DNA from: Aliiroseovarius sediminilitoris
GTDB taxonomy: Bacteria > Pseudomonadota > Alphaproteobacteria > Rhodobacterales > Rhodobacteraceae
Reading direction: 5' to 3'
Length of the DNA stretch: 64,000 nt
Assembly: GCF_900109955.1 (NCBI RefSeq)
Contig: NZ_FOJB01000001.1
Location: forward strand, 2,976,001-3,040,000
Shown here: piece after piece, positions 1 through 64,000 of the stretch
How positions within the stretch are numbered: position 1 is the first letter of the stretch
How the letters are laid out: every line of letters begins with the position of its first letter
The notes under the pieces: generated by a model
What the model was told of the DNA's origin: nothing
Seen by the model: only the letters and a program-made list of their open reading frames with translations
Database searches by the model: none
Program-made: the position numbers and the translations under genes

Positions 1-567
1 GGTCGTGTGACGGGAGCGGTGTTGTCGGACGGCAGCTCGCTTGACGTTGATTTCGCGGTGGTTGGTGTGGGGATATCACCGTGCACCTCACTGGCCGAAG
101 CAGCCGGGCTTGAGATTGACAACGGAATTAAGACCGACGCGCAAGGCCGCACGTCAGACCCTGCAATCTGGGCGGCGGGCGATTGCGCCTCTTTCCCCTA
201 TCGCGGCACGCGTATCCGGCTGGAAAGCGTGCCCAATGCCATTGATCAGGCAGAGGTGGTCGCGCGCAACATGATGGGCGAAAACGTCAAATATGTTGCC
301 AAACCGTGGTTCTGGTCGGATCAGTATGAGGTAAAACTGCAAATCGCAGGTCTGAACGCAGGCTATGACAACATCGTGTCGCGGACAGGCGAACACGAGG
401 GCAGCATGAGCTTCTGGTATTATCAGGGTGATACGCTTCTGGCGGTGGACGCGATGAACGATCCGCGCGCCTATATGATCGGCAAACGTTTGATCGAAGG
501 CAGCAAGTCGCCGGACAAGGCGATCATTGCCGACCCAACCGCTGACCTGAAACCGCTGTTGAAATGA
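1..567 (+). CDS. FAD-dependent ferredoxin reductase-like oxidoreductase, C-terminal part
   Basis: The reading frame is open from base 1, so the gene begins before the window. About 188 residues remain. They contain the end of the NAD-binding fold, the FAD-binding AAGDCA motif near residue 60 and the C-terminal dimerisation domain of the putidaredoxin/rhodocoxin reductase family. Such enzymes pass electrons from NAD(P)H to a [2Fe-2S] ferredoxin that feeds a P450 or a ring-hydroxylating dioxygenase. The redox partner is not visible here. The stop codon overlaps the rsmD start in ATGA, so the two genes are probably co-transcribed. Confidence 0.85.
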   Translation, partial: GRVTGAVLSDGSSLDVDFAVVGVGISPCTSLAEAAGLEIDNGIKTDAQGRTSDPAIWAAGDCASFPYRGTRIRLESVPNAIDQAEVVARNMMGENVKYVAKPWFWSDQYEVKLQIAGLNAGYDNIVSRTGEHEGSMSFWYYQGDTLLAVDAMNDPRAYMIGKRLIEGSKSPDKAIIADPTADLKPLLK

Positions 568-1124
568 GGATTATTGCCGGGCGTTTTCGCGGGTTGTCTC
601 TGGCCAATGTCGGCAAAGGTGATGCCGGTGCGCATCTGCGGCCCACCACTGACCGTGTGCGCGAAAGCCTGTTCTCGATGCTGACCGGGGGGCGGTTTGG
701 CGACCCAATTCAGGACGCGTGGGTTCTGGACCTGTTTGCGGGCACCGGCGCGCTGGGGCTGGAAGCCCTGTCGCGCGGTGCTGACCATGTGACGTTTGTC
801 GATGATGGCCGCAAATCCCTGTCTCTGATCCGCGAGAACATTGCGAAATGTCGTTGTTCGGATGAAACCACCATTATCAAACGCGACGCGACACGGTTGG
901 GAGGTGGCCAACCCCATAATCTTGTGTTTCTGGATCCACCCTATGGAAAAGGGCTGGGAGAAAAGGCTTTGACCGCCGCCATGCAAGGGGGCTGGGTTGC
1001 GCCAGATGCGCTGATCGTGTGGGAGGATAACGTGGCGGTCACGCCCCCGGACGGGGTCGAATTGCTTGATGTGCGACGATATGGGGACACGACAATCTCG
1101 ATCTGTGCGTTTTCAGCAGCCTAA
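564..1124 (+). CDS. rsmD: 16S rRNA (guanine(966)-N(2))-methyltransferase RsmD
   Basis: The 186-residue protein is the usual length for RsmD, which methylates N2 of G966 in 16S rRNA on the assembling 30S subunit using S-adenosylmethionine. The N-terminus has the family signature RIIAGRFRG, followed by the SAM-binding loop DLFAGTGALGLEAL (residues 56-69) and the catalytic DPPY motif (124-127). The start overlaps the upstream stop by 4 bases. The stop overlaps the stop of the convergent map gene by 4 bases. Confidence 0.95.
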   Translation: MRIIAGRFRGLSLANVGKGDAGAHLRPTTDRVRESLFSMLTGGRFGDPIQDAWVLDLFAGTGALGLEALSRGADHVTFVDDGRKSLSLIRENIAKCRCSDETTIIKRDATRLGGGQPHNLVFLDPPYGKGLGEKALTAAMQGGWVAPDALIVWEDNVAVTPPDGVELLDVRRYGDTTISICAFSAA

Positions 1125-1969
1125 TCCCAAGTCGGGTGGAACTTTCCGGCAGGCGACAACGTGAAGATATCGCACCCATCTGCCGTGACACCGACCGAGT
1201 GTTCGAACTGCGCAGACAGCGATTTATCGCGGGTGATCGCTGTCCAGTCATCCGCAAGGATCTTGGTTTCCGGCCGGCCCAGATTGACCATCGGTTCAAT
1301 GGTGAAGAACATGCCTTCTTCCAGCACCGGACCCATACCGGGACGCCCATAATGCAATACGTTCGGCGGGGCATGGAACACTTGCCCCAGACCGTGGCCG
1401 CAGAAGTCGCGCACCACCGACATGCGCTGGCTTTCCACATGAGACTGGATGGCGTGCCCGATGTCGCCGAAGGTGTTTCCGGGGCGCACGGCCTCGATCC
1501 CTTTCATCAACGCATCATGCGTCACTTGAATAAGACGCTCGGCAAAGGGTTTGATCGTGCCAGCCTTATACATTCGACTGGTGTCGCCATACCATCCGTC
1601 CACGATCACCGTCACATCGACATTCAGGATGTCGCCGTCAATCAGTTCGTCATGTCTGCGAGCCGATTTTTCGTTCTTGCCCTTGGGCGTTTTCGATCCG
1701 GGGATACCGTGACAGACGACATGGTTCAGCGAAATGCAGGACGCGTGTTTGTAGCCCTTATAGCCAATCGTTGCCGAAACCGCGCCCGCCTCGTCCACCA
1801 TAGCCTCAATCGCGGCGTCAAGCTCGGCGGTGGTCACGCCCGGTTTTACCATCGGCGCGATCCGGTCAAGAATATCGGCGGCCAAACGGCCTGCCGCATG
1901 CATCCCGGTAAAATCGGAAGTGTCGTATAGGCGAATGCCTTCTTTGGTCACGCGCATGGTGTCGTCCAT
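1121..1969 (-). CDS. map: Type I methionine aminopeptidase
   Basis: This cytosolic metalloenzyme removes the initiator methionine from nascent proteins. The 282-residue sequence has the pita-bread fold with the expected two-metal ligands: D118, D129, H192 (in GHGLGQVFH), E225 (in FTIEPM) and E256 (in EHSVGV). A polar stretch around residues 95-108 between the substrate pocket and the first ligand looks like a short insertion relative to the E. coli enzyme. The start is supported by AAGAGG 7 bases upstream. It is convergent with rsmD and overlaps it by 4 bases. Confidence 0.95.
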   Translation of the reverse strand: MDDTMRVTKEGIRLYDTSDFTGMHAAGRLAADILDRIAPMVKPGVTTAELDAAIEAMVDEAGAVSATIGYKGYKHASCISLNHVVCHGIPGSKTPKGKNEKSARRHDELIDGDILNVDVTVIVDGWYGDTSRMYKAGTIKPFAERLIQVTHDALMKGIEAVRPGNTFGDIGHAIQSHVESQRMSVVRDFCGHGLGQVFHAPPNVLHYGRPGMGPVLEEGMFFTIEPMVNLGRPETKILADDWTAITRDKSLSAQFEHSVGVTADGCDIFTLSPAGKFHPTWD

Positions 1970-2005
1970 GGTTTGGTCCTCTTGCTTCGCCCCTAAATAG
2001 GATGT

Positions 2006-2707
2006 TCAGGCCAAAGACGCCAGAGGGCCTGCAATTTCAATACCCTCGGGGCTGATCCGCGTGCCAAGAGCCATCGTTTCAACGCCAGCCGCGCGGGCTG
2101 CATCGAATGCCGCGCCATAGACCGGGTCAATATCGCGTGCCAGATCAAACCGATCACAATCGGTGCGCTGCACCAGATAAAGCATCACGGCGCGATGGCC
2201 CTGCGCAACCATATTCGCCAACTCGCCCAAATGTTTGGTGCCACGGGCGGTCACGCTGTCGGGAAACTCGGCCAGACCGGGTTGGCGCGACAGCGTCACG
2301 GATTTCACCTCGACATAGGTCAGCCGATCATCGCCTTCCAACAGAAAATCAATGCGGCTGTTGTCACCATATTTCACCTCGGGCCGGACGGTGTGATAAT
2401 CCCCCAAGCCCGCGACCGAACGCGTGTCCAGCGCCACCCGCAGCGCGCGGTTCGGCACCGACGTATCGACCCCCGTCATATGCCCGTTCTCATGGTCCAC
2501 CAACCGCCAGCCGAATTTCAGCTTCTTCTTGGGGTCGTCATTCGGTTCCAGCCAGATTTTCGTGCCCGGATCAGCCAGACCCATCATCGAGCCGGGATTG
2601 GCACAATGCGCAACCACTTCACGACCATCTTCCAGCAGGCAATCGGCCAAAAAACGTTTGTAACGTCGAATGAGTCTGGCGGGCACAAGGGGGCTGGGAA
2701 ATTGCAT
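2006..2707 (-). CDS. sfsA: SfsA family DNA/RNA nuclease
   Basis: The 233-residue protein matches SfsA in length and carries the family's conserved blocks: an N-terminal OB-like domain (RRYKRFLADC) and the nuclease core with DNSRIDFLLEG and YVEVKSVT, the latter resembling the D-ExK core of the PD-(D/E)XK fold. SfsA was named for stimulating maltose fermentation in E. coli and has been described as a nuclease that binds DNA non-specifically. It follows map in the same direction with a 36-base gap, so the two genes may share a transcript. Confidence 0.93.
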   Translation of the reverse strand: MQFPSPLVPARLIRRYKRFLADCLLEDGREVVAHCANPGSMMGLADPGTKIWLEPNDDPKKKLKFGWRLVDHENGHMTGVDTSVPNRALRVALDTRSVAGLGDYHTVRPEVKYGDNSRIDFLLEGDDRLTYVEVKSVTLSRQPGLAEFPDSVTARGTKHLGELANMVAQGHRAVMLYLVQRTDCDRFDLARDIDPVYGAAFDAARAAGVETMALGTRISPEGIEIAGPLASLA

Positions 2708-2745
2708 GGAGCGGGCCTATACCGGAAGAAGGAAAGGAGCAAGCA

Positions 2746-3474
2746 ATGCCAAACCCGACAGCCGCCATGTTGGTGATCGGAGACGAGATTTTGTCAGGCC
2801 GGACAAGGGATGCAAACATGCATTACCTGGCGGGTAAACTGACCGAGCACGGCATTGACCTGAAAGAAGTGCGCGTCGTGTCCGACGACGCCCCGGCGAT
2901 CGAGACAGCGGTAATAGCGCTTTCCAAAAGCTATGACCACGTCTTTACTTCGGGCGGGATCGGCCCCACCCATGACGACATCACCGCAGACTGCATCGCA
3001 CGCGCTTTTGATGACCATATCGACATCCGCGACGATGCGCGTGACCTGTTGGCCGCCCATTACGCACGGCAGGGGCAGGAGTTCAACGCTGCACGCCAGC
3101 GCATGGCGCGCATCCCGGACCACGCGACGTTGATTGACAATCCAGTGTCGATCGCACCCGGCTTTACCCTGGAAAACGTGCATGTGATGGCGGGGGTTCC
3201 GTCCGTATTCAAGGCAATGGTCGATAGTGTTATACCCGACTTGACAGGGGGTGCGCCTCTGCAATCCCGTTCGATCCGGATCGAACGCGGGGAAGGCGAG
3301 ATCGCCGGCCCGCTGGGGCAACTGGCGAACAAAAACGCGGACCTGAGTTTCGGATCATATCCATTCATTCAAAACGGTATTTTCGGCGCGAACATCGTGA
3401 TCCGGGGCACAGATCCCGCCCGGCTTGATGCTGCCGTCCAAACCCTGTCCCAACTATTTTCGGAGGACATATGA
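2746..3474 (+). CDS. CinA/MoaB-type molybdopterin-binding domain protein
   Basis: The 242-residue protein begins with the MoCF-biosynthesis fold (MLVIGDEILSGRTRDAN) and has TSGGIGPTHDDIT near residue 70, the typical pterin-binding loop. It resembles the N-terminal domain of CinA without the C-terminal nicotinamide-mononucleotide deamidase domain. Stand-alone proteins of this type are common in alphaproteobacteria, and their exact substrate is not established. The start follows AAAGGAG. Its stop overlaps the next gene's ATG in ATGA. Confidence 0.88.
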   Translation: MPNPTAAMLVIGDEILSGRTRDANMHYLAGKLTEHGIDLKEVRVVSDDAPAIETAVIALSKSYDHVFTSGGIGPTHDDITADCIARAFDDHIDIRDDARDLLAAHYARQGQEFNAARQRMARIPDHATLIDNPVSIAPGFTLENVHVMAGVPSVFKAMVDSVIPDLTGGAPLQSRSIRIERGEGEIAGPLGQLANKNADLSFGSYPFIQNGIFGANIVIRGTDPARLDAAVQTLSQLFSEDI

Positions 3475-4202
3475 AACACAATCTTCCCAGCGTTGACAAA
3501 GTTATTGAAGCTTGCGAAGCGACTTGGCCACCTGCAGAAACAAAACGCGTCGGCGCATGGGTCATCCGTGATGGCGCTGGTGGGGGCAAGCGTGTCTCGG
3601 CTGCGACGGAAAACTGGCCAACCACCGAAGCGGACCTGCCCGTCGCGGAAAAAGCCATGCGCGAGCTTGGGATGGATCCGTTGTTTCAAATCCGTCATGG
3701 CGATGAGCATCTGGACGATATGCTTGAAAAACACGGCTATCAGATTGTCGATCCGGTTAATTTCTGGGTGATCGAGGTTGACGAACTGACCCAGAATGCC
3801 CCGCCACCTGTCTCGGCCTTTTCCATCTGGCCGAGTCTGTCGATCATGGATGAACTGTGGGAAGCTGGTGGCGTTGGCAAAGAACGGCGTGCCGTGATGG
3901 AACGTGCCAACTGCCCCAAAACGGGTCTGCTGGCCCGCACCGACGATGCCCCGTCAGGTGTTGGATTTGTCGGTCTGCACGGAGAGATCGCGATGGTCCA
4001 TGCCTTGCATGTAGACAAGGAAATGCGCCGGATGGGAACGGGTTTGAACCTGCTGAAGCAGGCAGCGATCTGGGCGAAGGCTCAAGGGGCAAAGTATGTT
4101 GCCCTGATCGTGACCCAAGGCAACCACGCGGCAAATCCTCTTTATGCCAATATTGGGATGCACTTGATCGGGCATTACCATTACCGCACCAAACCACAAT
4201 AA
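3471..4202 (+). CDS. GNAT family N-acetyltransferase
   Basis: This 243-residue protein has a C-terminal GNAT acetyl-CoA fold: VDKEMRRMGTGLNLL around residue 183 is the pyrophosphate-binding loop (RxxGxG/A), followed by helix alpha-3 and NPLYANIGMH near the end. The N-terminal half (about 110 residues) is less conserved and probably forms the substrate side or a degenerate second GNAT fold. The acceptor cannot be told from sequence. It overlaps the preceding gene by 4 bases and is followed after 12 bases by the AhpD-like gene, so these form an operon. Confidence 0.85.
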   Translation: MKHNLPSVDKVIEACEATWPPAETKRVGAWVIRDGAGGGKRVSAATENWPTTEADLPVAEKAMRELGMDPLFQIRHGDEHLDDMLEKHGYQIVDPVNFWVIEVDELTQNAPPPVSAFSIWPSLSIMDELWEAGGVGKERRAVMERANCPKTGLLARTDDAPSGVGFVGLHGEIAMVHALHVDKEMRRMGTGLNLLKQAAIWAKAQGAKYVALIVTQGNHAANPLYANIGMHLIGHYHYRTKPQ

Positions 4203-4214
4203 AGGGAACCACCC

Positions 4215-4790
4215 ATGCCGCGCAAAAACAATGGTGTGACGGCGCTTGACCTGCCGATGGTCGACCCGTTGCCCGAGGACATTCAGAAATACTTCGACAT
4301 CTGCGACGAGAAACTTGGCCTCGTCCCGAATGTGCTGAAAGCCTATGCGTTCGACATGGAAAAATTGCGCGCGTTTTCGGCGATGTATAACGAATTGATG
4401 TTGGGCGACAGCGGGTTGTCAAAGCTGGAGCGCGAGATGATCGCCGTTGTCGTCAGCTCGATCAATCGCTGCTGGTATTGTCAGGTCGCCCATGGTGCCG
4501 CCGTGCGCGCCCTGTCCGGCAATCCACAACAGGGGGAAGCGATGGTCATGAACTGGCGCATGGCCGATCTGGACGACCGTCAGCATGCAATTCTGGGTTT
4601 TGCCGAGAAAGTTGCAAAGGCATCCTCCGAAATAACCGAGGCGGATCGCAACGCATTGCGGCAAGCCGGGTTCTCGGATCGGGACATCTGGGATATTGCA
4701 GCTACGGTCGGGTTTTTCTCGATGTCCAACCGCATGGCATCGGCTGTCGGGATGCAACCAAACGTCGAATATCACGCCCAGAATCGATGA
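4215..4790 (+). CDS. Peroxidase-related enzyme, AhpD/carboxymuconolactone decarboxylase family
   Basis: The 191-residue protein has the AhpD-type redox motif CWYCQVAHG (C-x-x-C followed by His) near residue 89. In AhpD this motif relays reducing power to peroxiredoxin AhpC. The length and flanking sequence fit the subgroup annotated as peroxidase-related enzymes, thought to act in alkyl-hydroperoxide defence. There is no signal peptide, so it should be cytosolic. The stop overlaps the start of the downstream OmpA-like gene (ATGA). Family assignment is firm; the physiological substrate is unknown. Confidence 0.88.
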   Translation: MPRKNNGVTALDLPMVDPLPEDIQKYFDICDEKLGLVPNVLKAYAFDMEKLRAFSAMYNELMLGDSGLSKLEREMIAVVVSSINRCWYCQVAHGAAVRALSGNPQQGEAMVMNWRMADLDDRQHAILGFAEKVAKASSEITEADRNALRQAGFSDRDIWDIAATVGFFSMSNRMASAVGMQPNVEYHAQNR

Positions 4791-5722
4791 CGATCTTGTC
4801 CCGATTCCTTTGGCTGGCAACCGTGCTGATGTTTGCCACCGGTGCAGCGCAACCTGTCCAGGCGTTCAATCTGCCAGCCGGGGCGAAACTGCGCGCGGAA
4901 GAGCGCGACGACGCAGGTCGCGCCACCATTGCAACAGAGCGCTTCAATGGCGAGGCGGTGCCTTCCATCGTCGCCGAAGGTCAGATTGTTCGTCAGGCGT
5001 GGAAAGTGGATGGCACCAGCCAAACCAGCTTTCAGATCCTCCTCGGCCTGCGCGACCAGTTGATTCAGGATGGGTTCGACATATTGTTTCAGTGTCAGTC
5101 CGTGTCCTGCGGCGGCTATGATTTCCGCTTCGGCGTGGGTCATTTCAAAGCGCCTGACATGTTCGTAGACCTTGGCGATTATCATTATCTTAGCGCGCGC
5201 AAGGAGGGTCAGCTGACCAGTGTCCTGGTCAGTCGCTCGAAAGAGGCAGCTTTTATTGAAGTGTTGCAGCTCAACCCGGAAGACAGCGCGGCATCCAAGG
5301 CACCGGCGATCTCGGCTCAAACAGCTGTGCGCATCCCATCATCCGGACCCATTGGCGCGCTGTTGGAAAACAACGGACGCACCGTGCTTGACGGGCTAAG
5401 CTTCGCGACCGGGTCTTCTGAATTGACCGACGGCAACGTGCCTGTCCTGAACGAACTTGCGACCTATCTAAATCGGAACCCCGAGCGAGAGATCATTCTG
5501 GTGGGCCACACAGATGCAGAGGGCAGCCTTGCAGGCAATGTCACACTGTCACGCAAACGGGCAACCGCAGTGATGAACAGCCTGATCCAGCAATACGAGG
5601 TGAACCCCGCGCAATTATCTGCCGAGGGCGTTGGCTTTCTGATGCCGCTCACCCCCAACCTGACAGCAGAAGGTCGCGAGATGAACCGACGGGTAGAAGC
5701 GGTTTTGATCAGCACTGACTAG
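4787..5722 (+). CDS. OmpA family outer-membrane/periplasmic protein
   Basis: I start this gene at 4787, not at an upstream in-frame ATG, because the ATG there overlaps the previous stop (ATGA) and is followed at once by a signal peptide (MTILSRFLWLATVL...VQA). The mature protein of about 285 residues has an uncharacterised N-terminal domain. From about residue 200 it has an OmpA/MotB-type peptidoglycan-binding domain with FATGSSEL, ILVGHTDAEGS and LSRKRA. It probably tethers the outer membrane to murein. The fusion of a roughly 150-residue N-terminal domain to OmpA is also seen in other roseobacter proteins. Confidence 0.9.
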   Translation: MTILSRFLWLATVLMFATGAAQPVQAFNLPAGAKLRAEERDDAGRATIATERFNGEAVPSIVAEGQIVRQAWKVDGTSQTSFQILLGLRDQLIQDGFDILFQCQSVSCGGYDFRFGVGHFKAPDMFVDLGDYHYLSARKEGQLTSVLVSRSKEAAFIEVLQLNPEDSAASKAPAISAQTAVRIPSSGPIGALLENNGRTVLDGLSFATGSSELTDGNVPVLNELATYLNRNPEREIILVGHTDAEGSLAGNVTLSRKRATAVMNSLIQQYEVNPAQLSAEGVGFLMPLTPNLTAEGREMNRRVEAVLISTD

Positions 5723-5734
5723 ACGCTGGTCCAA

Positions 5735-6640
5735 TTACCAGTTGTCGGGCCCTTTATCGGCAAAGGCGTGAACCAGAAAATCGATAAACGCGCGGACTTT
5801 GGGTTGAGTGAACCGGCCCGGAGGATACACGGCATAGATACCCTGCACATCCTGGGGCAAGTCGGGGATCGCATCGACGACCAACCCCTGCTCCAACGCA
5901 TCGGAATAAAGGAAACTGGGCAAATAGGCGATTCCAAGACCGGAAATGGCCGCATTCAGAAGCGACTGTCCGTCATTCACACTCAGCCAGCCAGCAGACC
6001 GGACCTGCCGCACCTCGCCTGACGGGGCTGGAACTTTCCAAACATTGCCCGAACTTTGGTTCGAGTAATGCAGGAGTTTGTGTTCGTTCAGGTCGTCGAT
6101 GCGAGTGGGGCGGCCATACTGCTCGAAATATTCGGGGCTGCCAACCATCCGGCGGGTGGTCGTTGAGATTTTGCGGGCGCGAAGCGAGCTGTCTTCCAAC
6201 TCGCCCACACGGATAGCCATATCGAACCCCTCGGAAATCAACTCAACGTAGCGGTTGGCCAAATCCAGATTCACATGCACATCGGGGAAATCATGTAAGA
6301 ATTCTCCCAGCACAGGGCTTAGGTGATTAACACCAAAATCGGTCGCTACGGAAATGCGCAGGATACCGGACGGGGCCGACTGCATGGACGTCACGAGCGC
6401 ATCCGCTTCGCCTGCATCATTCAAGACGCGCCGCGCGCGATCGTAATAGGCAAGGCCAATTTCCGTCGGGCTGACCCGCCGTGTCGTGCGGTTCAAAAGC
6501 CGGGCACCGAGGCGTGCCTCAAGACTTGAGACATGCTTGGAAACCGCAGATTTCGAGATCCCCATCTTCTTGGCAGCATCCGTGAAACCGCCTTGGTCCA
6601 CTACGGTGGCAAAGGCTTCCATTTCGGTCAGTCGATCCAT
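5735..6640 (-). CDS. LysR family transcriptional regulator
   Basis: From the chosen start the protein begins MDRLTEMEAFATVVDQ, the normal LysR N-terminus. The ATG at 6640 is preceded by GGAAAGAG, whereas the upstream in-frame extension has no homology-like content. The winged helix-turn-helix spans residues 1-60 (AAKKMGISKSAVSKHVSSLE), then a linker helix and a substrate-binding domain to residue 301. It resembles the CrgA/DmlR-like subgroup. The gene is convergent with the OmpA gene and lies downstream of an AEC carrier in the same direction, which it might control. Confidence 0.92.
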   Translation of the reverse strand: MDRLTEMEAFATVVDQGGFTDAAKKMGISKSAVSKHVSSLEARLGARLLNRTTRRVSPTEIGLAYYDRARRVLNDAGEADALVTSMQSAPSGILRISVATDFGVNHLSPVLGEFLHDFPDVHVNLDLANRYVELISEGFDMAIRVGELEDSSLRARKISTTTRRMVGSPEYFEQYGRPTRIDDLNEHKLLHYSNQSSGNVWKVPAPSGEVRQVRSAGWLSVNDGQSLLNAAISGLGIAYLPSFLYSDALEQGLVVDAIPDLPQDVQGIYAVYPPGRFTQPKVRAFIDFLVHAFADKGPDNW

Positions 6641-6772
6641 TTCACTCTTTCCAACAAGTTCACCCCAGTGCGCTCGTTTATCCCGGCCAATTGGGGCAAG
6701 ACTGTGAAGAACAACCGACAATACGGGGGTAATTGCGGGGATCGTTATGGCTCTGGAAACGACCGCGGTCGG

Positions 6773-7693
6773 CTATCGTGTTGAAAAGGTTAGCTCTGCG
6801 ATACTGATCCAGATTGGCAGGGTGATGGCAGCCAACAAAGTTGTCTGGGCGATCAAGGTCGCGACCAGATTTCGGTTTGCCCCGAAGGCCGACGCCAATA
6901 CATGCGCCGCCGAGGCCGTCGGAAGGGCTGCAAACACGATCAGCACCGATGCAATGGCTGGATCCAGCGACAGGACCAGGCTGACACCCAAAGCAAATAC
7001 AGGCAGCACCACCAGTTTTATCGCACAGATCGCCCCGCTGAACCGGTCCAGCCGCGCCAACGCACCCCAGTTCATGGTCGCACCAATCGACAAAAGCGCG
7101 ATGGGGATGGCTGCGCGCGCCAACATCTCGATCGGGACCATGATCGGGGTGGGTAAGCGCCAGCCCATCAAGCCAAACACGACACCGCCAAGGCTGGCCA
7201 GCAGAAACGGGTTCAGGACCACCCTGGTCACGGTCGCCCCGAAGCCCAACGCACCGCCGCGCGACAGGGCGGACACCGCAAACAGATTTGCCACAGGGAC
7301 GCCCATGCCGACCGCCACAGCCATCTCGCCTGCGCCGCCATGGGTCAGAAGCTCGACAGCGACCAGACCCAGGGCCGTGTTGAACCGCCAGCAAACCTGC
7401 CACGTGCCCGCGAAATCCAGAAACCGGTCTGGCCCGACACCGCGAACAAGCCAACCCATGATCAATCCAACAGACAGGATGGACCAAACAACAGGTGCCA
7501 TGATGAAAAGCTTTTCCGGGTCGATGGGGCGGCTGGCAGCCGCCACGAACAGAAGCGCGGGAAACAGGATCTCGAAATTCAGCCGATCCAGACCTTGCCA
7601 CGCGTTTTCAGACAGACGCTTGCGGAGAACTCCACCCAACCCCACAAGAAGGAAGCTGGGCATAAGACCTGCAAAGACGGCTAAGAAAACCAT
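6773..7693 (-). CDS. AEC family transporter (auxin efflux carrier superfamily)
   Basis: The 306-residue protein is almost entirely hydrophobic with about ten membrane segments in two five-helix repeats, including the family-typical opening FAGLMPSFLLVGLGGVL and helix breaks such as LSIGATMNWG. AEC carriers in bacteria move malonate, malate or other dicarboxylates or weak acids. The substrate here cannot be read from sequence. The gene is followed after about 130 bases by a LysR gene in the same direction and preceded by a FadH-type oxidoreductase. Confidence 0.88.
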   Translation of the reverse strand: MVFLAVFAGLMPSFLLVGLGGVLRKRLSENAWQGLDRLNFEILFPALLFVAAASRPIDPEKLFIMAPVVWSILSVGLIMGWLVRGVGPDRFLDFAGTWQVCWRFNTALGLVAVELLTHGGAGEMAVAVGMGVPVANLFAVSALSRGGALGFGATVTRVVLNPFLLASLGGVVFGLMGWRLPTPIMVPIEMLARAAIPIALLSIGATMNWGALARLDRFSGAICAIKLVVLPVFALGVSLVLSLDPAIASVLIVFAALPTASAAHVLASAFGANRNLVATLIAQTTLLAAITLPIWISIAELTFSTR

Positions 7694-7733
7694 GTGACCT
7701 CCGAAGCAAACGCCTCAAGATCAGTGGTTCAGA

Positions 7734-9776
<2,043 letters not shown>

Positions 9777-9843
9777 TCAGTTGCGGCAAACTTGTACGAG
9801 GGGTCGCGCGCTGTCATTCAAAACGCTGCGTAACCGGGCGGGT

Positions 9844-10329
9844 TTACCACGCGCAATCTCTGGTCAGGGCGTCGATCTGATTGGGAGCATAAACGGCCAC
9901 ACCTGCGGCCCGCAATGCAGCGGTGGTAACGCCGAACCCGATCCGCTGCGCGCCATCGTGATGCCCGCTATAAAGCAGCGTCGATCCGCAAGACGGGCTG
10001 GCCTCGGTCAACAAGGCATAGGTGCAGCCTTGGGATCGTGCCATTTCTACAGCGCGCTTCGCACCTGTAACGAAGGCGGCGGTAACATTGGTCCCGGCGT
10101 TGTCCAATACTCTGGCACGTCCGGCCAGAACATCGTCACCACCATAGTCCGGCTCTATCTCGGCGGGCAGACGCGGAACCGCCAAGCCTCCGGCTAGTTC
10201 CGGGCAAAACGGCACGAGTCGGCCTTCGGCCTTCCAGCGCGACAAACAAGCGTGCAGAAATGTCTTGGACTGCCCGTCATACCGCACCTTCTGTCCCATC
10301 AGGCACGCGCTGACCAACAGCCGGGACAT
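9844..10329 (-). CDS. DUF523 family protein
   Basis: The 161-residue protein begins with the DUF523 hallmark VSACLMGQKVRYDG and has CPELAGGL, an R-P-E-like segment and SPSCGSTLLYSG, giving several conserved cysteines that could bind a metal or cluster. The function of DUF523 is not established to my knowledge. There is no signal peptide. It follows the 126-residue hypothetical gene by 2 bases in the same direction, so it is probably the last gene of a three-gene operon running from 11499 to 9844. Confidence 0.88.
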   Translation of the reverse strand: MSRLLVSACLMGQKVRYDGQSKTFLHACLSRWKAEGRLVPFCPELAGGLAVPRLPAEIEPDYGGDDVLAGRARVLDNAGTNVTAAFVTGAKRAVEMARSQGCTYALLTEASPSCGSTLLYSGHHDGAQRIGFGVTTAALRAAGVAVYAPNQIDALTRDCAW

Positions 10330-10331
10330 TG

Positions 10332-10712
10332 TTAGCTGGTTTCCATGCAGTGCCGCCGAAACGCGCGTTTGAGCATGTCCAGCTCTGCGCGCAACAGATC
10401 GACCTCGGCCCTGATGTCCGTCTCAAGCGGTTGCCCGGTCATGATCGAAAACGAATTGAGTGTCGCACCACTGTTCTTGTCGGTGATCAGGAAAGTCTGA
10501 ACGCCATCGGTCAGCAACTCCGCTGGGATCGGCACTTTCACCACGAAAGCGCCATTTTGATCCGGGTGAGCTGCCACTGTCACACCATTGATTTTCTGCG
10601 ACAGATGCGTCACCTGAAGATCTGGCGGGTCGTCCTGCGCATTCCCGATCGTCAGAACACCTTCCCAAACGCCGGCTTGTATACGTGCCTTTACCAACTG
10701 GGGTTTTGTCAC
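10332..10712 (-). CDS. Conserved hypothetical protein, 126 residues
   Basis: The gene uses a GTG start placed 6 bases after AAGGAG, which makes the start credible. The product is a small, beta-rich soluble protein (residues 1-85) that ends in a basic amphipathic helix (about 95-120, leucine heptads in EVDLLRAELDMLKRAF) likely to form a coiled coil. I recognise no named family. It sits between DUF523 and a larger hypothetical protein, tightly packed with both. That suggests a common process, but what it is cannot be said. Confidence 0.75.
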   Translation of the reverse strand: MTKPQLVKARIQAGVWEGVLTIGNAQDDPPDLQVTHLSQKINGVTVAAHPDQNGAFVVKVPIPAELLTDGVQTFLITDKNSGATLNSFSIMTGQPLETDIRAEVDLLRAELDMLKRAFRRHCMETS

Positions 10713-10725
10713 TTCACGCTCCTTA

Positions 10726-11499
10726 TCAGACCTCTGCCCGCGGGCGACGACTGAATGTCACGTCGCGCAGGATCACCTGGCTCATCTCGGGATTCTCGAA
10801 CACCAGATCAACCCACATGCGGTCGACCCGTTTCTCGTTCAGATTGGTATAGGCAAGATCGAATTCCACAATGGCCTCGGTTTCATCAGTCGGCAGGGCG
10901 CGGACAATCTGTTCGGTGTTCGGCCCGTGCTGAACGTTCAGACGCGCGAAAACCTCCAACGGTTTTTCCATCTCGATCAGTGTCATCAGACGCACAAGGT
11001 GATTGCGTTTCAACCCCTCGACAGCGGTTTTCGGAAGCTCGACCACGAGCGACAGAAACGATCCGTCAAACCCGAAGACATCCATCCTCAGACCGAACGG
11101 CGCAAGGTCACTTTCACGCGTATTTCGGACCTGCCGGACCGTCAGCTCCGAAACCCGGCAATCGTGAAACACCGTTGCTTCACTGCCGAAGTTCGTCTTG
11201 CTTTCTACGGCGGATTGCCCCGGCGGTGAAAGTGGGCCACGCCACAGTTCCGGACGATATGCCCAATCACTGTGCAATGGTTTTTGAATGGCGTCCGAAC
11301 CGATCAAAGGTAAAGTCAGCCGCCCATCTGCCACATGCAACACGCGATCCAGCGCTTCGCGCAGCGCGCGCGCATGTGTGCGAACACCGCGCAGCGCCGC
11401 AAGATCAAGAGTGTCAGCCTGTCGCAGAACAGATTGCCAGCGCAGCAAAGACCGGCGCTGAAGCCAATGATCAAGGATTCCGTTCACACGTCGCGCCAT
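10726..11499 (-). CDS. Conserved hypothetical protein (DUF6478-like)
   Basis: The 257-residue protein starts with a basic helical region (residues 1-55, several Arg-Leu repeats). A large beta-sheet domain follows, with the tryptophan-rich patch HSDWAYRPELWRGP near residue 97 and an SKTNFGSEATVFHDC segment. It resembles a Rhodobacterales protein of unknown function catalogued as DUF6478, though I cannot confirm this by a search. There is no signal peptide or membrane segment. It is the first gene of the 11499-9844 operon, with a 13-base gap to the next gene. Confidence 0.75.
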   Translation of the reverse strand: MARRVNGILDHWLQRRSLLRWQSVLRQADTLDLAALRGVRTHARALREALDRVLHVADGRLTLPLIGSDAIQKPLHSDWAYRPELWRGPLSPPGQSAVESKTNFGSEATVFHDCRVSELTVRQVRNTRESDLAPFGLRMDVFGFDGSFLSLVVELPKTAVEGLKRNHLVRLMTLIEMEKPLEVFARLNVQHGPNTEQIVRALPTDETEAIVEFDLAYTNLNEKRVDRMWVDLVFENPEMSQVILRDVTFSRRPRAEV

Positions 11500-11563
11500 A
11501 TTGTGGTGTCGCCCTGCTAAGATTCGTCCGCCTGCCCGCAGTCATTCTTAGAACAGAATAGGG

Positions 11564-12325
11564 TCAGTTGCGCAAACCACCTAGCCAACCTTTCACGCCG
11601 CCAGCGCCATTGGAGCGCTTGTTTGCCTTGCGAATCCGGGCGACAAATTCTCGCAGCAGCTCATACCCTTTTCCCGGTCCGAGCGGCTGATCCGCGAATG
11701 CGGTGGCGCTGGCCGTGACAAGTCGCCCGTTCACCTCAAGAAACGCCCGCCATGTGGTGTTCGACAGGGCCGGGGGCAGACCGTCCGACGTATCCCTGAC
11801 CCGGACATAAAGCACACCAGACGCCGACTTCACGTCCAGCAAAGTGACAGTCTCCGACTTTCCCACCCGGCTGAGCGCCGCGCGACCAGCATCGCTTTGC
11901 ACAAAGCCGCGCGCCTCGCGCAGTCGGGCCTCCGGTTCATCTGGCAATGCGGAGGCTTGAATGGGCATCGGAAGGACAGTGGCGGTCAGGAATGCAGGCT
12001 TTCCGGGCTTGGGGTCTGCTGGGTTTTTGGTCAAGGCCGCACACGCTCCGATCGGTAGGAACGCGCCTGCTTCTGTGTCCTGATGCGCCGATGTGTCGAT
12101 ACAGAATCCTTTGGGGGCGGCAATCGTCACTGCCCCGCCCATGACGGCCTTGCTCCGAACCAGATCCTCTCGCGGCGTCGCTCGCTCTGCCGAGAAAATG
12201 GGGCTTTCCGACAAGTTGGGTCCAGTTTCCCCCCCACCAAGGCAGCCGGTCAGACCCAAGAACATACTCAGCGCCAGACCGACGCGCCACGCAGCGGTTC
12301 CGCAGCTCATGGATTTTTCAACCAT
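11564..12325 (-). CDS. Predicted lipoprotein of unknown function
   Basis: I start at 12325 because it follows GGGGGAAG and opens a good lipoprotein signal: a basic n-region, a hydrophobic stretch and the lipobox LTGC, with C28 as the lipidated residue. The mature part of about 225 residues begins with a glycine-rich linker. It has an internal ICIDTS-like conserved cysteine region (GFCIDTSAHQD) and ends in a positively charged tail. No catalytic motif was recognised. It should be anchored to the inner leaflet of the outer membrane or to the inner membrane. It lies 65 bases upstream of the DUF6478-like gene. Confidence 0.8.
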   Translation of the reverse strand: MVEKSMSCGTAAWRVGLALSMFLGLTGCLGGGETGPNLSESPIFSAERATPREDLVRSKAVMGGAVTIAAPKGFCIDTSAHQDTEAGAFLPIGACAALTKNPADPKPGKPAFLTATVLPMPIQASALPDEPEARLREARGFVQSDAGRAALSRVGKSETVTLLDVKSASGVLYVRVRDTSDGLPPALSNTTWRAFLEVNGRLVTASATAFADQPLGPGKGYELLREFVARIRKANKRSNGAGGVKGWLGGLRN

Positions 12326-12461
12326 TACTTCCCCCCACCCGAGGCAACACAATCCGGGCATCACATCAACGTGCACAAATTTCCACCAACTTTTCCCGGT
12401 TGTCCATCCATCAGATCGCCCTCATCATAGGGTAAATGAGTTTACATCGTCAGGTATCCAT

Positions 12462-13409
12462 GTGTCCGTTTCCCCCTTTTCCGACAGTCTTTTGATCGCC
12501 AAAGCGTTCTGGTCTCCGGCTTTCCCCCACATTCAATTGTGGCGAACGATCATTGGCATCATCATCATTCATGCGGTGTTTTTTGCCGTGACCTTTGCAA
12601 TTTTCATCGTTGGAGCCAATCTGCTTGGCACCGATCCCGGCAGTATGCTCGGTGCCTCGACCCCTGCCGAGGCAGCGGTGTTTTTCCTGACTTTCCTGGG
12701 GTATCATCTGGGGCTATGGGTGACAGTCAGGCTGCTGCACAAACGCGGATACCGTAGTTTGTTTGGACCCGCCCTTCGCGTAAATTGGCTCCATTTCAGA
12801 CGCGGACTGTTGATCGCCATCGGGATCAGCATCGCGGCGATCCTGGTGCAACTGCTTCAACCCTTGTTCCTGTCACCTGCACAGGAAACCTCAGCCCAAC
12901 AATCCATTCCATTTGTGAATTGGGCGCTGTTGGTTGTGCCCGCGCTGATATTGGTGCTGATGCAAATCTTCGCCGAGGAACTGGTGTTTCGGGGTTATGT
13001 CCTTCAACAACTCCGCGCGCGATTTCGGTCGATCTGGATATGTGCAATCTTGCCTTCGCTTGCGTTTGGGGTGCTGCATTATGACCCCGCCACCTATGGC
13101 ATCAACAGCATATTCTACGTCACGCACACAGCGACTATCGGTATCCTGCTGGCCGTCGTCACACTGCGCACGGGAAATATCGGTGCTGCTGCCGGTTTGC
13201 ACTTCGGCAACAACGCCATGCTGATCTTTTCCGGCACCAAGGGCACGCTGGATGGCTTTTCGCTTTTCCTGACCGAAATGGACCTGACCAGTGCACAAAT
13301 GACATGGTCCATACTGTCTCAGACTACGGTGGTTGTCGCCGCCTTTGCCCTGTGGTGGTGGATGACCCAGCGCAACCAGCCAATTGCAAATGCCGAACAG
13401 GCGGACTAG
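12462..13409 (+). CDS. CPBP family intramembrane glutamic endopeptidase
   Basis: The protein has about eight membrane helices and the CPBP (Rce1/CAAX-protease-like) motifs: EELVFRG near residue 172 with the glutamate pair and arginine, a histidine in GVLHYDP near 206, and a further His-Asn pair in GLHFGNNAML near 246. I chose the GTG at 12462 because it is the last plausible start before the first hydrophobic helix; the sequence before it reads antisense to the lipoprotein gene. Substrates of bacterial CPBP proteases are mostly unknown. The gene is 30 bases upstream of accD. Confidence 0.85.
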   Translation: MSVSPFSDSLLIAKAFWSPAFPHIQLWRTIIGIIIIHAVFFAVTFAIFIVGANLLGTDPGSMLGASTPAEAAVFFLTFLGYHLGLWVTVRLLHKRGYRSLFGPALRVNWLHFRRGLLIAIGISIAAILVQLLQPLFLSPAQETSAQQSIPFVNWALLVVPALILVLMQIFAEELVFRGYVLQQLRARFRSIWICAILPSLAFGVLHYDPATYGINSIFYVTHTATIGILLAVVTLRTGNIGAAAGLHFGNNAMLIFSGTKGTLDGFSLFLTEMDLTSAQMTWSILSQTTVVVAAFALWWWMTQRNQPIANAEQAD

Positions 13410-13439
13410 TTAAAACCAAACGACCAAGGAAGACAGGCG

Positions 13440-14417
13440 ATGAACTGGATCTCGAATTACGTCCGCCCCCGCATCAACTCGCTTTTTTCGCGCCGCGAAG
13501 TGCCTGAGAATTTGTGGACCAAATGCTCAGAATGCGGAACGATGCTGTTTCACCGCGAATTTACCGAGAATCTGAACGTATGCACCAGTTGCGATCATCA
13601 CATGGGCATCACGCCCCGTGAACGGTTCACCGCACTGTTTGACGGTGGCGTCTTTACCGAGGTCAACGTCCCGGCCCCCGTCGACGACCCATTGCATTTC
13701 AAAGACCAGAAGAAATACCCGGAACGCATGAAGACCGCCCGCAAGGATACCGGCGAACGTGAGGCGATGCTGGTTGCTGAAGGCGAAATTGGCCGCACCC
13801 CGATCGTGGCCGCGGCACAGGACTTCAGCTTCATGGGCGGGTCGATGGGCATGTATGTGGGTAATGCCATCATTGCCGCCGCTGAACGCGCCGTCACTGC
13901 CAAGCGTCCGCTTGTCCTGTTTTCCGCCGCCGGTGGTGCGCGGATGCAGGAAGGTATTCTGAGCTTGATGCAAATGCCGCGCACAACGGTTGCGGTGCAG
14001 ATGCTGAAGGAAGCCGGACTGCCTTATATCGTGGTCTTGACCCACCCCACCACCGGCGGTGTGACCGCATCCTATGCGATGCTGGGAGACGTACACATTG
14101 CTGAACCCAATGCGCTGATCTGCTTTGCCGGTCCGCGTGTCATTGAACAGACGATCCGCGAGAAACTGCCGGACGGATTCCAACGGGCCGAATACTTGCT
14201 TGATCATGGGATGCTGGACCGTGTGACCCACCGCAAGGACATGAAAGACGAACTCGTCACCATCCTGCGTATGCTGACGGGCAAAGGCCCGGCAGTGAAA
14301 GGCGATCTGCCAAAACCAGAAGACGTTGCAGCGCCGAAAGTCGACGCCAAGACCGCACCCGCCGAACCGAAAGTCGAACCGAAAGTCGAGGCGGAAACGA
14401 AGGCGAAGAAAGCGTGA
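13440..14417 (+). CDS. accD: Acetyl-CoA carboxylase carboxyltransferase subunit beta
   Basis: AccD forms, with AccA, the carboxyltransferase that moves CO2 from biotin-BCCP to acetyl-CoA to make malonyl-CoA for fatty-acid synthesis. The N-terminal zinc ribbon is intact (C29, C32, C48, C51), followed by the crotonase-like core with SMGMYVGNA and the GGARMQEG motif. After residue 290 the protein continues into a low-complexity Lys/Glu/Pro/Ala tail with a repeated PKVE/PKVD unit, which is longer than needed for the fold. accA lies far away at 38293. The folC start overlaps the accD stop. Confidence 0.96.
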
Positions 14418-15688
14418 GCGAAAGCGGTTCGGACATCATCCTTGATCGGATGATGTCCCTTCACCCAAAGATCATTGATCTGACGCTGGACCGAGTCTGG
14501 CGTCTTTTGCATGCGGTCGACAATCCTCAGGACAGACTGCCACCGGTCATCCATCTGGCGGGCACCAATGGCAAAGGCTCGACCCTTGCGATGCTGCGCG
14601 CCGGGCTGGAAGGTGCCGGAAAACGGGTCCATGCCTATACCTCGCCGCATTTGGCGCGCTTCCATGAACGTATCCGGTTGGCGGGCGACCTGATCAGTGA
14701 AGATGCCCTGACTGAAGTGCTGGACCGTGCCTATGCGGCCAATGGCGGCGACACCATCACCTATTTCGAGATCACGACTGTGGCAGCTCTGATGGCCTTT
14801 GTCGAAACGCCTGCCGACTATACACTACTGGAGACCGGTCTGGGCGGGCGGCTTGATGCCACCAATGTTGTGTCGAAGCCTGAATTGACAATTATCACCC
14901 CCATCTCGATCGACCACACACAGTTTCTGGGTGACACGCTTTCCGCCATCGCAGGGGAAAAGGCGGGTATTCTGAAGCGTGGGGTGCCGTGCATCGTTGG
15001 ACCACAGCCCGAAGAAGCCCTTGAGGTGATCGAGGCGCGCGCCGCCCGGCTGGGTTGCGCGTTGTTGGCGCAGGGACAGCACTGGCATATGGGTCAAGAA
15101 CGCGGGCGGTTCATCTTTCAGGACGAAACCGGGTTGCTGGACCTGCCGATGCCCGCCCTGATCGGCCCCCATCAGTTGGAAAACGCAGGCGCCGCCATCG
15201 CCGCCCTGCGCCAGTTGGGATACGACGATACGGCATGCGAAGCGGCGATGCGCGATGTGACCTGGCCTGCCAGAATGCAACGCTTGCGCCACGGCCCGCT
15301 TGTCGATGCTGCCGGGGACACCGAGCTTTGGTTGGACGGCGGCCACAACCCTGCTGCGGGTGATACGCTGGCCAAGGTGCTGGCAGACCTGCCCGACCGA
15401 CCGACCCATCTGATCTGCGGAATGTTGAACACCAAGGACATCGCAGGCTATCTGCGCCCGTTGGCACGTGTGGCGGACAGCCTGACGGCAGTGTCCATTC
15501 CCGGCGAAGCAAATACGCTGACCGCCGATGTCACGGCCCGCGAAGCCCGAAATGTGGGGCTTGATGCGTCAGAGGCGGCGTCCGTGCTGGACGCCATTGT
15601 CGCGATCAGAAAGACTGACCCGGACAGTCGCATCTTGATCTGCGGTTCACTGTATCTGGCCGGGTCGGTTCTGAAAATGAACGGCTAG
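14414..15688 (+). CDS. folC: Bifunctional folylpolyglutamate synthase/dihydrofolate synthase
   Basis: The 424-residue enzyme attaches L-glutamate to dihydropteroate and then further glutamates to folates, using ATP. The Mur-ligase P-loop [10 protein letters not shown] lies near residue 50, followed by [24 protein letters not shown] and the C-terminal domain motif [10 protein letters not shown]. The start is GTG and overlaps the accD stop by 4 bases, implying translational coupling. The accD-folC order is common in alphaproteobacteria. Confidence 0.95.
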
Positions 15689-15844
15689 GCCATTCCACCC
15701 CCAAGAATATGCACAAAAGATTGCCGTGATCACAAATTATTTTTCCGCAATGTGCTTCATTGGGATTCACTTCATCCATCAACCCCCCGAAAAGAATCAC
15801 TTTTTCCGGGTTTGGCGAATCGGAATATGATTCGACACAATATG

Positions 15845-15874
15845 TTGACAAAATAAGCAGTTAGCCACTACTAA
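15845..15874 (+). promoter_or_regulatory. Candidate sigma-70 promoter upstream of a 37-codon ORF
   Basis: A perfect -35 box TTGACA (15845-15850) is followed after 18 bases by TACTAA (15869-15874), in an AT-rich context. It reads toward the small ORF at 15945 and not toward any large gene: the next gene on this strand is 1.4 kb away and zapE runs the other way. That makes it a candidate for a small transcript. Confidence 0.4.
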
Positions 15875-15944
15875 TAGGTATTCTTCAGGTAAAGTTCACA
15901 ATAAGTGAACGGCTTGTCGAGCAGTACTTTGACCAGGGGGTCTT

Positions 15945-16058
15945 ATGTTTCGGTTGTCACGGAAAGGCGTAAATCGGTTTGTGATCACAAGCTTGGCCGT
16001 GACTGAAGCAAAGACCACCCTTTCCACTCCCGCTTCCGGCACAGGTTCACCACATTAG
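15945..16058 (+). CDS. Possible 37-residue small protein
   Basis: An ATG preceded by CAGGGGG (5 bases upstream) opens 37 codons ending in TAG. The product starts basic (MFRLSRKGVNR), has one short moderately hydrophobic stretch (FVITSLAV) and ends Thr/Ser/Pro-rich. It lies about 70 bases after a credible promoter in an otherwise empty spacer. It could equally be the decayed front end of a longer gene or just the start of an untranslated RNA. No family is recognised. Confidence 0.25.
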   Translation: MFRLSRKGVNRFVITSLAVTEAKTTLSTPASGTGSPH

Positions 16059-16158
16059 GCTCGTTTTTCGGCGCCCGAATGTGTTGTCCCTGAACGCGGG
16101 TGGCTAAGTTCGGGTTTTGGTCGCGATGCGCTAAGTTAGGCGGGCAGGACAAGACCTT

Positions 16159-16179
16159 GGGGTCGCCAATGGCGGCCCC
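16159..16179 (-). terminator. Hairpin after zapE
   Basis: A compact inverted repeat GGGGxCGCC-aat-GGCGxCCCC lies 3 bases beyond the zapE stop. No T-run follows on the zapE strand, so it may stabilise the 3' end or assist Rho-dependent termination rather than act as a classic intrinsic terminator. Confidence 0.35.
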
Positions 16180-16182
16180 GTT

Positions 16183-17265
16183 TCATTCGCTGCCCCAATC
16201 TTTGTCCTGCATTTCGCGCAAACGGCTGGCCGTGCGCTCAAACTCGAACGATCCTTCGCCTTCGACATACAACATCTCTGGCTGGGCGGCGGCAGAGGCG
16301 ATCAGCCGGACATTCGCCTCATACAGCGCGTCGATCAGCGTCACGAAGCGCTTCGCCTCGTTGAAATTCGACCTGCTAAGGCGCGGGATATTTTCCAGCA
16401 CCAACAGTTTTATATTTCGAGCGATGGTCAGATAATCACCCGGCCCCAACATCGCCCCGCACAGGTCGTGGAAACCAGCCCGCGCCGCGCCATTGCGATA
16501 AGCCGGCAGAACCACGTCCCGCCCTTTCACGGTCAGGATTAGCGGCGCGGCCTCGCCACCCGTCAGATCACGCCAGATCGCATCAATGGCCTTGCGCGCG
16601 TCAATGCTTGCCGGGGTGAAATAGACCTGCTCGCCTGCCAGACGGTCCTGACGGTAGTCATTTGGACTGACCAGTTCATGCACCACCATCTGCTCTTTGA
16701 TCAGTTCGATGAAGGGCAGGAAAAGTTGTCGGTTCAACCCGTCCTTATACAGGTCATCCGGATGGCGGTTCGATGTTGTCACCACCACGACGCCTGCATC
16801 AAACAGCTTCTCGAATAACCGACCCACCAGCATCGCATCGGTGATGTCTGAGATTTGCATTTCATCAAACGCGAACAGACGCACATCATCCGCAATCTGT
16901 TGGGCCACCGGGCCAAGCGGGTCGTCGACGCCAGACTTGCGCGCAACGGCCATGCCCTCGTGCACCTCTTGCATGAAGGCATGAAAATGGACGCGGCGCT
17001 TGGCGCGGGCATCCAGGCTGTCCACAAACAGATCCATCAACATGGATTTGCCGCGCCCCACACCGCCCCACAGATACAGCCCCTGCGGCACGTCTTCAGG
17101 TTTGGAATGGAACAGCCCACCCAATATCCCGCGCTTGCGCACAGGTGCCGCATCAAGATGAACGCGGATGTCTTCAAGCACCGGCAGGGCCGCCACTTGC
17201 GCCGGGTCTCGGGTGATCTCGCCCTTCCGGGCGAGGGCTTCGTAAATCTCGGTCAGGTTTGCCAT
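16183..17265 (-). CDS. zapE: Cell division protein ZapE (AFG1-like ATPase)
   Basis: The 360-residue AAA-type ATPase has the P-loop WGGVGRGKSMLMD near residue 69 and the Walker B/FDEMQISD segment near 138, both characteristic of the AFG1/ZapE family. Bacterial ZapE is reported to associate with the FtsZ ring during constriction, and mitochondrial AFG1 has a role in protein quality control. I start at ATG 17265 (MANLTEIYEAL), the usual family N-terminus; an in-frame GTG 24 bases upstream is possible, and neither has a good Shine-Dalgarno. In many relatives the gene precedes mdh; here an MFS gene diverges from it. Confidence 0.92.
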   Translation of the reverse strand: MANLTEIYEALARKGEITRDPAQVAALPVLEDIRVHLDAAPVRKRGILGGLFHSKPEDVPQGLYLWGGVGRGKSMLMDLFVDSLDARAKRRVHFHAFMQEVHEGMAVARKSGVDDPLGPVAQQIADDVRLFAFDEMQISDITDAMLVGRLFEKLFDAGVVVVTTSNRHPDDLYKDGLNRQLFLPFIELIKEQMVVHELVSPNDYRQDRLAGEQVYFTPASIDARKAIDAIWRDLTGGEAAPLILTVKGRDVVLPAYRNGAARAGFHDLCGAMLGPGDYLTIARNIKLLVLENIPRLSRSNFNEAKRFVTLIDALYEANVRLIASAAAQPEMLYVEGEGSFEFERTASRLREMQDKDWGSE

Positions 17266-17363
17266 GGCCGAGGAATAAATCGCTTCCACACATAAGGAAA
17301 GGTGAAGTGACAGATCAGAAACGAAGAATTGACCAATCGGTCGACTTCGCGGATTTTGCCTGA

Positions 17364-18605
17364 ATGATTCAAACGCGCGCGCCCCTGATTACACCTGTCC
17401 TGGTAGCCGGTTGCCTGATTATCCTCGTCAGCTTCGCCATCCGCGCGAGTTTCGGGGTGTTTCAGATTCCGATTGCTGCCGAATTCAACTGGCCACGCGC
17501 CGAGTTCTCGCTGGCTATCGCCATTCAGAATCTGGCTTGGGGCATCGGTCAGCCCATCTTTGGTGCGATTGCGGAAAAGATTGGGGATCGCAAAGCGATC
17601 ATCATGGGGGCGCTGATTTATGCGGTCGGTCTGGTGACGTCATCCCAGGCGGTCACTCCCGGCGCCCACCAATTGCTGGAAATCGCCGTCGGCTTCGGGA
17701 TCGCAGGCACAGGTTTTGGCGTGATTCTGGCCGTGGTTGGGCGGGCAGCGAGCGAAGAGAACCGGTCAATGTCGTTGGCAATTGCGACCGCTGCGGGGTC
17801 AGCCGGTCAGGTGTTTGGTGCACCGCTGGCAGAATATCTGCTGGGCTTCATGCCCTGGCAGAATGTGTTCATCGTGTTTGCCGCCGCGATCCTTGCGACA
17901 CTGGCGCTGCTGCCCCTGATGAAGACCCAACCGATGGCCGCCCGTTCCGAGCTTGAGGACAGCATGGGGCAGGTCCTAAACAAGGCGATGCGCGACCCCA
18001 GCTTTTCGCTGATCTTTCTGGGTTTCTTTTCCTGCGGTTATCAACTGGCATTCATCACCGCGCACTTCCCGGCCCTCGTAACCGAGATGAGTGGCGCGAT
18101 TGATCCGTCCGGCACGCTGGCAGCGATCGGCGTCTCGACCACCTCGGCCCTTGGGGCGATCTCGATCTCACTGATCGGGCTGGCCAATATCGCGGGCACG
18201 CTTTTGGCGGGGTATCTGGGCAAGACATACTCAAAAAAATATCTGCTGGCCGGTATCTATGCGGCGCGGACGGTGGTGGCCGGAATGTTCATCCTGATGC
18301 CGATCACACCGACCTCGGTCATCGTCTTTTCAATTGCGATGGGGTCGCTGTGGCTGGCTACGGTGCCGCTGACCTCGGGTCTGGTCGCGCATATCTATGG
18401 GCTGCGCTATATGGGCACGCTTTACGGGATCGTCTTCTTCTCGCACCAGTTGGGCAGCTTTCTGGGCGTCTGGCTGGGCGGGCGGATGTATGACGTGTTT
18501 GGCGACTACACCATGGTGTGGTGGATTGGCGTGGGCGTCGGCGCGTTCTCGGCAATCGTTCACCTGCCGGTGAAAGAGCAGCCGCTGGCCGCGCGCGCCG
18601 CCTAA
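17364..18605 (+). CDS. MFS transporter (OFA/monocarboxylate-like)
   Basis: The 413-residue protein has twelve predicted membrane helices and the MFS loop motif in GAIAEKIGDRKAIIMG between helices 2 and 3. The opening FGVFQIPIAAEFNWPRAEFS resembles the oxalate/formate antiporter and monocarboxylate branch (Phe-x-W-x-R near helix 1). Small organic acids are therefore the likeliest cargo, but the substrate is not determinable. Its stop overlaps by 4 bases the stop of a convergent AsnC/Lrp-type regulator. Confidence 0.88.
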   Translation: MIQTRAPLITPVLVAGCLIILVSFAIRASFGVFQIPIAAEFNWPRAEFSLAIAIQNLAWGIGQPIFGAIAEKIGDRKAIIMGALIYAVGLVTSSQAVTPGAHQLLEIAVGFGIAGTGFGVILAVVGRAASEENRSMSLAIATAAGSAGQVFGAPLAEYLLGFMPWQNVFIVFAAAILATLALLPLMKTQPMAARSELEDSMGQVLNKAMRDPSFSLIFLGFFSCGYQLAFITAHFPALVTEMSGAIDPSGTLAAIGVSTTSALGAISISLIGLANIAGTLLAGYLGKTYSKKYLLAGIYAARTVVAGMFILMPITPTSVIVFSIAMGSLWLATVPLTSGLVAHIYGLRYMGTLYGIVFFSHQLGSFLGVWLGGRMYDVFGDYTMVWWIGVGVGAFSAIVHLPVKEQPLAARAA

Positions 18606-19060
18606 ACCGGCAGCGCCGTGGTCTTGAACACCGTGCGCAAGGCGAACGAGCTTTGCATCCCTTGCACGCCAGGCAGACGAGACAGGTGTTGGCGGTGGAT
18701 GCGGGCAAAATCCTCGGTATCGGCCGCGACAACCTTCAGGATATAATCCGCCGATCCGGCCATCAGATGACATTCCAAAACATCCGGGATCAACGCCACT
18801 TCGCGTTCAAAAGCATCCAGCAATTCATCGGCCTGACCAGACAACGTGATCTCGACAAAAATTGTCGAGGGGCAACCCATCTTGCGCGCGTCCAACAAGG
18901 CGACATAGTCGCGAATATATCCTTCCGCCTCCAGCCGTTGTACACGCCGATGGCATGCCGAAGGGGACAGGTTGATCTTTTCAGACAGGTCCGAATTGGA
19001 CATGCGGCCGGTGCGCTGAAGCACTCTGAGAATACGACGGTCTATGCTGTCCAGTTCCAT
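18602..19060 (-). CDS. Lrp/AsnC family transcriptional regulator, probable ald regulator
   Basis: The 152-residue protein has the AsnC-type helix-turn-helix at the N-terminus (ELDSIDRRILRVLQ, then SPSACHRRVQRLEAEGYI) and a C-terminal RAM ligand-binding domain from about residue 70. It is divergent from alanine dehydrogenase across a 163-base spacer. In other bacteria (for example AldR of rhizobia and mycobacteria) this arrangement marks a local activator of ald that responds to amino acids. I infer the same role here. Confidence 0.9.
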   Translation of the reverse strand: MELDSIDRRILRVLQRTGRMSNSDLSEKINLSPSACHRRVQRLEAEGYIRDYVALLDARKMGCPSTIFVEITLSGQADELLDAFEREVALIPDVLECHLMAGSADYILKVVAADTEDFARIHRQHLSRLPGVQGMQSSFALRTVFKTTALPV

Positions 19061-19223
19061 AATCTCACAAATTTCTTGCGCGTATTGCGCGTTATTCGAT
19101 GTTTTCTTCGACGCTTTCTAACAGCAGCGACTCTTCTTTTCAAAGCAATTGCGTAAGCAACCGAGTAAACTGACACCCTGAGATAAGACATTAACCGACA
19201 ACAGGGAATGAGGAGGAAACCCC

Positions 19224-20342
19224 ATGCTGATCGGATGCCCGAAAGAAATCAAACCGCAGGAATTTCGCGTTGGTCTGACGCCCGCTGCGGCAGGCGAGGT
19301 GATCGCACGCGGTCACAGCGTCATCGTCGAGACCAACGCAGGCATTGGTGCCGGGTTCACGGATGAGGACTATGCCGCCATTGGCGCCACTGTTCTGGAC
19401 ACCGCAGAAGAGGTGTTTGCCAAGGCTGATATGATCGTGAAGGTGAAAGAACCCCAAGCGGTCGAGCGCAAGATGCTGCGCGAAGGTCAGCTTCTGTTCA
19501 CCTATCTGCACCTGGCCCCCGATCCCGAGCAGACAAAGGACCTGTTGGACAGCGGATGCACGGCGATCGCCTATGAAACCGTGACCGACCGCAGCGGCGG
19601 CCTGCCGCTGCTGGCCCCGATGTCCGAGGTTGCGGGGCGGCTGGCCCCTCAGGTCGGGTCGTGGACCTTGCAGAAGGCCAATGGCGGCCGTGGCGTCCTG
19701 ATGGGCGGTGTGCCCGGTGTGGGACCTGCGAAGGTTGTCGTGATCGGCGGCGGTGTCGTCGGCACCCACGCCGCCAAGATCGCCGCTGGCATGGGCGCGG
19801 ATGTGACCGTTCTGGACCGTTCGCTGCCACGCCTGCGGTATCTGGACGATGTTTTTGGCGGCACGTTCAAGAACCAGTACTCGACCGCCGCTGCCACGGC
19901 GGAGCTGATTACCACCGCAGACATGGTCATCGGCGCTGTCCTGATCCCGGGTGCGGCTGCACCAAAGCTGATCAGTCGTGACCAGCTGTCCACCATGAAG
20001 CCCGGTGCCGTTCTGGTCGACGTGGCCATCGACCAAGGTGGGTGCTTTGAAACATCAAAAGCCACCACCCACGCCGACCCGATCTATGACGTGGACGGCA
20101 TCATGCATTACTGCGTCGCCAACATGCCGGGGGCGGTCGCCCGCACCTCGACCATCGCGCTTGGCAATGCGACGATGCCGTTCATGCTGGCGCTGGCCGG
20201 CAAGGGCTGGAAGCAAGCCTGCGCGGATGACGAACATCTGCTGAACGGCTTGAACGTGCATGCGGGCAAGCTGACCTACGCCGCGGTGGGTGAAGCCCTT
20301 GGATTGGACTATATCTCGGGCGCAGACGCGCTGAAAATCTGA
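19224..20342 (+). CDS. ald: Alanine dehydrogenase
   Basis: The 372-residue enzyme reversibly converts L-alanine, NAD+ and water to pyruvate, ammonium and NADH. It shows the family N-terminus IGCPKEIKPQEFRVGLTP, the catalytic histidine in YLHLAPD near residue 96, the APMSEVAGRLAPQVG block and the NAD-binding loop VIGGGVVGTHAAKIA near 174. The start follows AGGAGG. It is flanked by a divergent Lrp/AsnC regulator and ends in a strong intrinsic terminator. Confidence 0.96.
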   Translation: MLIGCPKEIKPQEFRVGLTPAAAGEVIARGHSVIVETNAGIGAGFTDEDYAAIGATVLDTAEEVFAKADMIVKVKEPQAVERKMLREGQLLFTYLHLAPDPEQTKDLLDSGCTAIAYETVTDRSGGLPLLAPMSEVAGRLAPQVGSWTLQKANGGRGVLMGGVPGVGPAKVVVIGGGVVGTHAAKIAAGMGADVTVLDRSLPRLRYLDDVFGGTFKNQYSTAAATAELITTADMVIGAVLIPGAAAPKLISRDQLSTMKPGAVLVDVAIDQGGCFETSKATTHADPIYDVDGIMHYCVANMPGAVARTSTIALGNATMPFMLALAGKGWKQACADDEHLLNGLNVHAGKLTYAAVGEALGLDYISGADALKI

Positions 20343-20359
20343 TCTTACGTTAAGAAACG

Positions 20360-20392
20360 AAAAAGCCCTGCCACCTCGCGGGGCTTTTTTCT
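20360..20392 (+). terminator. Intrinsic terminator of ald
   Basis: AAAAAGCCC (20360-20368) pairs with GGGCTTTTT (20381-20389) around a 12-base loop, followed by further T residues. This is a classic Rho-independent terminator 18 bases after the ald stop. Confidence 0.88.
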
Positions 20393-20427
20393 TTGACACC
20401 AATGGCGCGTCGCCGCACCTTTCCGAC

Positions 20428-20838
20428 ATGCCCGATCTTTCACGCTCTTTCCAAAACGCAGCCGTCGCCGACACGTTCGCCGGCTTCCCTGGCGACGCGC
20501 GCGCAGGGCTTCTGGAATTGCGCGATTTGATATTCGAAACCGCCCGTGACACGCCGGGAGTTGGCCGTATTGAAGAGACGTTAAAATGGGGCCAACCCGC
20601 CTATCTGACGCCCGACAGCAAGTCTGGCACCACGATCCGGCTGGGTGTGCCCAAGACAGGTGGTTTTGCGCTCTACGTCCATTGCCAGACCACCCTGATT
20701 GCAGAGTTTCGCAGCCTGTTCGCTGATGGGCTCACCTTCGACGGCAATCGCGCGATCCTGTTTCAAGACGGGCAAGCCCTGCCAACCGAACCGCTGCGAT
20801 TGTTCATCAGAAACGCGCTGACCTATCATCGGGAATGA
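20428..20838 (+). CDS. DUF1801 family protein
   Basis: The 136-residue protein has the YdhG-like DUF1801 fold: a helical N-terminus (FPGDARAGLLELRDLI), then EETLKWGQPAYLTP, the typical KWGxPxY signature, and a beta-hairpin core. The family has no settled function, although structures show a frataxin-like fold. It lies between two intrinsic terminators and is therefore probably transcribed alone. No clear Shine-Dalgarno is seen. Confidence 0.85.
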   Translation: MPDLSRSFQNAAVADTFAGFPGDARAGLLELRDLIFETARDTPGVGRIEETLKWGQPAYLTPDSKSGTTIRLGVPKTGGFALYVHCQTTLIAEFRSLFADGLTFDGNRAILFQDGQALPTEPLRLFIRNALTYHRE

Positions 20839-20846
20839 CCCCAGAA

Positions 20847-20883
20847 AAGAAAGAAGCCCCGCACATGGCAGGGCTTTTCTTTG
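20847..20883 (+). terminator. Intrinsic terminator of the DUF1801 gene
   Basis: AAGCCC (20854-20859) pairs with GGGCTT (20871-20876), with an A-run before and TTCTTT after. The shape resembles the ald terminator 490 bases upstream. Confidence 0.75.
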
Positions 20884-20906
20884 CATCTCAGGCGACTGTC
20901 TGGATG

Positions 20907-20983
20907 TGGTAGCGTGGGGCGGACTTGAACCGCCGACCCCAGCATTATGAGTGCTGTGCTCTAACCAGCTGAGCTACCACGCC
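20907..20983 (-). tRNA. tRNA-Met (CAT), elongator
   Basis: The reverse strand folds into a complete 77-base cloverleaf including the encoded CCA end. The acceptor stem is GGCGTGG paired with CCACGCT (one G-U at the top), the D-arm is GCTCAGCTGGTTAGAGC, and the anticodon arm is CAGCA-CTCATAA-TGCTG with anticodon CAT. The T-arm has GTTCAAGTC. Because position 1 pairs, this is the elongator species, unlike the initiator tRNA at 62576. Confidence 0.95.
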
Positions 20984-21000
20984 ATCTCACATCGGAGGTC

Positions 21001-21029
21001 CAGATATTCCGGCCCGCCCCCGGTGTCAA
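21001..21029 (-). promoter_or_regulatory. Promoter of tRNA-Met
   Basis: On the reverse strand TTGACA (21024-21029) and TATCTG (21001-21006) are separated by exactly 17 bases, and the -10 box ends 18 bases before the tRNA. The intervening GC-rich stretch is typical of alphaproteobacterial stable-RNA promoters. Confidence 0.6.
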
Positions 21030-21073
21030 ACGAAAAACATAGATTTTGCGTGCCCTCGTTGGAAAAAGGCTGA

Positions 21074-21113
21074 AGAAAAAAGGGCGCCCGGTTCGGGACG
21101 CCCTTCAAAAAAA
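21074..21113 (-). terminator. Intrinsic terminator after mscL
   Basis: On the reverse strand GGGCGTCCCG pairs almost perfectly with CGGGCGCCC around a short AAC loop and is followed by TTTTTTCTTC. It begins 14 bases past the mscL stop. A-runs on both sides make it potentially bidirectional. Confidence 0.85.
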
Positions 21114-21126
21114 GTCTGCAGCGCGT

Positions 21127-21555
21127 TTACTTCTTCAACGCATCGCGGATTTCGACCAGCAGATCGACCTCGGAAGGCCCGGCAGGTGCTTCCTCTGCCG
21201 CCTCCTCTTCCTTCGCCGCGGCATCTTTGGCCTTGTTGACGAAGCGCACCAGCATGAACACGACAAATGCGATGATCAGGAAGTTGATGATTGCCATGAT
21301 GAACGAGCCATAGGCAAAAACGGCAGCGCCACTTTCACGTGCAGCTTCCAGCGACGCACCTTCCGGGACGGAACCGGACAGGGTTGCATACATATTGGTG
21401 AAGTCGATACCACCAAGGAACAATCCGATAATCGGATTGATCAGGTCAGCCACCAACGAGCTGACAATGGCGGTGAACGCTGCACCGATGATAATACCAA
21501 CGGCCATGTCCATGACATTGCCCTTGGCGATGAAGTCTTTGAATTCTTGAAGCAT
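21127..21555 (-). CDS. mscL: Large-conductance mechanosensitive channel MscL
   Basis: The 142-residue inner-membrane protein forms a pentameric tension-gated pore that releases solutes on hypo-osmotic shock. The start at 21555 follows TGAGGA and gives the conserved [17 protein letters not shown]-terminal helix. TM1 contains the [14 protein letters not shown] pore-lining segment and TM2 covers about residues 77-100. The periplasmic loop is followed by an alanine/glutamate-rich C-terminal bundle ([14 protein letters not shown]) before the final helix. Confidence 0.95.
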
Positions 21556-21689
21556 ACTGTCCTCACTACACATTAGTCGCCAGCACGTTTTCGCCAGCCT
21601 GCACGAAGCCTAGCGCAAAGCATTCACGTTTGCATATTGTTTCGCGGGGAAAAACAGTGCGCCAGTAACCGTAGACTGTTGAGGGTTCT

Positions 21690-22139
21690 TTAACTACCCA
21701 GGCCACCGGTCAGAACATAGCGCAAGATTTCGACCACCTGGTGTGGTTCGCGCGCAACGGCGAGGGCGGCGGCGTCGACCTCTTTCAGCGGATGGTCATG
21801 TTCCGGCTGCTGCAAAACGATCAGGGACTTGCCTTTTGCAGCGGCATAGCCGGCATCGAAAGCAGCATTCCATTGGCGATATTTTTCGCCAAACCGGACA
21901 ACGACCACATCGGCATCTTCGATTGCCTTACGGGTGCGGATGGCATTGATCATCGCACCTTTATGGTCGTGCCAATATTTGCTGTCCTCGGCCCCAAGAA
22001 TGGTCACGCCGCAATCGTCGGACGCATCGTGGTCGGTCACAGGGGCCGAAAACGTGACATCCAACCCGTTTGCACCGTCGATGATCTGCTCGCGCCAATC
22101 GGTGTGGATTTCGCCGGATAGATATACGTTTAGGGTCAT
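21690..22139 (-). CDS. YtoQ family protein
   Basis: The 149-residue protein matches the YtoQ family in length and in the opening NVYLSGEIHTDWREQI, which resembles nucleoside 2-deoxyribosyltransferase folds. The motif DADVVVVRFGEKYRQWNAAFDAGYA is the expected core. The function is not established; the fold suggests a nucleotide-derived ligand. It lies 48 bases after the end of pheT in the same direction, preceded by TAGGAGGAAAG. Confidence 0.88.
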   Translation of the reverse strand: MTLNVYLSGEIHTDWREQIIDGANGLDVTFSAPVTDHDASDDCGVTILGAEDSKYWHDHKGAMINAIRTRKAIEDADVVVVRFGEKYRQWNAAFDAGYAAAKGKSLIVLQQPEHDHPLKEVDAAALAVAREPHQVVEILRYVLTGGLGS

Positions 22140-22186
22140 GTCTTTCCTCCTAGTAAGCGCAGCCCCGCAGGGCCATGCAAGTCAGA

Positions 22187-24583
22187 TCAGCCGCGCAAAG
22201 TGCCGCCGGTGGCCTTGCCCACCTTCTCGACGATCTTTGCGCTGACCGCTTCGATGTCCTTGTCGGTCAAAGTGGCATCACGCGGTTGCAGACGCACGGT
22301 GATGGCGAGGGACTTTTTGCCTTCCCCCAGCGATCCGCCGATAAACTCGTCAAAGACATTCACCTCAGTGATCAGCGCCTTGTCCGCGCCAGCGGCCGCG
22401 TTCACCAGATTGATCGCTTCCAGGTCGGCATCCACCACGAAGGCGAAATCCCGTTCCACGGGTTGCAAATCGCTCGCGCCCAGCGCACCACGTCCCGTGC
22501 CCTTGGCTTTCGGGAACGGCACTTTCGCCAGATGCACGGCAAAGGCCACAACCGGGCCTTTCACGTTCATGCCCGCGATGGCTTTCGGATGCAATTCACC
22601 AAACGCACCAAGGATGTTCTTCGGTCCCAGACCCAGCTTGGCCGAGCGCCCCGGATGCCACCACGCGTTCATGTCGCGCAGATAGGTCAGCTTGGCAGGT
22701 GCGCCGATGGCGTTCAGAACCGCCTCGACATCCGCCTTGGCGTCATAGGTATCAACCGGACGCCGCGCGCCGAACCGGTCGCGCGGACCGGTATGGCCGA
22801 CAAGGATGCCGGTGACCATCTGCTCATATTCTTCCGGCTCACCACCGTGGAAAACGGGTCCAACCTCGAACAGCGCCAAATCCATGAAACCACGCGCCTG
22901 ATTGCGGGCGGCGGCTTGCAACAGACCGGGCAGCAGGGACGGGCGCATATGGCTCATCTCGCTTGAGATCGGGTTTTGCAGCTGCGTCACATCTGCCCCA
23001 CCGCCAAAGTGCTTAGCGCTTTCGGCATCAATGAAGCTGTAAGTCACGCATTCATTATAGCCCAGCGCGGCAATGGTCCGCCGTGCCATACCTTCGCGCT
23101 TCTGCATGGGCGTCAGGATCGCTTTGGGCACGCCAACATGGGCGCGCGACAAGGGCTTTCCGACCAACTTGGTCAGGGACGCCACCCGCGCGACTTCTTC
23201 CACCAGATCGGCCGAGCCTTGCACGTCAGGACGCCAGCTTGGCACATGGGCCATGCCATCCTTGATGGTGAAGCCCAGCGCGGTCAGCGTCCTGCGCTGC
23301 TCGTCCGCCGGAATGTCCATGCCGACCAGCGACTGCACCCGGTCGGTGTCAAGCTTATAGGCGCGGCGTGTGTCCGGCACCTCGCCCGCCATCACAACCT
23401 CCGAGGCTTCCCCTCCGCACAGATCAAGGATCATCTGGGTCGCGGCCTCGATCGCTTGGACGTTGTATTCCGGATCAATGCCGCGTTCGTTGCGATATCG
23501 CGCGTCGGAATTGATCTTCAGCGCACGCCCGGTGCGGGCAATTTGGGTCGTGTCCCAAAACGCAGCCTCAAGGAATACGTTGGTGGTTTCGTCCGTGCAG
23601 CCTGTGGGCAGACCGCCCATGATACCGCCGATGGACTCCACACCAGTCTCATCCGAAATCACGACCATACCGGGCGCGAATGTGTATTCCTTCTCGTCCA
23701 GACCAACGAGAATTTCGCCCCCTTTGGCGCGGTGCACGCGCAGGTTGCCATTGACCTTGTCGGCGTCGAAAACGTGCAGCGGGCGGTTCATGTCATAGGT
23801 AAAGAAGTTGGTGATATCGACCAAGGCCGAGATCGGGCGCAACCCAACCGCGCGCAGTCGCGCTTGCAACCATGCGGGCGAAGGGCCGTTCTTCACACCC
23901 TTGACCAAGCGTCCCATGAACAGCGGGTTGTCGTCGCGCGTATCCTCGTCAATCGTTACAATGATCGGACTGGGGAAGTTGCCTTTGACCCTATGCTCTT
24001 TCAATGGCTTCAGCACGCCCAGACCCCGGGCCGCCAAGTCACGCGCAATCCCGCGCACGCCCAGCGCGTCGGGGCGGTTCGGCGTAATCGCGATCTCGAT
24101 GACTGGATCGACCCTGTCGGGGTCATTGGCGGCAAGCCAATCGACGAACTTCTCGCCCACCTCGCCCGAGGGCAGTTCGATAATGCCGTCATGTTCGTCG
24201 GACAACTCCAACTCGCGCTCGGACGCCATCATGCCATGGCTTTCAACGCCGCGGATTTTGCCGACGGAAAGAGTTACGTCAATGCCCGGCACATAATCAC
24301 CGGGTTTGGCGATCACCACGGTGATGCCCTCCCGCGCATTGGGCGCGCCGCAGACGATGGTCTTGTCGCCGTCGTCGGTTTCCACCGTGCAAACGCGCAG
24401 ACGATCGGCATCGGGGTGCTTTTCAGCGGATTTGACGCGCGCCAAGGTGAACGCGCCCAGACGGTCCAAGGGATTGTAGATGCCTTCAACCTCAAGCCCC
24501 AGATCGGTGCAGGCCTCGGCAATTTCATCGACGCTTGCGTCGGTGTCGAGGTGGTCTTTCAGCCAGGAAATGGTGAATTTCAT
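22187..24583 (-). CDS. pheT: Phenylalanine--tRNA ligase subunit beta
   Basis: The 798-residue beta subunit of the alpha2-beta2 synthetase contains, in order, the EMAP-like tRNA-binding domain (about 40-150), the B3/B4 editing domain that hydrolyses mischarged Tyr-tRNA(Phe), the B5 domain, a catalytic-like core and the C-terminal anticodon-binding FDX-ACB domain (about 700-798). The start at 24583 (MKFTISWLKDHLDT) follows GGAGG; further upstream in-frame codons are not needed. It is unusual that an ASCH gene and a small membrane ORF separate it from pheS. Confidence 0.96.
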   Translation of the reverse strand: MKFTISWLKDHLDTDASVDEIAEACTDLGLEVEGIYNPLDRLGAFTLARVKSAEKHPDADRLRVCTVETDDGDKTIVCGAPNAREGITVVIAKPGDYVPGIDVTLSVGKIRGVESHGMMASERELELSDEHDGIIELPSGEVGEKFVDWLAANDPDRVDPVIEIAITPNRPDALGVRGIARDLAARGLGVLKPLKEHRVKGNFPSPIIVTIDEDTRDDNPLFMGRLVKGVKNGPSPAWLQARLRAVGLRPISALVDITNFFTYDMNRPLHVFDADKVNGNLRVHRAKGGEILVGLDEKEYTFAPGMVVISDETGVESIGGIMGGLPTGCTDETTNVFLEAAFWDTTQIARTGRALKINSDARYRNERGIDPEYNVQAIEAATQMILDLCGGEASEVVMAGEVPDTRRAYKLDTDRVQSLVGMDIPADEQRRTLTALGFTIKDGMAHVPSWRPDVQGSADLVEEVARVASLTKLVGKPLSRAHVGVPKAILTPMQKREGMARRTIAALGYNECVTYSFIDAESAKHFGGGADVTQLQNPISSEMSHMRPSLLPGLLQAAARNQARGFMDLALFEVGPVFHGGEPEEYEQMVTGILVGHTGPRDRFGARRPVDTYDAKADVEAVLNAIGAPAKLTYLRDMNAWWHPGRSAKLGLGPKNILGAFGELHPKAIAGMNVKGPVVAFAVHLAKVPFPKAKGTGRGALGASDLQPVERDFAFVVDADLEAINLVNAAAGADKALITEVNVFDEFIGGSLGEGKKSLAITVRLQPRDATLTDKDIEAVSAKIVEKVGKATGGTLRG

Positions 24584-24605
24584 ATCTTTCCTCCGATGGC
24601 ACCGC

Positions 24606-25016
24606 TCAGCGGTCTGCCAAATCCTCAATCAGGTCAAAATGCTCAAACACCAGCATCATTTCCGGGTCGAACCCGCCGTTGCGGGCGAAATAGGCCTCGT
24701 GACCATTGCGCCACCCGGAGAGCGTGTCGTCTTCACCCTCGGCCAAGGCCATATCTTCCGTGACGTCGCAAAAGCGGATCTCTTGCACGCTCACTGTTTT
24801 GATCACCAGCGCAGGGGTGCCATCCCAATTGGTGGCGATATCGGTGCGACCAACCTGCGGCAATGCTTCCGGTTCACCTTCGAAGTCTGCCAAAGCGCCG
24901 CATGTGGCTCGTTTTCTGCCAGTTCGTACAAGGTCGATCAACCGGGCCGACAAGTCGGCGCTATCGCCGAACTTGAAGGTGCCCGCACCGGGATATGTGA
25001 CTTGTAGGTCTTCCAT
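24606..25016 (-). CDS. ASCH domain protein
   Basis: The ASCH fold (a PUA-related RNA- or nucleoside-binding barrel) is recognised by FGDSADLSARLIDLVRTGRKRATCGAL-type sequence (the G-x-K-x-A-T/C turn), then ALVIKTVSVQEIRFCDV and a C-terminal EHFDLI. I place the start at 25016, one base after the stop of the 45-residue ORF and behind AGGATGAT; ATGs at 25028 and 25046 are alternatives. E. coli YqfB, a related small ASCH protein, hydrolyses N4-acetylcytidine. Its place between pheS and pheT suggests co-expression with the synthetase. Confidence 0.85.
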   Translation of the reverse strand: MEDLQVTYPGAGTFKFGDSADLSARLIDLVRTGRKRATCGALADFEGEPEALPQVGRTDIATNWDGTPALVIKTVSVQEIRFCDVTEDMALAEGEDDTLSGWRNGHEAYFARNGGFDPEMMLVFEHFDLIEDLADR

Positions 25017-25017
25017 A

Positions 25018-25155
25018 TCATCCTGCATCGTCGTCTCTTTCATCATCGTCAGATGCTTCCATCGAGCGATCGATGGACTTGCTCAGAGAGCGTGCGCACC
25101 AGACAACAACCAGGCACATCAAAAGAACCACACTGATATTTATCCAAATGGGCAT
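25018..25155 (-). CDS. Small single-pass membrane protein ORF, 45 residues, between pheS and the ASCH gene
   Basis: The ATG at 25155 overlaps the pheS stop in TGATG, and the TGA stop lies one base before the likely ASCH start, so the ORF fills the gap exactly. The product begins [19 protein letters not shown], one clear transmembrane helix. A short basic turn (CARSLSKSIDR) and an acidic tail (DDDERDDDAG) follow. A run of six G lies about 10 bases upstream. The tight packing on both sides favours a real coupled gene over chance. No family is recognised. Confidence 0.6.
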   Translation of the reverse strand: MPIWINISVVLLMCLVVVWCARSLSKSIDRSMEASDDDERDDDAG

Positions 25156-26228
25156 CAGCGTGACAGCCCCCCACGCATCGTCGGCACGTCAAGCGCCGCG
25201 AAGCCATAATGCCTGAGCCAACGCAGGTCTGAATCAAAGAACGCACGCAGGTCGGGGATGCCGTATTTCAGCATGGCCAGACGGTCGATGCCCATGCCGA
25301 AGGCGAAGCCTTGCCATTCGTCGGGGTCCACGCCTGCCGATTTCAGCACGTGCGGATGCACCATGCCGCTGCCCAAGATTTCCATCCAATCATCACCTTC
25401 GCCCAGTTTCAGTGTGCCGCCAGCCCAGGAGCAGCGGATGTCGACCTCGGCAGATGGTTCCGTGAAGGGAAAATGCGAGGCACGGAAGCGCAGCTCGATC
25501 CCGTCAAGTTCAAAGAACGCGCGGCAGAATTCTTCCAACACCCATTTCAGGTTGGCCATCGAGATGTCTTTGTCAATCGCCAATCCTTCAAGTTGGTGGA
25601 ACATCGGCGTGTGAGTCTGGTCGTAATCGGCGCGATACACACGACCGGGCGCAATCACCCGGATCGGCGCGCCTTGCATCTCCATCGCGCGGATTTGCAC
25701 AGGGCTGGTATGGGTGCGCAGCACATGCGGCGGGCGGTTGTCGCCGTCCGGCATCGTCATATAGAATGTGTCCATCTCGGTCCGGGTTGGGTGTTCTGCC
25801 GGGATGTTCAGGGCGTCGAAATTATACCAGTCGCTTTCAACCTGAGGCCCTTCGGCGACCGAGAAGCCCATGTCGCCAAAGATCGCGCTGATTTCTTCCG
25901 TAACCTGTGATATCGGGTGGATGGTGCCCTGGCGTTGCGGGCGCCCCGGCAAGGTGACGTCCAGCCATTCGGTGCGCAGACGTTCGTCAAGGGCGGCATC
26001 GGCCAAGGCGGATTTCTTGGCGGAAATGGCCGAGTTGATCTCGTCCTTCAACGCGTTCAGCTTGGGGCCTGCGATCTGCCGTTCCTCGGGCGTCATTTTG
26101 CCCAGCTCGCGCATTTTCAGAGCGACCTCGCCCTTTTTGCCGACCGCCTGAACGCGGATGTCTTCCAATGCGGTCTCGTCAGACGCGGCAGCCACAGCGT
26201 CGATGTATTTTTGCCTCAGATCGTCCAT
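25155..26228 (-). CDS. pheS: Phenylalanine--tRNA ligase subunit alpha
   Basis: The 357-residue alpha subunit carries the class II catalytic core. An N-terminal coiled-coil helix pair (about 1-90) that contacts tRNA precedes motif 1. The [11 protein letters not shown] and [15 protein letters not shown] segments follow, then [16 protein letters not shown] and motif 3 near [14 protein letters not shown]. It activates phenylalanine and charges tRNA(Phe) together with PheT. Its stop is shared with the start of the 45-residue ORF. A strong hairpin separates it from rplT upstream. Confidence 0.96.
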
Positions 26229-26285
26229 CCCGGACCCCTTTGTTTACGTCATGCCCCTGCTACGAAACGGGGCGTCAGAAAGCAA

Positions 26286-26318
26286 GAAGCCGCGAGACCT
26301 GAAAAGGTCCGCGGCTTC
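26286..26318 (-). terminator. Hairpin between rplT and pheS
   Basis: On the reverse strand GAAGCCGCGGACCT pairs with AGGTCTCGCGGCTTC around a TTTC loop, an almost perfect 14-15 bp stem, followed by the weak tract TTGCTTTC. It lies 24 bases beyond the rplT stop and 58 bases before pheS. It could end the rpmI-rplT message or act as an attenuator for pheS, as pheST operons of other bacteria have leader attenuators. Confidence 0.7.
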
Positions 26319-26342
26319 CAAAATTGTCTCTCCGATATGGAG

Positions 26343-26705
26343 TTACGCGAGCGCGGCCTTCGCCTTTTCGACGATGGCACCAAAAGCGTCGGGCTCGTGC
26401 ACGGCCAGATCGGCCAGAACCTTGCGGTCCACTTCAACACCAGCCAGATTCAGGCCGTTGATGAAGCGCGAGTATGTCAGAGCCTCGTCATGTGTGCGCA
26501 CAGCCGCGTTGATCCGCTGGATCCACAGGGCGCGGAAGTTGCGCTTGCGGTTCTTGCGATCGCGGGTTGCGTATTGGTTCGCCTTGTCGACGGCCTGACG
26601 CGCCACCTTGAAGGTATTTTTACGGCGGCCGTAATAGCCTTTCGCGGCCTTGACGACTTTCTTGTGACGGGCGTGGGTTGTGGTTCCACCTTTAACGCGG
26701 GACAT
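26343..26705 (-). CDS. rplT: 50S ribosomal protein L20
   Basis: The 120-residue basic protein binds 23S rRNA early in 50S assembly. It begins [19 protein letters not shown], has the long [15 protein letters not shown] helix and the [14 protein letters not shown] block near residue 55. It lies 14 bases after rpmI. infC, which usually heads this operon, is not present upstream; the next genes are a small membrane protein and pyk. Confidence 0.97.
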
Positions 26706-26719
26706 ATCCGTATCTCCTC

Positions 26720-26920
26720 TTAGCGGTCGTAGGGCATGAAGCCCTTGACGATCTTGGCGTCGGGGGCGGACAGGGTTGTGGTGCCACGTGCATCACGAAT
26801 GAATTTCTTGTGACGTTTGATCATGCCATGGCGTTTGCCGGCCTGACCTGCCAGGACTTTGCCTGTCGCTGTCACCTTGAAGCGCTTCTTGGCGCTCGAT
26901 TTGGTCTTCATTTTGGGCAT
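26720..26920 (-). CDS. rpmI: 50S ribosomal protein L35
   Basis: The 66-residue protein starts at 26920 behind GGAGACGGAA with [15 protein letters not shown], the expected N-terminus, and ends in the usual KGFMPYDR-type tail. Upstream in-frame codons up to 26962 are non-conserved. It forms an operon with rplT. Confidence 0.97.
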
Positions 26921-27054
26921 TTCCGTCTCCTTCATGGGTTCGGTTTCCGCACGACTCGGCATGCCACTTGAGCCGGTCGCGCATGAAGTGCGGCGTATAG
27001 GCGGAAAAGTTCAGGCTGGCAAGTGGTTTTTACCCTGTTCAGCGGGCAAATCCG

Positions 27055-27291
27055 TCAGGCGGCCAGCATCACCTTCAATCGACCGAAAACGGTGCGGAAT
27101 GCGGTAAAAATGTCCTCGATCTGATAGCCGCCGGGGCGGTTCATCATCGCAAGCGCGATAAGTGCACCCCCGATCATGAACATGATCGCTGGCACCCGTG
27201 GCGCCCGGCCTTCCCGGATTGCGGACAAGAATGACGGGATCGATAATGCAAGCACTATGATCCCGACAACCAGAAACGTGTCTTCCCTCAT
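27055..27291 (-). CDS. Small two-helix membrane protein
   Basis: The ATG at 27291 follows GGAGAGAG, and the 78-residue product has two hydrophobic helices (about residues 6-23 and 36-54, the second being IMFMIGGALIALAMM) joined by a short basic loop (REGRAPRVP). A cytoplasmic tail contains EDIFTAFRTVFGRL. The ORF extends upstream into pyk without conservation, so the later start is preferred. It lies 41 bases after pyk in the same direction and is probably co-transcribed. No named family is recognised. Confidence 0.7.
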   Translation of the reverse strand: MREDTFLVVGIIVLALSIPSFLSAIREGRAPRVPAIMFMIGGALIALAMMNRPGGYQIEDIFTAFRTVFGRLKVMLAA

Positions 27292-27332
27292 AACTCTCTC
27301 CTCCACACCCACCCTGGTGCGTCGAAGACAGA

Positions 27333-28781
27333 TTACTCCTGATCTGTGGCAAAAATTTGCCGTTCGTCGCAAGGGGCGACGCGAAGGATATTCGTTGTGC
27401 CCGGCACATTGAAGGGCACACCGGCGGTGACGACGATTTGGTCAGCTTCCGTGGCGAAACCGGCACTACGTGCTGCCCGCGCCGCAGACACGACGGCGGC
27501 CTTGAATCGCAGCACCTCGTCTGGCGTAACAAAGCAATTGGTGCCCCAGGACAGGCACAACCGCCGTGCGGTGCCCCGCAAGGGAGTCAATGCGATGATC
27601 GGCACACGCGGCCGTTCCCGCGAGGTCAGCAAAGCGGTCGTTCCTGACTGCGTAAAGCAACAAATCGCCTTGATATCCGTTGTCTCGGCAATCTCACGCG
27701 CGGCGGCGACGATCCCGTCGGCGACCCCGCTGCGCGTGGCAACCCGTGAGGCTTCGACCATATCAAGATAGGTCTGATCATGTTCGACCTCGATCGCGAC
27801 GGCGTTCATCGTCGACACGGCTTCGATCGGATACTGCCCGGCAGCGCTTTCCGCCGATAACATGACCGCATCGGCACCGTCATAAATGGCGTTTGCCACA
27901 TCGGACACCTCGGCACGGGTCGGCATCGGGCTTTCGATCATGCTTTCCAGCATCTGAGTGGCGACGATCACCGGCTTACCTGCACGGCGGCACAATTGGA
28001 TCAAGCGCTTCTGGATCGGGGGAACGGCATGAACGGGCAGTTCTACGCCCAGATCGCCACGTGCAACCATGATCCCATCGGATGCTTCTAGAATGGCATC
28101 GAACGCATCAACAGCAGCCGGTTTTTCGATCTTCGACAGGATTGCCGCGCGACCCTGAGCCAGTTCGCGGGCCTCTTCAACGTCGGCTGCACGCTGCACA
28201 AAGCTTAGCGCCAACCAATCCACGCCCAACTGGCAGGCGAACTCCAGATCGGCGCGGTCCTTGTCTGACAGAGCAGCCAGCGGCAACACCACATCCGGCA
28301 CGTTCACGCCTTTTCGGTCAGAGATGGTGCCCCCGACCTCAACCACGCAATTCGCAAAATCTTCACCGCACTCCCTGACCTTCAGGCGCAGTTTGCCGTC
28401 GTTTACAAGCAGTGTCGATCCGGGTTTCAGCGCCGCAAAGATTTCGGGATGTGGCAGGCAGACGCGGTGGCTTTCGCCCGGCGTTTCGTCCAGATCAAAG
28501 CGGAAATCCTGACCTTCCTCGATGTCGGCAGCCCCGGCTGAAAAGACACCGCAACGCAATTTCGGCCCCTGCAAATCCGCAAGGATCGCGATCGGTCGTT
28601 CCATGTCCTTTTCAATTCGTCGCACAAGCGCATGGCGGGCGCGTTGTTCGTCATGGGTGCCGTGCGACATATTCATGCGAAACACGTCCGCACCAGCTTC
28701 GAACAGCGCCCGAATCGTGTCGTAGTCGCTGGATGCCGGGCCAAGTGTGGCGACGATTTTTACGTTCCGGTGGCGTCTCAC
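27333..28781 (-). CDS. pyk: Pyruvate kinase
   Basis: The 482-residue enzyme makes pyruvate and ATP from phosphoenolpyruvate and ADP. Visible motifs include KIVATLGPASS at the N-terminus, RMNMSHGTHDE, the Mg/K-site region ILADLQGPKLR, the active-site MVARGDLGVELP near residue 240 and the MLESMIESPMPTRAEVSDVANAI block. A C-terminal allosteric domain is present (about 350-480). A divergent N-formylglutamate amidohydrolase gene shares its upstream region. Confidence 0.96.
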   Translation of the reverse strand: MRRHRNVKIVATLGPASSDYDTIRALFEAGADVFRMNMSHGTHDEQRARHALVRRIEKDMERPIAILADLQGPKLRCGVFSAGAADIEEGQDFRFDLDETPGESHRVCLPHPEIFAALKPGSTLLVNDGKLRLKVRECGEDFANCVVEVGGTISDRKGVNVPDVVLPLAALSDKDRADLEFACQLGVDWLALSFVQRAADVEEARELAQGRAAILSKIEKPAAVDAFDAILEASDGIMVARGDLGVELPVHAVPPIQKRLIQLCRRAGKPVIVATQMLESMIESPMPTRAEVSDVANAIYDGADAVMLSAESAAGQYPIEAVSTMNAVAIEVEHDQTYLDMVEASRVATRSGVADGIVAAAREIAETTDIKAICCFTQSGTTALLTSRERPRVPIIALTPLRGTARRLCLSWGTNCFVTPDEVLRFKAAVVSAARAARSAGFATEADQIVVTAGVPFNVPGTTNILRVAPCDERQIFATDQE

Positions 28782-28896
28782 GGGGCACTTCTCCTTATTA
28801 TTGGTCTTTTTAGCGGGTTGATTGCTCTATGCCCCAAAATGTTAGCGCTGACAACTGGCGCTCGCCAAATGCCTCGCATAAACGGGTCTGGCAAAC

Positions 28897-29652
28897 ATGA
28901 ATGACACAGATATGACATACCATCCCTACGCGATTCTGGGCGAGGATCGACCCTCGCGCTGGTTGGTCACTTGCGACCATGCCGCCAATACTGTGCCGCC
29001 TTGCGTCGGCTCGGGCGATCTGGGTGTTGCGGCCGAAGACATGGCCCGCCACATCGCTTACGATGTCGGTGCCGCAGGCGTCACACGCCACCTGTCCGAG
29101 CTTCTGGACGCCCCCGCCATCCTGTCAAATTTTTCGCGCCTGGTGATTGACCCCAACCGGGGCGAGGACGATCCGACGCTGGTGATGAAGCTCTATGACG
29201 GCACCATCATTCCCGCCAACCGCCACGTTGACCGCGAAGAACGTGACCGCAGGTTGAACGCATTTCACCGCCCCTATCATCGGGCCATCGCGCGGCTTGC
29301 CGCACGGCAGAGTAACTCCGTGATCCTCGCCATGCATTCCTATACCCCACAGCTGAAGGGGCGCGAGAAACGTCCGTGGCATATCGCCATCCTTCATGAT
29401 CGCGACAGCCGTCTGGCCAGCCCCTTGATTGCGCGGCTCAGGGAAGAACCCGACCTCTGCGTGGGTGAGAACGAACCCTATGGCGGGCATCTGGACGGTG
29501 ATAGCATCGACCGCCACGCGGTTCTGACCGGGCGGGTCAATGTGTTGATCGAAATCCGAAACGACCTGATCGAAACCGAGGACCAGCAGCGCTGTTGGGC
29601 AGAACGTCTGGCCCCGATCCTGACCGAGACACTGGCAAAGACCGGTCTTTGA
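28897..29652 (+). CDS. N-formylglutamate amidohydrolase family protein
   Basis: The 251-residue protein has the HutG-type hydrolase signature LVTCDHAANTVPP near residue 24, a conserved NFSRLVIDPNRG segment and AMHSYTP near 145, all expected of the metal-dependent N-formylglutamate amidohydrolase family. Classic members cleave N-formyl-L-glutamate in histidine breakdown, but no hut genes are nearby, so the substrate is open. A second, divergent member is at 44630. The gene appears monocistronic, diverging from pyk. Confidence 0.87.
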   Translation: MNDTDMTYHPYAILGEDRPSRWLVTCDHAANTVPPCVGSGDLGVAAEDMARHIAYDVGAAGVTRHLSELLDAPAILSNFSRLVIDPNRGEDDPTLVMKLYDGTIIPANRHVDREERDRRLNAFHRPYHRAIARLAARQSNSVILAMHSYTPQLKGREKRPWHIAILHDRDSRLASPLIARLREEPDLCVGENEPYGGHLDGDSIDRHAVLTGRVNVLIEIRNDLIETEDQQRCWAERLAPILTETLAKTGL

Positions 29653-29742
29653 CAACCAAGAGCCCGAGATCAGCGCGTCGCTTGACCTTGCAGGTTTCGC
29701 TCCCACCTGATGAAGTGACGCTATCGACCGAAAGGATCTGCC

Positions 29743-30060
29743 ATGGATGACCAAACCCGTATTGAAATTGAAGCCGCCGCCTTTCGTCGGTTGCAAAAAC
29801 ACCTGATGGAAGACCGACAAGACGTTCAGAACATCGACATGATGAATCTGGCCGGGTTTTGCCGCAACTGCCTGTCCCGTTGGTATCAGGAAGCCGCGAA
29901 CGCGCGTGGCATTGAAATGTCCAAGGAAGACGGGCGCGAAGCGTTCTACGGGATGCCTTATGGAAACTGGAAGGCCAAGTTCCAGACAGACGCAACCCCG
30001 GAAAAGCAGGCGGCGTTTGACGTGGCGTTCAAAGAAAACGTGCTGGGCGATAAGGGCTGA
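29743..30060 (+). CDS. DUF1244 family protein
   Basis: The 105-residue protein matches DUF1244: an all-helical fold with the conserved NLAGFCRNCLSRWY segment (cysteine pair) near residue 37 and YGMPYGNWKAKFQ near 66. The function is unknown; a helical dimer structure has been reported for this family. It starts after AAAGGATCTGCC and its stop overlaps the next ATG (TGATG), marking the head of a three-gene unit. Confidence 0.88.
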   Translation: MDDQTRIEIEAAAFRRLQKHLMEDRQDVQNIDMMNLAGFCRNCLSRWYQEAANARGIEMSKEDGREAFYGMPYGNWKAKFQTDATPEKQAAFDVAFKENVLGDKG

Positions 30061-30698
30061 TGCGTCCGTCCGACCAGCTTGCCGAGTTTACCCGCGATGC
30101 GCTGGCGGCGGGCAAAAGCCGAGACGACATTCGGACTGCGCTGACCCGATCCGGCTGGGCACCGAACGAGGTTTCCGAAGCCTTGGATGCGTGGGCGGAT
30201 ATAGACTTTCCAACACCTGTGCCGCGTCCGCGCCCCTATGTTTCAGCGCGAGAGGCGTTTTTCTATGGTCTGATGTTTGCAGCCCTTGCGATGACCGCCT
30301 GGCATCTGGTCGCGCTGTTGCACAACCTGATTGACCACTGGATGGCGGACCCCCTCGCTGAAAATGCTGGTCGTTACACGCTGAATTCGACCCGGTGGTC
30401 CATCGCGGCTCTGATCGTGTTCACACCGACGTTTCTGGTGCTGAACCGACAGACGGTTCAGGCGACCAAAGCGGACCCCGGCAAGCGCCGGTCGGGCGTG
30501 CGCAAATGGTTCGGCTATGTCACGCTGTTTCTTGCCTCCGTCTCGCTTCTCGGCGATCTGATGGCGGTGATCTATGCGCTGCTTAGTGGCGACCTGACAG
30601 CCCGCTTTACCCTCAAAGCCTTGGTGGTTGCCGGGGTCGCGGGAACGATCTTTACCTATTTCCGGCAGGAAGCGGACGAGGCGCGCAATGCAACGTGA
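30060..30698 (+). CDS. DUF5671 membrane protein
   Basis: The 212-residue protein starts with a helical domain (about 1-45, FTRDALAAGKSRDDIRTALTRSGW). Four or more membrane helices follow, in the pattern of DUF5671, including ALIVFTPTFLVLNRQTVQ near residue 115. It lies between DUF1244 and a small anchored protein with overlapping ends on both sides. The role is unknown; the N-terminal domain may bind a protein partner. Confidence 0.82.
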   Translation: MRPSDQLAEFTRDALAAGKSRDDIRTALTRSGWAPNEVSEALDAWADIDFPTPVPRPRPYVSAREAFFYGLMFAALAMTAWHLVALLHNLIDHWMADPLAENAGRYTLNSTRWSIAALIVFTPTFLVLNRQTVQATKADPGKRRSGVRKWFGYVTLFLASVSLLGDLMAVIYALLSGDLTARFTLKALVVAGVAGTIFTYFRQEADEARNAT

Positions 30699-31083
30699 CA
30701 CAATCGTCCCCTTGGCAATCGGCGTGGTTGTGGTTGCCGCTGTCATTGCCGGGCTGACCGTCACCGGCGGCCCCACCACCGCCCGTGCCGAAAAACGGGA
30801 TATGGCGCGACTGGCCGATTTGCGCAGTTTGGCTAGCTTCGTCAACTGTGTCTCAGGCGTCAGCGGCGGTTTGCCATTGAACCTTACACCTGTGGAAGAT
30901 TGCGGAACAGACCTTCCTCTGGCCGATCGCACATCGCAAGTGCCGTATCGGTATGCGAGACTGTCAGATACGGGTTACTTGCTTTGCGCGGACTTTGAAC
31001 GCCCGGAGTTGATCACGGATTACGAAGTCGCAGGCGCGACCTGGCGGCCGAGCCAAGGGTGTTTTGCCTTCACCCAATCCTGA
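30688..31083 (+). CDS. Membrane-anchored hypothetical protein, 131 residues
   Basis: I start at 30688 (MQRDTIVPLAIGVVV), which overlaps the preceding gene by 11 bases and opens one hydrophobic helix (residues 6-26). The periplasmic part has three cysteines (FVNCVSG, EDCG, LLCADF plus QGCF) that could form disulfides, and ends in an aromatic CFAFTQS tail. The overlap with the DUF5671 gene indicates that the products are made together. No family name is assigned. Confidence 0.75.
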   Translation: MQRDTIVPLAIGVVVVAAVIAGLTVTGGPTTARAEKRDMARLADLRSLASFVNCVSGVSGGLPLNLTPVEDCGTDLPLADRTSQVPYRYARLSDTGYLLCADFERPELITDYEVAGATWRPSQGCFAFTQS

Positions 31084-31176
31084 TATCTGTGCATTTTCGC
31101 GGGGCGGCTGTTCGGATTTTGCCATTTTCCAAAACGCTCGCACTCCTTAACTTATGTGCATCGGAAAGGAACACAT

Positions 31177-31971
31177 ATGTCCAGGATGCCCACCTACTTT
31201 ATCTCACACGGCGGCGGCCCGTGGCCGTGGATCCCCAACATGCGCCGTATGTTTGCCAAACTGGAAACATCGCTGGCCGCGATGCCGGATCATCTTCCCG
31301 AGGTTCCGAAAGCCGTCCTGATGGTCTCGGGTCATTGGGAGGAAGCCGCGTTCGCGGTCATGTCATCTGCCAACCCACCGATGGTCTATGACTATTCCGG
31401 ATTCCCACCAGAAACCTACGAGATTCAGTATCCCGCCCCCGGAGCACCGGAGCTTGCACGTCGCACACTTGATCTGATCAAGGCCGCGGACTTACCCGCC
31501 ACGTTGAGCCCGGCTCAAGGGTTTGACCATGGGGTGTTTGCCCCCATGGCGGTCATGTATCCCGATGCAGACATGCCGACCTATCAGGTCTCGCTTCAAC
31601 ACGGTTATGATCCAGCAGCACATTTTGCATTGGGACGCGCACTTGCCCCACTACGGGACGAAGGCGTTCTGATTGTCGGGTCGGGCCTGAGTTATCACAA
31701 CCTGCGACTGATGGGGCCAGAGGCACGGGTGCCATCGACCGAGTTCGACACGTGGTTAAACAAGGTGCTGACGCTTCCAGAAAAGGACCGCACGCGGGCT
31801 CTTTTGAACTGGGAACAGGCCCCATCGGCCCGTATCGCGCACAAGGAAGAGGATCATCTGGTCCCGCTGTTTGTGGCCTTGGGCGCGGCGGAGGGTGAAC
31901 AGGCAACCGTCACCTATCACGAAGAAGGTATCTTTGGCGGCGTCACCGCCACCAGCTTTCGCTTTGGATAA
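31177..31971 (+). CDS. DODA-type extradiol aromatic ring-opening dioxygenase
   Basis: The 264-residue protein follows GGAAAGGA and belongs to the class III extradiol dioxygenase (LigB/DODA, YgiD-like) family. The expected metal-site histidines are in YFISHGGGPWPW, VSGHWEE and FDHGVFAPM, with the late conserved YHNLR. These enzymes cleave catechol rings such as DOPA with non-haem iron or zinc. Some close relatives act on compounds other than DOPA, so the aromatic substrate is not known. No aromatic pathway neighbours are visible. Confidence 0.88.
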   Translation: MSRMPTYFISHGGGPWPWIPNMRRMFAKLETSLAAMPDHLPEVPKAVLMVSGHWEEAAFAVMSSANPPMVYDYSGFPPETYEIQYPAPGAPELARRTLDLIKAADLPATLSPAQGFDHGVFAPMAVMYPDADMPTYQVSLQHGYDPAAHFALGRALAPLRDEGVLIVGSGLSYHNLRLMGPEARVPSTEFDTWLNKVLTLPEKDRTRALLNWEQAPSARIAHKEEDHLVPLFVALGAAEGEQATVTYHEEGIFGGVTATSFRFG

Positions 31972-32028
31972 GAAAACGCCCGAATGACAGACAAGCCCCT
32001 TGCCGAATGAAATGTATCTTCGGAGGCG

Positions 32029-32418
32029 TCAACCTTCGGCTTGCCTTGCGTCGTCTTCGGCGTCGAACCAACCGAGGGACGCAATCACTTTGTGGTCATC
32101 GTTAACCTCCCACTGCTCCCAACCACGGATATTCAAGGGGTTGCCGGAGGTCGCCGCGTGGCCAGTAGAGGTCCAGAGGAAGATGACGTGATTGCCCGAC
32201 CATCGAACGTCATCGCAGGTTAATGTAAGATCGGGGACATCGGCGTAGAAGCCTGTTGCCATCTCGCGCACGCGCGATCGCCCTGACCAAGGCTCTCCGC
32301 GATTGATGCTGATTTCGCCCTCTGGCGCATAGAAAGATGCCGCAGCCTCCGCAGATTTCGAATTTCAGGCAGCCGTATCGTCGGCGGCAATACTCTCTAT
32401 TGTTTTCGGATCAATCAT
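32029..32418 (-). pseudogene. NTF2/SnoaL-like protein gene interrupted by one in-frame TGA
   Basis: Reading from ATG 32418, 17 codons are followed by TGA (32367-32365). The same frame then continues without further stops for 111 codons to 32029. The two parts join into one typical nuclear-transport-factor-2-like protein: AADDTAA-stop-NSKSAEAAASFYAP, where relatives have tryptophan before NSK. A single TGG to TGA change explains it. Later blocks MATGFYADVPDLTL, GHAATSGNPLNIRGWE and GWFDAEDDARQ fit the family. A GTG at 32271 could give a truncated product. Substrate or function unknown. Confidence 0.72.
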
Positions 32419-32611
32419 GTGTCGGCCCTCCCAAGCTCGGCAGCTTGTATGCTGCCACGAATATTTGCCGCATGTGGACGCTGATCACGTGGCAAGGACT
32501 GTTCAGGGTGGGTAGCGGGCCGTGCGCCGGTTCAGGCCGCAACCGAGGCTGGGAGCAATCGACAACGCATCTGCTAAGGGGCTTGCATTGCATATGCGGG
32601 GCGTGAATCCC

Positions 32612-33466
32612 TCAAACCGCGGTTTTCAGACTTTCATCCAGATAGATTTCACGCAGGCGCAATGCCACCCGCCCCGGTTCGCCGCCACCCAGTTTTTTGT
32701 CGTCAATCTGCACCACGGGCATCACGAAAGCGGACGCCGAGGTAAAAAACGCCTCGTCAGCGTTCTGGGCTTCTTCGATGGTGAAGTTGCGTTCTTCAAC
32801 CTCCATCTGCGCCTCTTCGGCATAGCGCAGCACGGCGGCGCGGGTGATCCCGTGCAGGATGTCATTGGACAGCGCGCGGGTGATGATCTTGCCGTCCTTC
32901 ACGATATACACGTTGTTCGACGTGCCTTCGGTGACATAGCCGTCTTCGACCATCCAGGCGTCATCAGCCCCCGCCGCCTTGGCCATCATCTTGCCCATCG
33001 ACGGATAAAGCAATTGCACCGTCTTAATGTCGCGGCGCCCCCAGCGAATATCGTCGATCGAGATGACTTTCATCGGCCTCACGGTTTCCGCAAGACCCGG
33101 CTTCGACTGCGTGAACAGAACCACAGTCGGCTTCACCTCGTCGGGATCAGGAAAAGCGAAATCCCGATCCGATGCCGCGCCACGCGAGATTTGCAGATAG
33201 ATCAACCCCTCGTCGATCCCGTTCAGGCGCACCAGTTCGCGATGAACCTCCAACAGATCTTCGGTCGAGATCGGGTTGTCCATGTCCAGCTCGCTCAGGG
33301 ACCGTTTCAACCGTTCCGCATGGCCGTCAAAGGCAATCATCTTGCCACCCAGAACGCTTGTCACTTCGTAAACAGCGTCCGCGAACAGGAATCCCCGGTC
33401 AAAGATCGAGATCCTGGCCTCGGTTTCGGGCAAATACTCTCCGTTCACGTAAACGGTGCGGGTCAT
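32612..33466 (-). CDS. D-amino-acid transaminase (class IV aminotransferase)
   Basis: The 284-residue PLP enzyme starts at 33466 behind AAGGAGAG. It has the fold-type IV pattern: YVNGEYLPETEARISIFDRGF at the start, the lysine region in DIKTVQLLYPSMGKMMAK near 143, and VTEGTSNNVYIVK that binds the cofactor phosphate. The length and these motifs fit D-alanine/D-amino-acid transaminase better than the BCAT branch. Its neighbours are DgcA and DgcN, which act on D-glutamate, the product such a transaminase makes from 2-oxoglutarate. Confidence 0.86.
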   Translation of the reverse strand: MTRTVYVNGEYLPETEARISIFDRGFLFADAVYEVTSVLGGKMIAFDGHAERLKRSLSELDMDNPISTEDLLEVHRELVRLNGIDEGLIYLQISRGAASDRDFAFPDPDEVKPTVVLFTQSKPGLAETVRPMKVISIDDIRWGRRDIKTVQLLYPSMGKMMAKAAGADDAWMVEDGYVTEGTSNNVYIVKDGKIITRALSNDILHGITRAAVLRYAEEAQMEVEERNFTIEEAQNADEAFFTSASAFVMPVVQIDDKKLGGGEPGRVALRLREIYLDESLKTAV

Positions 33467-33554
33467 GTCGTCTCTCCTTGGTGTGACGCGAGCCGGGCGC
33501 ATTGACCCGTGCGGCAATTCCTGTTCTGGCTGTTGATACTCGGGTCCGTGAAAG

Positions 33555-34022
33555 ATGCAAAAGGGAAATCGAATGCCAACCGCAACACAATCCGCTGCCA
33601 TCATGCTGACCGCCGGGATTGGCATCCCGGTTCTGGCCGCATTGAACGCCGCATTGGGTCAGCGCATGGGGTCGCCGATAGCGGCCGGGATGATCCTGTT
33701 TCTGGTGGCGCTTCTGACCGCTGGGGTTGTGTTCCTGTTCTCCGGTGGCTCGCTCAGGGGCGCTGTCGGGTCGCCGCCGCATTTGTTCTTCGCAGGCTGT
33801 CTTGTCGCCTTCTACGTGTTGACGATCACATGGGTGGCCCCCAGTTTTGGCGTCGGCAATGCGGTGTTCTTCGTGCTGCTGGGCCAACTCATCTCCGCCG
33901 CCGCCATCGACCATTATGGACTGTTCGGGGCGCAGCCCAGCCCGCTTTCCTTCTGGCGTCTGTCCGGGATCGCGGTCATGGGGCTTGGCGTGTTCCTGAC
34001 CCAGATCGCAGGGCGAAGCTAA
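33555..34022 (+). CDS. DMT family transporter (DUF606/YdcZ type)
   Basis: The 155-residue protein has five predicted membrane helices, GIPVLAALNAALGQRMGSP near the start and TWVAPSFGVGNAVFFVLLGQL near residue 95. Both are hallmarks of the short EamA-like DUF606 transporters that work as dimers. The cargo is unknown. It lies between a D-amino-acid transaminase and dgcA, facing the other direction, so a role in amino-acid export or import is possible but only inferred. Confidence 0.85.
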   Translation: MQKGNRMPTATQSAAIMLTAGIGIPVLAALNAALGQRMGSPIAAGMILFLVALLTAGVVFLFSGGSLRGAVGSPPHLFFAGCLVAFYVLTITWVAPSFGVGNAVFFVLLGQLISAAAIDHYGLFGAQPSPLSFWRLSGIAVMGLGVFLTQIAGRS

Positions 34023-34026
34023 GCCC

Positions 34027-34992
34027 TCACCCCCACAAAGCCGAAGTGGGCGGGTGGACGCCTTTTTCGTCGAAAACAAGCGGCGTGTCCCGATCCTGGG
34101 ACAGCAACAGAGGTCCATCCAGATCCGTGACCATCGCCCCTTGCGCGAGCAGTGTGGCCGGCGCCATCGCCAGCGACGATCCGACCATGCAGCCCACCAT
34201 GACCTTGTAGCCTTCGGCCGCGGCCGCGTCACGCAGCGCCAGCGCCTCGGTCAGTCCGCCGGTCTTGTCCAGCTTGATATTCACCACGTCATATTTGCCC
34301 TTCAGCTTTGGCAGGCTGGTGCGATCATGGCAGCTTTCATCAGCACAAACCGGCACGGGGCGCTCCATGCCAATCAGCGCCTCATCCTTGCCTGCGGGCA
34401 AGGGCTGTTCGACAAGGCTGACACCAAGCCGCACCAAATGCGGGGCAAGGTCGGCATAGACATCGGCGGACCAGCCTTCATTGGCGTCGACGATGATCTT
34501 GGCATTGGGAGCACCAGCGCGCACGGCCTCAAGCCGGGGCATATCATCAGGCGTGCCCAGCTTGATTTTCAGAAGCGGGCGATGGGCGTGCTTTGCCGCC
34601 TGCGCCTGCATCTGGGCGGGGTCTGCCAGAGACAGGGTGTAAGCGGTGATCTCGGGGCCGGGGGCGGGCAAGCCCGCCAGTTCCCACACGCGCTTGCCTG
34701 AGCGCTTGGCTAACAGATCCCACAAGGCGCAATCGACCGCGTTGCGAGCCGCGCCAGCCGGCAACAGATCATAGAGCGCCTGCCGGGTCACGTCAGAAGG
34801 CAGCCCCATGATTTCATCCGTGACGCTGTCCAGCGTTTCGCCATAGCGCGCATAGGGCACACATTCGCCCCACCCTTGATGGTCGCCATCCTGGACGCGA
34901 ACCGTCAGAACCTTGGCTTCAGTCCGCGACCCGCGCGAAATGGTGAACACCTCGGCCAGTTTGAAAATGTCCGCCGTGACTGAAATCTTCAT
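34027..34992 (-). CDS. dgcA: N-acetyl-D-glutamate racemase DgcA (enolase superfamily)
   Basis: The 321-residue protein has the enolase-superfamily dipeptide-epimerase layout: a capping domain, the KxK motif in LLKIKLG near residue 160, metal ligands in VDANEGW, VEQPLP and CADES, and the second catalytic lysine in NIKLDKTGG near 245. By sequence it would be called L-Ala-D/L-Glu epimerase. Directly next to a DUF1611 protein it matches DgcA of the marine D-glutamate pathway, which converts N-acetyl-D-glutamate to N-acetyl-L-glutamate. It lies 30 bases downstream of dgcN in the same direction. Confidence 0.85.
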   Translation of the reverse strand: MKISVTADIFKLAEVFTISRGSRTEAKVLTVRVQDGDHQGWGECVPYARYGETLDSVTDEIMGLPSDVTRQALYDLLPAGAARNAVDCALWDLLAKRSGKRVWELAGLPAPGPEITAYTLSLADPAQMQAQAAKHAHRPLLKIKLGTPDDMPRLEAVRAGAPNAKIIVDANEGWSADVYADLAPHLVRLGVSLVEQPLPAGKDEALIGMERPVPVCADESCHDRTSLPKLKGKYDVVNIKLDKTGGLTEALALRDAAAAEGYKVMVGCMVGSSLAMAPATLLAQGAMVTDLDGPLLLSQDRDTPLVFDEKGVHPPTSALWG

Positions 34993-35022
34993 TGCCGCCC
35001 CCTGGTGCCCTGAACGGGTAGC

Positions 35023-36024
35023 CTAGACCGTCGCCAGCGCATCGACCAGCTTTTCAGCCCCGAAGCGAAACGGATCAGTGGCAGGCAGGCCCATCCGGGT
35101 TTCCAACTCGGCCAGATAGGCGGCGGCGTCGGCCTCGCTCATGTGCTGTGTGTTGACCGAAATGCCAATGACCTGACAGGTGGGATTCACGACCTTTGCC
35201 AAAGTCAGAGCGACATCGCGCAGGTCTTCCAACGTTGGCAACCGATAATCCGGCAGGCCACGCATATGTTCCCGTGTCGGTTCGTGGCACAGGATCAGGG
35301 CGTCAGGCTGGCCACCGTGAATCAGAGCCATCGTCACCCCGGAATAAGAGGCATGGAACAGTGACCCCTGCCCCTCTATCAAATCCCAGTGGTCGGGGTC
35401 ATTGTCAGGTGAAATATATTCCACCGATCCCGCCATGAAATCCGCCACCACGGCGTCCAAGGGGGCACCATCACCGGTGATCAGGATACCCGTTTGCCCA
35501 GTGGCCCGGAATGAACAGTTCATACCACGCGCACGCATTTCCTTGTCCATTGCCAGCGCCGTGTACATCTTGCCCACCGAACAATCCGTACCGACCGCCA
35601 GACACCGCTTGCCGGTGCGTTTCTTGCCATTGGCGATGGGATATCTTACCTCGGGCAGACGCACATCATGCAGGACACGCCCGGTGGCTTGTGCCACGGC
35701 GGCCAAATCAGGCTCGTCACGCAGCAGGTTGTGCAGGCCCGATGCAAGATCGAACCCTTCCTCAAGCGCCATTACCAGCACCTTTTTCCAGGCTTGTGAA
35801 ATCACACCACCGCGGTTGGCCACACCGATCACAAGCGTCTTGGCTCCGGCTGCCCTGGCTTCGCGCAGGGTCATATCCGTCAGGCCCAGATCCGCCTTGC
35901 AGCCATCCATGCGGTATTGTCCGACGGCGTTCTCAGGCCGCCAGTCTTTGATGCCCTGCGCAACCTTGGCTGCCAGTTGATCGGGTGCATCGCCCAGAAA
36001 CAACAGATATGGTGTCTTGATCAT
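35023..36024 (-). CDS. dgcN: D-glutamate N-acetyltransferase DgcN (DUF1611)
   Basis: The 333-residue protein (start 36024 behind GAGGG, MIKTPYLLFLGDAPDQ) is a DUF1611 member with a P-loop-like VGTDCSVGKMYTALAMDKE near residue 152 and an ATGQTGILITGDGAPLDAVV block. In marine Proteobacteria and haloarchaea this family, partnered with DgcA, has been described as acetylating D-glutamate, which lets D-glutamate enter L-glutamate metabolism through N-acetyl intermediates. The dgcN-dgcA order with a 30-base gap is as expected for that pathway. Confidence 0.85.
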   Translation of the reverse strand: MIKTPYLLFLGDAPDQLAAKVAQGIKDWRPENAVGQYRMDGCKADLGLTDMTLREARAAGAKTLVIGVANRGGVISQAWKKVLVMALEEGFDLASGLHNLLRDEPDLAAVAQATGRVLHDVRLPEVRYPIANGKKRTGKRCLAVGTDCSVGKMYTALAMDKEMRARGMNCSFRATGQTGILITGDGAPLDAVVADFMAGSVEYISPDNDPDHWDLIEGQGSLFHASYSGVTMALIHGGQPDALILCHEPTREHMRGLPDYRLPTLEDLRDVALTLAKVVNPTCQVIGISVNTQHMSEADAAAYLAELETRMGLPATDPFRFGAEKLVDALATV

Positions 36025-36306
36025 GATCGCGCCCTCGTCGAATCTTGTTAAGGGATAATCCACGAGGATCGCATCAAATTTCTTGCGGAATCGGCGGACA
36101 TTCGAAAATATTTAGAATTTTCCTTCATAAACTTCAAAATTGGCCGAAGGTTCTTCTGCTTATTTATAGAATACGCTTAATCCCTTGCGCTTCTGTGCCG
36201 CCGCAGCACAAAGATTCTGCATCTGCAAAATGATCTTGCGAACCGCACGGTAATTTAATAACGATTGCGTCCAAGAAATCGCAACTTCATTACCGAAAGG
36301 CGACAC
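36025..36306. promoter_or_regulatory. Divergent control region of dgcN and mcl1
   Basis: This 282-base spacer is AT-rich and serves two divergent genes. It contains an inverted repeat GAAAAT-N7-ATTTTC (36104-36122), a candidate operator, closer to dgcN than to mcl1. No convincing -35/-10 pair could be assigned to either gene by eye. Confidence 0.35.
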
Positions 36307-37266
36307 ATGTCCTTCCGCATCCAACCCGCCGCTCCTGCCCGCCCGAACCGTTGCCAGTTGTTTGGCCCCGCCTCCAACACCAAGCTGTTCGCGAAGATGG
36401 CGACATCCGCAGCCGATGTGATCAATATCGACCTTGAGGACAGCGTTGCCCCTTCAGACAAGGACGCGGCCCGCGCCAACGCGATCGAGGCGATCAACAC
36501 CGTCGATTGGGGCAACAAGTATCTTTCGGTTCGGATCAACGGATTGGACACGCCCTATTGGTATCGTGACGTGGTGGACCTGCTGGAACAGGCGGGCGAC
36601 CGGCTGGATCAGATCATGATCCCCAAAGTCGGCTGCGCCGAGGATATCTATGCCGTCGACGCGCTGGCCACTGCCATCGAACGCGCCAAAGGCCGCAGCA
36701 AACCAATCAGCTTCGAAGTGATTATCGAAAGTGCCGCAGGCATCGCGCATGTCGAAGCCATCGCGGCCTCGTCGCCTCGTCTGCAAGCCATGTCCCTGGG
36801 TGCGGCAGATTTCGCGGCGTCGATGGGGATGCAAACCACCGGGATCGGCGGCACGCAGGAGAACTACTACATGCTGCGTGGGGGCGAAAGGCATTGGTCG
36901 GACCCGTGGCACTGGGCACAAGCCGCCATTGTTGCCGCCTGCCGCACCCATGGTATTCTGCCGGTCGATGGGCCGTTCGGAGATTTTTCGGATGATGAGG
37001 GCTACATTGCCCAAGCCAAACGCTCGGCCACGTTGGGCATGGTCGGCAAATGGGCGATCCACCCCAAGCAGATTGCGCTGGCAAACGAAGTATTCACTCC
37101 GTCAGACGAAGCCGTGTCTGAAGCGCGCGAGATCCTCGCCGCCATGGAGCAGGCCAAGGCCAACGGCGAAGGCGCCACGGTCTATAAGGGCCGTCTTGTC
37201 GATATCGCGTCGATCAAGCAGGCCGAGGTTATCGTGGCCAAGGCTGAACTGATCGCAGGCAGCTAA
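36307..37266 (+). CDS. mcl1: L-malyl-CoA/beta-methylmalyl-CoA lyase
   Basis: The 319-residue enzyme has the CitE-like TIM barrel with RCQLFGPASNTKLFAKMA, NIDLEDSVAPSDK (metal/CoA site) and SLGAADFAASMGMQ near residue 160, ending in the lid helix. Its length equals that of Rhodobacter Mcl1. It cleaves malyl-CoA to acetyl-CoA and glyoxylate, and beta-methylmalyl-CoA to propionyl-CoA and glyoxylate, in the ethylmalonyl-CoA pathway for C2 assimilation. The start is the ATG 6 bases after GAAAGGCG; upstream in-frame codons are not conserved. Confidence 0.93.
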   Translation: MSFRIQPAAPARPNRCQLFGPASNTKLFAKMATSAADVINIDLEDSVAPSDKDAARANAIEAINTVDWGNKYLSVRINGLDTPYWYRDVVDLLEQAGDRLDQIMIPKVGCAEDIYAVDALATAIERAKGRSKPISFEVIIESAAGIAHVEAIAASSPRLQAMSLGAADFAASMGMQTTGIGGTQENYYMLRGGERHWSDPWHWAQAAIVAACRTHGILPVDGPFGDFSDDEGYIAQAKRSATLGMVGKWAIHPKQIALANEVFTPSDEAVSEAREILAAMEQAKANGEGATVYKGRLVDIASIKQAEVIVAKAELIAGS

Positions 37267-37278
37267 GGCACGCCGGCA

Positions 37279-37306
37279 AGTGTGGCGGGGACATCCCCAC
37301 CACACT
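37279..37306. terminator. Hairpin between convergent mcl1 and AraC-type gene
   Basis: AGTGTGG-c-GGGG and CCCC-a-CCACACT form an 11-bp stem with symmetric single mismatched bases and a tiny loop. It lies 12 bases after mcl1 and 8 bases from the convergent gene's stop. There is no T-run, so the terminator call is tentative; it may protect both 3' ends. Confidence 0.5.
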
Positions 37307-37314
37307 CCGCCATG

Positions 37315-38142
37315 TTATGCCAGAGGCATGCAGAGATCGGTCAGTAACTCATCGGGCGGGGTGTCGCGCGGATCGTTCAGGTTGATCTCGTAACACGGGG
37401 CGTCTGCCGGGGTTTCCCCAGATGTCGGCAGCCAGCCCCCATAGAGCGCATCATATCCCGATTTCAGGGTGGCATATGGCCCCTTGTAGGTCATCACCGC
37501 CGTTCGCCCCCCCCTGATCTCGACGGTTTCGAACCCGTCCGGTATGTCACCACCACGCCATTCCGCCCCCGCAAAACTGCGCAGGTCTTTTTCATCAACA
37601 GCGTCCGGGTCATCAAAATAGACACCGATCATCGGCCCGCAATCTTCCCACAAGTTCCGCGCTCCGATCATGGCCGCAGCGGCTTCGAATTTCTCGCCGA
37701 TGTTCATGTATGCGCCTTTATGGGACAAACCGATCAAGCGACGGGTAGGGTTATCGCGAATTTCCACGGGATGCATCGTCAAATCTCCTATTCGTTGTAA
37801 AAGTGCCGGGGCGTCCAGCCGGCCGATTTTACGAAAGGCAATCGGGGACACACCATACGAGGCGCGAAACGCTTGGGTAAAACTGCGCGGATTGGGATAG
37901 CCGCACGCCTGCGCAATATTCTCTACAGCGGTCTGTTCTCGAACCAACCGTCCCGCAGCGCGATGCAGACGCATACGCCGAACGACTTGCGCGCACGTCT
38001 CGCCAGTCATCGCATGGAACACGCGATGCCAGTGAAACCGCGACATCGCCGCGACATCTGCCAACCGATCCAGTGACAAATCCCCATCCGGGTTGTCGTG
38101 GATATAGGTCAGCACCCGCAACAGCCAATCTTCGTATCGCAT
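37315..38142 (-). CDS. AraC family regulator with GyrI-like effector domain
   Basis: In this 275-residue protein the double helix-turn-helix of the AraC family is at the N-terminus (about 8-105, with LADVAAMSRFHWHRVFHAMTGET and NPRSFTQAFRASYGVSPIAFRK). A GyrI/SoxS-Rob-type effector-binding domain follows (about 125-275: FVEIRDNPTRRLIGLSHKGAY-like opening and DEKDLRSFAGAEW). Such Rob-like proteins sense hydrophobic compounds and control efflux or stress genes. The likely target here is not evident. Confidence 0.9.
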   Translation of the reverse strand: MRYEDWLLRVLTYIHDNPDGDLSLDRLADVAAMSRFHWHRVFHAMTGETCAQVVRRMRLHRAAGRLVREQTAVENIAQACGYPNPRSFTQAFRASYGVSPIAFRKIGRLDAPALLQRIGDLTMHPVEIRDNPTRRLIGLSHKGAYMNIGEKFEAAAAMIGARNLWEDCGPMIGVYFDDPDAVDEKDLRSFAGAEWRGGDIPDGFETVEIRGGRTAVMTYKGPYATLKSGYDALYGGWLPTSGETPADAPCYEINLNDPRDTPPDELLTDLCMPLA

Positions 38143-38292
38143 AGCCGCTCCCTCTTACTCTTTCCCGTCATTTCTACGCTGCCGTCACTGCATAAATCTT
38201 GCCAATTTGCATAGCGGATAAAACGAGCAACAGTTGTATTGCCGCGCGGCAAGCGGCATATAGGCATGAACATTATGCAATGGGGCAGGGCC

Positions 38293-39258
38293 ATGACCAA
38301 CTATCTTGAGTTTGAGAAACCGCTGGCTGAAATCGAAGGCAAGGCAGAAGAGCTTCGCGCCCTTGCCCGTTCAAACGAAGAGATGGATGTGGAGGGCGAG
38401 GCCGCTGGGTTGGATGCCAAAGCGAGCACGCTGCTTAAAGATCTCTATAAAGACCTCTCGCCCTGGCGGAAATGTCTGGTCGCGCGCCACCCCGACCGTC
38501 CGCATTGCAAAGACTATATCGAAGCGCTGTTCACAGAATACACCCCGCTGGCCGGAGACAGAAACTTCGCCGATGACCACGCCGTTATGGGCGGACTGGC
38601 TCGTCTTGGCGACATCCCGGTTGTGGTGATGGGGCAAGAGAAGGGCAACGACACGAAGTCGCGGATTGAACGCAATTTTGGCATGGCACGGCCCGAAGGC
38701 TATCGCAAGGCCATTCGCCTGATGGATCTGGCCGACCGCTTTGGCCTGCCCATCGTGATGCTGGTGGACACCCCCGGTGCCTATCCCGGCAAAGGCGCGG
38801 AAGAACGCGGCCAGTCCGAGGCGATCGCGCGGTCAACCGAACGCAGCCTGAATGTGAAATCACCGGTGATCTCTGTCATCATCGGCGAAGGTGGCTCTGG
38901 CGGTGCGGTTGCGCTGGCGACCGCCAACACGGTGATGATGCTGGAACACTCGATCTATTCGGTGATCAGCCCGGAAGGCTGCGCCTCGATCTTGTGGAAA
39001 GATTCCGAGAAGATGCGCGAAGCCGCCGAGGCCCTGCGCCTGACCGCGCAGGATCTGAAACAGCTCGGCGTGATCGACCAGATCATCCCCGAACCCCTGG
39101 GTGGCGCGCAACGCGGGCGCGCCGAGGCTATCGCCGCCGTTGGAAAAGCTGTCGAAGCCGAGCTGAAAGCACTGAAGAAGCGCCAGAAAGGCGATGCGCT
39201 GATGAAGGAACGTCGCGAAAAGTTCCTGAAAATGGGGTCGAAGGGGCTGGCGGCCTGA
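38293..39258 (+). CDS. accA: Acetyl-CoA carboxylase carboxyltransferase subunit alpha
   Basis: The 321-residue protein is the alpha half of the carboxyltransferase and complements accD at 13440. It starts at 38293 behind GGGGCAGGG with [17 protein letters not shown], a helical N-terminal domain. The crotonase-type core follows, with the conserved [19 protein letters not shown] block, [20 protein letters not shown] near 155 and [14 protein letters not shown] near 197. It lies as a single gene upstream of an AhpD-like gene. Confidence 0.96.
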
Positions 39259-39361
39259 CACGACGCCCCCCGCCGATACCTGCATCACGTCTTCGTGGCG
39301 CGGGTTGGCTTGCCCCGTTTTGCCAAGCTAAGTCACGATTTCCCCAGAAGGAGGACATTGC

Positions 39362-39700
39362 GTGGACTGGAAAGCATTTCTGGCCGAAACCGAAGGCAAC
39401 ATAAACCATCTTGCCAAAGACATACCTTTAACAATGAAGGGCTTTGCGCAGATGGGCGGAGCCGCCAAGACGAACGGCGCGTTGAGCGAAAAGACCAAGG
39501 AGTTCATCGCGCTTGGCATCGCCATCTCGACCCGCTGCGACAGCTGTATCGGCTTCCACGTGCGGTCATTGGTGCGTCTGGGTGCCACACTGGACGAGTT
39601 GAACGAGGCACTTGCGATGGCGTCTTACATGGGTGGCGGCCCGTCGATTGCCTTTAGCGCCAAGGCACGCGAGGCGTTTGAACAGTTCAGCGCGGGCTAG
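39362..39700 (+). CDS. Carboxymuconolactone decarboxylase/AhpD-like protein
   Basis: The GTG start follows AGAAGGAGGAC, a strong Shine-Dalgarno. The 112-residue product has the AhpD-type thiol motif RCDSCIGFHV near residue 59 (C-x-x-C then His) and the helical ATLDELNEALAMASYMGGGP segment. Such small hexameric proteins work as alkyl-hydroperoxidases or disulfide relays. It is a different subgroup from the 191-residue protein at 4215. It is 103 bases downstream of accA. Confidence 0.88.
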   Translation: MDWKAFLAETEGNINHLAKDIPLTMKGFAQMGGAAKTNGALSEKTKEFIALGIAISTRCDSCIGFHVRSLVRLGATLDELNEALAMASYMGGGPSIAFSAKAREAFEQFSAG

Positions 39701-39715
39701 GCGCGCCGCATACCA

Positions 39716-40321
39716 TCACCACATCGTCGACTTGGCGCGGTCCGGCCATTCCTTGTCATAAGCTTCCCCGCCAAATTCCCCCGCGCTCATGTCCTTCAAT
39801 ATGTCACCAATGCTGGGAAGATCGCCGCTATCATCGCCAGCGGCCCAAAGTCGCGACCGCATGATGGCTTTTGCGCATTGCACATAGACCTCGTGTATTC
39901 GGATCACGGCAACTGTCTGGGGTAGCTTGCCCCCCTTTTCAAACCGCGCACGCAAAGCGCCATCAGTTGTCAGGCGGGCTTCGCCATTCACGCGCACCAC
40001 GTTCGTTGAACCCGACACCATGAACATAACTGATACACGCGGGTCACGAACGATGTTGCGCAGACTATCAATGCGATTGTTCCCACGCCAATCCGGAAGG
40101 GCCAGCGTCTGCGCGTCGAGGATCATGACCACAGGCCCGTCATCGCCCCGCGGGGTGCCATCGGTGCCTTCGGGTCCAACCGTAGACAGCACGCAGAAGC
40201 GAGACGCCTCGATCCATTTTCGATAGGTCGGCATTAGGTGATCTGCAACCTTGACCTGCGACCCTATGCTGGGGGCTCCATACAGCGCCTCAAGTTCCTC
40301 GATCGAGTTCAGGAAATCCAT
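39716..40321 (-). CDS. Pyridoxamine 5'-phosphate oxidase family FMN protein
   Basis: The 201-residue protein has the split-barrel FMN fold: FCVLSTVGPEGTDGTPRGD near residue 42, ALPDWRGNNRIDSLRNIVRDPRVSVMF-type strands near 80-100 and VRVNGEARLT near 112. It resembles a general-stress or MSMEG_1061-like flavoprotein subgroup and not true PdxH, because the PdxH C-terminal signature is absent. Its start overlaps the plsC-like gene by 13 bases, making it the last gene of the ftsE-ftsX-plsC transcript. Confidence 0.85.
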   Translation of the reverse strand: MDFLNSIEELEALYGAPSIGSQVKVADHLMPTYRKWIEASRFCVLSTVGPEGTDGTPRGDDGPVVMILDAQTLALPDWRGNNRIDSLRNIVRDPRVSVMFMVSGSTNVVRVNGEARLTTDGALRARFEKGGKLPQTVAVIRIHEVYVQCAKAIMRSRLWAAGDDSGDLPSIGDILKDMSAGEFGGEAYDKEWPDRAKSTMW

Positions 40322-41055
40322 AATGCGTCCACCTCCAACTTCGCCTCTTTCATCAAGGCGTTCGACCCGGATTCGACGGTTGCTTCCAGCCGTTTCATGA
40401 AGTCATTCAGCTCCAATCCCGGCTCGATACGCGGGTGGAACTCAACCACGGCAAGGCCCGGGTAACGCATGATACCGTGGCGCTTCCAGAACATCCCCAC
40501 ATTGGTCGAGGCGGGCACACAGGGCTGTCCGGTTTCGCGATACAGAACGCCGGTGCCGATCTTGTAAGGCTTGGTCTCGCCCGCCCCGACACGTGTGCCC
40601 TGCGGGAAAATGATCAGTTGCCCCGGCAAGGCCGTCCCTGACTTCACGTCCGCCAGCATCTGCTTGATTGCCGCGCCGCGCTTGCCGCGATCAACAGCCA
40701 CACACCCAATTCGATAGGCATAATATCCAACAATCGGTGCCCATTTGAGCTGTCTTTTCATGATGAATTTCGGACGGGGCACGGCCGATGTGATCATGAT
40801 GATGTCCAGAAAGCTCTGGTGTTTCGAAGCAATGACCACCTCGTCCATTGGCACCTCGCCCCGGATTTCCGTGCGCAGCCCAACCATCCAGCCCGCCGTC
40901 CAGCGCACCCAGCGGCAATAGGTGTGGATCGCAGAAAAGGCAAAGTCACGGTTCCAGATCGCCAGCGGCGTGAAGAACACGGCCAGCACCGCCATCATCA
41001 GATACATCTGAACAATGAATACAAGCGACCGAAGCCATTGAACTGCGTGGCGCAT
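40309..41055 (-). CDS. plsC: 1-acyl-sn-glycerol-3-phosphate acyltransferase-like protein
   Basis: The 248-residue inner-membrane enzyme has one or two N-terminal hydrophobic helices and the acyltransferase motifs ASKHQSFLDI (HX4D equivalent, near residue 79), a second block around KWAPIVGYYAYRIGC and the phosphate-binding FPQGTRV near 157. It should acylate lysophosphatidate at sn-2. The ATG at 41055 overlaps the ftsX stop (TAATG). Substrate assignment rests on family resemblance; several LPLAT homologues usually exist in one genome. Confidence 0.85.
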   Translation of the reverse strand: MRHAVQWLRSLVFIVQMYLMMAVLAVFFTPLAIWNRDFAFSAIHTYCRWVRWTAGWMVGLRTEIRGEVPMDEVVIASKHQSFLDIIMITSAVPRPKFIMKRQLKWAPIVGYYAYRIGCVAVDRGKRGAAIKQMLADVKSGTALPGQLIIFPQGTRVGAGETKPYKIGTGVLYRETGQPCVPASTNVGMFWKRHGIMRYPGLAVVEFHPRIEPGLELNDFMKRLEATVESGSNALMKEAKLEVDALWIS

Positions 41056-41960
41056 TATCGTTTCTCCTGCAAGACGGTCTGGGCGGTTCGTCGCGTCGCT
41101 CCAAAGGCGGCCAGCGCCGCAAGGGGCGGGATCAGTAAGGGCCACAGCCATTGCCAGCCTTCAAACCCAAGCCCCGTCAGAAAGTTCCCCTGATCGCCCG
41201 TCGACGGCATCAAGAAGATCGCCAACGCGCCCAGCACGGTCCCAACGGAGGACCCGCCCAGCGCCCGCAACGTATAGCGGCGCACAAAGGCGTGTGCGAT
41301 GTATCTGTCCCGAGCTCCGACAAGTCGCAGCACGCGGATCACCTGTTCATTTGCCGCCAGCGCCGCCGAGGCTGCCAAGGTGATCACCACACCAGACAAG
41401 GCCGCGATCAGAACAATAGCCACGAAGCCCAGCGCCCGAAGCCGCTTGGCCGCCCGCACAAGCGGCTCGCGCCAGCGCGTGTGATCGTCCAGGATCGCGC
41501 CGGGGGCTTCCCCCGCAAGCCGCGCGCGCAACCCGTCGGCGTCGAACCCCTCTCCATCCTCGACAACTTCGATCAGTTTCGGGATGGGCAGTTGATCCAG
41601 GGGCAGATCAGGCCCGAACCACGGCTCCAAAAGCGCGCGCTGCTCGTCATCGCCAAGCGGGCGGGCGTTCTTGACCCCCGGTGTGGTCGCCAGAATTTCC
41701 ATCACGGCCAATACCTGTGCGTCCATCTGATCAACCGGCGCGGTGATGCGGATGGTCAAGCTTTTGGCAAGCGCCTCGCCCCATCGATCGGCCACCCGGC
41801 CCGTTGCCAGAGACAGCGCAAGGGCAAACACCGCCAGAAACGCCATCGACGCCGCCGCAAACACCGTCAATCGGGCGGTGTAACCGGTTGGCGGCACGAC
41901 CCGATCCGCCTGCGCGTCACCGGCAAGAAAATGCATCAGACTGCTCATTCGCGCGTTCAT
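41055..41960 (-). CDS. ftsX: Cell division protein FtsX
   Basis: The 301-residue inner-membrane partner of FtsE has an N-terminal cytoplasmic stretch, a first helix (about 31-50), an extracytoplasmic domain of roughly 120 residues and three further helices at the C-terminal end (about 178-200, 225-240 and 272-290). The FtsEX complex transmits ATP-driven signals to periplasmic murein hydrolases at the septum. Its start overlaps ftsE by 4 bases and its stop overlaps plsC by 1 base, so the order ftsE-ftsX-plsC is tightly coupled. Confidence 0.92.
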   Translation of the reverse strand: MNARMSSLMHFLAGDAQADRVVPPTGYTARLTVFAAASMAFLAVFALALSLATGRVADRWGEALAKSLTIRITAPVDQMDAQVLAVMEILATTPGVKNARPLGDDEQRALLEPWFGPDLPLDQLPIPKLIEVVEDGEGFDADGLRARLAGEAPGAILDDHTRWREPLVRAAKRLRALGFVAIVLIAALSGVVITLAASAALAANEQVIRVLRLVGARDRYIAHAFVRRYTLRALGGSSVGTVLGALAIFLMPSTGDQGNFLTGLGFEGWQWLWPLLIPPLAALAAFGATRRTAQTVLQEKR

Positions 41961-42631
41961 AGGTCCGCTCCCGCCTGGTGGAGCTGCTTGTTCGAAATGC
42001 GTAACACCCGTGCCTGAATTTGTGCCTTGGCAGATCGGATCAGGTTCATGTCATGGGTGGCAATCAGCACTGTCTTGCCCATCTTGTTCAATTCGACCAG
42101 CAGTCTGAGCAACCGAAGCGACATGTCCCAATCAATGTTCCCGGTGGGTTCATCCGCCAATATGACATCCGGCGACATCACCACTGCTCGGGCCAGGGCA
42201 GCCCTCTGTCGTTCACCACCTGACAATTCTGGCGGCTTGGCGTCGCGCTGCGCCGTCAGCCCCACCCAAGCCAGCAGGTCATCAAGTTCGGATGGGTTCT
42301 CAAGGCTGCGCCCAGAAACCGTCAGGGGAAGGGACACGTTTTCCGCAATACCCAGATGATCCAGAAACTGACAATCCTGATGCACAACGCCGATCCGCCT
42401 GCGCGCCTTCGCGACGTCATCCCGGGACATCCGTTGCGCATCCTGATCAAACAGCGAAACCCTGCCCTGCGTCGCGATCAGCTCTGCATAACACAGCTTG
42501 ATCAACGTCGTTTTCCCGGCACCCGAAGGGCCTGTCAAAAAGTGAAACGAACCCGGCGCAAGTTTCATGGAAATGTCGGATAAAAGAGTGTGGTCCCCAT
42601 ATCCGTAGGACACTTGTTCCAGCTCGATCAC
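41957..42631 (-). CDS. ftsE: Cell division ATP-binding protein FtsE
   Basis: The 224-residue ABC ATPase has Walker A GPSGAGKTTLIKL near residue 36, signature LSGGERQRAALARA near 139, Walker B VILADEPTGN and the switch histidine in LIATHDMNLI. It pairs with FtsX at the division ring. The gene diverges from the zinc-ribbon protein gene across 158 bases. Confidence 0.94.
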   Translation of the reverse strand: MIELEQVSYGYGDHTLLSDISMKLAPGSFHFLTGPSGAGKTTLIKLCYAELIATQGRVSLFDQDAQRMSRDDVAKARRRIGVVHQDCQFLDHLGIAENVSLPLTVSGRSLENPSELDDLLAWVGLTAQRDAKPPELSGGERQRAALARAVVMSPDVILADEPTGNIDWDMSLRLLRLLVELNKMGKTVLIATHDMNLIRSAKAQIQARVLRISNKQLHQAGADL

Positions 42632-42789
42632 ATGATGCCCTCACCTTTGTTTGGCGACAGTTTTGCCTCAGCTATGCATTTGTTTCAATGGACAGCTTGC
42701 AAAGGTTTGATTTTCGCAGCGAAACTGGCATATTGAGGCGGAAATGGCAGGGAAAACCCGGGCCGAATGCCGGGGATCGAGGAAAGCAT

Positions 42790-43614
42790 ATGCGTCTGGT
42801 TTGCCCAAGTTGCGGCGCGCAGTACGAAGTAGATGACCGTGTAATGCCCGAAAACGGGCGTGACGTTCAGTGTTCCAATTGCGGACATGGGTGGTTTCAA
42901 TTGCCGCCCAGCGCGGAAGCGGGTATCATCCAATCCCCTTTCGACAACATCGACGATCTCGATGACGAGGCAGTGACGGACGCCGGAGATACGGCGGAAG
43001 ACACCCCCGACCATCCGGCTGACGATGGCTCTGCGGTCAGTGACAGTTCCGAGGAAGCCTTGCCTGCGCGGCAGTTGGACGACGGTGTCCGCAGTATCCT
43101 GCAAGAAGAGGCCGAGCGTGAACGCAAAGCCCGCGAAAGCGAACGGGAGGGTCTGGAAACCCAACCGGACCTTGGCCTGGATGATGCCCCGGCGGCGACT
43201 GCCGACAACATCAAAAACACCATGGCGGATGAGCAGGCGGCGGCACGGAACGAAACCGCGCCCACATCCGACGACATCAAGGCGCGTAATGTTCTTCCTG
43301 ATATAGAAGAAATAAACTCGACGCTCGACGCGCCAGCGGATGAGTCGGGCGAAGTTGTTGTCGACCCCGCCGACAGTGCCGAAGTTGCAGCAGGTGGGTT
43401 CCGTCGCGGGTTCATTCTTGTTGTGGTTCTGGCGTGTTTGCTGGCCATTCTTTACATCTTCGCACCCACAATCGGCGAACGCTTCCCTGCTGTCCAACCC
43501 GCGCTAGAGCAGTTTGTCGCCTTTGCAGATAAAGTGCGCATTGGACTGGAAGAGATCATGCGATCAGCGATCGGCAAGATGCAGGGATTGATCGACAAAC
43601 CTGACGCCAGCTGA
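42790..43614 (+). CDS. MJ0042-type zinc-ribbon membrane protein
   Basis: From the ATG at 42790 (after GAGGAAAG) the 274-residue protein opens with an MJ0042 zinc ribbon (CPSCGAQYEVDD then CSNCGHGWFQ). It continues into a long acidic, disordered region (about 40-195, rich in Asp/Glu/Ala) and has one transmembrane helix near 207-223 (FILVVVLACLLAILYIFA). The C-terminus is amphipathic. Divergence from ftsE is conserved in related genomes as far as I recall, which hints at a link with envelope or division functions. The role is unknown. Confidence 0.8.
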   Translation: MRLVCPSCGAQYEVDDRVMPENGRDVQCSNCGHGWFQLPPSAEAGIIQSPFDNIDDLDDEAVTDAGDTAEDTPDHPADDGSAVSDSSEEALPARQLDDGVRSILQEEAERERKARESEREGLETQPDLGLDDAPAATADNIKNTMADEQAAARNETAPTSDDIKARNVLPDIEEINSTLDAPADESGEVVVDPADSAEVAAGGFRRGFILVVVLACLLAILYIFAPTIGERFPAVQPALEQFVAFADKVRIGLEEIMRSAIGKMQGLIDKPDAS

Positions 43615-43651
43615 TTCACCACCGCGCCACGACCCAAGCGCCGGCAACAGG

Positions 43652-44512
43652 TCAGTTGCTGCGAAATATTCGCGATTCACCTATCATGTCTTCCAAGGCC
43701 GCGATGCGGTCGGTGCTGTCGCTGCGGCTTTGGATTTCTGCCACCAGCGCTTCAATCAGAAAGTTGATGGCAAGGGTCGAATCCCAGCTTGACGGCACTT
43801 CGACCATGCTGCGGAAACAGAAGGTCGCGTAACGTTCAATAGGCGACCCCCATTGGTCGGTGAAAAGCACGATGTTTGCACCATGATCAACCACCAGCTT
43901 GGCCAGACGCTCCAGTTCCTTTTCATACCGTCGGATGTCGAACACGATGAGCGTCGAATTCTCGTCCATGTCCAACAGCGATTGCGGCCAGACACTGGGC
44001 GAGAAATCCAGCTGCGTCACGCCCGGGCGAATGATTTGAAGATGGTTGAAAAAGTAATGAGCATTGGACCGGGTGATCCGGCCACCGAGCAGATACAGAC
44101 GTCGGTTCAGGTCCGACAAAAGCGCCGCAGCCTTGTCGAATTCGTCCAGATCCAGCCGTTCCAGACTGCGGTTGATATTGCGCGACACCGCTTCGGCAAA
44201 ACGACTGATGATATGATCCTTGCCTGCCGACAACTCAGCCGTTTCCAGCTTCGCCAATGGTTCTTTCATTTGGGCGGCGATCTCTTCGCGGATGGCGTCT
44301 TGCAGGTCCGGGAAGCCCTGATAGCCCAGTTTGCGGGCCAGCCGGATAATCGTCGGGGTTGAGACCTCGGCGCTTTCGGCCAGCTTGGTAATGGACTGCA
44401 AACCCGCAACCAGAGAATCGTCAAGAAGCGTGGCGGTCAGCCGCCGCTCAGCCGCCGTCAGTTCATCCTGCTTCTCGCGGATCTGGTCTTTGACGAGAGG
44501 CTTCTTTCCCAT
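43652..44512 (-). CDS. MurR/RpiR family transcriptional regulator
   Basis: The 286-residue protein has an RpiR helix-turn-helix (about 1-80, with ITKLAESAEVSTPTIIRLARKLGYQGFPDL) and a SIS sugar-isomerase-like effector domain (about 125-255, containing YLLGGRITRSNAHYF and TLIVFDIRRYEKE). It diverges from the N-formylglutamate-amidohydrolase-like gene and TRAP operon across a 117-base spacer holding two matching TGTA-N8-TACA boxes. I infer that it controls that operon, probably as a repressor relieved by a pathway intermediate. Confidence 0.9.
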   Translation of the reverse strand: MGKKPLVKDQIREKQDELTAAERRLTATLLDDSLVAGLQSITKLAESAEVSTPTIIRLARKLGYQGFPDLQDAIREEIAAQMKEPLAKLETAELSAGKDHIISRFAEAVSRNINRSLERLDLDEFDKAAALLSDLNRRLYLLGGRITRSNAHYFFNHLQIIRPGVTQLDFSPSVWPQSLLDMDENSTLIVFDIRRYEKELERLAKLVVDHGANIVLFTDQWGSPIERYATFCFRSMVEVPSSWDSTLAINFLIEALVAEIQSRSDSTDRIAALEDMIGESRIFRSN

Positions 44513-44543
44513 TTGTCACCATTCCAATCAACAGTACCAGCAC

Positions 44544-44559
44544 TGTAACAATAGCTACA
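44544..44559. promoter_or_regulatory. Candidate RpiR operator 1
   Basis: TGTAACAATAGCTACA is an inverted repeat TGTA-N8-TACA, extended by C/G outside (CTGTA...TACAG). It has the same architecture as the box 44 bases downstream and lies nearer the regulator gene. Confidence 0.5.
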
Positions 44560-44568
44560 GAATACATC

Positions 44569-44598
44569 TTGACACAAGCAGACTCGTTGTAGTGATAA
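44569..44598 (+). promoter_or_regulatory. Candidate promoter of the amidohydrolase-TRAP operon
   Basis: TTGACA (44569-44574) is followed after 18 bases by TGATAA (44593-44598), 31 bases before the ATG at 44630. The -10 region is inside operator 2, so a bound regulator would block RNA polymerase. Confidence 0.5.
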
Positions 44599-44603
44599 TT
44601 ACA
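44588..44603. promoter_or_regulatory. Candidate RpiR operator 2, overlapping the -10 box
   Basis: TGTAGTGATAATTACA repeats the TGTA-N8-TACA pattern of operator 1. Centre-to-centre distance is 44 bases, about four helical turns, which would put both dimers on one face of the DNA. Confidence 0.5.
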
Positions 44604-44629
44604 CAACGCGAAACAGGGGGGCAAGAAAT

Positions 44630-45406
44630 ATGCTCAGGACAGCTTGGCCAGCGGCTGCGCTGATCGGTTCGACAGGGCTGGCACCCATAGTGCTGGTCTG
44701 CGAGCACGCATCCCGATTCATCCCACCAGAACTTGACGCGCTTGGACTGTCTGAAGATGCGCAAGGCTCACACGTGGCGTGGGATATCGGCGCTTTGGAT
44801 GTCGCCAAGTGTCTGAGCACCGGGCTTGATGCCCCCCTTGTCGTGGGTGAGATCTCTCGGTTGGTTTACGACTGCAACCGACCCCTGGAAGCCCCAGATT
44901 GCACCCCGTCCCGCAGCGAGGTATTCGACATTCCCGGCAATGTTGACCTGAACGATATTGACAAACAGTCTCGTTTCGACACGGTCCATGCGCCATTTCA
45001 CGCGACGGTAGATTACGCGATTGATAGACAGATTGCGCGCGTGGACGCGCCGGTGCTGTTGGTGACGGTGCACAGTTTTACACCCGTTTTTCACGGTCAG
45101 CGCCGGACGCTGGACATCGGATACCTGCACGACAACAACAGCAGAGCCGCCACGATGGCCGTCAACATCGAACGCGACCGGGGCACATACCGCGCGGCAA
45201 TCAACGAACCCTATGCCGCCCGTGACGGCGTGACTTACACACTGGCCAAGCACGGCGAGGCGCGTGGGCTGGACAATGTCATGATCGAAATTCGCAACGA
45301 CCTGATCGACACGCCCGCAACCGCCGAGGCGATGGCCGATCATCTCGTCACCACTCTGTCGCAAGTCGCTGCGCACATCTCCACACCGGAAACCGTCAAA
45401 ACATGA
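44630..45406 (+). CDS. N-formylglutamate amidohydrolase-like hydrolase, first gene of a catabolic operon
   Basis: The 258-residue protein has IVLVCEHASRFIPPELD near residue 23 (the HutG-type opening), ISRLVYDCNRP near 80 and VTVHSFTPVFHG near 144, so it belongs to the N-formylglutamate amidohydrolase family but differs clearly from the member at 28897. The family hydrolyses an amide on glutamate. In this operon it precedes a TRAP transporter, a glutamine-synthetase-like ligase and two dehydrogenases, so I suggest it could release glutamate from a gamma-glutamyl product. The stop overlaps the next gene (ATGA). Confidence 0.87.
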   Translation: MLRTAWPAAALIGSTGLAPIVLVCEHASRFIPPELDALGLSEDAQGSHVAWDIGALDVAKCLSTGLDAPLVVGEISRLVYDCNRPLEAPDCTPSRSEVFDIPGNVDLNDIDKQSRFDTVHAPFHATVDYAIDRQIARVDAPVLLVTVHSFTPVFHGQRRTLDIGYLHDNNSRAATMAVNIERDRGTYRAAINEPYAARDGVTYTLAKHGEARGLDNVMIEIRNDLIDTPATAEAMADHLVTTLSQVAAHISTPETVKT

Positions 45407-45921
45407 TAGCGCTTCGCAAATTCATCAGCATCGTTGACAAGATCAACTATCGCATCGGACGAGTGACCATGTATGGCATCTTCGTCATGATGGCGATCCT
45501 GTTGTGGTCGTCGATCTCGAAAACCTTCTTCAACCCGTCGCTCTGGACGTTGGAAATGGCGCAGTTCGCGATGGTCGCCTATTACATTCTGGGTGGCCCA
45601 TACTCGATCCAGATGGGGTCGAACGTGCGGATGGACCTTCTGTATGGCGGGTGGAGCACACGTCGCAAGGCCGCCATCGATACGATCACCGTCCTGTTCC
45701 TGATCTTTTATCTGGGGGTGCTCTTGTGGGGCGGTATCGACAGCACGCTTTATTCGTTCAAATACGGTGGCGAGCGCAGCCCGACAGCATGGCGCCCCTA
45801 TCTATGGCCGATCAAAGTGATCATGTGCACCGGTATCGCGCTGATGTTGCTACAGGCCCTTTCCGAACTGTTCAAAGACATTCTGCGCCTGCGCGGCGAG
45901 GAGATCGACAATGTCGTATGA
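45403..45921 (+). CDS. TRAP transporter small permease subunit
   Basis: The 172-residue DctQ-type protein has four membrane helices, with the usual conserved region VAYYILGGPYSIQMGSNVRMD near residue 56 between helices 2 and 3. It pairs with the large permease to form the sodium- or proton-coupled part of the importer. It overlaps the preceding gene by 4 bases and the following by 11 bases, so the three are translated together. Confidence 0.93.
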   Translation: MIALRKFISIVDKINYRIGRVTMYGIFVMMAILLWSSISKTFFNPSLWTLEMAQFAMVAYYILGGPYSIQMGSNVRMDLLYGGWSTRRKAAIDTITVLFLIFYLGVLLWGGIDSTLYSFKYGGERSPTAWRPYLWPIKVIMCTGIALMLLQALSELFKDILRLRGEEIDNVV

Positions 45922-47236
45922 GTTGATTGCGATCTTCATGTTCGCAACCATGATGGCGATGCTGTTGACCGGACAGCGCGTGTTCGGCGCCATCGGTTTC
46001 GTGGCGGTGATTGCAGCATTGGTGCTTTGGGGCGACCGGGGTGGTTACGACCTTGCCTTTTCCTCGGCTATGAAGCTGATGAAATGGTATCCGCTTCTGA
46101 CCCTGCCGATGTTCATTTTCATGGGCTACGTGCTGTCGGAATCCAAGATCGCGGATGATCTCTACAAGATGTTTCACGTCTGGATGGGTGGGCTTAAAGG
46201 TGGGCTGGCCATCGGCACGATTGGTCTGATGGTCCTGATTTCAGCCATGAACGGGTTGAGTGTTGCGGGCATGGCCATCGGGGCGACGATTGCGCTGCCG
46301 GAACTGCTGAAACGGAACTATGACAAGAAAATGGTGACGGGCGTCATTCAGGCCGGATCGTCCTTGGGCATCCTCGTCCCCCCGTCGGTGGTGCTGGTCC
46401 TCTATGCGATGATTGCGCGACAACCTGTCGGACAGTTGTGGCTTGCAGGTGTATTGCCCGGTCTGATGATGGCCGCGATGTTCATCATCTATATCGCCGT
46501 GCGCTGCCACCTGAACCCCGAGTTGGGCCCTGCCCTTACAGAAGAGGAACGCGACATCCCCATGTCCGAAAAGCTGGCGCTTCTGCGCGCGGGGATGCTA
46601 CCCTTGGTGATCTTTGCTGCGATGATGGTGCCCTTCGTCAACGGCTGGACATCGCTGGTTGAAAGCTCGGCCATTGGCGCCCTGACCGCATTTCTTGCGG
46701 CGGTCCTGAAAGGGCGCATGACCAAGGAAGTGTTCGAGACATCCGTTCGTATGACCCTTGGCATCAGTTGCATGTTCATGTGGATTATTCTTGCCGCTCT
46801 TGCCTTTGGCGCCGTGTTCGATGGGTTGGGTGCCGTGAAGGCGATTGAAACGCTGTTCACGGAACGTCTGGGGCTGAATCCATGGGTCATTCTGATCCTG
46901 ATGCAGCTTAGCTTCATCCTGATGGGAACATTTCTGGATGACACGGCGATGCTGGTGATCGTCGCGCCCCTTTATGTGCCGCTGGTTTCGGCGCTTGGTT
47001 TCGATCTGATCTGGTATGGTGTGCTTTATACAATCACGACTCAGATTGCATATATGACGCCGCCTTTTGGCTATAACTTGTTTTTGATGCGCGCGATGGC
47101 CCCCCCGGAAATCACATTGCGCGACATTTACGGTTCGATCCTGCCATTCGTGTTGGTGATGGTGCTGGCCCTTACACTGGTCATCCTGTTCCCGGAAATC
47201 GCGCTGTGGCTGCCGGGGTGGGTGTACGGAAACTAG
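45911..47236 (+). CDS. TRAP transporter large permease subunit
   Basis: The 441-residue DctM-type protein has about 12 helices and the family motifs LPMFIFMGYVLSES, NGLSVAGMAIGATIALPELL, VIQAGSSLGILVPPSVVLVL near residue 150 and FLDDTAMLVIVAPLYVPL near 340. It carries the solute across the inner membrane, driven by an ion gradient. It overlaps the small-permease gene by 11 bases and is followed after 53 bases by the binding-protein gene. Confidence 0.94.
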   Translation: MSYELIAIFMFATMMAMLLTGQRVFGAIGFVAVIAALVLWGDRGGYDLAFSSAMKLMKWYPLLTLPMFIFMGYVLSESKIADDLYKMFHVWMGGLKGGLAIGTIGLMVLISAMNGLSVAGMAIGATIALPELLKRNYDKKMVTGVIQAGSSLGILVPPSVVLVLYAMIARQPVGQLWLAGVLPGLMMAAMFIIYIAVRCHLNPELGPALTEEERDIPMSEKLALLRAGMLPLVIFAAMMVPFVNGWTSLVESSAIGALTAFLAAVLKGRMTKEVFETSVRMTLGISCMFMWIILAALAFGAVFDGLGAVKAIETLFTERLGLNPWVILILMQLSFILMGTFLDDTAMLVIVAPLYVPLVSALGFDLIWYGVLYTITTQIAYMTPPFGYNLFLMRAMAPPEITLRDIYGSILPFVLVMVLALTLVILFPEIALWLPGWVYGN

Positions 47237-47289
47237 ACGAAAGAGCCTGACAGAACAGGCCGTAACTTTTGCAACAAGGAGAAAGACAA

Positions 47290-48324
47290 ATGACAACTAG
47301 ACGTAAGTTTATCGCCGGTGCCGGTGTGGGCGCCTTGGCCGCACCGCTTGCAACGCCTGTTCTTGCGCAATCCACCATCACATGGCGGATGCAAACCTAT
47401 GCCGGCCCCGCGCTGGCGGAACACGTTGTCAAACCGGCCATCGACATGTTCAACCAGATCGCCGGTGATCGGATGCAGATCGAGCTGTTCTTTGCGGATC
47501 AGCTTGTGCCGACTGGCGAGCTGTTCCAGGCCATGCAGCGCGGCACGATCGACGCGGTGCAGTCGGATGACGATTCAATGGCTTCACCGACCGAAGTGAC
47601 CGTGTTTGGCGGATATTTCCCGTTTGCGTCCCGCTATTCGCTGGATGTGCCGGTTCTGTTCAACCAATACGGACTGAACGAAATCTGGGACGAGGAATAT
47701 TCCAAAGTCGGTGTGAAACATATCAGCGCAGGCGCGTGGGATCCGTGCCATTTTGCCACCAAGGATCCAATCAATTCGCTTGAAGATCTGAAGGGCAAAC
47801 GGATCTTCACCTTCCCGACCGCTGGTCGGTTCCTGACGCAGTTCGGGGTCGTTCCCGTCACGCTGCCGTGGGAAGATATCGAGGTCGCGGTCCAGACCGG
47901 TGAACTGGACGGTATCGCATGGTCCGGCATCACCGAGGACTACACCGTCGGCTGGGCCGATGTGACCAACTATTTCCTGACCAACAACATCTCGGGCGCA
48001 TGGGCCGGGTCGTTCTTCGCCAATATGGACCGTTGGAACGAACTGCCGGACGATCTGAAAACACTGTTCCGGGTTTGCTGTGATCAATCGCACTATTATC
48101 GTCAGTGGTGGTATTGGGGCGGCGAGGCCAGCCTGCGGGTAAATGGCCCCAAGATGGAACTGACAACCATCCCGGATGCCGAATGGGCGCAGGTCGAAGA
48201 AGCCGCCGTGAAGTTCTGGGACGAAATCGCCGCGGAAAGCGAAACCAAAGCGAAGGTCGTGGACATCATCAAGACCTATAACGCAACGATGCAGAAGGCT
48301 GGACGTCCGTATCGCTACGGATAA
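47290..48324 (+). CDS. TRAP transporter substrate-binding protein (DctP type), Tat-like signal
   Basis: The start at 47290 follows AAGGAGAAAG. The 344-residue precursor begins MTTRRKFIAGAGVGALAAPL, a twin-arginine-like signal with cleavage after VLAQ. The mature protein has the DctP fold, including the ligand-arginine region NSLEDLKGKRIFTFPTAGRF near 155 and a W-rich C-terminal lobe (YYRQWWYWGGEAS). In TRAP systems this residue pattern recognises a carboxylate, although some members bind other solutes. A stable hairpin follows the gene before the ligase. Confidence 0.92.
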   Translation: MTTRRKFIAGAGVGALAAPLATPVLAQSTITWRMQTYAGPALAEHVVKPAIDMFNQIAGDRMQIELFFADQLVPTGELFQAMQRGTIDAVQSDDDSMASPTEVTVFGGYFPFASRYSLDVPVLFNQYGLNEIWDEEYSKVGVKHISAGAWDPCHFATKDPINSLEDLKGKRIFTFPTAGRFLTQFGVVPVTLPWEDIEVAVQTGELDGIAWSGITEDYTVGWADVTNYFLTNNISGAWAGSFFANMDRWNELPDDLKTLFRVCCDQSHYYRQWWYWGGEASLRVNGPKMELTTIPDAEWAQVEEAAVKFWDEIAAESETKAKVVDIIKTYNATMQKAGRPYRYG

Positions 48325-48343
48325 GCATTGCATCACGCATATT

Positions 48344-48365
48344 GCCGGGCGGTCCGCCGCCCGGC
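48344..48365 (+). terminator. Stable hairpin between the TRAP binding-protein gene and the ligase gene
   Basis: GCCGGGCGG and CCGCCCGGC form a perfect 9-bp stem closed by a TCCG tetraloop. No T-run follows. Hairpins like this after binding-protein genes are known to protect the upstream message and give more of the periplasmic protein, so I read it as an RNA stabiliser or partial terminator. Confidence 0.5.
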
Positions 48366-48389
48366 ACACTTTCAAAAGGTTTTCACAAA

Positions 48390-49751
48390 ATGTCACCCAC
48401 ACTTTCGTTTGATGATCTGAAGTCTCATGTCGCTGCTGGCGATGTTGACACGGTTCTGGTTTGTTTTGTCGATATGCAGGGCCGTTTGATGGGCAAGCGG
48501 TTTCATGCGGGTCACTTTGTTGCGGGGGCCTGGGAGGAAACCCATTGCTGCAATTATCTTCTGGCGACGGATCTGGAGATGGGGACGCCTGATGGCTATG
48601 TTTCGACCGGTTGGGCGCGTGGGTATGGCGATTATGTGATGAAGCCTGATCTGGACACGCTGCGCCCGGTGCCCTGGCTGGACGGGACGGTGCTGGTGCT
48701 GTGCGATGTGCTGGATCACCACACGCATGAAGACGTGCCCCATTCGCCGCGCGCCATCCTGAAGCGTCAGGTGGCGCGTCTGGCCGAGATGGGCTTTGAT
48801 GCGATGTGCGCGACCGAGCTGGAGTTTTTCCTGTTCGAGAAGAGCTTTGACGAGATTCGCAAAGCGGGTTTTCGCGACCTCGCCCCGATCTCGGGCTACA
48901 ACGAAGATTACCACATCCTGCAAACGACGAAGGAAGAACACGTGATGCGGCCGATCCGCAATCACCTGTGGAATGCCGGGCTGCCGATCGAGAACTCGAA
49001 AGGCGAGGCGGAGTGCGGGCAGGAAGAGTTGAACATCAAATACGCGCCCGCACTTGAGACCGCAGCCTATCACTCCATCGCCAAGCACGCGGTGAAGGAA
49101 ATCGCATGGCAGCAGGGACATGCCGCAAGTTTCCTGCCGAAATGGCACCATGACAGGGTCGGTTCGTCCAGCCATGTGCACCAGTCGCTGTGGAAAGACG
49201 GCAACCCCGCCTTTGCCGATGCCGATGACAAGCTGGGCATGTCGGCGCTGATGAAGAACTACATGGCGGGGCTTTTGAAATATGCGCCGGATTACACCTA
49301 TTTCATGGCGCCCTATATCAACAGCTACAAGCGGTTCATGAAGGGCACGTTTGCGCCGACGCGGATCATCTGGTCGGTGGACAACCGCACGGCGGGGTTC
49401 CGGCTGTGCGGCGAAGGCACCAAGGCAATACGCGTGGAATGCCGCATTCCGGGGTCCGACATGAACCCCTATCTGGCCATTGCCGGGATGCTGGCGGCCG
49501 GGATTGCAGGGATTGAGGAAGGGTTGGAGCTTCAGCCCCCGACCGTGGGCGATGTCTATCAAGGTGATACCGGCATGATCCCGGGCAACCTGCACACCGC
49601 CCGCGATGCGCTGTATGGGTCCACCATGTTGCGCGCCGCGATGGGGGATGAGGTCGTGGATCACTATTCCCGCGCGGCGGAGGTCGAGATCGAAGAGTTT
49701 GAGCGTGTTGTCACCGATTGGGAGATTGCGCGTGGGTTTGAGAGGGCATAG
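48390..49751 (+). CDS. Glutamine synthetase family ligase (gamma-glutamyl-amine ligase-like)
   Basis: The 453-residue protein has the type I glutamine synthetase fold: a beta-grasp N-terminal domain (DTVLVCFVDMQGRLMGKR), ATELEFFLF near residue 142, GEAECGQEELNIKYA near 211, SSSHVHQSLW near 265 and the arginine-bearing FRLCGEGTKAIRVECRIPG near 345. It is close to the PuuA/GlnA4/IpuC branch, which ligates glutamate to amines (putrescine, ethanolamine, isopropylamine) and not to ammonia. Its operon, with two dehydrogenases downstream and a hydrolase upstream, supports that. The amine is unknown. Confidence 0.88.
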   Translation: MSPTLSFDDLKSHVAAGDVDTVLVCFVDMQGRLMGKRFHAGHFVAGAWEETHCCNYLLATDLEMGTPDGYVSTGWARGYGDYVMKPDLDTLRPVPWLDGTVLVLCDVLDHHTHEDVPHSPRAILKRQVARLAEMGFDAMCATELEFFLFEKSFDEIRKAGFRDLAPISGYNEDYHILQTTKEEHVMRPIRNHLWNAGLPIENSKGEAECGQEELNIKYAPALETAAYHSIAKHAVKEIAWQQGHAASFLPKWHHDRVGSSSHVHQSLWKDGNPAFADADDKLGMSALMKNYMAGLLKYAPDYTYFMAPYINSYKRFMKGTFAPTRIIWSVDNRTAGFRLCGEGTKAIRVECRIPGSDMNPYLAIAGMLAAGIAGIEEGLELQPPTVGDVYQGDTGMIPGNLHTARDALYGSTMLRAAMGDEVVDHYSRAAEVEIEEFERVVTDWEIARGFERA

Positions 49752-49833
49752 GGGGCGCTGCCCCCCCGCCTTCGGCGTCCCCCGGGATATTTTCAACAAG
49801 AAAATGCGGGGGTGTTTCAGAAATGAGGACAGA

Positions 49834-51216
49834 ATGAAGCAGATATTGGAATGTATCTCTCCGATTGATGGATCGGTCTTTGTGACGCGCGAGACGCTGT
49901 CGCGGGACGATGCGGTTGCGGCGGTCGGGCGCGCGCGCGATGCGCAAGCTGCATGGGCGGCACGTCCGCTTCAGGAGCGGATTGATTTGGTGATGGCGGG
50001 GGTTGCCGCCGTGGGTGCGATGAATGACGAGATCGTGCCGGAGCTGGCCCATATGATGGGGCGCCCCGTGCGCTATGGCGGCGAATTTGGCGGGTTCAAT
50101 GAACGTGCGTCTCATATGGCCAGCATCGCGGCCGAGGCGCTGGCCGATATCGAGGTTGGCGAGGACGAGACATTCAAGCGCTATATCAAGCGGCTGCCGC
50201 ATGGGGTCGTGTTCGTGGTCGCGCCCTGGAACTATCCTTACATGACGGCGATCAACACGGTGGCACCTGCGCTGATTGCGGGCAATACGGTCATGCTGAA
50301 ACACGCCACCCAGACGCTTCTGGTAGGCGAACGGATGGCGGCGGCCTTCCATGCGGCAGGCATTCCCGAGCAGGTGTTCCAGAACGTGTTCCTGTCGCAT
50401 GACGTGACCAATGATCTGATCGCGGGCAATGCGTTCGATTTTGTGAACTTCACCGGCTCGGTCGGTGGTGGACAGGCGATGGAGCGCGCGGCGGCTGGCA
50501 CCTTTACCGGCGTGGGCACGGAGCTCGGCGGTAAAGACCCCGGCTATGTGATGGAGGATGCCGATCTGGATGCGGCGGTCGAGACGCTGATCGACGGGGC
50601 GATGTTCAACGCAGGCCAGTGCTGCTGCGGGATCGAGCGGATCTATGTGCATGAAAGCCTGTTTGACGCGTTTGTCGCCAAGGCGGTCGAGATCGTGAAA
50701 GGCTACAAGCTGGGCAACCCGCTGGACCCGGAGACCACGCTTGGCCCGATGGCGCATGTGCGGTTCGCCGCCGAAGTGCGCGCCCAGATTGACGAGGCGC
50801 TGGCGGATGGCGCGACAGCGCATATCGACACCTTCCCGGAAGATGATGGCGGGACTTATCTGACGCCGCAGATCCTGACCAATGTCACCCATGACATGCG
50901 GGTGATGCGGGATGAGAGTTTTGGGCCGGTTGTCGGGATCATGGCCGTCAAGGACGATGCCGAGGCGATCCGCCTGATGAATGACAGCGAGTTTGGTCTG
51001 ACAGCTTCGCTTTGGACGCGCAACCTGGAGCGTGCGCAAGCCGTGGGCGATCAGGTCGAGACCGGCACGGTCTTCATGAACCGGGCCGATTATCTTGATC
51101 CCGGACTGTGCTGGACCGGCTGCAAGAACACCGGGCGTGGAGGCGGGTTGTCGGTGATCGGCTTCCACAACCTGACCCGTCCGAAATCCTATCATCTGAA
51201 AAAGGTAACACCATGA
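49834..51216 (+). CDS. Aldehyde dehydrogenase
   Basis: From the ATG behind GAGGAC, the 460-residue NAD(P)-dependent enzyme shows FVVAPWNYP near residue 130, FVNFTGSVGGGQAM near 204, the glutamate in ELGGKDPGYV near 232 and the catalytic cysteine in FNAGQCCCGIERIYV near 266 (three cysteines in a row). It would oxidise an aldehyde intermediate to the acid. It follows the ligase gene by 82 bases and its stop overlaps the Fe-ADH start in ATGA. Confidence 0.93.
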   Translation: MKQILECISPIDGSVFVTRETLSRDDAVAAVGRARDAQAAWAARPLQERIDLVMAGVAAVGAMNDEIVPELAHMMGRPVRYGGEFGGFNERASHMASIAAEALADIEVGEDETFKRYIKRLPHGVVFVVAPWNYPYMTAINTVAPALIAGNTVMLKHATQTLLVGERMAAAFHAAGIPEQVFQNVFLSHDVTNDLIAGNAFDFVNFTGSVGGGQAMERAAAGTFTGVGTELGGKDPGYVMEDADLDAAVETLIDGAMFNAGQCCCGIERIYVHESLFDAFVAKAVEIVKGYKLGNPLDPETTLGPMAHVRFAAEVRAQIDEALADGATAHIDTFPEDDGGTYLTPQILTNVTHDMRVMRDESFGPVVGIMAVKDDAEAIRLMNDSEFGLTASLWTRNLERAQAVGDQVETGTVFMNRADYLDPGLCWTGCKNTGRGGGLSVIGFHNLTRPKSYHLKKVTP

Positions 51217-52358
51217 GCCTTCAAGGAAACTGGTCCTATCCGACCGCGATCAAGTTTGGTGCAGGCCGCATCAAGGAACTGCCCGAGGCCTGCGCGCAGG
51301 CGGGGATAAAGCGCCCCCTTCTGGTGACGGACAAGGGTCTGGCCGACCTGCCGATCACCAAGAACACGCTGGACATCATGGACGCCGCCGGGCTGGGCAG
51401 CGGTCTGTTCTCTGAGGTTGATCCCAACCCGAACGAGGCGAACTTGGTGGCGGGCGTCGAAGCCTTCAAGGCGGGCGCCCATGACGGGGTGATCGCCTTT
51501 GGCGGCGGCTCGGGGCTGGATCTGGGCAAGATGGTGGCCTTCATGGCCGGTCAGACCCGACCGATCTGGGATTTTGAGGATATCGGCGATTGGTGGACCC
51601 GCGCCGACGCGGGGGCCATCGCGCCCATCGTTGCCGTGCCGACCACGGCCGGCACCGGGTCCGAAGTGGGGCGCGCCAGCGTCATCACCAATGCGGACAC
51701 GCATGAGAAGAAGATCATCTTCCACCCGAAGGTGCTGCCCAGTGTGGTGATCTGCGACCCGGAACTGACCGTCGGGATGCCGAAATTCATCACCGCTGGC
51801 ACCGGGCTGGATGCCTTCGCCCATTGCGTCGAGGCCTATTCAAGCCCGCATTATCACCCGATGAGCCAGGGCATCGCACTTGAAGGGATGAAGCTGGTGA
51901 TCGACAACCTGCCCCGCGCCTATGCGGACGGCACTGACATCGAAGCGCGGAGCCATATGATGAGCGCGGCGGCCATGGGCGCGACGGCCTTCCAGAAAGG
52001 GCTGGGTGCGATCCATGCGCTGAGCCACCCGATCGGCGCGATGTATCACACCCATCATGGCACAACCAACGCGATCTGCATGCCCGCGGTGTTGCGCTTC
52101 AACGCACCCGCGATCAAGGACCGCTTCGACCTGGCCGCCGGATACCTGGGCATCAAGGGCGGCTTTGACGGCTTCCAGTCCTTCGTGCAGGACTTCAACG
52201 ACAGCATGACGATCCCCAAGCGGATCAGCGAGCTTGGCGTCAGCAACCCCGATATCGACACGCTGGTAAAAGGTGCCTTGATCGACCCCTCATGTGGCGG
52301 CAACCCGATCGAACTGACCAAAGAAAACATCACACAGCTCTTCAACGACGTAATCTGA
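51213..52358 (+). CDS. Iron-containing alcohol dehydrogenase
   Basis: The 381-residue group III alcohol dehydrogenase has the dinucleotide-binding GGGSGLDLGKMVAFM near residue 96, TTAGTGSEVGRASVIT near 145, and the metal-site histidines in HALSHPIGAMYHTHHGTTNA near 270. It probably oxidises the alcohol group of the transported compound to the aldehyde handled by the preceding enzyme. The start is set at 51213 by the 4-base overlap, as the longer frame reads antisense into the aldehyde dehydrogenase gene. A strong terminator follows. Confidence 0.93.
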   Translation: MSLQGNWSYPTAIKFGAGRIKELPEACAQAGIKRPLLVTDKGLADLPITKNTLDIMDAAGLGSGLFSEVDPNPNEANLVAGVEAFKAGAHDGVIAFGGGSGLDLGKMVAFMAGQTRPIWDFEDIGDWWTRADAGAIAPIVAVPTTAGTGSEVGRASVITNADTHEKKIIFHPKVLPSVVICDPELTVGMPKFITAGTGLDAFAHCVEAYSSPHYHPMSQGIALEGMKLVIDNLPRAYADGTDIEARSHMMSAAAMGATAFQKGLGAIHALSHPIGAMYHTHHGTTNAICMPAVLRFNAPAIKDRFDLAAGYLGIKGGFDGFQSFVQDFNDSMTIPKRISELGVSNPDIDTLVKGALIDPSCGGNPIELTKENITQLFNDVI

Positions 52359-52367
52359 CGAACCCCC

Positions 52368-52406
52368 CTGAACTGCCCGGGACCCCCACCGGGCAGTTCA
52401 GTTTGT
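52368..52406. terminator. Bidirectional terminator between Fe-ADH and universal stress gene
   Basis: CTGAACTGCCCGG and CCGGGCAGTTCAG form a perfect 13-bp stem with an 8-base loop, followed by TTTGT. It lies 9 bases after the operon's last stop and abuts the stop of the convergent universal stress gene. Confidence 0.85.
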
Positions 52407-52819
52407 CAGTCTCGCGTTCGTTGAACATGCACGGCACACCGACAATGCCGAACCACCCGCGCTGCGGTCGATCCCAGGAAAAAGTCGCTCAGTCCCGGCT
52501 TGTGCGACCCAATCACGACGCAATCAAAGTCGTGCTCATGCGCATAGTCGATGATTGTACGTGCCGTGTGTCCAGTCAGCAGAACGGGCGTGACCCCTTC
52601 CAAACCTTCAGTTTTTTTCATCAACATGCTGTGGGCGTGGTCGCGCCCAGCCTTTACGATATCGTCGTTCAGATAGGCGCTGACCGACGCTTGCGGGGCT
52701 TCATGGACGTGTAATGCGGTAATGTCGCCACCTTCTGCCAGAAGGTTTCTGGCGATCTCCAGTGTCTCGGGTGAGATGCCGTGGTCCAGCGCCATCGGGA
52801 CAAGAATTTTCTTATACAT
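52406..52819 (-). CDS. Universal stress protein UspA family
   Basis: The 137-residue protein begins MYKKILVPMALDHGIS behind AGAGGATC. It has the Rossmann-like USP fold with the ATP-binding C-terminal motif IGSHKPGLSDFFLGSTAARVVRHC (G-2x-G-9x-G-S/T pattern, the glycine positions partly conserved). USPs are induced by starvation, low oxygen and other stress in the cytosol. It is convergent with the iron alcohol dehydrogenase gene and shares a terminator with it. Confidence 0.9.
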   Translation of the reverse strand: MYKKILVPMALDHGISPETLEIARNLLAEGGDITALHVHEAPQASVSAYLNDDIVKAGRDHAHSMLMKKTEGLEGVTPVLLTGHTARTIIDYAHEHDFDCVVIGSHKPGLSDFFLGSTAARVVRHCRCAVHVQRTRD

Positions 52820-52935
52820 TTGATCCTCTTTCAGACGTGTCGGGCCGATCAGTAACTGCCCGGTCAGACCGATCCATTGCACTGATTTGAAGAAGTCACA
52901 CAATGACACACATCATATTGCGCGCATTTCTCCGC

Positions 52936-54177
52936 TTAGTTTTCAAGAATTCCACCTAGGTTGAGCGCCACGGACGACAACCCAGGCGTCAAGGGAAACA
53001 GGCATGCCTGGATCGAGTGATAGATGTCGGGTTTGCCATTGAATTGCGTGACCGTCGGTTGACCCGTCGCGTCAATCTCTGGATACCAGCCGCCTCGTTC
53101 ATGGTCGATGAAATGGATGTCCGCAAATTGCCACAGGCGGCTATACCAATCGTTCTGCAAACCTGATCCGTCGAGCTTCAGGAAGTTGGCAAGCACGCCT
53201 ATCGCTTCCGTCACCGGCCACCAGTAACGGTCCCGGATCGCGGGTGCACCGCCAAAGTCCAGCGTATAGAACAGCCCGCCCTTTTTGACATCCCAAGCAT
53301 CAATCCATGCACGTTCAGTCAGCGCCCATGCACTTTCGTATGACCCATCGTCAGGACGCCCGCGCAGATCCCAATACTGCAACAGGAGCCGCGCAAGCTC
53401 GAAAGAATGGCCCGGTGTGGTGCCGGCCGGACGGAACATGGGATTGCCGGAGTAGCCTCGATCAACCTGCCAGTCTTCCATATAGTGCTCGGGCAGACGC
53501 CAGCTTTCCGACGGGCCGATCTTGCCGATGAAGAATGCAAGAATGCGACCGGCCTGTTCCAGATACCGATCTCGCCCGGTTGCCTCATAGGCGGTCAACA
53601 AAGCCTCAACCCCGTGCATATTCGCGTTCATGCCGCGGTAAGTCGAAAACGGCGACCAGTCGCGGTTCCATTCATCCGCGAACAACCCTGCATCGTCTTC
53701 CCAAAACTTCTGTTCAAGAATATTTGTCACGTCGTCGATCAGGCGATCCGCGTCGGGATGCCCGGCCAGCTTGGCGCTGGCCCCGGCCAGAAGCACGAAC
53801 ACATGCCCATAAGCGAGCTTGCGATCATCCTGCACCGCATCGCCATCCAACGCCCAGAGATATCCGCCGTGATCCGCGTCGCGATGATGGCTCCAAAGAT
53901 GGTCCATCCCAGCGTCAATCACCGCATCGCATCCGTTTAACCCCGCCAGTTTTCCCAACGCATAGGCGTGGGTCAAACGCGTGGTTGTGTGAAGCTCCTG
54001 CAGAGTGCCCGAAAGGGGTGTGCCGTCATGACCAAGCACATGGAACCCACCATTGGATCGCAGACTTGCGTTGAAGAATGCGAACTGCCGCTTTGCGTCG
54101 GTGATCAGTTGATCGCGATGTTCGGGCGTGCCGAATTGGTGTCGGGGCGCGGGCGTAAGCGGATGATGTGTCGTCAT
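52936..54177 (-). CDS. AGE family epimerase/isomerase, probable mannose isomerase
   Basis: The 413-residue protein has the (alpha/alpha)6-barrel N-acylglucosamine 2-epimerase family pattern, with HDGTPLSGTLQELHTTTRLTHAY near residue 48, MNANMHGVEALLTAYEATG near 180 and the catalytic-site PGHSFELARLL near 250. AGE members include mannose isomerase (YihS-like) and cellobiose epimerase. Because a LacI regulator and a PfkB sugar kinase are next to it, I favour conversion of a free aldose such as mannose to fructose. Confidence 0.88.
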   Translation of the reverse strand: MTTHHPLTPAPRHQFGTPEHRDQLITDAKRQFAFFNASLRSNGGFHVLGHDGTPLSGTLQELHTTTRLTHAYALGKLAGLNGCDAVIDAGMDHLWSHHRDADHGGYLWALDGDAVQDDRKLAYGHVFVLLAGASAKLAGHPDADRLIDDVTNILEQKFWEDDAGLFADEWNRDWSPFSTYRGMNANMHGVEALLTAYEATGRDRYLEQAGRILAFFIGKIGPSESWRLPEHYMEDWQVDRGYSGNPMFRPAGTTPGHSFELARLLLQYWDLRGRPDDGSYESAWALTERAWIDAWDVKKGGLFYTLDFGGAPAIRDRYWWPVTEAIGVLANFLKLDGSGLQNDWYSRLWQFADIHFIDHERGGWYPEIDATGQPTVTQFNGKPDIYHSIQACLFPLTPGLSSVALNLGGILEN

Positions 54178-54216
54178 GGAAAACCTCTGCGAATTGGGTG
54201 CTTAAGCTGCGCGTAT

Positions 54217-55251
54217 CTAGCCCGTGGTGACAGATGTTTGGGTTGGCGCGGTCATAGCTGGATGAACAAGCTGAAGATCGGCTGCCGGGACCCCGTTGAT
54301 CCGATCAATAATCATTTGGGCCAAAGACCGCCCCGCTGCTGATAAATCTTCATGCAGGCTGTCCACGCGCGGACGGACAAAGTCGAACACGCCGGAGGTC
54401 TGCTTGACCACAACATGCACATCGCGCCCCACGATCAGTCCCGCATCCTGAATGGCAGCCAGCCCAGCCAATGCAGATACATCACCCGGAAAGATCAACC
54501 CATCCGGCGCGTTTGCGGCCTGCAACCGCTTGCCCAACTGCTTCGAAATATCATGGCCGTCGCTATCCAGCGTCATCCCGCTGAGGATCTCATGATCGAC
54601 GCCCGCGACGCGCACTGCCGTCATGAAGCCATGCAGAAGGTGATGATGAAACATGAACCGGTCTTCAGGAAGAAGAATCGCCAACCGCTTTGCCCCGCGC
54701 GCGATCAGCAATTCGGCGGCTTGCTTACCAAAGGCCTGGTTGTCAAAGTCAACAAAAGCGTGCGGCGTAGCCAGTTCAGATCGCCCATGCGTGACAAAGG
54801 GAAACCCGGCCTCGGACAGAAATCGGATGCGACTGTCATCCGGGCAGGTGCGCGAAAAGATGATACCGTCCGCCAGATTGTTCCGAACGATCCTTTCGAT
54901 CCGGTCCAGCGATTGATCGGCCCCGTGATCAGGCCAAACCAGCAAGTCAAAGGGCGTGCCAAGCAATCCCGCGCTGATGCCACCAACAAGCAAGTTACCG
55001 AACCCGAGAATCTCATTATGTGGCGGAAGAATTAGATTGATCACGAAAGTTCGCCCTGTGCGCAGGCGTTGTGCCGCGCGATCCGGTGCGTATCCCAAAT
55101 CCTCGGCTGCCTTGCGCACCTGGGCGCGGGTCTGTTCCGACATCTTGACGTCATTTGCCAATGCGCGCGAGACAGCACCGACCGAAATGCCCAACCGATC
55201 GGCGATGGTGCGTTGCGTGGGCCGGTTTTTCTGTGCTGACATCCACTTCAC
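54217..55251 (-). CDS. LacI family transcriptional regulator
   Basis: The 344-residue protein has the LacI DNA-binding domain (RTIADRLGISVGAVSRALAND near residue 14, with hinge helix after TRAQVRKAAEDLGY) and a periplasmic-binding-protein-like effector domain from about 65 to 330. It lies 39 bases upstream of the AGE gene in the same direction and diverges from the sugar kinase gene. Three related TAACG boxes are in the intervening 184 bases. Confidence 0.92.
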   Translation of the reverse strand: MKWMSAQKNRPTQRTIADRLGISVGAVSRALANDVKMSEQTRAQVRKAAEDLGYAPDRAAQRLRTGRTFVINLILPPHNEILGFGNLLVGGISAGLLGTPFDLLVWPDHGADQSLDRIERIVRNNLADGIIFSRTCPDDSRIRFLSEAGFPFVTHGRSELATPHAFVDFDNQAFGKQAAELLIARGAKRLAILLPEDRFMFHHHLLHGFMTAVRVAGVDHEILSGMTLDSDGHDISKQLGKRLQAANAPDGLIFPGDVSALAGLAAIQDAGLIVGRDVHVVVKQTSGVFDFVRPRVDSLHEDLSAAGRSLAQMIIDRINGVPAADLQLVHPAMTAPTQTSVTTG

Positions 55252-55281
55252 CTGGTTGCTAGGCCGTTAGGATACAATTTT

Positions 55282-55292
55282 TAACGTTTTAA
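55282..55292. promoter_or_regulatory. Candidate LacI box A
   Basis: TAACGTTTTAA, part of the imperfect palindrome TTTTTAACGTTTTAA, is the box nearest to the LacI gene start and would allow autoregulation. Confidence 0.35.
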
Positions 55293-55305
55293 TCAATAAG
55301 AATGC

Positions 55306-55316
55306 TAACGATAGAA
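55306..55316. promoter_or_regulatory. Candidate LacI box B
   Basis: TAACGATAGAA differs from box C (read on the other strand, TAACGATATAA) at one position and from box A at three positions. Confidence 0.35.
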
Positions 55317-55386
55317 TGGCGCAAAATCCTAATAATAATCTGCAAATATGCCAATTCCGTCAGGCTTTTGTTGACTCGAGGCAAGT

Positions 55387-55397
55387 TTATATCGTTA
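55387..55397. promoter_or_regulatory. Candidate LacI box C upstream of the sugar kinase
   Basis: On the reverse strand this reads TAACGATATAA. It is the core of a near-perfect palindrome TTTATA-tcgt-TATAAA (55386-55401) centred about 42 bases before the kinase ATG, a good position for repression. Confidence 0.45.
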
Positions 55398-55435
55398 TAA
55401 ATGATGATCCAAACCGATAATCGAAGGACTGGCAC

Positions 55436-56368
55436 ATGATTCTCTGCTGTGGCGAAGCACTGATTGATATGATCCCCACGCCAACGCGGGTGGGCCAAGA
55501 TGGATTTGTGCCGCATTCTGGCGGGGCTGTGTTCAATACAGCCATTGCCTTGGGGCGGTTGGGCGTCAGCACGGGGATGCTGACCGGGCTATCGACCGAC
55601 ATGTTCGGCACCCAACTGGAACAGGCGCTTGGGGCCAGTCATGTTGACACATCGTTGACAATAAAGTCCGACCGCCACACGACGCTGGCCTTCGTCAAGC
55701 TAACCGACGGCCACGCAACATACTCTTTCTTCGACGAAAACTCGGCGGGTAGGATGCTCGCGCCAAGTGACCTGCCAACTCTGCCAGACGGCGTAACAAC
55801 GCTCTATTTTGGCGGTATCAGCCTTGCCTGCGAACCGGGTGCCGACACCTATGCGCATCTTGCCGAACGCGATGCGGCGAATCGATTTGTTATGCTGGAC
55901 CCGAACATTCGCCCCAGTTTTATCGCGGACGTCGAACGCTACAAACACCGTCTCAGTCGTATGTTGGCCGTGTCGGACATCGTGAAAGTGTCGGATGAAG
56001 ATCTTGACTGGATTCAGCCCGGTCCCGGCGATCTGGCCAGCAAGGCGGGGCAACTGCTGGAGACTGGACCCTCCGTCGTTATCGTAACCAAGGGGTCCAA
56101 GGGGGCCGTTGCCTTTGCGGCAAACGGGGTTGATGCATCTGCGCCCAGCCAACGGGTTACGGTCGTTGACACCGTTGGCGCAGGCGACACATTCAACGCA
56201 GGCGTGTTGGCAAAGCTATCCGAAATGGGTTTGCTGAACAAGGCCGCCATACGCGAAATCTCGGCAGACCAATTGCAGGCCGCCTTGACCCTTGGTGCGC
56301 GGATCGCAGCCTTTACGGTGTCACGCGCTGGCGCGAACCCTCCTTGGATGGACGAGTTGCAAGCCTGA
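55436..56368 (+). CDS. PfkB family carbohydrate kinase, probable fructokinase
   Basis: The 310-residue kinase has the N-terminal GG motif region (GGAVFNTAIALGRLG near residue 25) and the C-terminal PfkB signature DTVGAGDTFNAGVLAKL near 246 with the catalytic Asp in GAGD. Its sequence resembles bacterial fructokinases, which use ATP to make fructose 6-phosphate. Together with the AGE isomerase this would move mannose into glycolysis or the Entner-Doudoroff route. It starts after GAAGGACTGGCAC. Confidence 0.9.
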   Translation: MILCCGEALIDMIPTPTRVGQDGFVPHSGGAVFNTAIALGRLGVSTGMLTGLSTDMFGTQLEQALGASHVDTSLTIKSDRHTTLAFVKLTDGHATYSFFDENSAGRMLAPSDLPTLPDGVTTLYFGGISLACEPGADTYAHLAERDAANRFVMLDPNIRPSFIADVERYKHRLSRMLAVSDIVKVSDEDLDWIQPGPGDLASKAGQLLETGPSVVIVTKGSKGAVAFAANGVDASAPSQRVTVVDTVGAGDTFNAGVLAKLSEMGLLNKAAIREISADQLQAALTLGARIAAFTVSRAGANPPWMDELQA

Positions 56369-56887
56369 CGCGGGACTTTGCGAAAGCAAGGTTATCACTC
56401 AGAATGCGTCGGGCGATGTCGGCACAAAGGCGCGAAGACATGGACGGTCGGAGACGGTCGGATGAGCCTGACTTCGTGCTGTCACCTGTGCGGATTGTGA
56501 CTTCTGGCGTGACCTCAAACAACGTTGAACATCCATGTTCTGCCTGTGACCTCCATTCGAAAAACACGCTGCCCATCAGGGGATCTGACACCGAAGCTCA
56601 CTAAACACGCGCTGAATTTGCTTTCGACAGTTCGCTCACCCGCAGCCACCAAGCAGAGCTATTCAACGTAACGCACAACGCCAAAGAAGAAGAACCTGCA
56701 CGCGCGTTCGGCTTTGCCGTTCACATGGATTTCGGGAAGTGTAATGTCGCCTTTTTCACTGTTGAACAGAGCGTCTCTGGATCAATGTGCCTTGAGGCCA
56801 AACCCGCATGTGCTAAAACCTGTAGTTGTTATGTGAGAAGACCAACGGGTCAACCGCCCTGCAATCAAACAAGAAAGATAGTAATAT
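56369..56887. other. Spacer of 519 bases without a recognisable gene
   Basis: Short open frames occur on both strands but none shows a family resemblance, and codon choice looks random. The sequence becomes more AT-rich toward 56880, where the glycosyltransferase starts. It may be decayed sequence at the left edge of the accessory region. Confidence 0.5.
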
Positions 56888-57706
56888 ATGGCGTTATTCA
56901 TGACTCTTCTTGTCCGTGACGAAGAGGATATTCTCGAAGCCAATCTGAGCTATCATCTTGCCCAAGGCGTTGATCATGTAATTGTCACCGACAACCTCAG
57001 CGTCGACCGCTCGCCCGATATAATTCAGCCCTATGTCGATCAGGGTGTTGCAACATATATCCGTGAGACCGACGATACTTACTCTCAATCGAGATGGGTT
57101 AGCAGAATGGCCGCCATGGCCCATGAAGCTGGTGCTGACTGGGTGATACACTGTGACGCCGACGAGTTTTGGATGGCACCCGAAACCAGCCTCAAAAAGT
57201 GGTTCGCGCGACAATGGTGGCACAACATAATCTCCGCAAATCGGCACGATTTTATCTGCCTGGAAGATGACGGCTCGCCATTCTGGCAGCGCATGGTCTA
57301 CCGCAAGTCCTCTTCCACCAACCCGCTTGGCCTACCTCTGCCGCCCAAGGTGGCCCATCGCGCTAATTCCGGGCTAACGGTCGCGCAAGGAAACCACGCA
57401 GTGTCCGGGTTTCTCTGGCCGCGCATACAAATGTCAAATCTGGAAATCTTACATTTTCCTTTGCGTTCGCGCGAACAGTATATCCACAAAATCGAAAATG
57501 GTGGTCGGGCCTACACCAACAACACCGAGCTGGATCACTCTGTTGGCAATACTTGGCGCAAGCAATACACGGAACTACAGGAAACCGGCACGCTCACATT
57601 CCTTGAAAACAACATCGTTTCTGTCGAAGCGCTGCAGAGCCAGTTGGCAGACGGTGCAGCCTTGGTCGACAAGCGGTTGGCAACTTTTTTGGAAGGTAGA
57701 GGGTAG
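56888..57706 (+). CDS. Glycosyltransferase family 2-like protein
   Basis: The 272-residue protein has a GT-A type fold: MTLLVRDEEDILEANLSYHL at the N-terminus, VIVTDNLSVDRS near residue 31 and the metal/nucleotide-binding DADEFW at 90-95. It resembles the Glyco_tranf_2_4 group often found in surface polysaccharide loci. The donor and acceptor are unknown. Only a weak ribosome-binding site (AGAAAGAT) is seen. Codon choice and base composition are more AT-rich than in the core genes, consistent with acquisition. A sulfotransferase follows 4 bases later. Confidence 0.82.
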   Translation: MALFMTLLVRDEEDILEANLSYHLAQGVDHVIVTDNLSVDRSPDIIQPYVDQGVATYIRETDDTYSQSRWVSRMAAMAHEAGADWVIHCDADEFWMAPETSLKKWFARQWWHNIISANRHDFICLEDDGSPFWQRMVYRKSSSTNPLGLPLPPKVAHRANSGLTVAQGNHAVSGFLWPRIQMSNLEILHFPLRSREQYIHKIENGGRAYTNNTELDHSVGNTWRKQYTELQETGTLTFLENNIVSVEALQSQLADGAALVDKRLATFLEGRG

Positions 57707-57710
57707 AACA

Positions 57711-58382
57711 TTGCCGGCTGCAATTCTTGATATTCATAAACTGGCATTTTTCAGTGTTCCAAAGGCTGGAAGCACATCAATGAAGATGGTCCTTTACGAA
57801 CTCGAACATGGTAAGCAATGGTCTGGCGACCCCGATCACGTGCATCCTCAGTTTCCAACCTACCCAATCCGCGAGGATGATTTCAAAGCGACAGAGGGGT
57901 TCTGGCGTTACGCGATCATCCGAGACCCTATATCACGGCTTCTTTCGGCCTATGGTAACCGGGTACATCACCATCACGACATCCGCAAAAATGCTGCTCC
58001 GCGTCGGTTCGAACAACTGCTCTTTCATCTGCGACATCCCGGTCTCTCGCTCTATCCTGATCGGGATTCCTTTTTCTGCAAGCTCGAACGATACCAGACT
58101 CTGTCCTATTCTATTTGGCATCATACGGCGCCCATCAGCACATTTATTGGCAACGATCTGGATCGGTTTGACGCCATCTTTAGGTTGGAGGACATTCCTT
58201 TGTTGGAAGAACAACTGAGCAGCCTTGTTGGGAGGCGGATCATCCTTCCGCGTGAACAGACCGAAGGAGAGAAAGTCGAATTTGATATGCTTTCCCCAAC
58301 GGCACAGGCAGCCATTCTTTCACATACAAGGACCGATTATGAGCTTTTGAAAGATTACTACCAAGCGCCAATCCAGTCATGA
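57711..58382 (+). CDS. Sulfotransferase family protein
   Basis: I place the start at TTG 57711, four bases after the glycosyltransferase stop and 7 bases after AGAGGG. The longer frame reads inside the glycosyltransferase gene. The 223-residue product has the PAPS-binding 5'-phosphosulfate loop FFSVPKAGSTSMKM (residues 13-26) and the 3'-phosphate motif RDPISRLLSAYGNR (71-84). It is the size of carbohydrate sulfotransferases. With the glycosyltransferase it could build a sulfated surface glycan. Confidence 0.82.
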   Translation: MPAAILDIHKLAFFSVPKAGSTSMKMVLYELEHGKQWSGDPDHVHPQFPTYPIREDDFKATEGFWRYAIIRDPISRLLSAYGNRVHHHHDIRKNAAPRRFEQLLFHLRHPGLSLYPDRDSFFCKLERYQTLSYSIWHHTAPISTFIGNDLDRFDAIFRLEDIPLLEEQLSSLVGRRIILPREQTEGEKVEFDMLSPTAQAAILSHTRTDYELLKDYYQAPIQS

Positions 58383-58478
58383 CCCCAGAATAGCTCGGCA
58401 CGTCTTAGACGCCCGCGGGGTTCCGACAGTTTTCATAGTGGATCTGGACCTGTCACGGTTTGATGCCGCTCCGACTGG

Positions 58479-58841
58479 TCATTTAAGCGGCCCGACGATT
58501 TCAAGTTTCTCAGATGCGACATATCCCATTCAGGGTCGCCCCCCATCACCCAGCATGCCTTTTTAAGCCGACGCAGTTCGAGTGTCTGTTCGACCACAGC
58601 TTCCTTCAGACCGCAGCTTCAGGTTGCACCCTATCGCCTGCCAGACGCCGCTCGCCAGCCTCCATGCAGTCCTTGGGCCATTTGCATTGGATGCTTTGGA
58701 AATCTCCTCGCGTCGGCACAGCTCGGCAATGCTGTCTTCGCCCTTCAGGCCGTCCAGCATGATCCTGATTTTCTCTTCCGCAGAATATTGCTTACGGGTG
58801 GCGCGGCGGATAGGTGCAGATGTCAGACACTTCATTTTCAT
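58479..58841 (-). pseudogene. Decayed IS3-family transposase: orfA and the first codons of orfB
   Basis: On the reverse strand a frame from about 58841 reads RKQYSAEEKIRIMLDGLKGE and CRREEI, the OrfA N-terminus of a Rhodobacterales IS3-type element. The frame then shifts: the KWPKDCMEAGERRLAGD and VVEQTLELRRLKK segments lie in other frames. At 58529 an ATG reads GYVASEKLEIV, the usual start of OrfB, ending at TGA after 16 codons. The rest of orfB is missing. The spacer from 58383 to 58478 and that from 58842 to 58948 hold nothing further that I recognise. Confidence 0.75.
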
Positions 58842-58948
58842 GGTCGCCTTCACGTCAATCTCGGTCAGGACCCCGAAAAGCCGCATCAGCCAGTACCTTG
58901 CACGCCCCGCCAGGAACGGGCGCAGCAACTATCCAGTTGACCTGACCG

Positions 58949-59398
58949 TTAATGCATATCACCCATCATCGCCGCAATCTCGTCCGGAATATCTTCCTCT
59001 GAAAACTTTGCCTGCTCTTCGGCGTCATGAACAAAGGCAATGATTGCGGCCAATTCATCACCATCAAGTTCGATGACATAACCCAGTTCGTCTCGCTGCA
59101 TCTCAACCATCGTTTCTGCGCCGCGCCACATGCGAGCAGTAAATTCAAACGGGTTCATCGGAACATCCATGAATTCAGCATCCAGCACTGGTGCGTCCGT
59201 TCCACCGACACCATTTATGGAATGGCAAACGACGCAACCTTTAGAGGCGAAAAGGTTTCGGCCTGCTACAGAATTCATCTCTGGCAAATACAACCCAGTT
59301 GCCAGTGTCGTCGACTGAACATTGTGGTCATCCGCCAGGGATGGCAAGGCAAGCGCCGACAGAAGTGTCGATGCGAAAAACGCTCGTGTAAGTGACAT
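58949..59398 (-). CDS. Small class I c-type cytochrome
   Basis: The 149-residue precursor has a Sec signal peptide (MSLTRAFFASTLLSALALPSLA). One haem-binding motif CVVCH (C55, C58, H59) is preceded by GRNLFASKG, and Met residues in the second half could be the sixth ligand (MWRGAETMVEM). It is rich in acidic residues and should be periplasmic. No oxidase or dehydrogenase partner is adjacent. It stands between two decayed transposase pieces, and a sensor kinase gene diverges from it. Confidence 0.88.
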   Translation of the reverse strand: MSLTRAFFASTLLSALALPSLADDHNVQSTTLATGLYLPEMNSVAGRNLFASKGCVVCHSINGVGGTDAPVLDAEFMDVPMNPFEFTARMWRGAETMVEMQRDELGYVIELDGDELAAIIAFVHDAEEQAKFSEEDIPDEIAAMMGDMH

Positions 59399-59514
59399 GT
59401 TAGATTCCTTTCAGTTGCTGTTAGTCTGATCTTCAATCGCTTCGTGTCCGTCGGCAGAGTTATTTTGGGTTCGAATGCAGCCTAAACTTAGAGAGCGTGT
59501 AGCTCATCTGGTTG

Positions 59515-59705
59515 GTTTGATTATGCCGTGCGTCTGCGGTGATGCGAGCCCGTGTTTTGAGGGTCTCTCGTTTAACCCTTTCCCTTTGATTTAGAATGGC
59601 TTTGCCCTCGCCCGAATTAAACATCAGCAGGTGTGACGTTGCTCAGGCTCTCGTGGAGACCGTAGAAATACGGATTGGTGATCGCTGCGTCACCTGCGAT
59701 GAAGG
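59515..59705 (-). pseudogene. Decayed C-terminus of an IS3-family transposase (orfB)
   Basis: On the reverse strand the sequence reads LHESLSNVTPADV, then a TAA where relatives have tyrosine, then FGRG. A frame change to KAILNQRERVKRETLKTRARI follows. This corresponds to the H-E-S-L-N-N-x-T-P-A-D-V-Y-F-G-R end of IS3-type OrfB. It fills most of the 310-base spacer between the cytochrome and the sensor kinase genes. It belongs to the same kind of element as the remnant at 58479-58841, but the order shows it is not one continuous copy. Confidence 0.65.
59660..59673. promoter_or_regulatory. Palindrome CCGTA-gaaa-TACGG upstream of the sensor kinase
   Basis: A perfect 5+5 inverted repeat with a 4-base centre lies 35 bases before the kinase start. 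Its core GTAGAAATACGGA (13 bases) recurs at 61825-61837 upstream of the HbpS-like gene, making it a candidate binding site of the FixJ-type regulator. Caution: it overlaps the transposase remnant. Confidence 0.35.
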
Positions 59706-59708
59706 CGC

Positions 59709-61223
59709 ATGATGTCTTCAAACGCGAACAATACCTGGCGATACCTTGGGCTATGGGCTCTTGCCGTTGCATTTGCGCTTAGTGGGCTGGCGCTTGTCGA
59801 ACGACAAAGTTTGGTGCGCGAACTGAGTACCAAAAGCGCTACGCTTCACCGCTTGGCCTCTCAACGCGCGGATCAGCATGATGCGCATCTGACGTCATTA
59901 TCCGCGATCTTTATCGCCGGTGGGAGCGCGCGTCAGGATTTGTTGTTGGACGTGGCAACAACGATCATGCGGTTCTATCCGCGCATTTCCTCGGTAAATG
60001 TGATCCCGTTTAGTCCGTCAGACCCGGTGATCCAAACGCTGCCGGGCCTTGCGAGCGAAGATGCGGCGTTGGTGGTTCAAATGGCGCGTGGCTCGACCGG
60101 TGCCTTGCAGGTGCAGCAAATGCCGGCCATGCCTAACCACTATATGGTCATTAAACGAACACCTAATACAGATGCAGCACAGCACGCGTTGGCATTGGTC
60201 ATTGATGCACGCGCGCTGCTGGCGACCGACGATCCGTTCTGGCAAGAACCGTCTGTTTCTTTGCGCTTGCTGACACCAGACGGGCAAACTACGCTGGTTG
60301 GTGAGTTGCCGCATGGCGAAGCCGGGTTTTCAAAACAACTTGGAAGCCAGTCGCAGCCGTTCATTTTTGAGACCGCCCTTAGCATTCGTCTTGCAGATAT
60401 TTTGCCACCGGGAAAGGTCCTGACCGCAGTTTTGCTGGTCTCAGCCTTGTTTTTTGTATCCGTCCTCGGACTAAAGCAACGCGCGCGCACCAAAGACGCC
60501 GAAAGCCGAGCCACACTGAGTGCACAGGAGACCCGATTGGCACACGCATCGCGCGTCAATGCGATGGGTGAAATGGCCAGCGGTATGGCGCATGAGTTGG
60601 CGCAGCCGTTGACAGCAATTCTCAGCCAAGCGCAGGCGGGGCGGCATCTGGTGCGACGGGGGGACGTTAACCGTTTGGGCACAGTGCTGGATGACACTAT
60701 CGCGCAGGCACAGCGGGCGGCAGACATTCTTGACCGCCTGCGGCGTTGGAGCAAACCAAACCGCGCGCCCTCAAAACCTTGTGCGCTGCATGATGCAGCT
60801 GAATCCGTAAAGCGTTTGCTGGCGCTGGAAGCCAAGAGCTGCGACGCCACGATCACGCTGTCGCTTCAGGAAGCGCCGCTATTCATTGATGCCGACCCGG
60901 TTGAGCTGGAGCAGGTCGTCTTCAACCTTGTCCGCAATGCGCTTGATGCTTCGCAAGGCGCACAAATCACGATCCGAACTGCGGTTAATGGAGGGTTGGC
61001 GATCTTGGATGTCACCGACACCGGGCCGGGCGTTCCTGATGAGATCAAGCTACGTATCTTTGAACCATTCGTCACCGGAAAGACGGACGGAACGGGGCTC
61101 GGTTTGGCGCTGTGTCAACGCTTGGTCGAGGAAATGGGGGGCGATATTGCTCTCATAGATGATACTGCGGAGACCACGTTCCGATTGACCTTGCCATTAT
61201 CAGCCAAGACGATGTCGCCATGA
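59709..61223 (+). CDS. Sensor histidine kinase with periplasmic sensor domain
   Basis: The 504-residue protein has an N-terminal membrane helix (about 12-30), a periplasmic domain of some 200 residues (30-235), a second helix (237-255) and a cytoplasmic kinase. The phosphorylated histidine is H295 in MAHELAQPLTAIL; the ATPase boxes are FNLVRNALDAS, DTGPGVPDE and GTGLGLALCQRLVEE. The layout resembles DctB/TtrS-type sensors. It overlaps the response-regulator gene by 4 bases, so the pair is translated together. The ligand is unknown; the secreted HbpS-like neighbour is a candidate partner. Confidence 0.92.
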   Translation: MMSSNANNTWRYLGLWALAVAFALSGLALVERQSLVRELSTKSATLHRLASQRADQHDAHLTSLSAIFIAGGSARQDLLLDVATTIMRFYPRISSVNVIPFSPSDPVIQTLPGLASEDAALVVQMARGSTGALQVQQMPAMPNHYMVIKRTPNTDAAQHALALVIDARALLATDDPFWQEPSVSLRLLTPDGQTTLVGELPHGEAGFSKQLGSQSQPFIFETALSIRLADILPPGKVLTAVLLVSALFFVSVLGLKQRARTKDAESRATLSAQETRLAHASRVNAMGEMASGMAHELAQPLTAILSQAQAGRHLVRRGDVNRLGTVLDDTIAQAQRAADILDRLRRWSKPNRAPSKPCALHDAAESVKRLLALEAKSCDATITLSLQEAPLFIDADPVELEQVVFNLVRNALDASQGAQITIRTAVNGGLAILDVTDTGPGVPDEIKLRIFEPFVTGKTDGTGLGLALCQRLVEEMGGDIALIDDTAETTFRLTLPLSAKTMSP

Positions 61224-61828
61224 ACAAATATGTCTACTTGGTCGACGATGATAAAGCGGTCCGCAGCGCCCTGACGCTTTTGCTCGAGACTGTTGGGCTT
61301 CAGGTGCGCAGCTTTGCTTCCCCTGAAGTTTTCCTGAATCAGACGGCAAGTCTCGCACCTGGATGTCTTGTCCTTGATATTCGGATGCCCGCGATCTCGG
61401 GCCTGAAGCTGCAAGAGAAACTGACCGACCAAGGCATGACTTGGCCCACTGTCGTCATCTCCGGGCATGGCGATATCGAGGCTTGCAGGCGTGCGTTTCG
61501 CAATGGCGCGATCGATTTCCTCAGCAAGCCCATCGACGAGCAAGATTTAATCGATGCGATTCAAAAGGGCCATGCAGAGCTTGCACGGCAACAACAGGAC
61601 CTGGCGGAACGGGCAGAAGCCGTGGCCTTGGTTCGGCATCTCTCGGTGCGGGAACTAGAGGTGCTTGAGATGATTGCGAAGGGTCTGACCACAAAGCAAA
61701 TCGCCGACGCGCTTGGCCTGTCACCGCGCACGGTCGAAAGCCACCGCGCCGCGATTGCGGCGAAGGCAGGAACGTCTTCGGCGGCCGAATTAACGCGATA
61801 CTGGCTGGAAGCGAACGCCGATCAGTAG
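61220..61828 (+). CDS. FixJ/NarL-type response regulator
   Basis: The 202-residue protein has a receiver domain (VYLVDDDKAVRSAL, phosphorylated D53 in VLDIRMP, K in FLSKPID near 104) and a LuxR-type helix-turn-helix at the C-terminus (LSVRELEVLEMIAKGL and SPRTVESHRAAI). It is a FixJ/TtrR-like transcriptional activator, the cognate partner of the kinase it overlaps. A box matching the one upstream of the kinase lies 3 bases before its own stop, in front of the next gene. Confidence 0.93.
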   Translation: MNKYVYLVDDDKAVRSALTLLLETVGLQVRSFASPEVFLNQTASLAPGCLVLDIRMPAISGLKLQEKLTDQGMTWPTVVISGHGDIEACRRAFRNGAIDFLSKPIDEQDLIDAIQKGHAELARQQQDLAERAEAVALVRHLSVRELEVLEMIAKGLTTKQIADALGLSPRTVESHRAAIAAKAGTSSAAELTRYWLEANADQ

Positions 61829-61837
61829 AAATACGGA
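61825..61837. promoter_or_regulatory. Second copy of GTAGAAATACGGA, upstream of the HbpS-like gene
   Basis: This 13-base word is identical to the core of the palindrome at 59660-59673 and has GTA-gaaa-TAC symmetry. It lies 83 bases upstream of the HbpS-like start and overlaps the regulator's stop codon. Confidence 0.35.
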
Positions 61838-61919
61838 GATCCTTGCGGGTGCTACGAATGTTGTGACCAAAGGGTTGGGGTTAAAACGGGAGCATCAGTT
61901 CAACAAAAGGAAACATCCG

Positions 61920-62402
61920 ATGATCCGCACACTTACACTTGCTGCCGCAATATTAACGCCTGTCGCCGCTTTTGCGCAGGACTTGCCAACGGCCCCCTAC
62001 CTTCCGCTCAGCATGGCGACACAAGCCGCTCAAACCGCAGTCGAGGCTTGCTCGGCCGAAGGTTATAACGTCAGCGTCGCGATTGTCGCCCGCAGCGGCG
62101 TGACCAAAGTCATTTTGCGCGCCGATAACGCAGGCCCGCACACCGTTGGATCAAGCACCGGCAAGGCGTTTACCTCTGCAAGCATGGGACGTGACACGAC
62201 TGGCTTGGCTGGGTTCATCGGCGAAAAACCCGAGAACGGTGGTCTGCGTGATATGGACAGCCGTCTGGTCATCCAAGCAGGTGGTTTGCCGATCAAGATC
62301 GGTGGCGCACTTGTTGGTGGCATCGGTGTCGGCGGCGCGCCATCGGGTGCCATTGACGAGACCTGCGCGCGCGCTGGCCTTGATGCAATCGGCGCGGAAT
62401 AG
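61920..62402 (+). CDS. Secreted GlcG/HbpS family protein
   Basis: The 160-residue precursor begins at 61920 behind AAAGGAAAC with a Sec signal (MIRTLTLAAAILTPVAAFAQ). The mature part has the GlcG/HbpS (DUF336) fold, with VSVAIVARSGVTKVILRADNAGPHT near residue 58, a glycine-rich QAGGLPIKIGGALVGGIGVGGAPSG near 118 and a final conserved CARAGLDAI. HbpS of Streptomyces binds haem outside the cell and modulates the SenS-SenR two-component system. Finding a secreted HbpS-like gene directly behind a kinase-regulator pair suggests a comparable role. Confidence 0.88.
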   Translation: MIRTLTLAAAILTPVAAFAQDLPTAPYLPLSMATQAAQTAVEACSAEGYNVSVAIVARSGVTKVILRADNAGPHTVGSSTGKAFTSASMGRDTTGLAGFIGEKPENGGLRDMDSRLVIQAGGLPIKIGGALVGGIGVGGAPSGAIDETCARAGLDAIGAE

Positions 62403-62410
62403 CCCAAACT

Positions 62411-62437
62411 TGACCCGCCTCTTGATGAGGCGGGTCA
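62411..62437 (+). terminator. Hairpin after the HbpS-like gene
   Basis: TGACCCGCCTC and GAGGCGGGTCA form a perfect 11-bp stem around a TTGAT loop, 8 bases beyond the stop. No T-run follows, so termination may be Rho-assisted. Confidence 0.6.
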
Positions 62438-62535
62438 CCGACGCAATCAGAAAGATCAACGCGGATGCGCGCCGTTCGGCTGACACACATCTTTTCAAGC
62501 TCCCTTTTTGTTCCTGTTTTTTTTGCCGAATGCGC

Positions 62536-62564
62536 TTGTAGTCCTGAAATCAGCGGCCTATATA
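62536..62564 (+). promoter_or_regulatory. Promoter of tRNA-fMet
   Basis: TTGTAG (62536-62541) and TATATA (62559-62564) are separated by exactly 17 bases, and the -10 box ends 11 bases before the tRNA. Confidence 0.6.
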
Positions 62565-62575
62565 CACCGCATTGG

Positions 62576-63418
<843 letters not shown>

Positions 63419-63486
63419 TCACTTTGAAATCTAACATCCGGCAGCTTTGATTTGCACATGGTCGGAGCAGTCCCTATCTTAAGGGT

Positions 63487-63657
63487 ATGAAAGAAACAAA
63501 GACATGTGAATGTGGTGCGGCCTACGAGGTTGGCAGCTTCAAGCTACCAGTGCGTGACAAAGACCACTTTGATTGCCAGGTTTGTGGTGCACGATTGGAT
63601 GAGTGGAGTTCTTCACGCGTCCCGACATACACGCTGATCAAGAATCCCAATGGCTGA
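63487..63657 (+). CDS. Small zinc-ribbon-like protein, 56 residues
   Basis: The ATG opens 56 codons; the product has CECGAAYEV at residues 7-15 and CQVCGARLDEW at 30-40, two cysteine pairs able to hold a zinc ion. Its stop overlaps the ATG of the next gene in ATGGCTGA, which supports a real, coupled gene. Similar small ribbons occur in phage and integrative elements of alphaproteobacteria. Function unknown. Confidence 0.6.
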   Translation: MKETKTCECGAAYEVGSFKLPVRDKDHFDCQVCGARLDEWSSSRVPTYTLIKNPNG

Positions 63658-63871
63658 CAAACCCAAACACCCGAGAGACGCCAACCAGCTTGCCAAGTTC
63701 ATCGTAGACGTGGCGACCGGTGAAGAACCTGAGTATGAGCCTGACACGTCAGGACAGAGGAAGGGCGGCTTGAAGGGTGGAAAGGCAAAGGCACAGTCAC
63801 TAACGCCCGAACAGCGGTCTGAAGCCGCTCAGATTGCTGCCGCTGCCCGTTGGAAAAAATCGGACGATTAA
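63650..63871 (+). CDS. Small basic island protein, 73 residues
   Basis: The product begins MADKPKHPRDANQLAKFIVDVATGE and has a Gly/Lys-rich middle (GGLKGGKAKAQSL). It ends in TPEQRSEAAQIAAAARWKK, a pattern common in small proteins of mobile elements in this group, perhaps nucleic-acid binding. It overlaps the zinc-ribbon gene by 8 bases and converges with the partial gene at the window's edge with a 4-base overlap. Confidence 0.65.
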   Translation: MADKPKHPRDANQLAKFIVDVATGEEPEYEPDTSGQRKGGLKGGKAKAQSLTPEQRSEAAQIAAAARWKKSDD

Positions 63872-64000
63872 TCGCCAGTAAGTTCGTCCTCGGCATCCGC
63901 TGCGTGCTTGCGCAATTCGATGTCAAAACCAAAGTCAAAATCAAGCTGGATTTCTTCTTCGTCGCTATGGCGTGAGTTCCAGTGATCGGCATCGTAACTC
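63868..64000 (-). CDS. Acidic hypothetical protein, C-terminal part
   Basis: The reverse-strand frame is open from the window edge to TAA at 63870-63868. The last 43 residues include DADHWNSRHSDEEEIQLDFD and a second acidic stretch (DAEDELTGD). The composition and a DHWN-x-RH-type motif recall hypothetical proteins of integrative elements. The start lies outside the window, so little more can be said. Confidence 0.4.
   Translation of the reverse strand, partial: SYDADHWNSRHSDEEEIQLDFDFGFDIELRKHAADAEDELTGD

Follow-up and report, generated by a model that had tools for sequence, protein, structure and literature searches.

A predicted Eto operon for ethanolamine use through gamma-glutamylation in Aliiroseovarius sediminilitoris

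The window analysed, a stretch of 64,000 nucleotides from the genome of Aliiroseovarius sediminilitoris, is predicted to contain an Eto operon, through which ethanolamine would be used by way of gamma-glutamylation; we put the probability of this reading at about 0.9. The finding is confirmed but, with both the kind of operon and the pathway already published, it is not new. The genome joins those of bacteria in which use of headgroup ethanolamine from phospholipids via the Eto route is to be expected, and the published Eto operon corrects an earlier idea of novelty.

Gene content, order and predicted pathway

The operon is composed of seven genes on the plus strand (44630-52358), co-directional as the earlier note had described, and their protein families all score above the Pfam curated cut-offs. 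The first gene (44630-45406) encodes a HutG-like amidohydrolase in the GGAH position (PF05013, FGase, 133.1 bits, over the gathering cut-off of 28.9). It is followed by a tripartite TRAP transporter made up of a small permease, EtoV by position (45403-45921; DctQ, PF04290, 73.2 bits), a large permease, EtoW by position (45911-47236; DctM, PF06808, 220.1 bits), and the predicted ethanolamine-binding protein EtoX (47290-48324; DctP, 74.3 bits). Downstream are genes for a glutamine-synthetase-like ligase, ETAGA by position (48390-49751; PF00120, Gln-synt_C, 316.9 bits), an aldehyde dehydrogenase, GAADDH by position (49834-51216; PF00171, Aldedh, 381 bits), and an iron-containing alcohol dehydrogenase, GETADH by position (51213-52358; PF00465, Fe-ADH, 161.1 bits, and PF25137, ADH_Fe_C, 154.1 bits). 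The overlaps that had been noted earlier hold for three pairs of genes (45403-45406, 45911-45921 and 51213-51216), and the other three intergenic gaps are 53, 65 and 82 bases long. All seven ranges begin at start codons read from the sequence, and the final stop ends at 52358; the ligase query used in the Pfam, NCBIfam, PDB and locus searches began at 48387, and the alcohol dehydrogenase query used in the Pfam and NCBIfam searches at 51210, each one codon before the start. A divergent RpiR-type regulator gene (43652-44512, minus strand; HTH_6 61.0 and SIS 60.7 bits), absent from the earlier note, belongs with these seven and occupies the same place as MED193_10021.

The eto operon of another organism, Phaeobacter sp. 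MED193 (RpiR-GGAH-EtoV-EtoW-EtoX-ETAGA-GAADDH-GETADH, MED193_10021 to MED193_10056, with GGAH as MED193_10026; PMC10132767), has counterparts of all eight, matched by name and position, with no change in order or predicted role. Both ethanolamine binding and induction are in print for homologues: the MED193 EtoX is reported to bind ethanolamine with a Kd of 7.9 uM, and five of the operon proteins, GGAH included, to rise on phosphoethanolamine (PMC10132767).

By this scheme, EtoX would bind ethanolamine in the periplasm and EtoVW would carry it into the cell, where the glutamine-synthetase-like ligase, with ATP, could join it to the gamma-carboxyl of glutamate. The iron alcohol dehydrogenase is predicted to convert the gamma-glutamylated ethanolamine to an aldehyde and the aldehyde dehydrogenase to convert this to gamma-glutamylglycine, from which the PF05013 enzyme would release glycine and glutamate. 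The earlier note had arrived at this sequence of import, gamma-glutamylation, two oxidations and hydrolysis by a HutG-family enzyme, with ethanolamine ending as glycine; the scheme is sound, is already in print in the sources available, and agrees with our sequence tests; the enzyme steps in this organism are inferred. The cobalamin-dependent EutBC route, searched for by EutB alone, gave no match in the genome, and the E. coli control was positive.

Substrate of the binding protein and the ligase

EtoX is identical to the chain of PDB entry 4UAB at 265 of 318 residues (83%; 639.6 bits), and the next PDB sequence scores 60 bits. This chain is the binding protein of the Csal_0678 system of Chromohalobacter salexigens, a system for which Vetting et al. 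2015 is said to be the source. Csal_0678 was solved with ethanolamine (PMC12410723) and is described as being without the conserved Arg of TRAP binding proteins (PMC4646407). At the position of this carboxylate-binding Arg, EtoX of the window has Phe173, and all seven further DctP proteins identified in the genome have Arg. Among 107 EtoX matches (not counting the window copy; at least two genomes are counted twice, G024 as L140 and L165 and G125 as L146 and L166), 96 have Phe at this position and the other 11 have Tyr. Between positions 205 and 235 the 4UAB chain has four acidic residues, all of which are kept in the window EtoX. Glu216 of its binding region, which is kept in every one of the 107 matches and in none of the seven DctP paralogues, is the likely counterpart of the Csal_0678 platform residue Glu220 (amine and hydroxyl of ethanolamine), with a possible offset between the numbering of the paper and that of the chain. 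According to a table in the 2022 review, the C. salexigens system also has the families PF00120, PF00465, PF00171 and PF05013, all common to the window operon. The status of its pathway differs between papers, being given as 'demonstrated' (PMC10132767), as 'predicted in an in silico approach' and as 'proposed' (2022 review).

The operon could also have the same function but act mainly on a different small amino alcohol (alaninol or 3-aminopropanol, for example), with ethanolamine as a side substrate. This would fit the best NCBIfam matches of the two dehydrogenases, which are longer-chain enzymes: 4-hydroxybutyrate dehydrogenase for the alcohol dehydrogenase (359.6 bits, below the cut-off of 500) and succinic semialdehyde dehydrogenase for the aldehyde dehydrogenase (295.4 bits, below the cut-off of 521). 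PDB searches with both proteins recovered broad families only. However, the close identity of EtoX to an ethanolamine-bound chain and the micromolar binding of ethanolamine by the MED193 protein (PMC10132767) make another main substrate very improbable, and ethanolamine is the substrate we favour.

The ligase is most similar in the PDB to 5dm3 (797.3 bits). On the type I GlnA model TIGR00653 it scores 241.1 bits, below the cut-off of 429.15, and the genome's own GlnA (L004) passes with 644.1 bits. Phe321 of the ligase aligns with the Glu of the GFEAP motif in that GlnA; Glu327 of GlnA helps bind ammonia. An ammonia-using glutamine synthetase was rejected as the identity of the ligase because the equivalog cut-off is failed and a better candidate lies elsewhere in the genome. 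The putrescine PuuA route has a glutamine-synthetase-like ligase in common with the window and follows the same glutamate-first logic, whereas the window ligase scores 186.6 bits on the gamma-glutamylputrescine synthetase PuuA model (NF045547), below the cut-off of 650.

The HutG-like amidohydrolase and its linkage to the ligase

In PDB searches the amidohydrolase scores 206 bits to 2odf (Atu2144). It reaches 25.2 bits on the HutG equivalog model TIGR02017, below the cut-off of 278.75, which a separate HutG in the same genome (L037) passes with 376.4 bits; a true HutG, an N-formylglutamate deformylase, was rejected on these grounds. Shared Pfam families alone would favour a reading of the ligase as a glutamine synthetase that uses ammonia and of the amidohydrolase as the HutG of the histidine pathway, with the neighbourhood not being one pathway. 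We regard this as extremely improbable, since both proteins fail equivalog cut-offs that other genes in the genome pass, the ligase has Phe in place of the GlnA Glu, and synteny is kept among the nearest ligase loci.

The nearest ligase loci were compared as a set of 80 (the best 80 of 588, among the matches listed). In 56 of these, the RpiR gene and all seven operon genes occur in the window order; the sample is rich in Ruegeria and other Rhodobacteraceae, and its synteny counts lean to one clade. An eight-gene order kept this often indicates that the arrangement is not due to chance. Separation of the dehydrogenases from the ligase in related genomes, which had been named earlier as a sign against the scheme, is mostly not seen: the ligase and the aldehyde and alcohol dehydrogenases lie together in 71 of these 80 loci. 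The PF05013 amidohydrolase is likewise present in 71/80. In most loci it shares 41-51% identity with the window protein where the ligase shares 76-89%, so that its specificity could differ. Phaeobacter sp. CECT 5382 (L117) has the layout of the window, with a PF05013-type match at the GGAH place and a ligase identity of 84%.

The GlnA4 pathway of Streptomyces coelicolor (SCO1611-SCO1615) likewise has a gamma-glutamylethanolamide synthetase and two dehydrogenases, whereas the available text of its account mentions no TRAP transporter (PMC6529630). It also has a formylglutamate-amidohydrolase-family hydrolase, proposed for gamma-glutamylglycine in 2019 (PMC6529630), and the suggestion that a HutG-family enzyme in the last step would be new therefore falls.

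The rest of the cluster does not always come with the hydrolase gene beside it. Among the matches listed, EtoX occurs in 87 family genomes, and in 27 of them no PF05013 gene adjoins it; this count sets all 87 EtoX matches against the best 76 amidohydrolase matches. Fifteen stretches from these 27 genomes were inspected (11 of the 13 with EtoX of at least 74% identity, 4 of the 12 with EtoX of 60-66%, and neither of the two with fragments): a PF05013 gene was found in none (0/15), and a ligase of 58-64% identity is retained in eight. One of these eight (L168) ends just upstream of DctQ. By eye, no replacement hydrolase stood out in five such loci, where the longest ORF at each place was considered and was often in the wrong frame.

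These clusters raise a second possibility, that the known pathway operates with another enzyme at its last step, the PF05013 enzyme clearing a side product instead. The genome encodes a PF07722 hydrolase (G000:C1:2071540-2072199, 203.1 bits) that could act on gamma-glutamyl amides, and the published record on the PF05013 enzyme, in the texts available, is confined to expression data and predictions. On the other hand, the frequency of the PF05013 gene among the nearest ligase loci and the rise of the GGAH protein on phosphoethanolamine in MED193 (PMC10132767) argue against it, and we consider this division of labour unlikely. Hydrolysis by the PF05013 enzyme is the reading we prefer for the window operon. 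We tentatively suggest, as a somewhat doubtful extension, that this enzyme differs from HutG in truly hydrolysing gamma-glutamyl amides, and that lineages with EtoX and the ligase but without the PF05013 gene recruited another hydrolase for this step.

Regulator and candidate promoter

The RpiR-type protein is the likely regulator of the operon, although regulation in this organism is something we infer. The regulator of the S. coelicolor GlnA4 pathway, by comparison, is EpuRI, which the available text of the 2022 review does not name as RpiR-type. Between the RpiR gene and the amidohydrolase gene lies a candidate promoter or operator (44569-44603), in which TTGACA (44569-44574) is followed by TGTAGTGATAATTACA (44588-44603). 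A consensus promoter scan placed no promoter-like site at 44569-44603 and returned one match against a mean of 3.2 in shuffled sequence, that is, fewer than in the shuffles. The TTGACA and TGTAGTGATAATTACA element is conserved in loci L040 and L041, and can be recognised by eye in L063 and L078.

Gene content and the published operon

The seven-gene operon (44630–52358, + strand) encodes members of the families FGase PF05013, DctQ, DctM, DctP, Gln-synt_C, Aldedh and Fe-ADH, all above the Pfam cut-offs, with overlaps in three adjacent gene pairs and gaps of 53–82 bases elsewhere. Gene starts and Pfam matches bear out the seven co-directional genes described in an earlier note, whose sole omission was a divergent RpiR-type regulator gene (43652–44512; Pfam). 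A candidate promoter and RpiR operator, suggested by sequence, occurs 5' of the operon at 44569–44603 (TTGACA, then TGTAGTGATAATTACA); this element is mostly conserved in two fetched loci (L040 and L041), with a similar form by eye in two others (L063 and L078). Convergent with the operon end is a universal stress protein gene (52406–52909, − strand; PF00582, 85.8 bits).

By name and position, the operon matches gene for gene, in order, that of Phaeobacter sp. MED193, given in the accessible part of its published account as RpiR, GGAH (gamma-glutamylglycine amidohydrolase), EtoV, EtoW, EtoX, ETAGA (ethanolamine gamma-glutamylase), GAADDH and GETADH (PMC10132767). The window operon is real, coherent and already described, and the HutG-family last step that the earlier note supposed to be new had already been proposed in print. 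According to the same excerpts, phosphoethanolamine raised five of the MED193 operon proteins (GGAH, EtoX, ETAGA, GAADDH and GETADH), purified EtoX bound ethanolamine with a Kd of 7.9 uM and did not bind phosphoethanolamine, phosphocholine or two glycerol phosphates, and the pathway is credited to Vetting et al. 2015 (PMC10132767).

In the proposed pathway, EtoVWX would import ethanolamine, which would undergo ATP-driven gamma-glutamylation; two oxidations would then give gamma-glutamylglycine, and its hydrolysis would yield glycine and glutamate. Ethanolamine binding and induction are published for homologues (PMC10132767, in the excerpts available), and for Aliiroseovarius sediminilitoris we infer the enzyme steps. 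The strength accorded to the Chromohalobacter salexigens pathway varies among the literature excerpts, from 'demonstrated' (PMC10132767) to 'predicted in an in silico approach' and 'proposed'. EutB has no match in the window's genome.

At least 588 ligase relatives occur in genome contigs, and the eight window proteins were mapped onto the best 80 of these loci (76–94% ligase identity). RpiR and all seven genes occur in order in 56 of these 80, and the amidohydrolase is present in 71. The ligase and the two dehydrogenases, joined in one route by the earlier note, mostly stay together (71/80). Four loci (L054, L071, L106 and L109) have an alcohol dehydrogenase near the ligase and no adjoining aldehyde dehydrogenase match. 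The upstream side is short in four of the nine loci without the amidohydrolase (L047, L059, L089 and L101), and not short in five (L043, L071, L096, L108 and L109).

Binding protein and ligase

The window EtoX (47290–48324) is identical to PDB chain 4uab at 265 of 318 aligned residues (639.6 bits; next PDB sequence, 60 bits). 4UAB is the ethanolamine-bound Csal_0678 of C. salexigens, in which, according to the portion available, Glu220 holds the ligand with aromatic side chains around it (PMC12410723). A carboxylate-binding Arg, reported in another partially accessible source for 5943 of 6142 DctP-type binding proteins, is absent from Csal_0678 (PMC4646407). The corresponding position is Phe173 in the window EtoX and Arg in each of the seven other DctP proteins found in the same genome (eight matches overall). 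Of 107 EtoX matches from fetched loci (window copy excluded, at least two genomes counted twice), 96 carry Phe at this position and 11 carry Tyr, and all 107 have Glu at the window Glu216 position. Glu216 is likely the counterpart of Csal_0678 Glu220. Ethanolamine has been called a surprising TRAP ligand because it is positively charged (PMC5812351, in the part available).

The window ligase (48390–49751) matches 5dm3 with 797.3 bits. It scores below the cut-offs for GlnA (241.1 versus 429.15) and gamma-glutamylputrescine synthetase (186.6 versus 650); the genome's own GlnA is L004 (644.1 bits). In GlnA, Glu327, the Glu of the GFEAP motif, helps bind ammonia. This Glu of L004 is replaced by Phe321 in the GTFAP of the window ligase. 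Among the 111 stretches matched in the fetched loci, window copy counted, 108 carry this Phe; two of the other three do not give the position and one, a distant paralogue, has Ala.

The amidohydrolase and its linkage to EtoX

The window amidohydrolase (44630–45406) is above the cut-off for PF05013, the N-formylglutamate amidohydrolase family in Pfam, and scores 25.2 as a HutG equivalog against a cut-off of 278.75. The genome has four PF05013 matches, among which L037 passes the HutG cut-off (376.4 bits) and L036 fails it (121.5). Given its own low score and the passing score of L037, the window enzyme is unlikely to be the genome's histidine-pathway HutG. A second PF05013 paralogue in the window (28897–29652, + strand), outside the Eto context, is 34% identical, has no NCBIfam match at 1e-10, and has similarly related matches in many family genomes. 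The amidohydrolase is much less conserved than the ligase, mostly 41–51% identical where the ligase is 76–89%, and RpiR is likewise low (38–45%) in many loci with a weakly conserved amidohydrolase.

Among 149 family genomes including the window's own, 133 have an amidohydrolase match (1e-20, close and distant copies) and 87 have EtoX (1e-100). Linkage (same strand, one contig, within 6 kb) was counted between all 87 EtoX matches and the first 76 amidohydrolase matches. The two are linked in 60 of 87, with gaps of 1887–2503 bases, and unlinked in 27 among the amidohydrolase matches listed. None of 15 fetched unlinked stretches has an amidohydrolase match at 1e-6, one of them (L168) being cut directly upstream of DctQ. 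Eight retain a ligase of 58–64% identity (L166–L170, L175, L176 and L179); a ligase match is absent from seven, with L177 and L178 ending less than 2 kb past EtoX.

These results show that the hydrolase gene is dispensable at the locus, and the published scheme is not contradicted. If the pathway runs in the unlinked genomes, the release of glycine must fall to a different enzyme or to one encoded away from the locus. The window's genome encodes a PF07722 hydrolase elsewhere (203.1 bits). We found no assay of the PF05013 hydrolase in the accessible portions of the literature on the pathway.

Phosphate-related neighbour genes

In 10 of the best 80 of at least 588 ligase loci (L042, at 4842–20373, L043, L049, L054, L062, L067, L076, L079, L098 and L108), an inositol-monophosphatase-family gene lies 5' of the ligase and in the same orientation. 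It is accompanied by a Na+/Pi-cotransporter gene in L042, L043, L049 and L098, and by a downstream DeoR regulator and family-5 ABC transporter in L042 and L054. The arrangement suggests that a phosphoethanolamine compound loses its phosphate inside the cell and that the same glutamylation enzymes then act; a limited literature search found no description of it. Five of the same best 80 (L048, L056, L061, L064 and L068) have a Na+/Pi-cotransporter gene within the Eto operon, placed after EtoX and before the ligase; in L128 such a gene follows EtoX. These Eto-operon cotransporters are 54–55% identical to the L042 copy.
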